Source of the DNA: Plumapathes pennacea
Lineage: Eukaryota; Cnidaria; Anthozoa; Antipatharia; Myriopathidae
Direction: 5' to 3'
Assembly (NCBI GenBank): GCA_964036295.1
Contig: OZ038469.1
Location: forward strand, 15,743,591-15,807,590
DNA length: 64,000 bases
Under the pieces are notes generated by a model. That model was not told where the DNA came from. It made no database searches and worked only from the letters and a program-made list of their open reading frames with translations. Numbering within the stretch: the stretch's first letter is position 1; every line of letters starts with the position of its first letter. Position numbers and translations under genes: made by a program. Shown in pieces: positions 1-64,000 of the stretch.

Positions 1-78
1 GCTCACTTTTCTGAGCCAAACCTACCCAGAATACAGTGCGACCCAACCAAAAGCCGGAACTCTTGATGCGTGTATTTA
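1..78. mobile_element. Right half of a MITE, cut by window edge
   Basis: This stretch matches, with few differences, one terminal inverted repeat of the complete element at about 13733-14010 (shared GAGCCAAACCTACCC and GGAACTCTTGATGCG). Only one arm lies in the window. It ends about 60 bp before the first FN3 exon, so it sits in an intron of the channel gene. Confidence 0.8.
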
Positions 79-138
79 CTTTGACACTTAAATAGCTCCA
101 TTGGTTTAGTTTCCCATATAGCACTTATCTCTCTACAG

Positions 139-450
139 AGCACTGTATGCCACTTCATATATACTCTGTTGAACCGGCAAGCAATACGAAATTTAATATA
201 CACTTTAAGGAACCATCTTGCTATGACTCTTGGCAACGTCTTGCGTACTACGTATTTTACAAAGCGGCATCCGAAACAGATTGGCGAAAACAGTTTATTC
301 GGACTTGCTATAGCCACAAGAATCCTGCAAAAGCCAGTGTCCATAGCCTGCAACCTTATACCAATTACACGGTCATGCTTATGACGTTAACGTTTCAAGG
401 ACCAAACATCGCAACCTGGCCACCAAGAACCGTCTTAACATTGGAGGACA
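139..450 (+). CDS. FN3 domain 1 exon
   Basis: Acceptor ctctacag and donor gtaagt flank a phase 1-1 exon. The C-terminal half (YTNYTVMLMTL) is typical FN3 F-strand sequence. The start is divergent and lacks the NTSSTS motif of later repeats. The residue completed by the upstream exon is outside the window. Confidence 0.75.
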
Positions 451-3400
451 GTAAGTAATTTAATTTCTTTCATTTATGTACAAGTAATGCAGTACCAGGG
501 GCCAATTCAATAAAGCATTTACAAGTTGGACTAACTCCTCTGCACGTTAAAACACACTCCAATCCAACACCATGGCCAAAAGCAGTTACAGCTATGCATG
601 CGAAACCGGTATCTGTAATATTTTTCAGGCTTTTGCTTGATTAGAGTCCGTTTATTGGTGTTTAAATAATGGTCCAACTTGTAAAATACACGTGTAAATG
701 TTTATTGAATTGGCCCCAGGACGGGCAAAATAATTGTTGGTTTTCATGGCGCGGCTGACATTGTCAAAATATGTTTGTTTGTTTTTTGTTTTTTTGTTTT
801 TGTTTTTGTTTTTGTTTTTTTGCGGCCGTTCGGTCACCTTATTTTTGAGTCAGCGGTCATTGCACAAAATTGTGGATTGAAGTGCAGATTTTGTAGTTCA
901 GTGTAACGCCCCAACCCCGTTCCCAGGCTCTTTCATCTCGTTGGTAACGCCCTTGTAAAACCTCAAGACGATTACAAATAATAGTCAAGAATATCAGTTG
1001 TACTAAGATCGATACTCAACTAAAAATGTGTGCATTTTCTATAACAAATTTAAGCTGTACAGAAGGAAAACAAGGCTTGTACACCATCGAACTAAAATAA
1101 GTTTAATTAGACAGCCATGGTTACGAATGTTGATCAGCAGAAATGACGTCAAAAACGTATTTCTGCGGTGTCATGGCGGCAACTTCTCAGCTTCACAGCT
1201 TCTCTACAAAACAGCTTTACATTTGTGAAAGTGCCTCCAACATGGCCGCGCTATCTATTGGTTGACATTGGTTGAAATACAACCATGCGTTGTTCAAATA
1301 GACCAATCAGCAGCAATAGCAAACACCATTGCCATTGTTACATCTGTTGGGTTCTGTTACCAGAATGGTGGACATATAACCGGGAACTGTCTGTTTGTCT
1401 GTCTGTCTGTCTGAGAATTTGAACTTGACGTTTCGAGCGCTAGCCCTTCGTCGGAACAAGTACTTGCTCCCTCGAAGAACGTCAGCTTTAAATTCCCCTA
1501 CGGTGTCTAACTTTCACACATCGACCCTTAGTTGATTCAATATACACGCTATTCTCTACGCCGATGCATCTACAATGAGTTGCAAAATTGTTGAGACGTT
1601 CTTTCAAACTAATGATAAATTTCGCGTTTGTTCCTTTAGCTTTAAGTAAAATTGCGCTCAATCTGATTATTTTCCCCTCCCCCTTTTCAGTGTTGATCCT
1701 GTAATACTGTGTAACAGATTTGGGCGCTCAAACAACATTGCAATAGGGGGGAGGGGAGAAGAGAAGCAAACAAGTCCAAAGTCGAAAAACAGGGCGAAAA
1801 TGATATAAAGTGTCTCAACTGTTTTTGCAGCCCGTTGTAGTTCTCCTTGGTGCTAGTTTTTCAATGTGTCTGTCTGTCGGTCTGTTCCTCTGAGTGTTTT
1901 ATTATTATTCTTTCTAGAACCAAACAAACATCCGACTGTCACCAACGTTACGTTGTCGGCCAACAACGAAATCATAATCAAGTGGGATCCTACTAGTATA
2001 CCTGAAAAAAACTGGCGAGGAGTTCCGCAAGGTTTTACTGTCAGCTGGTGGGTGGATAAATGCATAGGAATTGTTAACACGCGTTTGCCACTTAACGTTT
2101 CGTCTTACGTGATACGAAACCTTCGTGGAAATCTCAAATACCAAGTAAAAGTCGCGGGAAGAACTCGTCCTGGTGAAGGACAACCGAAGACAGATGTGTT
2201 AAGAACACACCCTAGGCGTAAGAGTCTTCATTTTGTGCTTTTTAGTGCTTGTTAGTTGAAGGTCCCATAAGCGGACACCTATGGGTTGGGTAAAAAAGTG
2301 TCCGAATACAGAGTTAGATTTTAAACGGGGTTTCATAGAGGCGATCGTAAAATAGAGCTGTCCGCTTCAGAAAGTGTCCATCCAGAGAGCTTCGACTGTT
2401 TATCTCAGTTTGAATGGACGGGAGTTCGCTGGTACAGTAATCCAGTCGCGACCATCGCTCTTGAATGTATGAGAGAGATGTGAGGTTACGACAGCACGGC
2501 TTAGTACAACTCAACACAAGACAGAGTAGTAGGAGGCAGCTCAGCAAAGCACACAAATAGTGCAGAACATCCAAAATCTCCAACATACAATCAGTGACAA
2601 AAGTTCTTGGAAAGCGTTTGAAAATCAACGTATTTTAGACACAAGCCACGGATTATGTATTCTGAAATACAGTCGCGAGACCCTTTCTCTCCCAAACCCC
2701 CCCCCCCCCCTCCCCTTCCCTCTGTACAGTGTTGCGTGTATTTGGCAAAAAATGTTCACGCTACTAGAAACGATAAAAGTGCGAAGAATTTAGAAGTAAC
2801 TCTAGTGCTTCTTTTCCCACAGCCCTAAGAAGTCCTCCGGAGTATATAAAAATCTTCAACACCTCTTCCACAACCATGAGAATTGAATGGACGGAGGTGC
2901 ATTTTTGTGAGCGACAGAGCGAGGTACTGGGGTACAACTTAAACGTAACGGACATTGAAGGAGGAGTGTCCTTGGCGAAATATACTGTATCAGCAAATGA
3001 GTCGAGAATAGTCGACCTGTCTAATTTGACAATTTACTGGACGTATGGTGTAAGAATCCGGGCTTATTCCCACTTGGGCGCGGGTCCCTACAGCGAGGAA
3101 CACAAAAATAAGACGGACGAATCAAGTAAGAACTATTACATGGTTTACGTTAGATTTTCTATACTGATCAACAAAAGAAACGTTGCATTCTAAAATATTA
3201 TGATATGAATTTTATTGGTTTCAATACATCTCAAAAGTCAATCGGTTAACGGCAAAAAGTGTTCACTTATTTTTTATTAAAAATGATAAAAAATATTTGA
3301 CCAATTTACAGGGGTGACGTTTATGTTGTCGCTTACCCTTGTAACGTTTTTTTTTGTCGCTCAGTATATTAGAATGAGCGTTGTGCTGTGTGTTGCGTCA

Positions 3401-6400
3401 AACCGTTTTACAGTCATGTTTCTCTGTGTAAACTAAGCTTTTCTGCTTCTGCTATAATGTACTCATGGAGGGATTCTATTACAGATCTCTTTTGGTTGAC
3501 TAAAGGTACTTGTGGATTTTAACAAAAAAATAATTCAAAGGAATCACAACAGATAATATTCCCGTTCTTCATTCGTTTGAGTGTGGAGAGGAAGGGGCAA
3601 AGTTTTTCAAAGTCACTTGTGTACAGTTCTCTCTCTATTTTTGTTTGTCATACTCATTTTTCTCCCTCCTTAGTTCCCATTGTGGCCCCTTATAACGTCT
3701 CTGCCTACAACACAAGCTCTAGCAGCATTCAAGTCCACTGGAAGTTCGATGTCAACAAGACCCGTGAGATACTCGGTGTCTTGAGAGGGTTCAGAATTTT
3801 CTATAAACGCTCGGACGGCTCTGGAGCAGCGTTGGTTAAGTGGCGTGATAAAACAGCGGAAACAGCTCGGATAGAACAACTTGATGTCTATACGCTTTAC
3901 AATGTGTCTCTAGCAGCAAAGACGAGAAAGGGCCACGGACCGCGAAGTACTACCGTCGTCGTTCGTACCAGGGGTGAAGGTAAAATTTGACTGATCAGAC
4001 GCATTCTTCTTCTCTCAGCAACAGGTCAACTGTATGTAGTTATATAAAATGACTTTTGATCTCTTGCTTCAAGCTGTTGAAGCTGGTTAAACTAGCAATC
4101 ATCCATTTTTCTTTTATGTTTAACCCTTTCACTCCCAAGAGTGACCAACTTCAATTTTCTCATTCAATTTCTCACAAGAAATATAACATACTGTAAGGAG
4201 AATTTGGCTTTTGATAACTTGCTCAGATGAAAGCTGATTGAACTATCAATCCTCACTACATCACTCATAAATTTTCTTCTTGAAAGGTTGGGAGAATCTG
4301 TAATTTGAGCCTGGGAGTGAAAGGGTTAAGAAGCAGCGTCAGTGAAAAATAAAACATTTTATATTTCTTTGCGGTTCGCACCATAATCCATCATGAAATT
4401 TATGTTAACACAGACATACTGAGATTGAGTGATTTTTTAATACACATTTTCATCCACTAATACCTTTTTTTATTATATAGACACGAGTGTTTTACTGGAA
4501 AATATCCCGTGCGTAAAATCCATACGAAACTACATCCAGGACCCGAGTGGCGTATTTTCCATATCCTTACTAGTGAGGATATCGTTGGCCTCATTTCCCG
4601 CTTATGCACGGTTGTTTGTGCAATTTCTCGTAAAACACTCGTGTCTAATATAATAAAAAGAAAATTACACGGCGGCTTGAAGATATGGATTTTATTTTCG
4701 AGTGGTAAAAACAATATTTTACCACTCGAAAATAAAATTTATATCTTCGCGTCGCCGTGTAATATCCTCTATATATCTGTGTGTGTGTTTTAGCGCCTGG
4801 TCATGCTCCCCATCCAATAAGGATGTTCAACACCAGTTCCACAAGCCTTCAAGTGGAGTGGGGTGAGGTTCCAGTTACATACGTGTATGGCCCTATTATT
4901 GGCTACCGACTGCTCCTTAGGAAAGACAACTACGACGCCGTACTAGAATATCGAAACTTCACTCGGTTTAACCATACCACGGATTTCCAAGACTTGCGTA
5001 AATTCACTGTCTACAGAGTAATCATATGGGCGTATTCTAAAGAAGGAGAAGGTGTTCCGGGAGAAGTCCAGGCACAAACGGACGAGGATGGTAAGTGTTT
5101 ATCCCCCCCTCCCCCCCCCCCCCCCCCCGCCTAAATTCTCCAAGGCCACCTATTATGTAGAAAATGTACGAGTGATGTGATGCGAACTTATAGTTTTGAT
5201 CAGTTGTTGTCTAAACGGATAAAGTGTCAGATATCGACTCCAACATGGCTTCATTTTCTTGTTGTAGTATAGACTCTCATCACGCGTCCGCCATCTTGGA
5301 TTTGAAACGAGGCTGGACGGGCTTGGAGGGGGGGAGTCATACTAATTTTCTGTGCGGTTAGGCGAACGATCACGTCGTGTACCGCTGTGTAATCCAAGAT
5401 GGCGGCCACGTGATAAGGGTCTATCGCGTTGATTTCGAAGCTGGAGAATGGCTGTATAGACGCTGTTTTTAAATCCAAGGACAGTACTTGTTATTACTTA
5501 TATTAGAGCCGTTCACGGATGACTCTCAAATACCAAAACCAAAGCAGCCAATCACAGAGGTTGGAAGAAATGTTTTCAGCCAATCAGAATCGGTTTTGAT
5601 ATGAAGAAGACATCAATCATCAATGCGAGGAAACGCCATCACCACTTGTTTGTTTGCGTGAGAATATCGCAATCAGTTTTTGCTTTTGCTTCCGATTGGC
5701 CAAGATGCTGCCAAACTTGTTTGAACCAATCCGAAAGCGAAGCAAACGCAAAACTAAAACAGTCACATGATAACTTTCGACAGTCCACCGCAAACGGCTC
5801 CATTGTTGTAAGTTCTGTACAAAGTGTCTGTCTCCCATGAGCTTTAATCCTACATACACTGAGCCTCACGAACCTCAATATTATCTTTTACTGCAGTCCC
5901 CACTTGTCCTCCTACAAACCTGACTGCTCACAGCACAAGTTCTACCAGCATCATGGTCAGTTGGCAATACGTACTGTGGTCTTGTCGCAATGGGATTATC
6001 CGAGGATATCACCTGATGCTGACAAATGCCTTTACCGGACAATCTGAGTTGAACTACACGATCGCTGATCCAAACCAGCTGAGTTTTGAGATTCTCCAGC
6101 TATGGAAATACAATTGGTACAACCTCTCCATTTTAGCCTTCACAGTGAAAGGTAACGGGCCGGACAGTCCGCCATTCCTGGTCAGGACCGCAGAGGATGG
6201 TGGGTAATTTCTTATCTGGGCCCGGTTGTCCCAAGTTTGATTTATGCGTGTTTTCAAACGTCAAACTTCACATGAGACCAATACAATATAAATGGGGTTA
6301 AAACTATTGTTTTAACTAATTCACATTGTATTTGACTCATGTGAAGTTTGACGTTTAAAACATGCCTTAGGAATCCAGGAATAACCAAATGTCCTTTTCA

Positions 6401-9400
6401 AAAGTCTTGGTTCACAAACTAGAAGACCGTAGCCAGAAACTATAACAGAGCAACTTGTCTTAATATGTTCTGTTATTTCTTTCTCGATCAAAAATACAGT
6501 ATTTGATCAATTTGATATCTTATGTTTTAAATATTTCTTTATCTCTACCGACAAGCATTTGTATATGCCTGGGTTGATGTCATGTTGTAACAAGTTCGAA
6601 ATATAAAATCGTAGGCGCGACACTATGACCAAGAAATACAGATTTACTTGATGCTTACTTGAATTTTATTGACAAGTACTTTGGCCGCCCCATGCTCACC
6701 TTAAATGTTTGTGTGTGTGTGTGTGTTGTACCACCTAGTTCCCAAAACAGCTCCATATGACGTCAAGGGCCACAACACGAGTTCTACAAGCCTTCTATTG
6801 CAGTGGAAATTTGATACAGCCGACACGAACGTACTGGGCATCCATCGCGGTTTCTCAGTATACTACAAGAACATCAATGATACACGCTGGTATTGGTGGT
6901 GGAGAGTCGACCTATTGGATCCTAGCGCGTATGGTTACGAGCTTAGAAACTTGAAGAAGTACAGAGACTACAGCATCCGCGTCGCCGGACGAACCAGTGT
7001 GGGACCCGGAGAACGGAGCAACGCCATCATCCTGAGGACTGATGAAGACGGTGAGTATAACAGAGTGATTAGTTGCTAAATTCTCCTCTCTCTTTTAAGT
7101 AAAATTATGCAGTTAACTGTGGAGAATATGGAAAATTGGCAAGTGATTCCGTGCTTGGGTTGAAGCTGATCATACTAGCAATTCTTCTAACGCTACTCGC
7201 ATATTTTGTCCAGTGCAAGTTGGGGGAATTAGTCTCTGGACTGTGGGACTGTAAGCATTGATTATTAACATTATATTATTCCGTTAGTAAAAATAAGAGC
7301 TCTGTTTTAGGAATCCGAGTTTAAATCTGCCTAGCACAATTCGGGCTTGAAAACCTTCACCCTAATGTTTAGAAGCTGGAATCCGGAGTTAAAAATTTCC
7401 GATTCTATTATTTTCCATAACTGGATACCTTTATTTTCAAATAATCTGTTTTCGAGAATTTTGTTCTGATACCCTGCCTCTAAGTTACCAACGTTTTGTT
7501 TTGTTTTTTGCCAGTTCCAATTTCTCCGCCCAGTAACGCACGAGGCTCAAACACCAGTTCAACCAGTCTGCAAGTAGCCTGGGACGAGGTTCCATTTCCA
7601 GACCAGCTGGGAATTATTCTTGGATATCGCGGGCTCTTATGGAGAACAAATCAGAGTGACGTCATCCTGTACAACCAAACCGTTGATCCTGAAACTCGAG
7701 CGCTAAGTTTCTCCGGACTAGAGAAGTTTACAAATTACACCTTCCAAGTGTTGGCGTTTAATGTGAAAGGAAGCGGTCCTGCCAGTCCGGCGTTGATAGT
7801 CATCACAGATGAAGATAGTAATTATTCAAAGTTGTGCGTGCGTCTTAGCTTGACGTGTCCCAGATTTTAGAAACAAAACGTTTTGGCGTGCTCACGAAAA
7901 CACGTTGTAGAAAACAGCTTTGAAACCACATACATTCATTTTAGAGGCCTTCTGTAACAAGAGGTAGTGCTTTTTCATCCATTATGCCAAAAGAAACTTC
8001 GTCATAGAAGAAACTTAACCATATTTCTTTCATTACATAGTGCCTACCAGAAAGCCGCGAACAGTTGCTGCCTGGAATACCAGTTCGACCTCAATAATGA
8101 TCACTTGGCAACCACTGGCAGATGAGTACTACTTGCACGGATTGTTAAGGGGGTACAATTTGTCTTTCCGAAGGACAGACGGCAGAGGATCAAAAAGAAA
8201 CTTGCTATTTTGCGAAAATCAGCTGGCTGGCGAGATATCTGGTCTTGACGAATTTACGAACTACACGATGCAAATTTGCGCTTTCAATTCGAAGGGGGCA
8301 AGCCCTGAACAAGAGATTCAATGCATCACGGATCAAGATGGTATGGTTGTGTTTTAGTTTCTGTTGTGTTTTCTTTTTTCTTTTTTTTTTTAATCATTTC
8401 TGATTTTGAAGTTGACTGATGAATGCCGGTCCCATTTCTCTAGCACCGAGTGCACCACCTCAAAACGTCACCGGCTACAACCTCACCAAGCATGACATCT
8501 ATGTACACTGGAATCTGGTCCCAAAAGATGACACCAACGGAATCATACTTGGCTATCGAGTCTTTTTCAAAGAGACGCATGGTTCTGATGCACAGGAGTA
8601 CAACTTAACGGTGCATTTCCCAGATAGAAATGTTACCTTAAGCCCTCTTCGACCCTTTACGTTTCACTCCATTCAAGTCTGTGCTTTCACAGCCAAAGGA
8701 GATGGCCCCAGAAGCACAGCGATAGTGGTGCAGACAGAGGAAGAAGGTAGGCGAAAATTGCAATAGCAGTGATTAGGTGAACGAATATGACAAGATGCTA
8801 TTTGATAAGTTGCTTTCTTGTCTCTTTTATTTTTTAATAATCAACCAGCTTGGAAAACCTGCTGAACACTCGTCCACGCTCAACGAATGGGGGAGAGATA
8901 ATTCGGCCCCAAGCCATGGTGAATTATGCCTATAAATCCGACGAGCGCTTAAATGCTAAGCTGATTAACCTATCAATTCTCACTACATCATTCATACATT
9001 TACTTCTTAAAATGTTGAGAGTATTTGCATTTTGAAATTGGGATTGATAAAATACTTTTTCTTCTCTTAGCGCCTCAAGTAGCCCCATGGAATGTGACCG
9101 GTCACAACACCAGCTCGACGGACCTGTCGATCCGATGGGACCCGATTCCACCCGAACAAGTAGCGGGAGTGCTACGACTGTACCGAGTGATGTACAATGA
9201 ATTGAATGACGTAGGAGAGGTGGTCAAGAGCCAGTCGACGTATCTACTAACGTCAACTTTGTTCGTTGAGCTGGGAAATTTAACAAAGTATACCAACTAC
9301 ACTATTGAAGTCCAGGGGATCACGAAGTATTACGGAATAAGAAGCTCTCCCATCCGGATAACAACCGCTGAAGATGGTAAGGAAACTCAAATACTATAGA

Positions 9401-12400
9401 GCGCTTTTCAGATGACTGTCGAAAACCAAAACCAAAGCAATCACAGAGCCAATCAATGAAGGGAGTAAAAACACATCCGACCAGTTAAAAGTACATGCAA
9501 ACCAAAACGAAACCAAGTGCGATTGATTTCACTAACCAATCAACAGTGCGAGAACACGCCATCGCCACTTGCTTTCTTGTGTGAGAATCATATCGACCAT
9601 TTATCTTCATTGCTATTGAGAGCAAAATAACAATAGTAAAAACAACGGCTTTTTAGCGTTGTGTTAGCTCAGTGCTTGTCATAACCAAATCAATCAATAA
9701 ATGTTCTCGGTTAGTCAACTCGCGCGTGCCAATTTGTGGTGTTGTAGGTGATAATATAGGTTGTTTAATAATACATTTGTTGGTCTAATGAGAATTACAT
9801 GACTTAAAATTTGCAGTTCCAAGTCGACCACCTCAAGAGCCGCATGCGCGAAACATCAGTTCCACGAGTTTGCTGATTACGTGGAAGCCAATCCAGAAAG
9901 ATTCTGTAAACGGAATTCTTCGAGGATATCGCATATCTTTCAGCGTAAAAGAAACAAGAAGGCGAAGAAGAGGAATAACGATCGGCAAGGTGTTCACAGT
10001 GTTACCAAACACAACTTTCCTGTTGGTTGACAATTTGGAGAAATTCACTGTGTATACCTACAGCGTTCTTGGCTTCACAGTAATGGGAGACGGAGTTTCC
10101 ACCCAGAGGGGAGAAATTGCAACTGATGAAGATGGTAAGTGACGTTAAAATCCTAACTCTAGTCGAAACAAGACGTCGAGAGTCATAGTATGCCCACAAT
10201 TCCCGCCAAAAATTGGTTGAACATTCCGTTCTTATTGCTCTCGTTGGCTCCCTCCCCTCCCCCCTCCCCCCCCCAAGAAGCCTCCCCCCCCCAAGAAGCG
10301 GCTTTGAAGAATGGGTTTTAGTTGAAATTCTTTACGTTTTCCATGTGCACTTTCAACTAGGTTTGGCGAGGATTAAAGCTTTTTTTGTGAATTCCTTGTG
10401 TAGGAAAGAAACACATTTATTTGGTACATCTTTCGGTTCTCTTTGGCCCTAGTTAACCTATAAATAAGCCAGCAAATTCAGTTACTAACGCTCCAAAACA
10501 GTAAATTCAGGCATCCTTTCCTAACGCTTCTTTTCTTACAACAGTGCCAAGCAAACAACCAACTAACGTAAGTGTGGTCAACCAAACTGCACCGCACACC
10601 ATCACGGTGTTCTGGCAACCCGTGCCTAAGGAATACATGCACGGCTTGCTCCGCGGTTACCGTGTGCTGTACAAGAAGGTCAAGGTGGCTGACGAGGGCG
10701 TTTCGGGGCTGGAGATCATCAAAACTGTCGATCAGTGGACGCTCAATACAACGCTGTTTGAAATGGACAACTTTGCGGTGTATAGAATATCCGTGTTAGC
10801 GTTCACCGTGAAGGGAGATGGACCAAGAAGCAAGGCAATCTATGCAGGTAACGGCTAATATTTATTCACAGGAAATTTATCTGATTGAAAAACGATCACA
10901 TACACGAAACAACAATCAAACAAACGCAGAGATGTATGTGAACAAACAGTGGGGAATATTATCTCCCAGCACAGAGCAATGGAGGTTCAAATTACAGTGT
11001 TTGTGTTGTTTTGATGCCTTCATCTTCATTGGGAAGGGGGGGGGGGGGGGGGGGGTGACATAAATGGTGAAGGAGACTGATCTATGGACAGTTTGGATTA
11101 CTCAGTACTCTTCAAAACAGTTTTCTCTTTTTCGCATCAGCGTTCTAGTCCAAAGCCCAATAATATCAAAGGAAACTCTGGAAAGTGAAGTGTCCTAACT
11201 GTTTAGTGCGTCTCTGAGTCTAAAGTAGCCTGAACACAGGCTCTCCACTTCGGTTTCTGATGAGCGCGCGCGGGGGTGACCTGGGGAGAGGTAGAAAATA
11301 AAGACGAGGGGGGTGGGGGAGGGGAAGGAGGGGAGACTTGCCCCAGTTCAGCCGCGCGCGCTGCTTGACAAAAAACCGAAGCGGAGAGCCCGTGTGCTGG
11401 CTAAGTCTAAAGCTGATTATCTTTCCTCCTCACCAGAGACTTGCCGCTGCCGAAAAGTCCTCTCCACGAACTGGTATGATCATACACCCTACATTTCGTT
11501 TACCAATGCAACGGCCAGAGGCGTTATACCGTTTGTCCTGGAACCAGCGATTGACTTTTGCTGCAAACGGTGCATACACGGTCATGGAGAGTCAGTTATC
11601 GACTACGTCTTCGACGGGCGCAACCATTCGGCTAAGAAAAGAAGCAACTCCGAGTTAATGCGTCAGATCAACCACAACACAGACCTGAGTTTTCCTCTGA
11701 TTGGATTTGCAGAACAACAGAAGTACGGAATACATAAATACGTTGGACTTCTGGAGTCCGGCGGCGTAGCTTACGTTGTCATGACTGAGTCCACTGAAGA
11801 GCGGGCTCATATTATTTTCCACGCCGTTTTACATACAGCTCCATCATTGTTGTTAACTTCCCTTGTTCTGATTATTGTCGGGATCTGTATGTGGACATTG
11901 GTGAGTATTGCGTCCTTCTTTATGTTTTTAGATGACTATCGAAAACGTAGCCTGCGAATACGGCCGTCTCCCGTCGGGCATGGCTTTGACGGGAGACGGC
12001 TGACCTGTGTTTGAAGGCTCAGTATCGAATGTAATTCTGCGATTGGTTTAGTGTTGCGTTTATTTGTTACGCTTTTGCTGGATTTGTTCGAACATGTTTT
12101 GCGGCATTCTTGGCCAATCAGGAACAAAACTACTCAATGCGGTTGCGACCTCCTCATGCACGTAAGCAAGTGGCGTCTTCTCACACTGCTAACAGGTCTC
12201 TCGTTTCAAAGTAAAAAGCTGGAGTGAAATAACACACTCCCCGTTTCCAGCTTTAATTATGCTGTAATTTGTTTATTTTATGTTTTTATTTAGCCTTAAA
12301 TTGTAAATTAATTATATGTATTAAAATTTGTCGCTTCTAGTTTGGAAGAGGTGCCACGCGTTGTTTCCTGATCGGTCGTATTATGCCGCACAGCTTCCTC

Positions 12401-15365
12401 CAGTCAACACGGAACTTGCGTGACTGACAGCAAAAGTTTTCCAGTGCAACTTGAACATGCATAATTTTTTTGTAGCTTTGCACGTTGAAGTCTAAATAGC
12501 TGTTGTTGGGGGACTGCAAATTTATAATCTCTTTTTTCTTACTCAGGAAAGAAACTCCATGGAATATTCCCCTTCTTTTATTAAAGGAGCCATAGACGGA
12601 ACATGGTGGGCATTCACTACCATGACAACAGTTGGGTAAGTTGCAAACGTGAGTAAATCTAAACATTAAAGGCTTCTGTTAGATTTTGAATAGTCAATAC
12701 CTAGAGGGCGACGTGTTGTCCGTGAGAAGAGGTCGCAGTTAATGGAACCGTTCACACTGAAAAAATAAACTGGATAAAATCTCTGAATAGTTCGAAACGC
12801 TAAGTGTCAGCGTTCCTGCATGTACTGTTTCACACCATTTTCTTTCCTCGTCAGGTTTCGTGCCATTCCGAGAATTTTCTGAGAATCTTTTCGCCAGATT
12901 CCTGCCTTTCCTTTCGCTAGAAGGGAGACGAGACAATCATATCTCGTCGATTTTTTTGGCAAGAAGACTGCAAAAATACAAAATCCTACTATAAGCTGTC
13001 TTGAGCGTATTGCAGTTTTCACATATCAAAGTCCTCTGTGTAGAGACTTGAAGGACAAAAAATATCTATTTCTTTTTCTGAAGGTACGGCGACAAAACAG
13101 CCCTGAGTATCCCTGGACGGTTATTTGCCATCTCCTGGACTCTTATGGGGCTGGTTATCTCGTCAATACTGGTCGCCCAAATTACTAACGAGCTCGTGTC
13201 GTATACTGTTACCGCTTCGAACAAAAGAGTTTATGGAGCTAAGGTGAGCCCGCGCTAGACCATCGATGGTTCAAATGAAACTTGTCAATGACATCATCCA
13301 ACATGGCGCCCTGAACAACGTGGGCACAATATTTCAATATTTTATACGTAAAAGGTAAAATGTAAGTGTCTGTCAAAGAGAAGGGATTGTTGGATAAAGG
13401 TGACTTTACAGAGATTTCATAAGTAGGCGAGGCAATTCTATAAGTGCGGGGTAACTGAAAAGAAGGAGTGACAGTTGCGTGGAGTTTGAGAAAGAGTTTT
13501 TATATGAAAACAGGACATGAAAGATGTGCCATGTTCTTTTGGCTGTTTGTAATGTATAAAGTGTTTTATGTTGAATTCACTATGCGTACTTGCTCGACAG
13601 GTCGCGACGATCTATGATTCTCCGGAGTATCGTCTTGGCGTGAGAAAGAACGCTCTTGTTGACACTGGTGAGTAACAAAAAATGCCATGGCGTCGGGTCC
13701 AAGCAATATTTGCAATTTGAAAATTTCTCCGAATACACGCATCAAGAGTTCCGGCTTTTGGTTGGATTGCACTGTATTCTGGGTAGGTTTGGCTCAGGAA
13801 AGTGAGCACCAACTTAACAATATCCGCCATTTTGCACTTCACGCTTGGAGCTCAGTCAACTTCTATCCGTTCTAAAACGTTCACATCTACCAAGCTCCAA
13901 GCTTGGATGCAAAATGGCGGATATTGTAAAGTTGGTGCTCACTTTTTTGAGCCAAACCTACCCATAATACAGTGCGATCCAACCAAAAGTCTGAACTCTT
14001 TTGTGATTGCGTCAAACTGAGGCGCCTACTTCGAGACACTAGAACTTACAAAATGGCTATATGGATAGCAACAACTGAGCTTGCAAATCCGCTGTTCGTA
14101 AAACTTTTAAGCCCTCGATATATCAAACATCAAATGCATTATTGAAAAGCACCGCTTGAACTTTCGTTCCCAATCCAAAATCATGGAGAGACATACAAGA
14201 ATCTGCGATATTTGTATTTTGTTTTAGCTTCACTGACGCGGAATTATCTATGTGAGCTACTGCGATTTGAGAAAATGACGCCACACCTGAAATTGATAAT
14301 CAGGTCGCAGGAACGCGGCGGCGGGAAATACAGAGAGTTTGAATGCAGAAAATGTAAGATTTTAACTACTGATTTGGCAGAAAAAGTAAAATATTGAGCT
14401 ATGTGGTCGTAGCAGCAATTTATACGTAAGAGTAAGTAATGTGAACGCGTTCCACTGAATTTCCTATTTGTCTAAAGGAACTAAATACTTCACATACGAG
14501 GATGTCAACAAAGCTCTGGTGAATAAAGAAGTGGACGGAGCTCTGGTGGACCTGTATACATATTCAAACAAACAGGACTTGTTCTCGCATCCCTCTTTAC
14601 GGATTGTCAAAGTCATGGACTACAAGACCACGTACGGGGTGGTAATGTCCGGGGACACGATGAAATTACAAAAGTGCCTAAATGGTTTCGTGAAGTTTAA
14701 CAGAGGCAAGGTTTTTGGCTATGTCGAAGAGAACGTACAAATCGTAGAGGTAAAAATGTGTTAAGAGTTTTTACTACATAAACTCTGGTGTGATATAGAG
14801 ATTTCCGCCACTGAGAAATGTCGTATCTGAACACACGTAAAATACGATATTTTTACGTGTGTTAATATCAGCCAAGCAGTGATCGGAAATCTCTGTATCA
14901 CACCAGAGTTTACGAAATAAACAGAATAATACACGGACGCTTGGAGACGAGTTAGAGAAGATAACGAGTGAGATATCGAGATAAACACGAGAAGATAAAT
15001 TTATATCTCTGCGCGTCCATGTATTATTCTCTATATTCATAATACATGCCTTATGGGTACTTAATTTTGCGGGACTTTAATTTCGCAGAAATAAGGTATA
15101 GAATATATAATAGGTATAAAATAAGATTTTAGTTTTACATATAGCCATACTTTTAATTATATTGGGACCATAAAAACAAACCTAAAAAGGTTAGATTTAC
15201 ATGTTCGTTTGCCCAGAGACCAGAGTTCTTTTTGTAGGGACGCTATCAGCGTTAGCGTCTCCGCTTCATTTTAGTAATGTTTCGGATTTTATAACCAGTG
15301 TATAAATTTTGCGATATCTTCTTTTCGCGGGTCTTTAATTTCGCTTTTTCTTTCTTTTTTCCTTT

Positions 15366-15428
<63 letters not shown>

Positions 15429-16480
15429 TATTTTTTGTGCAATCATGCGGTGAATTGCGAAAATTAAGGTCCGCGAAAAATAACCCTTTCACTAAGCACA
15501 TGATCTGGGTGAGAAATTTTTCTATTTTTTGGGATGTGCAACGCTCCTTACTAGATGCAGATTACGACGCAAGGGAAGACAGACAAACAACACATACGAG
15601 ACTCTATTTGTGTTCTTTTTTCCAGAAACACAAGCCTATATCAGAGGAGATTTCTTCAGGACTCTTTGATTCTGAATCGAAGCAGTTTTTTCAGAGTGTC
15701 TTCATGACGGGACTGCTACTGGTGTTTGGCCTGGTGTGTGGTTCAGTTTATGATGTGTGTCGACGAAGAGTTCAACGAAACAAAGTTGCGGCCTGTCATG
15801 CAGGTATTTCTAAACCTCTGGTCCAAAATTATATTGCCATGGAGAAACATGGGTAGTACTATTGCTCTTATATCGTTTAACTGAACATCATTACAAGCTC
15901 GACTCGAGACCGGGCCCAAGTTATGGGTGAATCTTTTTCTTCGTCTACAGTGTCCGGTTGTCTTCAATCACGGGAACCCATTCTTCAAAAACAACTTTAA
16001 GAGCTATTCACAGTGTAATGTATCTCACGATGGACTGAACTGGCAACGAAATGCAAAGATTCTTTCCGCGTAAACCCGATTGTGTACAATTACTGGGAAA
16101 TAGTTTATCGAAAAGCAATCTCATTATCAAACTATTAAATGTCATTTTAGTGTTTTAGAGGAGTGCGCTGATGACCCAGTACTAAAATTCACTTTCACTT
16201 ACTGCACGTAACTGACAAGAATTTGTGCTCTGTCCGTACAGAAAAGGTCAGCAACCTCAGGGACTTGACATTGATAGTCGGTGAATTTAACGAGAATGTC
16301 AGGATCCTGATCGGTGACTTGAAGAGGAAACACTTTGTGGAATGGCAACGTTTGAGGAGCATCAAGAAATGGCAGAAAGGTTACGAAGTCCGCGACAAGA
16401 ACCTCGTTATCACCCGAATGGACACTATGAAAAACGTGCAAGAGGAGTTGAAGAAGTTCAACTTCGAGACATATGCATGA
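139..16480 (+). CDS. FN3-repeat receptor fused to a K+-selective, iGluR-like channel (5' partial)
   Basis: Twenty exons are visible, joining to an open frame of about 1810 residues: 139-450, 1918-2217, 2823-3125, 3674-3979, 4794-5090, 5897-6199, 6739-7050, 7515-7817, 8041-8340, 8444-8746, 9071-9376, 9817-10134, 10545-10847, 11437-11900, 12547-12635, 13084-13243, 13601-13667, 14478-14749, 15626-15803, 16242-16480. Each of the first 13 encodes one FN3 domain. The remainder encodes an S1-like lobe, helix M1, a pore loop reading TTMTTVGYGDKTA, an inner helix, an S2-like lobe containing VDGALVDLYTY, a further helix and a basic helical tail ending in TGA. Known family logic: S1-M1-P-M3-S2-M4 is the order of ionotropic glutamate receptors; the K+ filter recalls cyanobacterial GluR0 and rotifer AvGluR1. 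Inference: a plasma-membrane K+ channel with a long adhesive, glycosylated ectodomain. The ligand is unknown. The first exon begins in phase 1, so the start codon is upstream of the window. Confidence 0.85.
1426..1452 (-). repeat. Retroelement-tail-like motif GACGAAGG..CGAAACGTC
   Basis: Read on the minus strand this is nearly the same as 50033-50060 (GACGAAGG, then a variable core, then GCTCGAAACGTCA). Similar sequence recurs in many invertebrate genomes just downstream of reverse-transcriptase genes. That assignment is from general knowledge. No RT frame is visible nearby. Confidence 0.4.
1918..2217 (+). CDS. FN3 domain 2 exon
   Basis: Acceptor tttctag, donor gtaaga, phase 1-1. FN3 landmarks are the IIIKWDP B strand, GFTVSWW C strand and YQVKVAGRTRPGEGQ F-G strands. 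Confidence 0.8.
2823..3125 (+). CDS. FN3 domain 3 exon
   Basis: Acceptor cttttcccacag, donor gtaaga, phase 1-1. It contains FNTSSTTMRIEW, GYNLNVTD and YGVRIRAYSHLGAGP. The true exon begins 53 bp before the first ATG in the frame. Confidence 0.8.
3674..3979 (+). CDS. FN3 domain 4 exon
   Basis: Acceptor tctccctccttag, donor gtaaaa, phase 1-1. It contains YNTSSSSIQVHW, GVLRGFRIFYK and YNVSLAAKTRKGHGP. Confidence 0.85.
4120..4329. mobile_element. MITE, TTAACCCTTTCACTC family, copy 1
   Basis: The terminal inverted repeats TTAACCCTTTCACTCCCAAG and its mirror CTGGGAGTGAAAGGGTTAA bound about 210 bp without coding capacity. The body matches 38345-38555 along its whole length. It lies in the intron between FN3 exons 4 and 5. 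Confidence 0.85.
4472..4656. mobile_element. MITE-like inverted repeat (ACACGAGTGTTTTAC arms)
   Basis: The arms around 4474-4499 and 4630-4656 are almost perfect complements (GACACGAGTGTTTTAC / GTAAAACACTCGTGTC). It abuts a second hairpin element at 4660-4764. Confidence 0.75.
4660..4764. mobile_element. Near-perfect hairpin MITE
   Basis: Two arms of about 50 bp, meeting at TTTTACCACTCGAAAATAAA, are almost complete complements with a loop of only a few bases. Outer ends contain TTACACGG / CCGTGTAA. A related end sequence occurs at 14922-15030. The element stops about 30 bp before the FN3-5 acceptor. Confidence 0.8.
4794..5090 (+). CDS. FN3 domain 5 exon
   Basis: Acceptor gtgtgttttag, donor gtaagt, phase 1-1. 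It contains FNTSSTSLQVEW, GYRLLLRK and YRVIIWAYSKEGEGVP, and ends on the recurring linker TDEDG. A poly-C tract follows directly in the intron. Confidence 0.85.
5107..5130. repeat. Poly-C tract
   Basis: An almost uninterrupted C run just inside the intron after FN3 exon 5. Its length is likely uncertain in assembly. Confidence 0.8.
5270..5422. mobile_element. MITE-like inverted repeat with CCATCTTGGATT arms
   Basis: TAGACTCTCATCACG..CCGCCATCTTGGATT on the left mirrors AATCCAAGATGGCGG..CGTGATAAGGGTCTA on the right. Each arm carries a YY1-like CAAGATGGCGG core. It is intronic between FN3 exons 5 and 6. Confidence 0.7.
5897..6199 (+). CDS. FN3 domain 6 exon
   Basis: Acceptor cttttactgcag, donor gtgggt, phase 1-1. 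It contains HSTSSTSIMVSW, GIIRGYHLML and YNLSILAFTVKGNGP. The NTSS sequon is replaced here by STSS. Confidence 0.85.
6240..6372. mobile_element. Hairpin element (CAAACGTCAAACTTCACATGAG arms)
   Basis: The arms at 6250-6275 and 6337-6362 are inverted copies differing at about one position, around a loop of about 60 bp. It lies in the intron after FN3 exon 6 and has no coding capacity. Confidence 0.65.
6739..7050 (+). CDS. FN3 domain 7 exon
   Basis: Acceptor ccacctag, donor gtgagt, phase 1-1. It contains HNTSSTSLLLQW, GIHRGFSVYYK, an unusual WYWWW aromatic run in the middle strands, and YSIRVAGRTSVGPGE. Confidence 0.85.
7515..7817 (+). CDS. FN3 domain 8 exon
   Basis: Acceptor ttttttgccag, donor gtaatt, phase 1-1. 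It contains SNTSSTSLQVAW, GIILGYRGLLW and YTFQVLAFNVKGSGP. Confidence 0.85.
8041..8340 (+). CDS. FN3 domain 9 exon
   Basis: Acceptor cattacatag, donor gtatgg, phase 1-1. It contains WNTSSTSIMITW, GLLRGYNLSF and YTMQICAFNSKGASP. Confidence 0.85.
8444..8746 (+). CDS. FN3 domain 10 exon
   Basis: Acceptor catttctctag, donor gtaggc, phase 1-1. It contains YNLTKHDIYVHW, GIILGYRVFFK and HSIQVCAFTAKGDGP. Confidence 0.85.
8922..9050. mobile_element. Degenerate MITE, TTAACCCTTTCACTC family, copy 3
   Basis: The internal stretch CTATCAATTCTCACTACATC and the flanking AGCTGATTAA match the bodies at 4120-4329 and 38345-38555. The terminal repeats have decayed. Confidence 0.6.
9071..9376 (+). CDS. FN3 domain 11 exon
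   Basis: Acceptor cttctcttag, donor gtaagg, phase 1-1. It contains HNTSSTDLSIRW, GVLRLYRVMY and YTIEVQGITKYYGIR. Confidence 0.85.
9817..10134 (+). CDS. FN3 domain 12 exon
   Basis: Acceptor aatttgcag, donor gtaagt, phase 1-1. It contains RNISSTSLLITW and GILRGYRISF. A basic TRRRRR run extends the C'-E loop and makes this the longest FN3 exon. YTYSVLGFTVMGDG follows. Confidence 0.85.
10545..10847 (+). CDS. FN3 domain 13 exon (last)
   Basis: Acceptor cttacaacag, donor gtaacg, phase 1-1. It contains TITVFWQPV, GLLRGYRVLYK and YRISVLAFTVKGDGP. It splices in frame to the S1-like exon at 11437. Confidence 0.85.
11037..11056. repeat. Poly-G tract
   Basis: A G run of about 19 bases interrupted once, in the long intron between the last FN3 exon and the S1-like exon. 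Confidence 0.8.
11437..11900 (+). CDS. Channel exon: S1-like lobe and first membrane helix
   Basis: Acceptor cctcctcaccag, donor gtgagt. It enters in phase 1 and leaves in phase 0. The sequence opens with a Cys-rich stretch (ETCRCRK), then a PBPe S1-like region with a double-Cys helix (FCCKRC) and DLSFPL, and ends with a hydrophobic helix, TSLVLIIVGICMW. The canonical alpha-carboxylate-binding Arg of amino-acid iGluRs is not obvious where it would be expected, so an amino-acid ligand cannot be assumed. Confidence 0.8.
11961..12003. repeat. 13-bp perfect hairpin GCCGTCTCCCGTC
   Basis: GCCGTCTCCCGTC and GACGGGAGACGGC are separated by about 12 bases. It is intronic, about 60 bp after the M1 exon donor, and may be the centre of a decayed palindromic element. 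Confidence 0.5.
12547..12635 (+). CDS. Channel exon: pore helix up to TVG
   Basis: Acceptor ttcttactcag, donor gtaagt. It encodes GTWWAFTTMTTV plus two bases of the filter glycine. It enters in phase 0 and leaves in phase 2, so the intron interrupts the selectivity filter. Confidence 0.85.
13084..13243 (+). CDS. Channel exon: YGD of the filter and inner helix
   Basis: Acceptor ttctgaag, donor gtgagc. It completes TVGYGDKTALSIPGR, then runs into the inner helix (FAISWTLMGLVISSILVAQI) and TNELVSYTVT, a gate-like continuation. TVGYGD is the signature of K+-selective pores. Confidence 0.88.
13601..13667 (+). CDS. Channel exon: start of S2-like lobe
   Basis: Acceptor gctcgacag, donor gtgagt, phase 0 to 1. 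It encodes VATIYDSPEYRLGV, in the position of the VAT...G...Y segment that opens S2 in PBPe proteins. The MITE at 13733-14010 begins about 65 bp into the following intron. Confidence 0.75.
13733..14010. mobile_element. Long-TIR MITE in channel gene intron
   Basis: Terminal inverted repeats of roughly 110 bp (left arm from CACGCATCAAGAGTTCCGG to about 13850, right arm from about 13893) include GGTTTGGCTCAGG and TCCGCCATTTTGC. They enclose a short centre. The same right arm is found at the window start. Confidence 0.85.
14478..14749 (+). CDS. Channel exon: S2-like ligand-binding lobe
   Basis: Acceptor ttgtctaaag, donor gtaaaa, phase 1 to 0. It contains TYEDVNKALVNKEVDGALVD followed by LYTYSN, and DYKTTYGVVMSGDT. 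These align with the VDAxxxDxxxxxY and YGIxxPKGS segments of periplasmic-binding-protein-like S2 lobes. The acidic residue of the first motif is kept. Confidence 0.82.
14779..14912. mobile_element. MITE, TAAACTCTGGTGTGATA arms
   Basis: TAAACTCTGGTGTGATATAG at the left mirrors TATCACACCAGAGTTTA at the right, with a second internal hairpin, ACACGTAAAATACGATA / TATTTTTACGTGTGT. It lies just after the S2 exon donor. Confidence 0.8.
14922..15030. mobile_element. MITE-like inverted repeat, AATAATACACGGACGC arms
   Basis: AGAATAATACACGGACGC and GCGTCCATGTATTATTCT are near-perfect inverted arms about 70 bp apart. It sits immediately next to the 14779-14912 element, the same pairing seen at 4472-4764. 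Confidence 0.75.
15365..15430. repeat. (TTTA)n microsatellite
   Basis: About 16 uninterrupted TTTA units, in the intron before the M4 exon. Confidence 0.95.
15626..15803 (+). CDS. Channel exon: final membrane helix (M4)
   Basis: Acceptor cttttttccag, donor gtattt, phase 0 to 1. It encodes FFQSVFMTGLLLVFGLVCGS, then a basic CRRRVQR stop-transfer sequence, as expected for a last helix with a cytosolic C-terminus. Confidence 0.82.
16242..16480 (+). CDS. Channel exon: helical cytosolic tail and stop
   Basis: Acceptor tctgtccgtacag. It encodes a charged, probably alpha-helical tail of about 79 residues containing LRDLTLIVGEF and WQRLRSIKKWQKGYE, ending in TGA. I recognise no domain in it. Confidence 0.75.
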
Positions 16481-16542
16481 ACATTACCTTCTGCTGATAC
16501 CTTTTGATGCCACGTTTTCCTGCCAATCAGTAATGACATACA

Positions 16543-16783
16543 GGGCCCGGTTTTTCAAAGCACGATTAGGCTAATCCTGGATTAGGTCTAAACTTTCATG
16601 TCATTTATATGCCTGCAAATGTGAAGGTTTCGTCCACAACAACTTTCTTTGTGCGTTTTTCAGCTGGAACAAGCTTTTTAATCCATCTTCGAACAAAACT
16701 CTGCAGTTTATTGGCAGAGAGGTCGAGAGAAAGAATTTCGTTAATCCTGGATTAGCTTAATCGGCTTTCGAAAAACCGGGCCC
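16543..16783 (+). mobile_element. MITE, GGGCCCGGTTTTTC family, copy 1
   Basis: It starts GGGCCCGGTTTTTCAAAGCA and ends CGAAAAACCGGGCCC, with internal AATCCTGGATTAG motifs near both ends. Length is about 241 bp. It lies about 60 bp downstream of the channel gene stop. Confidence 0.85.
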
Positions 16784-16962
16784 AGGGCTCTAAAAATGTT
16801 CAACCAGCCATGGGATACAGCAAGTGACATTAAGGAAACTGTAGTCCTGAATATAACAATCACTCTTCTTATTGTCAATGTTTAGCTTGTCTAAAAAATG
16901 AGCAAGTCTGCTAGTCCGTTGGACACAGGACAAAGGTTTTGATGGCGGATGTTTTGAGCTCT

Positions 16963-17202
16963 GGGCCCAGTTTTTCGAAAGCCGATTAAGCTAATCCAGG
17001 ATTAACTTTTTTTTCTCTCGAGCTCTCTGCCAATAAACTGCAGGGATTTATTCAAAGATAGATTAGAAAGCTTGTTTCAGCTTAAAAACGCCCCAAGGAA
17101 GTCGTTTTGGACGAAACTTTCACGTTTTCAAACTTATAAATGACAAGAAAATTTTAGACCTAATCCAGGATTAGTCTAATCGTGCTTTGAAAAACCGGGC
17201 CC
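16963..17202 (-). mobile_element. MITE, GGGCCCGGTTTTTC family, copy 2, inverted
   Basis: Same family and length as 16543-16783 but in the opposite orientation (the end with TCGAAAGCCGATTAAGC comes first). The pair forms a large inverted repeat around a spacer of about 180 bp. Confidence 0.85.
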
Positions 17203-17845
17203 TGAATTACAGCACTCTCACTGCATACAGGTTTAGAACTGACTGTATAGATAACTGCAAATCACAGTTATTTAACTTAAAAAGCCCATTGAAATGTCAC
17301 GGTTTTGGTTTTCTAATGTTGATTTATCCACGATTGTCAGAAAAATTTTGTGGGAGCGGGAGCGGTAACCGCTCTCAAACTTTAGGGAGTTAAAGAAACC
17401 TAGGACGGCGACGGCAACGCGAGGAACCAAAAAATAGTGTCTCTCTTTTCCCTTTGTCTTTCTAATTTTGCCTATTCTTAGGTTGCTCAATTTGTTCCGT
17501 TTTTGCCAAGGTTCCATTGATTTCATCGTTTCCTACTAAGAAGAACGACTGCCTTTATTTTATTGAACTGTCGTCAACGTTCTGACAACGACGTAGAAAA
17601 AAAGCATTTGAAGTCGCACGCGAGAGCACGGAGACATGACGAGAACATGTATAGCACAGGGTTTTCTGTCAAAAATTTAAAAAAATTTAAAAACGTTCCT
17701 CATTTCTCACGACGCGCGGCCTAAAAGTTTACAAAAACTATGCAAAACCCGTCGACATAGTCCAAGGAACGTTGCCCGAAAGTTTCATGCTATTCTGAGA
17801 TGGTCGAAAAAAAATGACCGGATTTTGACAAAATACTAATGCTAA

Positions 17846-18450
17846 TAGCCTTTAGTATTTTGTCAAAATTAGATAAAATAAGATTTTTCAACCATCTCAG
17901 AATCGCATGAAATTTTCAGGAAACATTCCATGGACTTACGCCGACGCTTATTGCATAGTTTTTGTAAACTTTTAGCGCGCGCGTCGAGAGAAATTAAAGC
18001 AAATTAGATAAAATCAAGCACTAATTAATTCATCGCACCTTTCGAGCAAACGAGCCAACTTTAAGCTGCTATATCTCGCCAACGGATGAAGATACATAAA
18101 GAAAATGTATTGTAAAAAGTCTTGTTATAGTCCAAGGAACGTTTCCTGAAAGTTTCAAGAGTTTTCAACTTTTGGCCAAAATCGGCAAAAAACCCTGTGC
18201 TATAGCCTTAGTATTTTGTCAAAACTCCAAGATTTTTTTAACCATCTCAGAATCGCATGAAATTTTCAGGAAACATTCCATGGACTACGCCGACGGTTTT
18301 TGCATAGTTTTTGTAAACTTTTAGCGCGCGCGTCGAGAGAAATTAGAGCAAATTAGATAAAATCAAGCACTAATTAATTCATCACACCTTTCGAGCAAAC
18401 GAGCAAACTTTAAGCTGCTTTATCTCGCCAACGGATAAAAATGCGTAAAT
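17846..18450 (-). repeat. Inverted satellite block at left edge
   Basis: Here the satellite reads in reverse: GTATTTTGTCAAAAT, CAACCATCTCAGAATCGCATG and AGCTGCTATATCTCGCCAACG are complements of the array. The switch is head-to-head at about 17846 and returns to forward at about 18450. It covers close to two monomers. Confidence 0.85.
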
Positions 18451-21400
18451 ATAAAAATCGTCGGCGTAATCCAGGGAATGTTTCCTGAAAATTTCGTGCA
18501 AATTTGAGATGGTTGAAAAATCTTGGAATTTTGACAAAATACTAAGGCTATAGCACAGGGTTTTTTGCCGATTTTGACCAAAAATTGAAAACTCTTGAAA
18601 CTTTCAGGAAACCTTCTTTGGACTATTACAAGACTTTTTGCAATACATCTTCCTTATCTATCTTCATCCGTTGGCGAGATATAGCAGCTTAACTCGAAAG
18701 GTGTGATGAATTAATTAGTGCATGATTTGCTGTAATTTGCTCTAATTTCTCACGACGCGCGGCCTAAAAGTTTACAAAAACTATGCAAAAACCGTCGGCA
18801 TAGTCCCAGCAACGTTTCCTGAAAGTTTCATGCGATTCTGAGATGGTCGAAAAATCTTGGAATTTTGACAAAATACTAAGGCTATAGCACAGGGTTTTTT
18901 GCCGATTTTGACCAAAAATTGAAAACTCTTGAAACTTTCAGGAAACCTTCTTTGGACAATTACAAGACTTTTTGCAATACATCTTCCTTATCTATCTTCA
19001 TCCGTTGGCGAGATATAGCAGCTTAACTCGAAAGGTGTGATGAATTAATTAGTGCATGATTTGCTGTAATTTGTTCTAATTTCTCACGACGCGCGGCCTA
19101 AAAGTTTACAAAAACTATGCAAAAACCGTCGGCATAGTCCCAGCAACGCTTCCTGAAAGTTTCATGCGATTCTGAGATGGTCGAAAAATCTTGGAATTTT
19201 GACAAAATACTAAGGCTATAGCACAGGGTTTTTTGCCGATTTTGACCAAAAATTGAAAACTCTTGAAACTTTCAGGAAACCTTCTTTGGACTATTACAAG
19301 ACTTTTTGCAATACATCTTCCTTATCTATCTTCATCCGCTGGCGAGATATAGCAGCTTAACTCGAAAGGTGTGATGAATTAATTAGTGCATGATTTGCTG
19401 TAATTTGTTCTAATTTCTCACGACGCGCGGCCTAAAAGTTTACAAAAACTATGCAAAAACCGTCGGCATAGTCCCAGCAACGTTTCCTGAAAGTTTCATG
19501 CGATTCTGAGATGGTCGAAAAATCTTGGAATTTTGACAAAATATTAAGGCTATAGCACAGGGTTTTTTGCCGATTTTGACCAAAAATTGAAAATTCTTGA
19601 AACTTTCAGGAAACCTTCTTTGGACTATTACAAGACTTTTTGCAATACATCTTCTATATCTATCTTCATCCGTTGGCGAGATATAGCAGCTTAACTCGAA
19701 AGGTGTGATGAATTAATTAGTGCATGATTTGCTGTAATTTGCTCTAATTTCTCACGACGCGCGGCCTAAAAGTTTACAAAAACTATGCAAAAACCGTCGG
19801 CATAGTCCCAGCAACGTTTTCTGAAAGTTTCATGCGATTCTGAGATGGTCGAAAAATCTTGGAATTTTGACAAAATACTAAGGCTATAGCACAGGGTTTT
19901 TTGCCGATTTTGACCAAAAATTGAAAACTCTTGAAACTTTCAGGAAACCTTCTTTGGACTATTACAAGACTTTTTGCAATACATCTTCCTTATCTATCTT
20001 CATCCGCTGGCGAGATATAGCAGCTTAACTCGAAAGGTGTGATGAATTAATTAGTGCATGATTTGCTGTAATTTGCTCTAATTTCTCACGACGCGCGGCC
20101 TAAAAGTTTACAAAAACTATGCAAAAACCGTCGGCATAGTCCCAGCAACGTTTCCTGAAAGTTTCATGCGATTCTGAGATGGTCGAAAAATCTTGGAATT
20201 TTGACAAAATACTAAGGCTATAGCACAGGGTTTTTTGCCGATTTTGACCAAAAATTGAAAACTCTTGAAACTTTCAGGAAACCTTCTTTGGACTATTACA
20301 AGACTTTTTGCAATACATCTTCTGTATCTATCTTCATCCGTTGGCGAGATATAGAAGATTAGCTCGAAAGGTGTGATGAATTAATTAGTGCATGATTTGC
20401 TGTAATTTGTTCTAATTTCTCACGACGCGCGGCCTAAAAGTTTACAAAAACTATGCAAAAGCCGTGGGCATAGTCCCAGCAACGTTTCCTGAAAGTTTCA
20501 TGCGATTCTGAGATGGTCGAAAAATCTTGGAATTTTGACAAAATACTAAGGCTATAGCACAGGGTTTTTTGCCGATTTTGACCAAAAATTGAAAACTCTT
20601 GAAACTTTCAGGAAACCTTCTTTGGACTATTACAAGACTTTTTGCAATACATCTTCCTTATCTATCTTCATCCGCTGGCGAGATATAGAAGCTTAACTCG
20701 AAAGGTGTGATGAATTAATTAGTGCATGATTTGCTGTAATTTGTTCTAATTTCTCACGACGCGCGGCCTAAAAGTTTACAAAAACTATGCAAAAACCGTC
20801 GGCATAGTCCCAGCAACGTTTCCTGAAAGTTTCATGCGATTCTGAGATGGTCGAAAAATCTTGGAATTTTGACAAAATACTAAGGCTATAGCACAGGGTT
20901 TTTTGCCGATTTTGACCAAAAATTGAAAACTCTTGAAACTTTCAGGAAACCTTCTTTGGACTATTACAAGACTTTTTGCAATACATCTTCCTTATCTATC
21001 TTCATCCGCTGGCGAGATATAGCAGCTTAACTCGAAAGGTGTGATGAATTAATTAGTGCATGATTTGCTGTAATTTGCTCTAATTTCTCACGACGCGCGG
21101 CCTAAAAGTTTACAAAAACTATGCAAAAACCGTCGGCATAGTCCCAGCAACGTTTCCTGAAAGTTTCATGCGATTCTGAGATGGTCGAAAAATCTTGGAA
21201 TTTTGACAAAATACTAAGGCTATAGCACAGGGTTTTTTGCCGATTTTGACCAAAAATTGAAAACTCTTGAAACTTTCAGGAAACCTTCTTTGGACTATTA
21301 CAAGACTTTTTGCAATACATCTTCTGTATCTATCTTCATCCGTTGGCGAGATATAGAAGATTAGCTCGAAAGGTGTGATGAATTAATTAGTGCATGATTT

Positions 21401-24400
21401 GCTGTAATTTGTTCTAATTTCTCACGACGCGCGGCCTAAAAGTTTACAAAAACTATGCAAAAGCCGTCGGCATAGTCCCAGCAACGTTTCCTGAAAGTTT
21501 CATGCGATTCTGAGATGGTCGAAAAATCTTGGAATTTTGACAAAATACTAAGGCTATAGCACAGGGTTTTTTGCCGATTTTGACCAAAAATTCAAAACTC
21601 TTGAAACTTTCAGGAAACCTTCTTTGGACTATTACAAGACTTTTTGCAATACATCTTCCTTATCTATCTTCATCCGCTGGCGAGATATAGAAGCTTAACT
21701 CGAAAGGTGTGATGAATTAATTAGTGCATGATTTGCTGTAATTTGTTCTAATTTCTCACGACGCGCGGCCTAAAAGTTTACAAAAACTATGCAAAAACCG
21801 TCGGCATAGTCCCAGCAACGTTTCCTGAAAGTTTCATGCGATTCTGAGATGGTCGAAAAATCTTGGAATTTTGACAAAATACTAAGGCTATAGCACAGGG
21901 TTTTTTGCCGATTTTGACCAAAAATTCAAAACTCTTGAAACTTTCAGGAAACCTTCTTTGGACTATTACAAGACTTTTTGCAATACATCTTCCTTATCTA
22001 TCTTCATCCGTTGGCGAGATATAGCAGCTTAACTCGAAAGGTGTGATGAATTAATTAGTGCATGATTTGCTGTAATTTGTTCTAATTTCTCACGACGCGC
22101 GGCCTAAAAGTTTACAAAAACTATGCAAAAGCCGTGGGCATAGTCCCAGCAACGTTTCCTGAAAGTTTCATGCGATTCTGAGATGGTCGAAAAATCTTGG
22201 AATTTTGACAAAATACTAAGGCTATAGCACAGGGTTTTTTGCCGATTTTGACCAAAAATTGAAAACTCTTGAAACTTTCAGGAAACCTTTTTTGGACTAT
22301 TACAAGACTTTTTGCAATACATCTTCCTTATCTATCTTCATCCGCTGGCGAGATATAGCAGCTTAACTCGAAAGGTGTGATGAATTAATTAGTGCATGAT
22401 TTGCTGTAATTTGTTCTAATTTCTCACGACGCGCGGCCTAAAAGTTTACAAAAACTATGCAAAAGCCGTCGGCATAGTCCCAGCAACGTTTCCTGAAAGT
22501 TTCATGCGATTCTGAGATGGTCGAAAAATCTTGGAATTTTGACAAAATACTAAGGCTATAGCACAGGGTTTTTTGCCGATTTTGACCAAAAATTCAAAAC
22601 TCTTGAAACTTTCAGGAAACCTTCTTTGGACTATTACAAGACTTTTTGCAATACATCTTCCTTATCTATCTTCATCCGTTGGCGAGATATAGCAGCTTAA
22701 CTCGAAAGGTGTGATGAATTAATTAGTGCATGATTTGCTGTAATTTGCTCTAATTTCTCACGACGCGCGGCCTAAAAGTTTACAAAAACTATGCAAAAGC
22801 CGTGGGCATAGTCCCAGCAACGTTTCCTGAAAGTTTCATGCGATTCTGAGATGGTCGAAAAATCTTGGAATTTTGACAAAATACTAAGGCTATAGCACAG
22901 GGTTTTTTGCCGATTTTGACCAAAAATTGAAAACTCTTGAAACTTTCAGGAAACCTTTTTTGGACTATTACAAGACTTTTTGCAATACATCTTCCTTATC
23001 TATCTTCATCCGCTGGCGAGATATAGCAGCTTAACTCGAAAGGTGTGATGAATTAATTAGTGCATGATTTGCTGTAATTTGTTCTAATTTCTCACGACGC
23101 GCGGCCTAAAAGTTTACAAAAACTATGCAAAAGCCGTCGGCATAGTCCCAGCAACGTTTCCTGAAAGTTTCATGCGATTCTGAGATGGTCGAAAAATCTT
23201 GGAATTTTGACAAAATACTAAGGCTATAGCACAGGGTTTTTTGCCGATTTTGACCAAAAATTCAAAACTCTTGAAACTTTCAGGAAACCTTCTTTGGACT
23301 ATTACAAGACTTTTTGCAATACATCTTCCTTATCTATCTTCATCCGTTGGCGAGATATAGCAGCTTAACTCGAAAGGTGTGATGAATTAATTAGTGCATG
23401 ATTTGCTGTAATTTGTTCTAATTTCTCACGACGCGCGGCCTAAAAGTTTACAAAAACTATGCAAAAGCCGTGGGCATAGTCCCAGCAACGTTTCCTGAAA
23501 GTTTCATGCGATTCTGAGATGGTCGAAAAATCTTGGAATTTTGACAAAATACTAAGGCTATAGCACAGGGTTTTTTGCCGATTTTGACCAAAAATTGAAA
23601 ACTCTTGAAACTTTCAGGAAACCTTCTTTGGACTATTACAAGACTTTTTGCAATACATCTTCCTTATCTATCTTCATCCGCTGGCGAGATATAGCAGCTT
23701 AACTCGAAAGGTGTGATGAATTAATTAGTGCATGATTTGCTGTAATTTGTTCTAATTTCTCACGACGCGCGGCCTAAAAGTTTACAAAAACTATGCAAAA
23801 GCCGTCGGCATAGTCCCAGCAACGTTTCCTGAAAGTTTCATGCGATTCTGAGATGGTTGAAAAATCTTGGAATTTTGACAAAATACTAAGGCTATAGCAC
23901 AGGGTTTTTTGCCGATTTTGACCAAAAATTCAAAACTCTTGAAACTTTCAGAAAATCTTCTTTGGACTATTACAAGACTTTTTGCAATACGTCTTCCTTA
24001 TCTATCTTCATCCGTTGGCGAGATATAGCAGCTTAACTCGAAAGGTGTGATGAATTAATTAGTGCATGATTTGCTGTAATTTGCTCTAATTTCTCACGAC
24101 GCGCGGCCTAAAAGTTTACAAAAACTATGCAAAAACCGTCGGCATAGTCCCAGCAACGTTTCCTGAAAGTTTCATGCGATTCTGAGATGGTCGAAAAATC
24201 TTGGAATTTTGACAAAATACTAAGGCTATAGCACAGGATTTTTTTGCCGATTTTGACCAAAAATTGAAAACTCTTGAAACTTTCAGGAAACCTTCTTTGG
24301 ACTATTACAAGACTTTTTGCAATACATCTTCCTTATCTATCTTCATCCGCTGGCGAGATATAGCAGCTTAACTCGAAAGGTGTGATGAATTAATTAGTGC

Positions 24401-25090
24401 ATGATTTGCTGTAATTTGTTCTAATTTCTCACGACGCGCGGCCTAAAAGTTTACAAAAACTATGCAAAAACCGTCGGCATAGTCTCAGCAACGTTTCCTG
24501 AAAGTTTTATGCGATTCTGAGATGGTTGAAAAATCTTGGAATTTTGACAAAATACTAAGGCTATAGCACAGGGTTTTTTGCCGATTTTGGCCAAAAGTTG
24601 AAAACTCTTGAAACTTTCAGGAAACTTTCCTTGGACTATAACAAGACTTTTTGCAGTAAATTTTCTTTATGTATCTTCATCCGTTGGGGAGATATAGCAG
24701 CATAAATTTTGCTCGTTTGCGTGAAAGGTGTGATGAATTAATTAGTGCATGATTTTGCTGTAATTTGCTTTAATTTCTCTCGACGCGCGCTCTAAAAGTT
24801 TACAAAAACTATGCAAAAGTCGTCGGCGTAGTCCAGGGAATATTTCCTGAAAATTTCATGCGATTCTGAGATGGTCGAAAAATCTTGGAATTTTGACAAA
24901 TTACTAAGGCTATAGCACAGGGTTTTTTGCCGATTTTGGCCAAAAGTTGAAAACTCCTGAAACTTTCAGGAAAGGTTCCTTGGACTATAACAAGACTTTT
25001 TCCAATACATTTTCTTTATATATCTTCATCCGTTGGCGAGATATAGCAGCTTAAAGTTGGCTCGTTTGCTCGAAAGGTGTGATGAATTAA

Positions 25091-25612
25091 AGTGCTTATA
25101 AGCCTTCAGACATTACGTTTTTATATGAAAGTAGGAAGTAATCTAAACAATTTATGGCCAAAGAAACTCTGCTCCGAAGCGTTTTTATATATTTTTCCGC
25201 CCGGCAAACATGCGATTTTGACCGCCATTTTGAATCTGACCGCGCAAAGTTTTTCGATCGAGAGCCTGGGTTATGACGTCAGAGGAGGGATTCGTTTCTT
25301 GTCAAACAAAACTTTCACACAGATTTTGCAGTTGGCGAGGTGAGAATTATGCCTCATAAATGTGTTGTCGAGAAAAACGTAACCAAGGGAAAAAAACAAC
25401 TAAGGTAAAGAGACGCCAAAGCGATGCCAGTGCCTTCTCTGACGTCACAGACCCAGTCTCCCATGTCGCTCGGTCAAGATTTCGGAATTCTGAGTTCAAC
25501 CACGTGAAAAAAGTATAAGAACGCTTCGGAACGGAGTTTCTTTGAATATAAGTTGCTTAGATCACTTCCTACTTTCATATAAAAACGTAACGTCTGAAGG
25601 CTTATAGGCACT
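25091..25612. mobile_element. 522-bp TTAA-flanked MITE inserted in the satellite
   Basis: Terminal inverted repeats of about 54 bp (AGTGCTTATAAGCCTTCAGA at the left, mirrored at the right with three or so mismatches) are flanked by TTAA at 25087-25090 and 25613-25616. Removing the element and one TTAA restores the satellite text GAATTAATTAGTGC. TTAA duplication is typical of piggyBac-type transposition. The ends do not start with the usual CCC, so the superfamily is an inference. Confidence 0.88.
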
Positions 25613-26330
25613 TTAATTAGTGCTTGATTTTGTCTAATTTGCTTTAATTTCTCTCGACGCGCGCGCTAAAAGTTTACAAAAACTATGCAAAACCTATCGC
25701 CACAGTCTCAGAAGCGTTTGCTGAAAGTTTCATGCGATTGTGAGATGGTCGAAAAATAATCGGATTTTGACAAAATACGGAGGCTATAGCACAGGATGTT
25801 TTGGCGATTTTGGCCAAAAATTGAAAACTCTTGAAACTTTCAGGAAACTTTCCTTGGATTATTACAAGACTTTTTCGAATACATTTGCTTTATGTTTCTT
25901 TATCCGTTGGCGAGATATAGCAGCTTTTATTGTTTTAATTTGTGCATGATTTGCTCTAATTTTCTCGAATTTATACGACACGCGGGTAAAAGTTTACAAA
26001 AGCTATTTAAAACCAATTACTCTAATTTGTCACAACGCGCGGGCTAAAACTTTAGAAATGCTATTGAAAAATCGTCGGTATAGTCCCAGGAACGTTTCCT
26101 GAAAGTTTCATGCGATTTCTGAGGTGGTCGAAAAATGACCGGATTTTGCCAAAATACTGAGGCTATAGTACAGGGTTTTTTGTAAAAAAATTGAAAACTC
26201 TTGAAACTTTCAGGAAACCTTCTTTGGACTTTAACAAGACTTTTTTTTAGTATATTTGCTTTATCTATCTTTATCTGTTGGCATGATATAGCAGCTTAAT
26301 TTTGGCTCCTATGCTCGAAAGGTGTGATGT

Positions 26331-28712
26331 TAATGAGGTTAATGATCGGACTTCGAAACAGCAAGAGTAATAGAGTTATACTAGTTCTGTAGTAGTACAA
26401 GAGCACTACTCATTTCTTACAATTACTATTACTATTATTACTTCAAAGCCCATCCGCGAACCTAGTAATTAAGCGAAGTGAATTAGAGGAGAGGCTCTGA
26501 GAAACGGAAAGCTGGTATGGCGAAGTAAAAGATTGATGAAAATTGGGTTATTTAACAATGTTTTGAGGCAAAATAATCTTTTGCATTGCGTCCGTTCATG
26601 AACAATTCCGCTCATGAAGTTGGCATAAGTCTTCAGCCAAATCAAGAATATTGGAGCCAAAATGAAAGACGTTTCACAGAGCCTCCCATTCTAAATACTT
26701 TTCGAAATAAAGAGGGAAAGCATTCCCTTGCTTCTAATAAACACGCACAATATGAGATATGGCTGTTGAATCACCAGAAATTCTTAAAGGTAGAATAGAA
26801 GTTTTTGCTTCGCACCAAATTGTTCAAATGGCTGATATTTAGCCTAAAAACTCGAAGTCAGAATGCAAAGAAAATGTGTGCAATTAACAAAACAACGTTG
26901 CAATTGACCACCGCAAAGTTCCATTTAAAACTTGCGACTAGCCAATTAAGCAAAATTCGTATTTCGAAAGCAAATTTTCCATTTGAAATTTGCCGAGATA
27001 AAAATTTCCCTAGTTTTCTCGTTCCTATTTCAGCATCGCAAAATTCCATTTGAAATTTGCGATTAGATTTTCAGTGATTCGAAAGCGACAACCACATCCC
27101 GTTACATGCAGAGATCAAGCATACTAAAATGACTGCAATGCCGTTGACGCGAAATTGGTCACAATAAAGAAACCACGCAAAAAACTGTTTCGAAAGAAAA
27201 CCGTGCCGAACTCGAGATACAAAAAGGATGAATATTTTTTTGTCGAGAAACAATAGGGTGAGTATCACGTGTTGGTCTCCGAGGAAAAAGTTTTCGGCAA
27301 AAACAAAAAACATCACCAACAACAACAGAAAAGAAACTTGATTTCTAATTTGTTGAAAAAACTTGCTATTTTCGTGTTCTTCGTTAAATAGAGAGGAAAA
27401 TCTCTACGAAAACTTTCTGATAAACCACTTTTCGACTAAAATTCTCCGTCAAAATCTGTAGCACTGAACTGAATGTTTGCGTTAGCCACAAAAATGATTT
27501 TGAATCTCGCGGGTTTGCAGTTGTACATGGCTAATTTGATTTGAATAGTATAAAAATATAAGTTCTTTCGCGATGTACTGATTTGTGTAGAAAATATATG
27601 GTGTTCTTTTCAACGGCTTGTTTTGCAGTCATGTAAAGTAAGCTTGGCTAACTACGAAACCTGGCGAGGTGTCTCGATAAAACATATGCCTGAAGCACTG
27701 ATTTCTCAGCAATTAAATAAAGAAAATCCGTTTAAGCCAAATCAAACCAAATTTCTGACACGAGAAAAAACGCGAACCTCGAAAAGTTATCGAAACACCT
27801 TGACTCGTGTAATAACGAATATACAAGGCTGATAGGTTCCATGCATCATAAAAATAACTGCTATTGGAGATAGGCAATATGTCTGAAGTTAAAGTAAAAT
27901 TTGTTGATAGAAATATAGTCGGTAGTTTGATCAGCACGGAAATGCATGATATCAATCATCCTCAATAATTAAATTTGCATCAAATTAATCACAGTAGTAA
28001 ACCCTACTTTACAGTAGTCTAGCTCTTGTGTCCTTGCAGGAACCATTGCTTGTTACTATCCATGGTAGCCCACTGCAGTCCATTCCAGTCTACTGCAGTC
28101 CATTTAATAATTCCATCCTCATCGTCACTTGAGTTCTGTGTGCAAAGGAACGCATTTTGTAAGCTAACAATGTATTTTGGCTGGGTTAAATGTATATGTA
28201 TACTGTACTGACTGAGATGAAACTCTGACCCCATAATGCGAAGGCAGTAAACTCAAAACTTACCCGGCATAATTTGTCTCGGAGCTTGACGGTGCAGTTT
28301 CGCTCAGTTCCCGTCTATTCTGCCACTCTTCCTTTGCCCTGAAGTCGAAGAACACGTTTGGACAGCTAAACTATCTCTTGGGCAAAACAAACAACAGGAA
28401 TGAACACGAAACGTACCGAATAATTCGACATTCGACAACAACAACGTAGAAATAATGATATACAGAAGAGAAAAGTGTGAAAAGATTCTTGCATACTTTA
28501 ATTATGTCACAGTCTAGTACACAGACTCATCGGGGGGAAACCGCTCCGAAACTTTTTTGGGAGCCTGGGGCTAGTGATTATGGAACATTTCTGCCCAGCG
28601 GTGGAAGTGGTGGACGTAAATGGTATCTTACATGAAGTACTCAACAGATGAACTTGCATGTGGTGAAGGTTTTTACAGTGTTTTCAACTGTTGTTTCTCG
28701 TTTCCCTTTCTC
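26331..28712. other. Intergenic, no gene seen
   Basis: AT-rich sequence between the satellite and RRP36. Open frames are short and lack conserved features or splice partners. The stretch just before 28713 presumably holds the RRP36 promoter, but no clear TATA or initiator stands out. Confidence 0.6.
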
Positions 28713-31728
<3,016 letters not shown>

Positions 31729-32248
31729 GAAAAAAGAAAGTAGTTTTAAGATTTGAATTGTAACTTACAGACTAAGACACATTAACAGAGAGGTGTAAAG
31801 TGTTGGTGATAGAACCGCACTTCAAGAACAAATGGAGGACAAGTAGTATGGCCCACTGTTTTGTATTGCACACTTCTGAGAGATGTTTAACTTTGTACAG
31901 AACCCCCTTTCACAGAGAGTACACAAGCTGACGGGACACTCAACAACCGCTACAACCAACTGCTACAACCAACCGCTTAGTACAGTTCGACTACAATACT
32001 GTACTCTGCCATTCTATTACATCAGTCTTCTGTTTGCCACATTTACTTGTTATACTGCTAGTGCTGCTGTGACAACTACTATTAGTGTAAATTGCTGTTG
32101 GTGGTACCACGTTGAGGCCACAATTTCGTAAAAGTAAGTCCCGTATAACACATTGCTGTATGAATGACTTAATATGTGTTTCTGTGCTACCGGGATTTGC
32201 TCGTTGCCGTGTTCACCTGTTCAACTGACCAGGTTTAATTGTACTCAT
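31729..32248. other. Convergent 3' region
   Basis: It lies between the stop codons of RRP36 (plus) and the PAN/F5/8C gene (minus) and presumably holds both 3' UTRs. I see no further coding sequence. Confidence 0.6.
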
Positions 32249-35200
32249 TCACAGTGTACATCCATAGAGCTCAATTCGAAGGGATATTCTATAACTCCAG
32301 TTTTGGGGTCTGATTCTGACACACATGGCTATGAATGGCGGATCCATCTTGTTCTTTACGATGCCTTCTTTGTTGTTGTTGCCTTCAAACACCTGCGACA
32401 ATAAGACTTGATATGAATAATACCAAGATTGATACATCAGAGATTCGTGCTGCATCTGCAAACATTTTCAAGAGCAAAGCGTGACTGTCTTTCTTCAGCT
32501 GAATTTAAGACATTAAAACATTTCTACAACGTAAAGTGACGCTTCTTGTTGAATTTTGTTTGTGTTGTTGGTTATGTGGGTTCGTCCGTAGCTGGGAGTA
32601 ATTCCATTTCCCACAGAACGTAATCAGGCAGTACAAGAGTTTCCTGTCGGTCTGCAATATTTAAGCAGGCGTTGACATGAGCGAATTTAGTCGAAGCTCT
32701 CTGGGCGCCCGGGGGGGTACTCCCTATGATCGGCTATACGGGGAGGCTCCGCCCAAAAGGGGTGTATTTTTACGATCGAGGTATAAAATGACGTTTTTTA
32801 GGTATTTTAAAGAGTCAATAAAAAGAGTGGAGTGAGGAAATAATTTTGGTATTTTAAAGGCGTACGAAAAACCGGGGAAAAAAACGGCGGAAGACCGGAA
32901 ACTCCGCCTTGTTAAAAGAGGGAAGCACCCCGCCGTGGAATCGTCTGCCGGACGCATCAAAGGTATAAAAAAGGGGTGCATTTGTACTGGAGGTATATAA
33001 AAGGGTCCCGATTTTGCCCCTAGGATGGTATTTTAAAGTGTAAGGGGTTGACAGTCCGGGCGGAGCCTCCCCGTACAAAAGTCCTTTGAGTACCCCCCCC
33101 CCCCCCCCCCCCCGGGTCTGGGCGTACACTTTCGTAAGTGGACACCTGTACGAAACCCCGTATAAACTCTAGCTCAGACAAACCGTATTTACATGTCATT
33201 CTCGTGAGAAACGAACAATTCCACCGAGTTACAAACACTTATTCCTTCCCAAGGGCGTCTGCTTACGAGAGCTTCGACTATTATTTGTCCTTTGCAGCCT
33301 TAGGAGAAATTAAAAACTAATCTGCAGTACCTTTCGTGGGACACCTGTGCCTGGATATTCCGTCCATCCTGTGCAGTCAGTTTGGCTGTACTCCACAGTG
33401 TACTTCTGCACCCAACCTAGTGGGTTTGAACAGCCTTGTGTCGCCACGGCAGTGATGTTCGTACTGCTTAAGAATCTAACTTGAAGCCACTGTCTACTGT
33501 CTGAATTAATCGGTGCCCACGCTCCCCACGCGTTGTTGAGTCTGCCCTTCCAAACTGTCCCTGACGATGCACTCATTTGGTCGCCTGGTATCCTTTTGTC
33601 TTCTAGTCCAAGAGCCTGGTTACAATCTGTTATAGAGAGATAAAGAATCGTGCTGTGTATTAGGGTGATTACTTGCTAAACGTATCAGCTGTCACCAAGA
33701 TGAGATATACCCATACTATCTCACTGACATCGGTGACCTCCAGTTGAATAGTGTGTAATCGTTTTCTGTACGACATGGATTTTAGTGTCCCTCGTCAAAC
33801 CGGTTTAGACCGGTTTACGGAAAGTTCCCAGCCTTCAGAAATGGCGTTTTGGACAGCCAAATTTGAAAACCGGCTTTTCCAGGGGAGCATGCCCCGGACT
33901 CCTAGAAGTTTGCCCCTTCGCCGCTTTAAGACCTTTAAGATTTGGGAACAGGTCAAATCGATCTTCTCCTGGATCCGCTCCTGTCGAACACTTCATTCAT
34001 TCTTTCATTCGTTCGGCAACTTCACAAATAAAAGAAAAAAAAGAACGTTTTGCTGAACGCCAGGCTATCGTGCTCGTTTCAGTTATATAACGCCTGCGGT
34101 GCAGCCAATCAGGGTACGCGTACTATTTACCTCGTTATATTAGCGACTAGAAAGCCAGGTACAATTACGACCAAAAGACATAAATGTTAACCCTTTCACA
34201 GTTCAAGCAGTTGAACGTTTTCTTGGTCGAGTCGAATTCTTCTTTGGAAGTGAACAGATTTATGAAGAAATGTGCCACTCCTTGCTGTATACCTGTTTGA
34301 CTTGTTCGTACCTGGTCGTGATGTTGGAGTGACCTGTATGGACACCACTGATGACGTCATGAGCACCGCAGAGAAAGAAGGCGTTCCAAGTAAAGCAGAT
34401 GTGGATTGGATGTCAATCAAGCCTTCCGGGGGACTTGGTGTAGAAGAAAACCCGACACCTATAAAACGACATAAAATGCACAAACTTTAGAATGAAAGGT
34501 GCGAATGTGTTGGTCAATATATTTTGCTAAAGTCTTATTAGATTTTTCCCATAGAAAATATCTTTTACTGTCATATTGATTTTTTCAATTAAATTTTGTA
34601 AATGACAAATTAAAATTAAAAAGAACTTCGTTCAAAGAGATTTCTTGAGTAATCATTATTCATTTGACTATTTATTAGCCGGCGAACTTTTCCAGGTTGA
34701 TTCAAATTTGCCTTTGGCAGTGACAATTCAGTGATATAAAGGAGAGACAGTATATCGGATGATTCTGGTCTGCAAAAACAAGTATCTGTCGAAATAATCT
34801 TTTTTGAGATTGGTTTTGTTTTTACATAATTGCAATATAACCAAAGAAACACTTCTTCAATCTGTTCGCCAAGTTAAATCATGTGGCCCGTCAAATTGTC
34901 TCCGCATTTTAAACTGTGCACGATTGTGAATGTGGTTTATAGTTAGGCAAGACGAAACAAACCGTGGAACGTACGTGCGGCCCGGTGAATTTATTTGTTT
35001 TTTGGCGATTTTAATCAACATGCCATCGTTTAACACTTTCTGACCACAATGAGCCAACTAAAATGAAAAGAATTACCCTATGGTTTATTAATTCTTTGCC
35101 TTCTAGGAGCTTTTTATGAAACAGTAATAGCTAGAACTAGCTAAATGGAAACACAGAAAAAAGAAAGACAAAGCAAAGAGGAATAGCTCTGACAACTTTT

Positions 35201-35876
35201 GGATTATGATCAATCTTGAATAAAAAGTAAAATTATTAAAAAAATTATTATATTATATCACTTTTTGATAACAGAAGTGCAACATTTTCATGAAGTTATC
35301 GAACGATTCGTTGCTCGTACGTTAGTATGTCTTCTACGTAAAAAAGAAATGGTCACAGTAGGAAGAATCTCAATTACTCCTAAAACAGCTTTACCACATG
35401 GCTAAAGCTTTAACTTATGAACTTATGACAGAAACCCGGTACTTACTTTGAGCGGCCGCGGAAGCGGACCCCATGCAGCGACACTCATAAACTCCACACT
35501 TGGCCACTGCATACCCACAGTAAAGGCCGCTCGCACATATAGACCCGGAATGCTTATCAAACGTCTCTCGCAAAATTTCAAAATAGGTCGACTTTTTTCT
35601 TTCCTTGAAATCTCCAGGGTGTGCTTCTCTCGTCTTGTCGTTCAGTTCACACAGCATGGACGCCGTAAGGGCTTGTACATTACCGGACACACACTGGTCG
35701 CTAATCGCACATCTCTGAATGCATTCCATGCGCGAATAAACCGGCACGACCTTGAAAGAGTGACCGACCAAGGTGTAACCCACACTCGACACTTCACAAG
35801 CGACTCCGTCGCAGAAAATGACAGCAACAAATCGTACCAGCAGAACTAGAAGGATAAATGGCTTCTCCATGTTCAT
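32249..35876 (-). CDS. Secreted PAN / EGF-like / F5/8 type C (discoidin) protein
   Basis: Three exons on the minus strand, 35876-35447, 33626-33331 and 32392-32249, join in frame to 289 residues. The first encodes a signal peptide (FILLVLLVRFVAVIFC), a PAN/apple-like module (ECIQRCAISDQCVSG, with MLCELNDKT) and a short Cys-rich EGF-like end (CASGLYCGYAVAKC). Exons 2 and 3 make one F5/8C domain: WGAWAPINSDSRQWLQVRF and YTVEYSQTD first, then MCVRIRPQNW and SLRIELYGC at the very C-terminus, as usual for this fold. F5/8C domains bind sugars or phospholipids; coral and anemone genomes have many such secreted proteins. The role here is inferred as extracellular recognition or matrix. The ATG at 35876 directly precedes the signal peptide. 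An open frame continues upstream to 36008 but looks non-coding. Confidence 0.88.
32708..33114. mobile_element. MITE with CGGGGAGGCTCCGCCC arms
   Basis: GGGGGGGTACTCCC..ACGGGGAGGCTCCGCCC on the left mirrors GGGCGGAGCCTCCCCGT..GAGTACCCCCCC on the right. It is about 400 bp and sits in intron 2 of the PAN/F5/8C gene, splitting the F5/8C domain's two exons. The terminal G/C runs are long. Confidence 0.82.
34272..34490 (+). other. Orphan open frame, possible exon or gene relic
   Basis: A 72-codon frame ends in KADVDWMSIKPSGGLG, then EENPTPIKRHKMHKL and a stop. The composition looks coding (few hydrophobic runs, balanced use), unlike the surrounding intron. It lies antisense in intron 1 of the PAN/F5/8C gene. 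I do not recognise the family and see no partner exon. It may be the last exon of a decayed retrocopy. Confidence 0.3.
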
Positions 35877-37431
35877 ATAGTACGCTATGAAATTTAACAA
35901 TGTCTTCATGAAACCATACTGAAGTAATACTGTATGAATAGCTGGTATTAGAATGTTTTTAGCAAGTACCTTCTTGATATATAAATTGTCTGGCCGTATA
36001 GTAGTCAAGATAAACCTCTGAACTTATTTGCATTTTGAGTTGATTGAATTGGACAATAGCAACAGTGTATATATTTTGTCATTTTACAACAAAAATCTTT
36101 TGTTTCCACCCCTCACTAGAAGCAGGTGGAAATGTTAAGTGTATTCTAGAAGAATAAACAAGTTCAAACTAAGAAAATGATATCTGTAACCTGAACTTTG
36201 AAGTCTAGCTCAGTAAAGGCAAGTTACAGTCGATTTTTTTTAACTAAAATGTGCCATTTCTTTGTAAGAAATTAAAATTAATGCTGTCCTTGTGAGTTTT
36301 TCTCGCGACAAATATTGTCGCAAGGCCTTTGACAGAATGTCAAATCCTGTGCATACATCTAATACTCCAAACTATACAAGTCAGTTAAAGATAACGTTTG
36401 ATTAGCACCTCATAGGACTGAAAAATAGACCTGAAATCTAAGGATTGACTACAAATTAATTTTTCACGGACTATTTTTATTTCTATTTTCCACTGGGTAC
36501 AACGCCGCTCGCCGAATATGACCGAAGAATTTTTTTATGAAGCTATACCCGCAGAGTAAAGTGCAAAACATAAAGGAACATATGCTAAAAAATCGAAAAC
36601 ATTGAAAACATCATTTTAGTAGAAATTGAAATGTAAACAATGAAGAACTGATGCAGACCCGATTCATGGATATAATTTGCCGAATGTTCCCATCACCAGA
36701 TTTGTCTGCAAGTATCAAAAAATTGCTAACAGACCCTGTTTTCATGGAACAACTTTTGGCCACGTAAACACTCGAGATAGGGTTACCCTCCCAGGGGGGC
36801 TAAGTTAAAACATAATTTTGCTTTCATGATAATTTGAAGAGACGTCTCATAGGTTTTAAGCTGAACTGCATGTTTATAGAACATCCGTCGGGTCTCGTGG
36901 TGTTGAGTTTAAAAGGCAGTCACGCTGTGAAGGCCTAAAGTCTCGTTTCTTTGAAATGTGAAATGTGATGCAATTTAGTTTACAGCTATACTCGCGTATA
37001 TAGGAAAACTGCTAATATTTTGGGAGGCCTGCAAATGATTGATAACGAACGAAATATGGGGATAGGATCTAATAAGAAATTTACATAAAACTAAAAAGAT
37101 TTTTCTTGCATTGTACAATGGACTGTAGTAAAGAGTCATTGCAAACACTTTGCGAGTTCCTGTTTATCTAAACTGCTGTGAGCTGTAAAAGCAAACCGTT
37201 ACTTTCTTCCGACTAGAAGTGTTCTGTGTAACCTGCAGTTTGTCCCATATCCTGTCATAAAAGCGACCGTTTTGTTAATGCCTGTATGCAATATGTTATT
37301 TAAATGTAAATGAGGCGCAAAGACCTGCTTTAGTTTAATGGCGCCACCAAGACTCTTTTACGATGGTCATAAAATTTCGTCCGAATTTTGAAGCGTCTAA
37401 ACGTTGCCACTTGCCGGTTTCCCGCTTGATT
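35877..37431. other. Intergenic, no gene seen
   Basis: It separates the start of the PAN/F5/8C gene from the end of the phosphatase gene, both on the minus strand. AT-rich, with no supported coding sequence. It should contain the promoter of the former gene. Confidence 0.55.
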
Positions 37432-39678
37432 TCACTGATTGCCTTGATCTCCAAATGCCTCGGGACCGTGTTTGTCTTTAATTATCCAAACTTTGTCTAT
37501 GACCTCGTTATCCTGACGAAAAGCACACAAAGAGAATAAGGTGTTGACGTGCTACAGGTCTGGAGTTCGAGATTCATGTCAACTAGTTGCATCGAGAATT
37601 TTCCCCTAGTTAACATAAAGCTGACTATAAGACAAAGTCCATGGCTGCTATTACTTGGGCTCACAATATATATATTTTTTGGTAGATGAAGGGGTAATGC
37701 CCGCCTTTGTGCCCTATTCTGTGGCTTCAGCCTACCAGCACAATGTGCAGTATTCTGATTATGTAAATTAAGCCACATCCCACAAGCCTTACTATAAGAC
37801 AAAGAAAAGAACTTAAAATGTGGCAAAGCTCATAATGAACATTTTGGGTGAGTTTTTCAACCTATAATAAAATTATTTAATTTTACGATAGAGCTGTTTT
37901 CGCATGACTGAGTGTAATATTGTGATAGCTTTGTATCTCCGCTTTTGGAATGATCATCCAAAGAAGTTTGGTGGCATAATTCGATCGTGGTCCATTGAGG
38001 AACCGGTAAAAAAAAAAAAAAAAAAAAAAAACGTTGCAATCTGATTACGCAGGCAAGCAAGACAGTGACGATGGCGCTAATTTTCTCGCGAGGCTATTGG
38101 TCTTTTCACAGTAAAACCAATTGCGAATTACTGTGCATTTTGATTGGTTGAAGCATTTGTGATTGGCGCTGTAACTACAGTGTAACCCCGCCTTACGACA
38201 ACCTCGTTATTACGGCCACGTTTTATTTTTTGTCCCGCGGAACAAACGCCCAGTCATTTTCTTATCTGAAAACCCCGTTAATACGGCGAGATTTGAATGT
38301 CCCGATGGTGGCCGTAATAACGGCGTTCCACTATACTTTGCTTCTTAACCCTTTCACTCTCAAGAGTGATTAAGTTCAATTTTCTCCTTCAGTTTCGGCA
38401 GCACAAATATATCATACAGTAAGGAGAACTTGGTTTTTGATACCTTGCTCAGGTGATAGCTGATTAAACTATCAATTCTCACTACATCACTCATACAATT
38501 TCCTCTGAAAAGGTTGGGAGAGTCTGCATTTTGAACTTGGGAGTGAAAGGGTTAAGTAATAACAAACTGCGTGTTCTATGAGTGTAGTATTTTAATGATT
38601 TACCTTCTCAATGCTGACTTGTTCCACGTACATGTGTGTGTGGTTGAACACCTGTCCTCGTGTATACCCATAGTCCAAAGTGCGGAATGCAGTCCACGGC
38701 TTAAAGTCTCTGTGGAACCTGTCGTGGCAGTACTTACATCCCTGCATACAATCAATTTGTGACGTATAATTATCAGGGTTCGTACAGCCTTTATGAATCA
38801 AAATTCAAGGACTTTTCAAATGTCCAATAAATCCACCCCATCAAGGGTGCGTTCGATTGACCGTATTCCGGAATAGGAATAGCTAAAATGATCCAAAGTT
38901 TTGCTTGTTCTTGGGGAAACCTTTTATAAATTTTCATCATCATCAATTTTGCCATCAACAACAGCAACAGCAACACCAATATCATCTTTAACATTATTAT
39001 ACTAGTAATAAGACGATACGTGAAACATTTTAACCATTCCGATATTTTTGTACGTACCGCTGACCCTGTGGTGATGTGCACGGGGGCTCTTGGGTTGGTG
39101 TAGGGAGTTCCTTCTGATCCCTTGTATAGCTAATGTTGAAATCATGAAATAAACAACTTATTTATCATAATACTGTTCAGAAAAACTACAAATAACCTCA
39201 ACTTTCATCTTTATTTACTGTCTATGTTATATGCTCACCAAGGACTGGTGAGGGCAGGGAGATTTGAGTCGTTTCCTACCTTGTGATTATAAACAGGAAA
39301 CAAGCGTTCGTACGAATGTTCATGTGCCCAGAGTTCCAGGTCCACACCTGTGTGGGTAGGTTCAGCGAAAGTTCAGTTAAAAACAAACAAAACAAACAAA
39401 CAAACAAACAAACAAACAAACAAAACAAACAAACAAACAAACAAAACAAACAAACAAACAAACAAAACAAACAAACAAACAAACAAACAAACAACTGGTG
39501 CGTCTGAATGCCGCATTTTAAAAATAGAATTATTAAGATAACTCTTTCACAGCAGTACTCCATTAATAGTGATATAGAATAGCAATTTTGTTGATGAAGA
39601 AATAAATGTCAACTCACCATGTTTATAAAACAGCTCTTCAAGAGGAAAAAGCTTTGCGGAAGTCAGGCCCGTTCGTAT
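37432..39678 (-). CDS. ACP7: ACP7-like gene, exons 9-13 (C-terminal part)
   Basis: [20 protein letters not shown], then [40 protein letters not shown] with [20 protein letters not shown] and EQVS, and finally [15 protein letters not shown]. The block begins exactly where exon 8 leaves off in the family alignment. That makes it the 3' half of one gene rather than a second copy. Confidence 0.9.
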
Positions 39679-39803
39679 CTGTTGAGACAACAACAGCAAC
39701 AACAACAACAAACAAAAACAACACAGTGGGTGAAGTTAGTCAATATAATTATTGATTGGTGTTATAGGATAAAGGGCATGGAATAGTGGTCATATGACCT
39801 TGG

Positions 39804-39841
<38 letters not shown>

Positions 39842-42800
39842 AGAGTTTGTAAACTCAACTGTATTTTCTATTTTATCCTCCTATACGTATGAGTACACTC
39901 TAAATTAAAAAGTATGAGTATATTTTTCAATGCCGATAATATCTGACTACTTTGTGCGAGGGACCATCTGCAAATATCGTGTTTCTAGTTACAGTTGAAG
40001 TAGTTGTAAGTGTTCGTAACTGCAAATGTCCGCTCGTGAGAATGTGTCAATACAAAGCTGAGCTATATAGTTTAAACGGGGGGCTTCGTGAAAGGCATCC
40101 GTAAGTAGAGCCGTTCGCTTACGAGAGTGTCCGCCCAAGAGAACTTCGACCGTAGTGTTCGATAAATATTGAAAGAGTGGTAGTTTCGTGGAGGCAGTGT
40201 GGCCGAGTGGTTAGGGCGCCGGACTTTTGAAATCCGGAGGTCCCAGGTTGAAGTCCCGCTCTGACCACTAGCTGAATTTGCAACACGGTAGCCCTGAGTT
40301 CAAATCCTCGGCCACACTTTGTAAATAGCCAACTGGTTAGCCTCCGACCAGTTGGGATTCTTAAAACATTTGCGTTCAGTTTATGATATTTGGTTTCTGC
40401 ATTTCAAGTCTCCCCAATTAGCATGGCAAGTGCTAAATACATTGAAACTTATTTTTATTTTTTCTTGGCTCATGTCCAGTATTGACGAGCTCAATCGAGT
40501 TTAGTCGTGCACGCCTGTACACATCGTTATAAAATCACAAACAAAATGGCTCATAAACAAGGAGGTGGGCATTCCGGCCTCTGTCCAGGGACGATTCTGT
40601 CAACATTGTCGATCATTCTGTACTGTGCTGGCTTCATTAGAGTCGAGTTAAAGTTGAGTGGACATGAAGACCAACTGAACTCTCTTCAGACTCAACACAA
40701 AGCGGCCTCAGGTAAAGTGATCCGTTGCGTAATCTGTCAGTGAATATTCGTTGGTTTAATCTTAGCTCGTGAATGCCGAAGAACAGTCTCTTAAAACCCA
40801 GTTATATGCTGAGATCAGCCTAGTAATCTCCACTAGTGTCTTGTACCCGGGGTGGGAGGGGGGAATTTTTATACAAGCTTTCAACATTTTACCCTTTCAT
40901 ATATATACCTCTAGTAAAAACCGTTGCCAATTTTTATAGGCATATTGAACAGGAAGACGCCTAGAAAAATCGCACACAGCTGACTAGGAAACGCGACGTT
41001 TGCGAAGGTCGCAATTTGATTTCGCTTCATTTTACGTTTTCATCTTCGTTTTTTGGGAAGATGCTGAAACTCAAACATCCTGCGGTTTCTATTGAGCATA
41101 ATCAGATTATTGGCCGACTCCAACTCGAAAGACGGCCCTACAGTTTGTACGCCGAGGAGGATGTTTTAGAATTAAATGACTCTTTAGTCGCTAACTCAAG
41201 TTCTTTAATTAACAAGCGAAAGTCTTGTTTGACTCACCAAGCGCTTTAATCGTCGGTGCCTTTTACTAAGAGCACATACAGTTACTTGTTGCGACTATAG
41301 GTTTACGGTGATCAAGGACCGTTCCCACGTGACGTCATCACGATTCTAAAATCTAAACTACTGATCTAACAAAGCTGTTAGTAACCTTAACGCGCGAGTA
41401 AATTTTCGATGTATAAAGTACATTGTTTTAGAAGGCGTTTTGAAATTTGCGACGGCCTCTGTCACAAAAAAAATTAACATTCGCACATTTTAGAAATTTT
41501 CAGATACAAATATGATAAAGAAACAAAGGTAATATCATAAGTGTTCCAAATTGAAAACTAAGGATATCCATGTGAAAATTTTTGTGCTTACATTTTGGGC
41601 CGCCATATTGGTGTGCCAAAAGGATAAACCAATATGGCGCGGACGCATACAAAATTCTGTATTTTTTTTTTTTTAACATTGTTTTCCAACTAACGGCAAA
41701 ACATTTGGCCGAATTATTTATTCGTACCTACTCTATAACACCTAAAAATTTCGATACATATCATGCAAACAATTGTATTTTATTTTACTGATGCATACAT
41801 ACGCCCTATATCAAGCGGAGGAATTCTTAATCTACACAAGACTGGAAGTCAGCCAGTGTACTCCACCCAAGTTGTTACGAGAGATTATTTTAGTGATACG
41901 CCCGCCACCGGTCTTGCTAACGAAACAGATTCAAAATGATTTGACTGAGTGATAAACGGATTTGCATTTCATGCGACGACAGCCTTGTTATAGGATCGAC
42001 AACTGCAGGACTGGATTTGTTTCTGTATCCCAGAATGCTAAAACTCTCGAAGTTATTCATCCTCTGATTACAATCTTCAAAAAACGCCCTGTTTGTAAAG
42101 ACAGTCAAAGTTAGAAAGGTCTATATGCAGCCTTTCTTTTACTTTTTTTTCTTATTTCTTTTATTTCTTTTCTTTTCTTTTCTTTTCTTTTCTTTTCTTT
42201 TCTTTTTTCTTATTTCTTATTTCTTTTTTCGTAGCAATCCCGGTTTAGTGAACCTTTTAGTGAATTGTCTTCGCGTTTATGTTGGATCTCCTTTAGTTTT
42301 CGTGTTTAAATGTTCGGAACGCGTTAACATTATGAAGTACATAAGCTTGGGTATAATCAAAACATTTTGACGATATTGAGTATGTTTTCGTATTAATCGC
42401 CTGCTTTTCCTGCCCTTGTTCAATACGCGTAAGTGCATACAAGGGCACTCGCTTGGATCATGTGAACTTTGCGCGACTTTGATCTTGTCACATAGAGTGC
42501 AATAAAACCACTTATTGCGAAATCCACCCTGTACCACCTCTTCCTCGAGCATATCAAAATTGTGAAAAAATAACGCGAAGTGTTCTATTAGCTGTTTGAC
42601 ATTTGTGGCACCAAGTATGGCAACAAAAAGACGAAGAAAAGCGAAACCTTGTATCCGAACGAAACTCAGATTTTCAGGCGGTACTATATCAAACAAATAA
42701 CACAGCCGACTTGTGCGTTTGTAGGTGATGTGAGCGGTCGAACAAATCAGCCCAGAAAGGCACATGACCGCGTTGTCTTGACAAAAGCTCATTTCTTCTG

Positions 42801-45800
42801 TTTGCAGCGAAAAATAGCCCAAACCCGAGAACACGACGAAGTGTAGCTGACGCATCGCAACTAAATCCGACAAGTCCACCAGCTGCTGATGCTGACACTC
42901 TTCTGAGGTTGTGCCAGTTGGTGGTTAGAGAATGTTCACAGGGACCCCCGGGACCAAGAGGACCGCCAGGCCAGCCGGGAACCAGAGGGGAGCCGGGAGA
43001 GTCGATATCTCCGCCACACGTGATTATGTCTTCTTCGACCGTAACAGTTAACGAAAGCGTGACGGCGACACTTACTTGTGCCGTGACTGGAAACCCAAAA
43101 CCTCAAATCGAATGGACGAAAGACGGAGGGTCGTTGCCTAGCAACAAGACGACCGTGACAGGCCTAGGCGAGTTGCAGATTCAGAAAGTTCAACTTGATG
43201 ACGCAGGGAGGTACAAATGTTCAGTGAAGAATATCCTTGGAAAAGCGGAAGGCTCAGTCCATTTAACTGTACAAGGTGATTTATTCCGAATGTGTTAAGT
43301 CGTTCAATTATTAGCTTCTTCACTCACTGATTGTGCTGTTTACGACCTTTGCTTCTGATCACCTTTGACCATCTTCATCATCATCCTCATTTTTCTTTTC
43401 TCTTCTTGTTTTAGCCCATCCCAGTGTTGCGCTCGAATTCGGCCCAACATACGTCGCTGAGAACTCCAACATTACCCTTCCAAAGTGTACAGCAACCGGA
43501 TTTCCAGTACCAATAATAAAGTGGTCAAAAGAACCAGGACATTTCCCGGCTCTACACGGCAATCAAGCAGGAGAACTAATTATCTACAACTCAAGGAAAC
43601 CAGACTCGGGCCTGTACGCGTGTAAAGCATCAAATGTGCTCGGCTCTGTCTCTGCTTCAACACTTTTGACTGTGGTAAAGCGGCCACAATTTACTGTGAA
43701 GCCCCCCAAGATTTTACAGATCACCAAGGGAGATGACGTGTCAGTTTCCTGCAGAGCCACCGCGGAATTCAGGCCGATTGTCACGTGGTCAAAGGTGGGT
43801 GGGGTCTTACCAAGTGGAAGGTCCCAGGTCCTCGCTGACGGAACTCTAAAGATAACTGGAGCCGCAAAGGAGGATGCTGGGAAATTTGTCTGTACGGCTT
43901 CGGCATTTGGAATAAAGTCACAAGCTGGAATGCAGCTAAACTTTGGTAAGTTGTGCTTTGTATATTTGCAGTTTGTCTATTGATGCTCTGGCAATGGAAA
44001 ATTCAGTCGACAATGGCGATGGGCGGCAGTAGTCCATTTTTTTGCGCTCTTGTTGGCCACATAACATTGGAATATCTTGTAGTGTTCACGGGCCCGGTTG
44101 TTCGAAAGCCAATTAAGCTAATCTAGGATTAACTAAATTATTTCCCTCAACCTTATGAACAACAAACAGCAGGGTTTTGATCAAAAGCCAACTAAACTAA
44201 GCTTGTACTGGTTCAAGACGTATTAAGAAAGTTGTGCAGTGAGCGAAAATTCCCGTTTTCAAGCTTAGAGACAGAAATGTTTAGCCCTACCCCACAGGAT
44301 TAGCCTAATCGTGCTTTGAAAAACCGGGTCTTAATATTGAAAAAAAGATAGAGTTGTTGTTAAAAAGTCAATATTATTATTTTCAAAGTTCCAGTTCTTG
44401 GTTGGGTGGACTACACTCCATACTGGTGTGGATTAAACAACAGGGTTTCCATTGGAAGTGGAAAAACAGCCAAGGAATGTATACAGGCATGTGGTACAGG
44501 ATGCATCGCCGTGGAGTGGTGGGAGAAAGGAGGAAGGAGTTGTTTCATTTGTAAAGATCCATCACAAAAAATTCGTTATACCAATACACGCGATGCTTAT
44601 TACCCTCCTCACGTATTTGTCAAATAGCACTAAATAATGAAGTTTCGAGAAATGTTTTTAAATCCGTATCCGCCGTAATTATCAGAAATACAAGTGTGAA
44701 CTGTTTTAAGTACAAACAAGACAGGCCCGTGGCCAGTGCGCTTGTGACGTCATTAGTACAATGAATAGAGACACGCGGGGTCCCGGGAGAGGAACTTTTG
44801 TCGTGCGTTTATATGCAAAAGATATTATAGCCGAGTCAGTTTTTGCAAATGACGGATCCAAGAGCTCCCTTTATTTTTCTTGCCCTCTTTTCTTCTAATT
44901 TCGGTCAAACAGATATTCACGAAAAAGTGTATTATAATAATTGAGAGAAAACAATTATCGAAGGCCCCGTAGGAATATTCTTCGTTTGCAACAACCCAGT
45001 TTTCATTGCTTTCCGATGCACGTGACAGTACTTGTGTGACGCTTTCTATACAACCTGGCAACCTTGCTGAGTGAATTTTCAAGCTGACATGTTTTGTGGA
45101 GGAACTGTGTTGTCATTTTGTAATGGGATTGACTGGGGAATACCCGACATCTTAAGTAGCTGTAAGACAGCGTAATAGCCTTATCTCATCTTCCCAGCGT
45201 GTGCATCATGTTCAAGTAGCTGTAGCACATTAAGGCCCCGTCCACACTACGCCGGATAAATTTGAAAACGCAACTTTCACTCTGAAAACGCAAGAAATGT
45301 TTTCCGTCCACACTGGAAAACGGATAAAATGTTTCCGGGCCCAAATGTATTGTTATTGCTCTACAAACGTCCCTGACAATCTTTGAAACCACTTGACGTG
45401 ACCACGTGAGTCAGGGTTTTCGAAAAGTTCCGTTTTCAAAATGTTTTTCGTCCACACCAAAACGCAAAGCCGGCGTTTTCAAATTTATCCACTTTGAAGA
45501 GCGTTTTCCTAACCGTAAGAATAAAGTTGCGTTTTCAAATTTATCCGGCGTAGGTGTGGACGGGGCCTAAAACATGACACTTCCCATGATGAAATTACTT
45601 CGTATGAAAAAGCCATCTCAGACGTTACGCATCCTACATGTACAAGTCTGATCACTAATATGTTCAAGACTGCTATGCATTAAGCTTTAACGCAAAATTC
45701 TGGGTCGATACGAAATTAATCTCTATCGGAAGCTGCAGACGTTTGAATACCGTGACAACAAAGGCGTGCATCACGGGCTTGTGGAGCGAACAATTACGGC

Positions 45801-48800
45801 TCGGATAGTCGGATATCAACCTTGAAGACTTCGAGGTATTCAGTGACAAATATTCTCGATGTAATCGCCTGCCGGTCTTTCCTGCTTTTGTTAAAGCGGC
45901 GTGAGTGAAAGCTAAGTAGCTGATGATTCGTGATTCCCCGTTCTATGATATTATGCTCGTGACATTTCATTGACAGATCTTGTATCTTAATCTCGCGTGA
46001 TATTTGCCTCAATCCTATTAGTAATTCAATATCCTCAGACAATAAACAAAGAACCTTTACTGCACGCAAAACGAAGTTAAACGCCGACTGTTCGTATACG
46101 CCGCGCGTTACACAAAGCCGCAGAGTTTCCGACAAAGGGAGACGCTCTGCCCGCAGGGAAAAGTTCAAGTTCTATCAAGTTTCGACACGTCTTCTACTAC
46201 TTATTCGATGTTCTTTCACACAAATATTGCTCAGAACACAGATACATTGGTTGAAGCGGTATCTATAATCGAGCATTTGCAAAACACAACCCTTCGTACT
46301 TTACGGGGGTCCCGCTGGTAACACATCAAGCATTTGTGTACGGCTATTTTCAAGTCTTCCGACGCTTAAAAACAATGCAAGCCAAAATCGCTCTTAAAGT
46401 ATGGCTTCCGTGCATCCAGAAAGCCAACCGATGATCGTTTTGTTTGGATCAACAACTGAAGGACCGGAATTTTTTTCTTTATCCCTTGACAGAGAAAACA
46501 CATTGTCCTTGGTTCTGTGATTTTGATCTCTGAATACGTCTGATCTTGCAATGCCTGTGTTTTAACACATTTTAAAATACAAACGTATCTTAGCACCTCG
46601 GTTACTTTTGGCAATCTTCTTTTTGAGCTTCTAGCTTTCTCGCAGCGATGGTTTAGTGATCCTAATTTTCTCTTTCCATTTCCATCTGTGGCTTTTTATT
46701 GTTTCCATGTTGTTTACATGCACGTTCACGGAACGCATTAGCATTGTGAAGTACGTAAGCTCGGGTATAATCATGAACTTTTGACGACTTTGGGACATTC
46801 TTTGAAATGTATTCTTGTATTAGTCGCCTGCTTTTCTACTCTTGTTCAAAATGCGTGAAAGGTAATTCAATGGTACGTGGCTTGGCTCACGACTTCGTCT
46901 TGGAGGACTTCGGTTTTCTTTCACATAAACATTTGTGGGTATACAATAAAACTGAGCGAAGCAAGATCTACCAACGGTCACTTTCTCCTCAGCCATTTCC
47001 CAATTTTCAAATAATAACGCCATCTGTTCCACTGATTGTTTGACCTTCATGGCACCGAGCCAAAATGTAGCAACAACAACATAAATGCACGCAGAGTGAA
47101 ATTTTGATTCCAAACAAAAGTCAGATTTTCTGACGCTTTACTTGTATCAGCAAGAATAATACAAAGTAAAAGAATACAAAGTACCTTCAAGTTCACCCTC
47201 ATACTAAACAGTTCCATATAATCCGCTATCAAGCGCTTGTCAAGAATCGCCGTCTTTACACAGGTTCTCGTCTTTGTATCTCGAGCGCCTTCGTTCAGCT
47301 TGTTCCTTCAAGTTCTCCAGGTTCTGGATATCAGATTCTTCGTACATTTCTGTACAGTTGTGCATAGTTATGCAGTTCATTGATAAGTTCATTGCATTTG
47401 CTTTCATGGCTTTCAATATGGTTTTTGAGGCTGAACGGACCGACCCAAGCCAAAACCGCTCAATGAAATTTAGTATGGGTCTACCGCAGCCGGCGTATGC
47501 GTTTGTAAGTAAGATGAGCGGTCCATAAAATAATCCACAGAGCCAACTAAGGGAAGCAACTTGCTGTCTTCAAAATGGCGAAACTGCTCGCCCGCCAAGT
47601 CACTTGATCACAACGTCATCACAAATCACATGATAATATCAATCAATCATCGCATGCAGATCTCTAACCCAGAAAAATAAAAAAAAAAAAAAAATCGCTG
47701 CATTTTATAGCTTGTGACGTCACAAGCAATAAAATACAACGAAGTAGGTCGTAGGTCTTCACGTCGGCTTTTGCACACAAAACTTTCAACAATTTATTCA
47801 GTGTCATCCAAACACTTGACTCAGTTTTCATTGTGGAACAAAAATATTCCTTTCAAGGGTCAGTACAAGGATAGCTCAAAGCTACAGAGTAAACAAATAC
47901 TCTTTCTCTTGCGAGACGTAAGCCCAAATTAGAGTTTGACTCGATTATTTATTAGTTTCCATATCATGGGTTAATAAATAATGAAAAGACTTGGCTCATA
48001 TCCAATGTTGACGATAATGTGACGTTGGGTCAGTCGGGTTTAGTTGTACACGCCTGTACACATCGTTATCAATGGCTCATAAACAAGGAAGTGGGCATTC
48101 CGGCATCTGTCCAGGAACGATTCTGTCGACATTGTCGATCATTCTGTACTGTGCTGGCTTCATCAGAGTCGAGTTAAAGCTGAGTGGACATGAAAACCAA
48201 CTGAACTCTCTTCAGACTCAACACAAAGCGGCTTCAGGTAAAATGATCCGTTTAATAGCGGGTTCAGTCTATAAATTACAGCTCGTGAATGCCGAAGAAC
48301 AGTTTCTTCAAACCCGGTGATATCCTGAGATCGACCCAGCACTGTCGGCGTCCTTTTCAGGGCCAGACGACCACCGAACTGCCAATGTAGCAAACTAGAC
48401 ATAACTTGCCGCCTGCCGCATATCATATCCACGATATATACATTACATAGAGCTTGTCGGAATCAATTCTACTTCAATTCAATTTGCTATAAAACGAATC
48501 AGTTATATAGGAAAGGAAGATTCCACAGCCCACATGTAAAAGCTGTTACCAGGTCAAAAGTCGAACCTTCTGCTTGTACGCTGTAAACGCTGATTTAAAA
48601 AAAAACTCTTTGGTCGCCAAATCAACTCAAGAGATACTAAGTGGACTTTTTAACAACTTAAAGTCTTGCATGACATTCCAAGCGCTCATGTTTATCGTCA
48701 GCGTCTTATTCGACTGCACACTATAGTTACTTCCTTCAACTATCGGTTTACGCCAGTGATCAAGTTTCACTCAATTGCAAGAATTTCCTGATCTGAATTA

Positions 48801-51800
48801 TTTCTTTACTGTATGCCCTTCCTCCTCTCAGTTCTTTAAATGTCGTTCTTAACAGCTAGCTCTGCGAATTGATGTGGAAGCTTACTCCTCATAACTTGAC
48901 TGGGAGTGTGCCGAAACCTTACCCTATTTCAGACCAAAATATTATTTTAGACCGGTATTCTAAATTTTTTCCCATTTTCAGACCAAAATACCAACACTTG
49001 CACCCTATTTCAAAAATATAAAAATATGCAAAATATATTATATCCTATCCCAGACCAAAGGGACAAAATCGATACTCTATTTCAGACTAAAATGCTTGAA
49101 AACGATACCCTTTGGGGCGGCACATCCCCCCACCCCTCGGTCATTGACGATTAGCGACAAATGTCACGAAATCCACAAGAGTAAAGAAAGATAATAAGGA
49201 GAACGAAAAATAATGACCAGGTCATCATGGCAAAAGCTTTTTTCTTTCTACTTGCAGTCAAAACTAGACCAGACGCGAGAGCACGACGAAGTGTGGTCGG
49301 ATCACAGCTCACTCCCACCAGTCCACCGGCCGCTCAAGGTGCTGACATTCTCCTGAAGATGTGCCAGGTGGTGGGTAATACGTGTTCAAAGGGACCCCAG
49401 GGGAAAAGAGGTCAGAAGGGACGAAGAGGACCTAGAGGCTCACAGGGCATCATGGGTCCACCAGGAAGAAACGGCAAGCAAGGCATGTCGGGACCGCCTG
49501 GAATGAGAGGAGAGAAAGGCCACCAGGGAGATGTAGGCCCGCAAGGCCCGCCGGGATCCAAGGGCGAGCCGGGAGAGTCAATATCTCCTCCACACGTGAT
49601 CGTTTCTCCTTCGACTGTGACAGTAAACGAAAGCGTGACGGCGAGACTTATGTGTTCCGTGACGGGTAATCCTAAACCTCGAATCGAATGGACGAAAGAC
49701 GGAGGGTCGTTGCCTAGCGACAAGACGACCGTGACAGACCTGGGCGAGTTGCAGATTCATAATGTTCAGATTGGCGACGCAGGGAGGTACAACTGTTCAG
49801 CGAAGAATATTCTGGGAACAGCGGAAGACTCAGGTCATTTAACTGTCCAAGGTCAGTGATGCATTTCGTAACGTCCGTAGGTGAACTGAATCGTTCAATT
49901 ACTCGCTCAGGTCACTCATTGATACTTGTACTCTTTTTCCGTGATAAGAAAACATGTTTTCTCTCGAGAATTCAGTGTACTTTCCACCCTATAACCCTAT
50001 GTCAACCTTTCTCGTAACCCATAATATGCTATGACGAAGGACTAAACGCTCGAAACGTCAGCTTACACAATCTGCCATACAGAGTTATTCAAACTTACAT
50101 CAACTTGCTCTTGTTTGCTAAAAAATCGCTCGTCTCAAACTTTACTCAAGTCTCTTCTTATCTTTGTTGTTGTTGTTGTTGTTGTTGTTGTTCATTTTTC
50201 TTTGCTTTCATTGCTTAGCCCGCCCTAGTATTACGCTCAAATTCGGCCCAACATACGTCGCTAAGAACTCCAACATTACCCTTCCAAAATGTAAAGCAAC
50301 CGGATTTCCAGTGCCAACGGTCAAATGGTCAAAAGAACCAGGACGTCTCCCGGCTCTACACAGCATTCAAGCAGAAGAACTAATAATCTACAACACAAGT
50401 AAACCAGACTCGGGCCTGTACGAGTGCAAGGCATCTAATCTGCTCGGCTCTGTTTCTGCTTCAACACTTTTGACTGTGGTAGAACGGCCACAATTTACTG
50501 TGAAGCCCCCCAAGATTTTACAGATCACCAAGGGAGATGACGTGTCAGTTTCCTGCAGAGCCACCGCGGAATTCAGGCCGATTGTCACGTGGTCAAAGGT
50601 GGGTGGGGTTTTACCACGTGGAAGGTCCCAGGTCCTCGCTGACGGAACTCTAAAGATAACTGGAGCCGCAAAGGAGGACGCTGGGAAATTTGTCTGTACG
50701 GCTTCGGCATTTGGAATAAAGTCACAGGCTGGAATGCAGTTAAACTTTAGTAAGTTGTCCTTAGTTTGCATATTTGCTGTTCTCCTATTGCTTCGGCAAT
50801 AGCAAATTCAACAAAGGCGATGACATTGCCTATTTTAAATTAGTGTATACGAAACTAGTGAATGTAGTTATTTTCTCTCGCACTCTTGTTTTTTGACTAC
50901 ATACATCGGGGATATCTTGTGTTATTTACTAGTTAAAGTTTTTACAAAATTAGTTTTACTTTTACTTTCTTGCGTCAAAACGAAATGTTAAAAACGACCC
51001 AAGTTCTGGCAATAGCTTTCCGTTTGATGTGTAGTCGAACCTTGACTTATACTTGTTTACCAAAGAGGCACAAGTTCTGATTGGTCGATACACACACGGC
51101 TTTGTGAAATAGACAAAGGAAAGTTTCTTCGAAGTTACTAAAAAGTCAATATTATTATTTTCAAATTTTTAGTTCCCGGTTGGGTGGACTACACTCCTTA
51201 CTGGTGTGGATTAAACAACAGGGTTTCCATTGGAAGAGGAAAAACAGCCAAGGAATGCAAACAGGCGTGTGGTGCAGGATGCATCGCCGTGGAGTGGTGG
51301 GAAACAGGGAATACGTTTTGTAATAAGTGTATAGATCCATCACAGAAATCTGTTTATTCTAATACACGCGATAGATCTTACCCGCCTCATGTATTTGTCA
51401 AACAGTAGAATGAAGACGAGAAGTAATTATCAAGTTAGTAGGTAAGAAGTTTTACGTGAATAACGTAGTAGTCATACATGAACTTTAAAGTCACGAAAAG
51501 CCTTTAACCTTGGAAGTCAAACGGAAAAGCACGTCAAGTTGTGGTTTGGTTCAGGCGGCTGGTTAAACAAGTAAACTACCTTTCGTTTGTACTATTGATT
51601 ACTCCTCTCTTTACGATAAGACTTAACCATTGTTATTAGAATGGTTTTCTCGGATGACTGTAGAAAACCAAAAAAAAAAAGTAATTTGTACTCCGCCAGT
51701 CATAGACCGAGGCTGTCAGAAACAACAATCAGAAGCCGAATAAACAGAATGGTCGGCACTAGTTTATCTCATTTTTTGACCCGGTAAGTTCAGCCCCAGT

Positions 51801-54237
51801 CTCCTCATCAAAAACAGAGGTCTTCGCCAACAAAAGAAAAGGGCCTGAGTACAAGCTAGATTTCTTACCTCGTTTTCATAATTCGCACAACTGTCGCCCA
51901 CTTTGTTCGTACAGTACATCGGCCTGTGTCCCATTGTTATAATCCAGGGGCGCTTGGCTCGATTCTCAGGCTTGTTTGCTTCCTAATGAAATAAGTTTGA
52001 TATAAGTTCTATGTGCGGCCGGGCGGCATGATTGCGACTCCAAAAAATCTCCCACAACCACAATGCTTTGCGCGGGCTCGTGTTTCTGTTTTAATCCGGG
52101 AACCAATGACATCCGAGAAAATTTTCAATTGGCAGTCTAATCAAACAGATGCCAAACTAAACGAATCCTAATTATAGATATTCTACTTTTGTTATCAGAT
52201 AATGCTTGATGCAGAAACTATGTTGAACGTGTTGGATTCTGTAAATTTGAGATTCGAGGATCTGTAGCATGGCACTTCAAAAATCGATGTTGTTGTTTGA
52301 GATTCTTTACGGAGTTGCCGTTTAGCAGCCGACGCAGTTCGGTCTGTGTGGTCTGGTAAAAGTCTATAAAACAAAAAGTCTAACCTGTAGATCTTTCTTC
52401 AGCCATTCATATTGCTGTACAACTTGCTCCAGGCCGTACTTAAGAAAGTAGTAAACTTCGGTACTGAAGCTGATGATGTGAACAGGGCCAATATTCCAGC
52501 TAAAGGCGAAGAAGAAACACTATATTAAAGCCTGGACTTTGGTTGCAGTTTAACCTTTCTTTCTTAAACTTACAAAATCATTATTGTTATAACCAATAAT
52601 GGAAAGCATGGCATAATCGAAAAAAAGGTGACTGTCATATTCTCCCAACTTAACTTGCGTAATTTCTAGTTTGCATCTGTTCTGGATATTCAGTAATACA
52701 ATAAAAGCAGCTGTTTGCTGTCGTTTACCTATAGTAAATTCCTTCTGTATCTCCCGGCATGGTGAAGCGTTCCCTATAGTTTGAGAAATTGCTGTGAAGG
52801 AGAAGTAAAGTTGACACTCAGGTGTGGTTACTCAGCTTAACGTGATTGTGCGGTTACTCAGTGCGACTTACCATGCCTCTTCGTGATTGCCAGGACACGT
52901 CATAAAGGGAACATAGGCCGCTATTGGCTCCATTTGGTTCATGAACACATCGCCGAGCCTGGAGTTATCCTGAGAAGAGAAGATCAGACATTAGAGCGGT
53001 TTCGGATTCATTCATTGCGCAGTCTAGCCATGATGGTTTCAAAGCGAGGCTTTCCTGGCACAAAATTGACTAATTATTATAAAAAAGAAATACTTTTTTT
53101 TTTCCAGTCAAAGTAACTTGCGTTTGGTTTGTGTCAGAACGTATGCACACACTTGTCTCTTTATAATTTCAACCTAATATGAGCAATTCTTTACTCCATG
53201 TTTTGAAACAAGCCGTGTCGTATATTTTGCACTACTTGTAACGAAACCAAAAACAAGTCTTACCGATTCCATATTGTACGCAAAATCACCTGAAGAGAAA
53301 AATCGAAAGAACTGTCAACGCAAGTATCAGAAGCTTACTCTTTCCGTCAGTTTAAAGTTTATTCACGTTGACTGGTCATGTATTGAATATTTGTATGTAT
53401 GAGTATCTGAGTCAACCCGTGTTATGCAGATTTGCTGACAAGCAAGAGTCCGCTGGAGTAACTATACAGTCAACACTGCGGGGTAGCATTTTACTTCGAA
53501 CACATGACGATGTTGCATTATATGTGATGGAGAAAAACTGCTTTCACAATTTAAGTTTAATTTTGAGATGCTTGGATTTTAACTCCATGTGGTAAAACTA
53601 TTTCGTGAAACACTCGATCTGTGGAAGAAAAGGTTTGAAGTCGAACACGATCTTGGACAAAATGGATTGGCACTTCCCACGACCTAAACACTAAAACAGT
53701 TTTTTGTGGTAAAGAAACCTGAGCCATTGTTTCGAAAGTTGGGAGTCCGGTTGGGAATAAGTGAGGCCAAACAATCGAATGATCGACATTGTTGTGGGGA
53801 GTGGGGGTAATGTGTCCCCAATTTGTTCAGGATTGTAGAATCTTACCAATATGCAGAACTGCATCGTAGCGTCCTCTCTGAACTTCCGTTTGAAGTAGTG
53901 ATAACGACTGAGCATTTCCCACCCCCAAATCTCCGTAAAAAGCAAATCGAGGCGACCAGTTTGCTCCGTCTAATGTGGCGTTAAAGTAAAACGTGGCACT
54001 CCATCCGTCGTCACTTCCACATCGGTACTCTATCAGAGAATAAAGAAGATTAAAATAAGGCTATAAGAACTATACAGCGGTCTGCGGAAATTTCGAAAAC
54101 CAAAAAACCAGTGAAAGTAATTACTTTCACAATACAACGTCTCTCACATATGAAGGGTTAATTGTAAGAAAACCCTTTCAACCAACCAGAAGCCAAAGTA
54201 ATTTGTAATTGGTTTCGGCTTTGAAGAAGTACAAACA

Positions 54238-54272
<35 letters not shown>

Positions 54273-55708
54273 CATCCGCCTTACAAGAGGTCTCCAAATT
54301 GTTTAAAGTTCAAAATAAAAGAAAAAAAAGTTAAAATGTTATAATTAAAATCTGCCTTACCATATCTTTTTCCAGGAACGAGACCTGCCAGTTGTACCCT
54401 GTGGATATACAGATACCGCTTCTTCCAGCCACATGCTTCCCATTTCTTCATCCGACCAAAGGTGCGTTTGTCTCGCACTTGGTTTTCTCCGTATTCTACA
54501 ACACTGCTTACTGACTTAGACTGTGTTACCCACGTGACCATCATCTGTGTCGAGTCCCCTACGCGTCAATCAAAAAATCAACCAATCAATCAACACCAGA
54601 TTATTTATATCTTCAGCAGCTTAGGACTTAATTGCTTTGGTGTTAGTCACAAGAACAGACTGACACAGGCAGCATGACACGTTTCGGACAGCAACTCAGT
54701 CAAGGGCTACTCCTCATAATTTTGAATGTTTAGTGTGCTGGCCGGTTATCAAAACCCTTAATCTATTACAGACCAAATAGACGGTATTTCAACCCTATTT
54801 CAGGCCTGCGTTCCAAACCTTTCCCGTTTTCAGACCTCAATACACAAACTTTCGTCCTATTTCAGACTAGCCTGCACGTTCTTGACGTCATTTCCGTTGG
54901 TCACCGTCCATAGCCATTGCGTATCTAACTCGTGTCGCCGATAAGCACAGTTTATCTTGTACACAATTTTTTACAGAAAAGTATCGACTTAACTTATCGG
55001 CGAGTAACCGGTCCTAGTCTTGAGTTTCTAGACCAAGCTTTGAGGTTTAACGAGCGTTTCGCACGGCCTCGAGAAACGCCGCCGAAAAATTACACTTTTA
55101 GTGCCATCGCTTTAATTAGAAACCTGTGATATAGTGTACAGGCAGGTAGACCGAGACAGTCGATTAGATAAACAAAGAGAAACGCAGACCGGAAACGGAC
55201 TGAGACTATAATAGAGTAAACAACCCATAACCATACAAATCAGACAACCACCAGCCGGAAGAAACTAATAAACAGTCACATTGGTGATACAAAATGTTCC
55301 ACATCGCCAGCCTCTAGCTCGTCTCAAATTCTCAAATCCCAAATAGGCGGATATATATATTTTTGTCTTTCGATCCTTAACCCCATATAAAAAGCACAGA
55401 AAAAAAAAAAAAAAAAGTCAGCAAATTCTTCAAACTCGATCAATAAATGAAGAGTCGAAACACCTGGGCGGTTCTTAATTCAAGGCTGGCTTCACTGTGC
55501 GACTTTAAACATTTTTGCGGCTATTCAAGAAATCCGCAAAGCTTCGCTTTCTATTCCGCCATAATAATTTCAAAACAATTTACGACCTACCTGTGCTCGA
55601 CAAGTGGATCTGTTCTGGTTGCGGGGCCACGCTTAAAAACTCTCCTGCCGATTGTCGCTGAGAGAATACGATAAACTGAACCAACAAGATGTACAGTGTT
55701 GCAGCCAT
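37432..55708 (-). CDS. ACP7: Purple acid phosphatase, ACP7-like, with a 12-kb gene-bearing intron
   Basis: Thirteen minus-strand exons: 55708-55591, 54558-54361, 54029-53847, 53289-53264, 52969-52872, 52791-52729, 52499-52385, 51982-51869, 39678-39618, 39347-39280, 39129-39058, 38788-38604, 37512-37432. The protein is about 461 residues, near the 438 of human ACP7. It starts with a signal peptide ([14 protein letters not shown]) and PQPEQIHLS, then an N-terminal beta domain (MMVTWVTQS). The metallophosphatase blocks follow in order: [37 protein letters not shown] and [10 protein letters not shown], so the dinuclear metal site looks complete. The C-terminal part has [10 protein letters not shown] and [14 protein letters not shown]. 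The family hydrolyses phosphomonoesters at acid pH in lysosomal or secreted compartments. One oddity: exon 11 to exon 12 joins in frame only if a second GTAC donor four bases downstream is used. Confidence 0.9.
38178..38334. mobile_element. pogo/Tigger-like MITE
   Basis: The TA-bordered left end CAGTGTAACCCCGCCTTACG mirrors the right end GCGTTCCACTATA, with inner arms GTTATTACGGCC / GGCCGTAATAAC. CAGTN-type ends at TA sites fit pogo/Tc1 elements. It lies in the last intron of the phosphatase gene. Confidence 0.75.
38345..38555. mobile_element. MITE, TTAACCCTTTCACTC family, copy 2
   Basis: Full-length copy with both ends (TTAACCCTTTCACTCTCAAG and GGGAGTGAAAGGGTTAA), highly similar to 4120-4329. 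It lies in the last phosphatase intron, about 50 bp from exon 12. Confidence 0.88.
39383..39493. repeat. (AAAC)n microsatellite with AAAAC interruptions
   Basis: Blocks of AAAC separated by regularly spaced AAAAC units, giving an imperfect longer period of about 29 bases. It is in phosphatase intron 9. Confidence 0.92.
40192..40400 (+). mobile_element. tRNA-derived SINE-like element
   Basis: TGGCCGAGTGG is an intact box A. CCGGA..TCCGG could form an anticodon stem but leaves a 9-base loop. GGTTGAAGTCC is a degraded box B, and GTTCAAATCC downstream is a better one. AGTGTGGCCGAG (40196) and CTCGGCCACACT (40307) are perfect complements. The body does not fold as a normal tRNA, so I call it a SINE head. 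It ends about 150 bp before the start codon of collagen-Ig gene A. Confidence 0.6.
40546..44627 (+). CDS. Type II membrane collagen-Ig protein, copy A (nested)
   Basis: Four exons, 40546-40711, 42808-43275, 43415-43945 and 44389-44627, all joined in phase 1, give 467 residues. The N-terminus is a short polar stretch and one signal-anchor ([15 protein letters not shown]) with no cleavage site, followed by a charged stalk. Next come NPRTRRS, a furin-type site, then seven Gly-X-Y triplets (from GPPGPRG to GEPGES). Three Ig domains follow, one in exon 2 and two in exon 3, with Cys and YKC/FVC/DAGxY signatures. A 71-residue six-Cys module ([22 protein letters not shown]) closes the protein. The order anchor-furin-collagen recalls membrane collagens such as EDA and gliomedin. 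Inference: a surface or shed trimeric adhesion protein. It lies inside intron 8 of the opposite-strand phosphatase gene. Start chosen at MAHKQG because it is shared with copy B. Confidence 0.87.
42140..42215. repeat. (TTTTC)n pyrimidine tract
   Basis: Repeated CTTTT units in intron 1 of collagen-Ig copy A. Confidence 0.9.
42277..42807 (-). other. Minus-strand open frame conserved in a second locus
   Basis: An open frame of about 200 codons begins antisense to exon 2 of copy A (42879) and runs through its intron 1. Its middle ([20 protein letters not shown]) resembles minus-strand sequence at 46820-47113 ([20 protein letters not shown]), and a piece of the end resembles 45794-46168. I recognise no domain. 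It may be an old gene, a repeat, or shared non-coding sequence. Confidence 0.3.
44090..44330 (-). mobile_element. MITE, GGGCCCGGTTTTTC family, copy 3
   Basis: GGGCCCGGTTGTTCGAAAGCC at one end and GTGCTTTGAAAAACCGGGTC at the other match the pair at 16543-17202. It is in the last intron of collagen-Ig copy A, about 60 bp before exon 4. Confidence 0.82.
45234..45567. mobile_element. MITE with GGCCCCGTCCACACTACGCC ends and TAA flanks
   Basis: GGCCCCGTCCACACTACGCC at the left mirrors GGCGTAGGTGTGGACGGGGCC at the right, with further complementary TTTGAAAACGCAAC / GTTGCGTTTTCAAA. TAA lies on both sides (45231-45233, 45568-45570), the target-duplication length of PIF/Harbinger-type elements. No coding capacity. 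Confidence 0.88.
46630..47530 (-). other. Second copy of the conserved intronic block
   Basis: GAAGTACGTAAGCTCGGGTA and TTAGTCGCCTGCTTTTC parallel GAAGTACATAAGCTTGGGTA and TTAATCGCCTGCTTTTC at 42330-42410. Resemblance continues for several hundred bases and is clearest in minus-strand translation, but here that frame is broken by stops. It is probably a decayed partner of the block at 42277-42807. Confidence 0.4.
48072..51408 (+). CDS. Type II membrane collagen-Ig protein, copy B (nested)
   Basis: Exons 48072-48237, 49258-49851, 50219-50749 and 51173-51408 join in phase 1 to 508 residues. The layout matches copy A: signal anchor, stalk, furin-type RARRS, collagen stretch, Ig, two Ig domains in one exon, and a six-Cys C-terminal module ([22 protein letters not shown]). 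The collagen stretch is 21 uninterrupted Gly-X-Y triplets, against seven in copy A. Exons 1, 3 and 4 are nearly identical between copies in length and sequence, so the duplication is fairly recent. The gene lies in the same phosphatase intron, about 460 bp from that gene's exon 8. Secreted or shed adhesion function is inferred from the domains only. Confidence 0.9.
50033..50060 (+). repeat. Retroelement-tail-like motif GACGAAGG..CGAAACGTCA
   Basis: GACGAAGGACTAAACGCTCG followed by AAACGTCA. It is the partner of the minus-strand motif at 1426-1452. It lies in intron 2 of collagen-Ig copy B, with no reverse-transcriptase frame nearby. Confidence 0.4.
50163..50192. repeat. (TTG)n microsatellite
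   Basis: About ten TTG units shortly before the exon 3 acceptor of collagen-Ig copy B. Confidence 0.9.
51869..55708 (-). CDS. ACP7: ACP7-like gene, exons 1-8 (N-terminal and most metal-binding blocks)
   Basis: Signal peptide, beta domain and metallophosphatase core down to [14 protein letters not shown]. All splice phases match (1,1,1,0,2,2,0,0). Exon 4 is only 26 bases and carries the GDFAYN ligand motif. Exon 8 ends in phase 0 and its continuation is more than 12 kb away at 39678. Confidence 0.93.
54237..54272. repeat. (CTA)n microsatellite
   Basis: About eleven CTA units in phosphatase intron 2. Confidence 0.9.
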
Positions 55709-56387
55709 GTTGCGACATTATATTTTTTCTTGCTCGCTATTTTTCATCTGAAGTATATGGACATAGGTGCGAAATATGAGAGAATGTATAAATACCCACC
55801 TGTTAAGTAAATTGCTCATCTGTGAGAAGTTAGAAAGCTGGATGCGACTCTGAAATGGAGTTTGGACTGTCCGAGAAAATATTTGCTTAAGGGTGCGAAA
55901 ACAGAAAACCTGTTCAGTTCAGACAGTACGAGAACGTCCGTGATCAAAACCCGGCTGATTTCCGCTTCTCTTCTCTTCCCACTTATTTCGCATCACAAGC
56001 AGAGTTCACACCTGAATCAGCAGGTGGTATTAATAATAATAATAATAATAATACTAACATCATTTAAGCAGAAGATGAAAATAGCAGCGATGCCGCTAAA
56101 AGCTCGGCTATCCCTTTTTACCTCCATACACAGTAACATCCGTTTTCATTTGAAATTACATCCGTTTTCGGAAGTCTACGCTTTCGGAACTGTATTTGAA
56201 AGTCTCCGTTTTCCAAAACCTCCACAAATTCAACTTAAAGAACTGCGAAAAAAGAAGAAAATCCGATGTCACCCGCATTTTACGGGGGTTCCGCTAGTAT
56301 CTTATATTCTGGTGTGAAATAGGGTTTTGTGTTTATACAGGGTGGCACTATTCCACAACGAGTTTATGTTTCCTAGCAATTGTATCT
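55709..56387. promoter_or_regulatory. Head-to-head intergenic region, likely shared promoter area
   Basis: The phosphatase reads left from 55708 and the first sulfotransferase reads right from 56388, leaving about 680 bp. TATAAATA occurs near 55788 and a (TAA)n run near 56030. The upstream open frame at 55862-56317 shows no conserved feature. Promoter function is inferred from position only. Confidence 0.4.
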
Positions 56388-58969
56388 ATGGAGGAAATGC
56401 GCATGTCTTTCAGTCCCAGACCTCCAGAATGTGTCTTCGGCGAGACTTGTGAGTTGTCACATCAAAATTTCGATAACATTTGGGTTGTATTTAGAGCTCG
56501 TGCCAGCGCACAGACGAGTAAAAAAAACGGTAAGTTAAACCAAAGAGTGCATTCTAAGACGACTTAAAAACAATTGATGGAGGAATGACGATGTTCATTC
56601 TACCAGACTACCGGCTGACAGATCTAAACTCTAAAATTGGAGCAAGCTTGGGAAATGTACAAAATAGCGACGGTCGAGTAAGTCTGTAACTCAATCACAA
56701 CGTCGGGTCGCATCAACCGGTCGTAAAAAATATCGTAATACAGCGACACAAGGCGACACGGGCGCACAAGTTTCGCAGGCCACATGGAGTTAAAAACGGG
56801 GATATTCGTGGTACGGTGAGAGCCGCGTAGCATGCCTATTTGCCGCGACAGTTGTTTTTTGTCACTATGCGCAGGAGCTGACAGTCTAATCTGGCTACTG
56901 GTTTTCTTTCTGTAAATAACGAGTTCGATGACTTTGTCATAACCCCGGTGCTTTGTACCATAGCTGTTCGAATTAAAATAGAGTCAAAAACATTGTTCCC
57001 GAGCAAATACGGTTGACTTGGAGATACTAAAGTGCGGTTTTTAATTTTTTGTAACATTTATGTAAATAGAACTTGTGCATACGAAGTCTTGAAATTTACT
57101 GAGCAAATATTGGCGTTATTTGTAGTATTTGAGATCCATATCACGATATTAGCAATTAACTACCCGTTGATGAAATAACATGCCCAAGGTCACTATCACA
57201 AGGTAACTATATGCACATGCTTATAGAGTACCAGCAATCTACTGTTAGTGCATTGAAATTTGTTTTGCAGTAAAGAAATAAGTTCTCATGAAATTTCATA
57301 AAACCTCACATGCTTCACAAAACAGTCCATGCACGAAGTATATTGATCAAAATAGCATTGTTTCGTTGTTGTTGTTGTTGTTTACGTCATAACAAAGTGA
57401 ATAATAATAATGGTGAATCACATCGACTTTCAGAAATGAAAACAGCAACGCGGCTGAATATCACTTCTGTTTTGGTACTTGTCGCATTCATTTCAATGTT
57501 CCTGATTATGAGTTGGAGTATGACAACCAAAGATGGAAAGAATCCACCACTGGGTAAGATTGTTACACTCTTAGACCACATGTGATGGCCGAAATAGACT
57601 CGCGTTTATAGTCGCACCTCATCAAAATGTATGATAAGTCGTTGATGTGCCCAAGCTTCAAGACCTCCTTAACGGCGTTTAGCAATTTTCAGTAGGTTGG
57701 TTGTGACCGTCCGGGGTAGAGTAGTCCCACTCACAACCAACGTACTGAAAATTGATAATGCCATTAACATTAGACACCCCTCACCCGAGTGACTGAGCAG
57801 CAGGAGCGACACATACAGCGCAATAAATTTGTACTGAATGCACAGCATTTTAATTCGCTTTTCAGAATCTTAGAGTTTTGAGACACCATGATATATTTTC
57901 CAAAACCCAGAATTAACAGCATATAGATTTGATTGGATCTATTACCAACTAATAAACCAGTGTTATTATTTTTCTAGCACGTTTATCAGGAATAACTGCA
58001 AGGAAAGCACCAAAAATAGTCACAACGTTTGAGGTTTGTCGTTGTCCTACTACAGCTTTTAGGAGGAACATCCCCTGGGACAATTATCTATATTTTCCCA
58101 ATCAACTTATTTTGTCCATTTTTGTTCTTCCTTCGTACTTTTTATATCTCATGTTTTCTTTTCTCTCTTCCATTTTTTAGACCATACCTCAACAGAATTC
58201 AGACGAGAGGGACCAGGGTGCATCTGCGAGAAATCTGGAAGCGAAGCAGCGACTAGAGCACTATTGCAACACCTTTAAATCCTCGGACGACTTAATAACA
58301 ACGTTGCATTTGAAATTAAACCGTGACCTTCATCTAGCGTTTTGCCTTATTCCAAAAGTGGCCAGCCGGACACTGAGGCATTATTTCAAAACTGGTCATG
58401 GGGGCCACCCTAACTTAAGCAGAGCGAGCTTAGATTCCTACACGCGGTTCATATTTGTACGGGAACCCTTTTCGCGATTGTTGTCCGGATATAAAGACAA
58501 GTTTGTGAACAAAGTAAGACCCAACAAACAAAGATGGTTCGATATTGAAAAAAGTATACACCCCAAAACGTCGAAGGAAAGTTTGCTTTCTGCGAAGGTA
58601 TTACTGTCATTCAAAGAATTCATAGAATGGGTCATCAATGATGTAAATGTTAAGATCGACGGAGCTAACCAACACTGGAAACCATTCCATGAAATATGCA
58701 AGCCTTGTTCTTACGATTGGAATTTTATAGGACATTACGAGTTCCTTTCAGATGATATCAATTATGTGAGGAAGTTGGCAAGAGCAGAAACACTGGAGCC
58801 TTTTCCTATATCCCAAGAATCCAAAACTTCAAGCGAACTGATCTCTTATTATTCACAAGTTCCTCCAAAGTGGATTATGCGCCTCGGAGAAATTTACCGA
58901 GCTGATTTTGAAATGTTTGGGTATTCATTTCCTGGACCTCTGAAAGAATTGGTGAAAGATATTTTGTAG
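56388..58969 (+). CDS. Carbohydrate sulfotransferase, copy 1 (sulfotransfer_2 / CHST8-14 type)
   Basis: Exons 56388-56529, 57434-57553, 57978-58033 and 58181-58969 join to 368 residues. Exon 2 holds a signal anchor (SVLVLVAFISMFLIMSW), giving a type II Golgi protein. The catalytic part is wholly in the last exon: IPKVASRTLR corresponds to the 5'-phosphosulfate-binding motif and VREPFSRLLSGYKDKF to the 3'-phosphate-binding motif of HNK-1, chondroitin and dermatan sulfotransferases. Known role of the family: transfer of sulfate from PAPS to sugars such as GalNAc or GlcA on glycans. The acceptor here cannot be told. Exon 1 (MEEMRMSFSPRPPE) is less certain, but it is in frame and kept in copy 2. 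Without it the protein starts at 57436 (MKTATRLN) with 320 residues. Confidence 0.88.
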
Positions 58970-60018
58970 CAATGGGGCCTGGTTGTTAACAACTCGATTA
59001 AGTTACCATGTCAATGATCAAGTTTGCAGGACTAACTTTTGCGGTTTTCCAACGATCCTCAATTGAATTTCCAGCGAAAACTTCTCCGTAAAAATTAGAT
59101 CTCTGACTACGATTAATAGTCAGCAGCTCTATCCTACTGTTTCGAGGAAACTCTACAAACGATGAAGTTATGAAGTCATTAAAATATTTGTATATATGTA
59201 TGTTGTGGAAATCGTTCGAAAAAATGTTACCCTCAAATTGCAAAAGAAAGGAGTTCCTTTAGGAAAACTGGTGTAAAATCATTCCAGCCAGGCAAACCCC
59301 AAAAAGTTAGTTCCTGCAATATTATATCAGCCAAACGATACTGAATCATCATATTAACCAACTTCCATCTCTCAATCTGAAATGGATTACCATGTCTTGG
59401 TCAAAAACGCTTGTTAGGTTAAAACTTTTCAAACAAACTCTGTTCGACCAAATCCTAGACCTTATCCAAGATTAGCAGTGACAATCAAAGATTGCGTTGT
59501 AGTTACAGTTTACAGTTACAGTTTTTAGGTGAACAAGGCCCTCAGACACAAATCTAAATTCAACTAACTATATCAGTCATCTTCAAACAAATACAAAAAG
59601 AAAAAGAAAAGGTCCACCGTGTGGCTAAAAGTGATCAGTGTCGTGTCCTTATTAATATTAATATTAATATTAATATATAACAAAAAAGCGACGAGTTTTC
59701 TATTATACTCTATTATTCTATCATTATTCTCACCCGACTACAAATATAATATTAGCCAATCTATGTTACGGAGCAGCAGAACAAAGAATATGAAACGAAT
59801 GGAATCTTAATGCCAGCTCTGTCTATAGTTAACTCTAAGCGTGATGCAAAATGAACAAACTAAGAGGGAAATAAGTTGAAAGTCCAGCAGTACCAGAAGT
59901 AATATACCTGGCTCGGTTGTTCTAAGCTTGATTGAACTGACAACGAATGAATCAAATTAATTGTTTCTCTCCGGCACACTCTTGGTCAACAAGTTCATGT
60001 TTCTTAGCAACAGTATCT
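58970..60018. other. Spacer between sulfotransferase copies
   Basis: No coding sequence is supported. A GGTTGTTAACAACTCGATTA stretch and TATCCAAGATTAGC near 59460 look like worn ends of the GGGCCCGG MITE family. A TTAATA microsatellite lies near 59650. Confidence 0.5.
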
Positions 60019-63000
60019 ATGGAGGAAATGCGCATGTCTTTCAGTCCCAGACCTCCAGAATGTGTCTTCGTCCAGACCTGTGAGTTGTCACATCTAAATT
60101 TGGATAACAGTTGGGTTGTATTTAGAGTTCGAATGACAATCGGTAAGTTGAACAATTTTGTACATTGTATCACGATTTTAAAAACACTTGATGGAGGAAT
60201 GATGATGTTCACTTTCGCCTACCAGACTACCTAACAGATCTAAGACAAAATTGGCACAAGCTTGGTAATATAGCACCGGGGTTATAGCTAAGGCGCAAAA
60301 ACCACATTCTTTATAGAAAGAACTGCAATGAGCCATATTTCACGATTAGCTCCTGTGCTAGACAACAAAGAGACTTGTCGCTGTTTAAATTTGTGCTGCG
60401 CAATTCTCAGTTAGGCTCTGCACCACGAATTTCCCCGGTCGAATATGGGGGTGGAAAACGACAACGAGGCATTGTTCTTGAGCAAATACGGTTGACTTGG
60501 AGATAATATATCGTGTGTGGATTATAATTTGCTGTAACATTTACGTAGTATATAGAACCTGTGAAGGCGAAGTTCTTGAAATTTACTTGAAAGTAGTCTT
60601 TTTTTGTAGTATTTGAGGTGCATATCACGATAATCGAACTTCAGACGAGTCGAATACAATGTAAATTTGCTGAAACAATAGCTTTTGGTCATTTGCATTG
60701 TATTCGACGTTTGAAACAGGCCTAATTGACGACCAACCGTTGTCAAGCAATCGTTGTTTATTTCATATGCACTAATTTGACGAATTAACCTGTACAGTCG
60801 AAGCTCTCTGAGCGGACACTCGTACGTGGACATTCTCGTAAGCGGACAGCTCTACTTACCAACGCCTTTATGTCATTTGTACTCTCAGTTAAATTCTGTA
60901 TTTACACACTCCCATAAGCGGCCGCGAACACCTTTAAGGGGAAAGATTTTGATTTTTCTTTTGATTTTAAGCTCCCGTTAGCGACCGCCCTGACGAAAGG
61001 ATCTCTACAGAACAACTCTATTGCAATCAATCGATTTCACATCGTGTAGATTAGTATTTTGCCACAATAGATATATTCTAAAAGCAACTACAGTATTGTC
61101 GTTCAACATCACGTATGTCTAGATTTAAATTTCTTCTCTTATTGATATCACGAAATACTACCCAGCAAGATTCGCAACATTTTTCAAAATCACATTTAGT
61201 CTCAGTCAGTTTTCGATTAACTTATTTGAATTTGAGTTTCAAAATTCCATGTGGAGAAAATATCCAAAGTAGATGCCGCACCCTAGAAGTTTCGTTTTCA
61301 GTTACGTTTACAATAAAATGTCAAAAATTTCATTGCAGTGATAACGCTGTTCATGCAGTGTACATGCAACAAACAAAGTTTGACCCAAATAACATGCCTA
61401 AGGTTTATTATCTGTAACTATATGTACATGCTTATAGAGAGTACTACTTCAACATAGTGTTCTGTTGTTGCTGTTGTTGTTGTCAATTATGTCATAACAA
61501 GGAGAATCACGTCGACTTTCAGAAATGAGAACAGAAACGCGACTGAATATCGCTTCTGTTTTGGTACTTGTCGCATTCATTTCAATGTTCCTGATTATGA
61601 GTTGGAGTGTGACAGCCAAAGATGGAAAGAATCCACCACTGGCCGGTAAGATTGTTACACTCTTAGACCACATGCAATGGCCGAAATAGACTCGTGTTAG
61701 TCACATCTCATGAAAACGTATGATAATTCAACTAAAAATCGATTTGGGAAAATAAAAGGTTTCTTTAACGGCGTTTCTAATCAACCCCTTCATACATATT
61801 CTCCCAAATATTCAAGACGAAAAATGCATAAGTGATGAAGTGAGAATTGATCATTCTGTTAGCATTTAGTCCCCAGTGCCTGAGCAACAGGAGCGACACA
61901 TACAATGACATTGAATGCCCATTAGTTTTGCTTTTCAGTGTTAAGATTTTTCCAAAACCCATAATTAACAGTGCGTTTTATGATTGGATACTTGACCAGC
62001 TAACAACCGATGACAATATTTTTCTAGCTCGCTTTTCAGGGATAACCGCAAGAAAAGTACCAGAAATAATTACAACGTTTGAGGTTTGTCGCTGTCTTAC
62101 CTAAAGTTATAAGAGGAACATCTCTTGGGACAATTCCTTATATTTTCCTAATCAGATTATTTCCCCAGCAACAGTCGTCTTCTGACATATACACCGTTTC
62201 CTTTCCGTCTATTAACTTGAAAATATTTTCACGTTCCTTTTTCTCTTTCTTTCCATTCTTCTCCCTTAATTTCTTTCGCCGTCTCTTCTCCGTTTTTTGT
62301 TTTTTTCTTTCTATTTTCCTTCCTTCATACTTTTTATATCTAATGTATACTTTTCTTTTCTCTCTTGCATTATTTAGACCATACCTCAAAAGAACTCAGA
62401 CGAGAGGGACAAGGGTGCAATTGCGAGAAATCTGGAAGCAAAGCAGCGACTAAAGCAGTTTTGCAAGAACTTTAATTCCACGGCGAAGAGATTTATAGCA
62501 ACGTGGCATTTGAGACTAAACCCTGGTCTTCATCTAGCGTATTGTCTTATTCCAAAAGTGGCCAGCCGGACACTGAGGCATTATTTCAAAACCGGATCTC
62601 CCGTTAAAGGCAGCGTGAACTTAGATTCCTACACGAAGTTTGTATTTGTAAGAGAACCCTTTGGGCGATTGTTGTCCGGATATAAGGACAAGTTTGTGAA
62701 CAAAATTAGGCCCAGCAAACAGAGATGGTTCGATATTGAAAGTAACATACACCCTAAAACTTCTAAGGAAAGTTTGCATTCTAAGAAAGTATTAGTGTCA
62801 TTCAAAGAATTCATCAGATGGGTGATCAATGATGAACATGTTAAGATCGACGGAGCTAACCAACACTGGAAACCATTCCATAAAATCTGCAAGCCCTGTT
62901 ACTACGATTACGATTTTATAGGACATTATGAGTTCCTTTCCGATGATATCAATTATGTGAGGAAACTGGCAAGAGAAGAAACATTGAAGCCTTTTCCTAT

Positions 63001-63160
63001 ATCCCAAGAATCCAAAACTTCAGGCGAACTGGTCACTTATTATTCACAAGTTCCTCCAAAGTGGATTGTGCGACTGGGAGAGATTTACCAAGCCGATTTT
63101 GATATGTTTGGGTATCCATTTCCTGGACCTCTAAAAGAATTGGTAAAAGACATTTTGTAG
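60019..63160 (+). CDS. Carbohydrate sulfotransferase, copy 2
   Basis: Exons 60019-60142, 61523-61645, 62028-62083 and 62378-63160 join to 361 residues. The organisation and splice phases are the same as copy 1. The signal anchor SVLVLVAFISMFLIMSW is unchanged. PAPS motifs are IPKVASRTLR and VREPFGRLLSGYKDKF. The end GPLKELVKDIL is identical. Copy 2 has two residues fewer after FKTG, six fewer at the end of exon 1 and one extra codon in exon 2. Introns 1 and 3 have changed in length by about 480 and 150 bp, so the duplication is not extremely recent. Both copies look intact. Confidence 0.9.
60795..61010. mobile_element. Tigger/pogo-like fragment (CAGTCGAAGCTCTCTGAGCG end)
   Basis: The end CAGTCGAAGCTCTCTGAGCG and repeated GTAAGCGGACA / CATAAGCGGCC match other fragments at about 2265-2400, 33120-33275 and 40070-40150. 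It lies in intron 1 of sulfotransferase copy 2. There is no transposase. Confidence 0.55.
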
Positions 63161-64000
63161 CGATGGGGCCTGGTTAGTCACACATCACGCCCTAAAATAT
63201 GCCATACTTATGTCAATTTTTCACTTAACAAAAATTCATGAAACATGGGCATGTGATATATCAAAATGTTTGTTGTAAAATACCACAATGACATTTGGTG
63301 GTGGTTGCCTCATTGAGCTTGGGAAAATCTGTTGTGCAATCAATGGCATTAAATATTTTTTATTGATAGTTTAATCTCCATCAGTATTTAACTAACTGGA
63401 ACAAAAACAATGTCAAATGAAGAGGCTAATGGGGGAAGTGTCCCAGAATTTCTAATTTAAGCCCCAAAAAAATTATGAACTTTTTGTATAAAATGTGAAC
63501 AATTTGCACTTGGTTAAAATTGAAAATATCATGGCAAATTTTGAAGCAAATTTCAAAAATCTGAGACACCGTTTGTAGACTTCCTTTAGCCCTTTCATGC
63601 CATTGGTTTGATTCCAATATTGTTAAATACTGAGGGAGAGTAAACTAAAAATATAAAAACAAATTGATTACACAACAACATAAGTCATATGTGGTATCAA
63701 TTGCAGATGCTAGAAACAGCTAGAAAATATAATAACAAACAGTTTTATATGGTACAACATACCTGTTGTTTAGCCATTTACTACCATAAAATCCTGCTGA
63801 AAAGTGGTCATTTTTTTTTGAGGGGGGGGGGGGGGGGGTGATACCTTTAGGGAGTTTTCAAATGCCTTGAACACCTGACAGAATGGAATATCACTCGAGA
63901 CTATTTTCTTGTGACATAAACAGCTGGTACAGAAAGAACAAATTAACAGTACATACCAGGAATTTTGAAGCCATGATGATCGCCAAATAGGCCTTTCTCG
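63161..64000. other. 3' flank of sulfotransferase copy 2, no gene seen
   Basis: AT-rich. It contains a poly-G run at about 63822-63838. Short open frames only. Confidence 0.6.

Follow-up and report, generated by a model that had tools for sequence, protein, structure and literature searches.

AvGluR1, a rotifer ionotropic glutamate receptor (iGluR) with a K+ filter, was reportedly described by Janovjak in 2011. In the available portions of the papers cited here, Synechocystis GluR0 is reported to act as a K+ channel and to be inverted in its topology (PMC13099474), and a viral K+ pore has been gated by a mammalian glutamate-binding domain (PMC6385376; PMC12332018). According to a 2010 survey, as far as its available text goes, a glutamate-binding site and a K+ filter are combined in bacteria only (PMC2950845), and AvGluR1 is cited as the eukaryotic, animal exception, a K+-filter iGluR (PMC12332018, PMC3483616). 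The same two papers are sources for citing K+-selective glutamate-receptor-like channels as a link from K+ channels to synaptic receptors, and the second of them describes the SYTANLAA-like M3 motif of animal iGluRs.

A combination of fibronectin type III (FN3) and Ion_trans_2 domains in an anthozoan was met in one paper only of the literature searched, subscription journals and preprints lying outside that search. The accessible part of this paper, published in 2016, lists in its Table 4 the Nematostella transcript Nv1971 with FN3, TLD, MAM, F5_F8_typeC and Ion_trans_2 (PMC4877951). Nv1971 is called sidekick-2 there, is placed in an anthozoan-specific group and ranks among the top nematosome transcripts; in the main text it appears in that Table 4 row alone, and K+ channel GO terms are over-represented in the nematosome (PMC4877951). 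The words fibronectin and GYG are absent from the main text of two iGluR surveys, as available (PMC6307864, PMC12226733).

Here we analyse a locus of the black coral Plumapathes pennacea in a stretch of 64,000 nucleotides (the window; contig C8, positions 15743591-15807590, plus strand, of a 290-Mb genome in 24 contigs). Our main reading, to which we give a probability of about 0.72, is that one gene encodes a large receptor channel composed of a LamG-like and SEA-like head, 13 FN3 domains, a GluR0-type channel, an added helix M4 and a tail.

Gene structure and domain order

A single open frame runs on the plus strand through 20 exons from 139 to a stop at 16480 and encodes 1811 residues (Table 1). 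An earlier note made from the letters of this DNA had proposed these 20 exons in one frame, and each of them lies where it had been placed: all 19 introns are GT-AG, the phases match throughout, and the exons contain no stop and no frameshift and keep the filter intact. The 13 FN3 exons (139-10847) all have phase-1 ends and lengths that are multiples of three; seven channel exons (11437-16480) follow, the channel part starting at residue 1323. The domain order is thus 13 FN3, an S1-like part, M1, a TTVGYGD pore loop, M3, an S2 lobe, M4 and a tail.

Table 1. Exons of the gene within the window and what they encode
Feature	Position	Strand	Basis or remark
FN3-like domain 1 exon	139..450	+	weakest match; phase 1 at both ends
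FN3 domain 2 exon	1918..2217	+	gene model, Pfam
FN3 domain 3 exon	2823..3125	+	gene model, Pfam
FN3 domain 4 exon	3674..3979	+	gene model, Pfam
FN3 domain 5 exon	4794..5090	+	gene model, Pfam
FN3 domain 6 exon	5897..6199	+	gene model, Pfam
FN3 domain 7 exon	6739..7050	+	gene model, Pfam
FN3 domain 8 exon	7515..7817	+	gene model, Pfam
FN3 domain 9 exon	8041..8340	+	gene model, Pfam
FN3 domain 10 exon	8444..8746	+	gene model, Pfam
FN3 domain 11 exon	9071..9376	+	gene model, Pfam
FN3 domain 12 exon	9817..10134	+	gene model, Pfam
FN3 domain 13 exon	10545..10847	+	phase-1 splice to channel; like junction in paralogs
S1-like part and helix M1	11437..11900	+	gene model, family alignment, hydropathy
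M1-pore linker, pore helix, first filter half (TMTTV and two bases of Gly)	12547..12635	+	
Remaining filter (GYGDK), helix M3, S2 start	13084..13243	+	phase-2 intron splits first filter Gly
S2 lobe, first part	13601..13667	+	
S2 lobe, main part, with invariant Asp (ALVD) resembling the GluR0-type 'YD' residue	14478..14749	+	
Helix M4 and basic flank	15626..15803	+	hydropathy
C-terminal tail and stop	16242..16480	+	gene model

The exon at 139 had been taken as the first of the gene. Because it opens in phase 1 it is not the first exon, and the gene begins upstream of the window. In the adjoining upstream stretch (L009) we placed two features by eye: a LamG-like exon at about 7725-8388 and, after it, a group of three short exons (at about 8904-9018, 9283-9341 and 9439-9585), whose frame continues into exon 139 and which may encode a SEA-like domain. 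A Pfam scan of this upstream head named neither a LamG nor a SEA domain, and neither a start codon nor a signal peptide was found. A LamG-like exon also lies 14 kb upstream of a close paralog on the same strand (C9_7164; 28%, E 4.3e-7), as one of five non-self matches.

The HMM check suggested in the earlier note, with fn3, Ion_trans_2 and Lig_chan, was borne out for the first two domains and not for the third. Pfam found 13 fn3 stretches at a per-stretch limit of E 1 (whole-protein E 1.1e-115), domain 1 being weak (16.5 bits in a scan that included the upstream head, where the cut-off is 25), and the channel part matched Ion_trans_2 at 8.9e-12; the Lig_chan match of 19.5 bits stayed below its cut-off of 30.8. 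A LIVBP-type amino-terminal domain had no Pfam match in the window part of the gene, and a profile of the FN3 exons matched nothing in the 47.5 kb that make up the rest of the window, so that the FN3 signal of this gene lies well above chance. N-glycosylation sequons number 40 in the FN3 part and two in S1, with none in S2 and none after M4.

Several neighbouring features were noted by eye. Upstream of the window (L009-L011) there are tandem four-repeat NaV-like channel genes, one pore of which reads CGEWIE, and what is probably a small mobile element, a repeat that also has an inverted copy, occurs at 1-60 and about 13720-13990 of the window and again at the end of L009. Further along the window on the plus strand, two similar adjacent stretches (42768-43983 and 49185-50802) in which Ig-like domains follow collagen-like Gly-X-Y repeats are apparently a tandem gene pair, and another tandem pair (58181-58969 and 62378-63160) consists of very similar long ORFs resembling carbohydrate sulfotransferases.

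A gene family in the same genome

When the genome was searched with the channel part 87 matches were obtained, and 20 further loci could be modelled with a splice-aware aligner, 11 on contig C4, 8 on C9 and 1 on C12. At least three more S1-type matches (two on C11, one on C9) lie outside the modelled loci. As judged from these models the family has at least 21 genes in this genome. The filter T(V/L)GYGD is present in all 20 paralogs (18 TTVGYGD, 2 TTLGYGD), all of which also have the first glycine of the filter split by a phase-2 intron; their other intron phases are mostly those of the window gene.

The linkage of FN3 exons to the channel is likewise family-wide. All 20 paralogs open their S1 exon at an AG acceptor in phase 1, and in 18 of them the 1.5 kb upstream contains an FN3 exon of the same strand, as against none of 40 control loci of the same genome scanned with the FN3-exon profile (partly overlapping, 137,633 bases in total). 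The two exceptions, L026 and L030, have no FN3 in the 1.5 kb upstream, and one paralog (L043) carries 11 FN3 stretches in 10 kb. The single gene with an FN3 ectodomain that the earlier note had proposed can therefore now be seen across a gene family.

Seven C4 paralog pairs with dS of 0.09-0.13 gave dN/dS values of 0.26-0.41 over the S1 exon. Three near-identical C4 pairs (dS under 0.02) gave 0.59-0.89 and are little informative, and pairs with L022, L027 or L028 (0.46-0.85 and 1.75) were left out because exon length differs or the sequences are near-identical.

Three distant pore exons, L166 (C4, 8.57 Mb), L167 (C12, 2.68 Mb) and L168 (C4, 13.22 Mb), have YGD right after a like split of the filter glycine, so that the wider family is larger than the 20 modelled loci. 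By eye, the M3 ends of these three look even nearer the bacterial ones. The genome also contains 56 Lig_chan matches, of which some are K+-type pore exons (e.g. C4:8572742) and many are ordinary iGluR exons (on C2, C3, C6, C10 and others); receptors with a K+ filter have therefore not replaced iGluRs in this animal.

Channel core and its relation to bacterial receptors

The hydropathy profile has three membrane helices, of which the first precedes the pore loop and the other two follow it. The iGluR-like topology around a TVGYGD pore that had been claimed for this gene is thus supported by the helix order, and the filter recurs in the paralogs. K+ selectivity is predicted here from the filter alone. 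M3 reads ILVAQITNELV, compared with YTANLAASL in an iGluR of the same genome. The Ion_trans match covers just profile positions 122-237 of 241, and there is no S1-S4 voltage sensor before the pore. With a single helix before the pore loop, the gene does not fit a voltage-gated K+ channel.

Across an alignment of 14 members, S1 keeps four cysteines (channel positions 3, 5, 43 and 46) and its PY without variation, and S2 keeps an aspartate, which all 17 paralogs with S2 sequence have as well. By eye this aspartate corresponds to a conserved bacterial aspartate (64 of 69 rows), the profile alignment putting it close to, not always on, that column. We take this position to be where such binding proteins hold the amine of the ligand. 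The arginine of S1 is present in 62 of 69 bacterial rows and none is conserved in the S1 of the family, where the sole column with arginine in at least 8 of 14 rows is the variable position 4 (9/14). Searches of Pfam and of PDB profiles with S1 joined to S2, leaving out the pore, returned no binding-protein match, and AlphaFold models of the S1 and S2 exons, made singly and without an alignment, were unusable (mean pLDDT 44.4 and 43.0). The S1-like lobe of the earlier note is thus recognised neither by Pfam nor by the PDB profile search; what stands of it is a marginal likeness to bacterial S1 in a profile-profile comparison, at E 0.0011 over 27 columns (a PPY...G stretch) and 0.13 when the alignment was forced to be global.

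In a single-sequence search the pore resembles K+ channels, as any K+ filter would. The family alignment was then used to scan prokaryotic genomes, described by the tool as covering 84,980 species. A K+ filter motif served as seed together with one motif from S2, and the scan could therefore return such proteins alone. At least 358 prokaryotic relatives were confirmed and the best 80 were kept, one of them (L118) incomplete. Among these best 80, Ion_trans_2 and Lig_chan were each found in 80, SBP_bac_3 in 79 and Lig_chan-Glu_bd in 74, and by these domains the 80 are GluR0-type receptors, not voltage-gated channels. One of the bacterial rows matches PDB 2pyy, a bacterial ionotropic glutamate receptor homologue, and 1iit (Slr1257).

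Profile-profile comparison (hhalign) of the family with 69 of the 80 bacterial rows gave 3.3e-43 for the transmembrane part and 5.3e-6 (probability 86) for the S2 lobe, the next best other bacterial segment reaching 0.0034; Pfam leaves this lobe unrecognised. Against six iGluRs of the same genome the values were 1.7e-7 for the transmembrane part, 0.068 for S2 and 0.34 for S1. The likeness of the lobes to iGluRs is therefore not significant, and the bridge that worked is the one to the bacterial GluR0-type rows. The iGluRs themselves match bacterial S1 and S2 far better (4.6e-19 and 1.7e-20), and so the lobes of the family have diverged far more than those of iGluRs. Scored with the transmembrane profile of the family, the 80 bacterial rows, which had been chosen for likeness to it, reached a median of 96 bits, as compared with 51.5 for Kv channels (n=4) and 6.8 for iGluRs (n=6) of the same genome. 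The bacterial likeness is not confined to the filter: the M1-pore linker and M3 share in it.

In a tree of the pore region the family forms one clade and the iGluRs another (100/99 each), neither lying inside the other, and the tree does not settle the order in which they join. This tree comprised 16 of the 21 family members, 24 of the 80 bacterial rows (taken at random among those of at least 330 residues), six iGluRs and four Kv channels, and its bootstrap was not fully settled. The AU test rejected none of the constrained trees (family with iGluRs, p 0.425; with Kv, 0.145; with bacteria, 0.0765), so that retention, regain and acquisition from bacteria are all possible. The K+ filter and the iGluR-like plan put forward in the earlier note hold, and the ancestry is probably other than it had assumed, pore and S2 being closest to bacterial GluR0-type receptors and not to the iGluRs of the same genome. 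The core would then not simply be an animal iGluR with a changed filter. GluR0-type, as we use it, denotes the lineage of pore and S2; we do not file the gene as an amino-acid-binding GluR0, because the ligand-binding arginine of S1 is absent.

Alternative readings, proposed working and known systems

If an FN3 adhesion protein and a channel were two adjacent genes joined on paper alone, the fitting splice sites around 10847-11437 would tell us little, since they are not themselves evidence of splicing. The phase-1 acceptor of the S1 exon and the same-strand FN3 exons found throughout the family argue against such a pair, as do the open frame of the S1 exon (11295-12014), which has no methionine ahead of ETCRC, and the listing of FN3 and Ion_trans_2 together in one Nematostella transcript, which supports the fusion by analogy as far as the accessible Table 4 goes (PMC4877951). 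We regard two genes as very unlikely. A pseudogene or an assembly chimera, in favour of which nothing was found, is harder still to believe, given 20 exons free of stops and frameshifts with an intact filter, 20 loci of like plan, and the dN/dS values of the seven informative C4 pairs.

Both of these readings concern the gene as a whole, and two others concern its channel. It could belong to the ordinary animal iGluR lineage, with a K+ filter regained or kept, as may hold for AvGluR1. Its S1-M1-P-M3-S2-M4 order is indeed that of iGluRs, and GluR0 has no M4 according to the available text of PMC6385376; an end-to-end collinear profile alignment with the iGluRs of the same genome reaches 2.3e-8, carried by the membrane part, and the AU test leaves the grouping with iGluRs standing. 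We nevertheless consider this origin unlikely, because the transmembrane part and S2 are much nearer to bacterial GluR0-type receptors (96 against 6.8 bits, with six iGluRs compared), because that likeness continues into the M1-pore linker and M3, and because neither clade is nested in the other. The channel might also be a constitutive or mechanically coupled K+ leak, in which the clamshell binds nothing and the FN3 chain serves to tether the channel or to sense force. An S1 that has diverged beyond recognition by Pfam and lacks a conserved arginine fits this alternative, which we consider unlikely; the invariant S2 aspartate, S1 cysteines and S1 PY make the lobes look constrained, which speaks against it.

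For the receptor channel that we favour, the three helices with their pore loop, the spread of sequons and the basic flank after M4 would put the lobes outside and the tail inside the cell, and the pore loop would consequently enter from the inside as in iGluRs. Four subunits would build an inverted K+-selective pore, and the clamshell of S1 and S2 would close on an extracellular ligand and pull M3 open. K+ would then leave, hyperpolarising and so silencing the cell. The FN3 chain may anchor the receptor at contacts or in the matrix, or present a partner to the clamshell. S1 has no conserved arginine that could hold a carboxylate; conventional binding of a standard amino acid is therefore improbable, and the ligand might be an amine or a protein partner kept close by the FN3 chain. 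The inverted topology of GluR0 and the glutamate-binding domain placed on a viral pore make it plausible, by analogy, that a clamshell of this kind opens a K+ pore on ligand binding.

The presence of some 20 more such genes in the genome suggests an animal receptor class not yet described. It leads us to speculate that GluR0-type channels, retained or acquired apart from iGluRs, were fused to adhesion domains and grew to dozens of genes for contact- or ligand-gated inhibitory receptors, a proposal on which we are evenly divided. If it were correct, natural ligand- or contact-gated K+ channels would be available for study and a possible class of inhibitory receptors would be added to those of animals. 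A large animal family would moreover allow pores that were retained, regained or acquired to be told apart.

Among described systems, Nv1971 is alike in having FN3 and Ion_trans_2 in one transcript and differs in also listing TLD, MAM and F5_F8_typeC; the comparison is of domain lists, not of sequences, and follows the accessible Table 4 (PMC4877951). The earlier note knew of no described family with such an FN3 architecture, a statement that this transcript narrows. The iGluRs of the same genome share the helix order and a transmembrane likeness of 1.7e-7, whereas the six that were read have no K+ filter and keep the classic S1/S2 motifs, and the control loci have no FN3 exon. The marks of animal iGluRs (AMPA, kainate, NMDA and epsilon), namely a SYTANLAA-like M3 gate and a non-K+ pore, are absent from the window gene. 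AvGluR1, going by its partly available descriptions, is likewise a eukaryotic receptor in which a TXVGYG filter goes together with an iGluR-like architecture; it is set apart by that description, since the gene described here has FN3 domains instead of an amino-terminal domain, and its pore and S2 resemble those of GluR0. The GluR0-type receptors (Synechocystis Slr1257; 'Group 1' in the available text of PMC2950845) have the same order of lobe, M1, K+ pore loop, M3 and lobe, and resemble the family in M1-pore-M3 (3.3e-43), in the S2 lobe with its aspartate and in their Ion_trans_2 and Lig_chan signals. Compared with them the window gene has a strongly diverged, cysteine-bearing S1 without the arginine of most bacterial rows, and adds M4, a tail, introns and an ectodomain of 13 FN3 domains.
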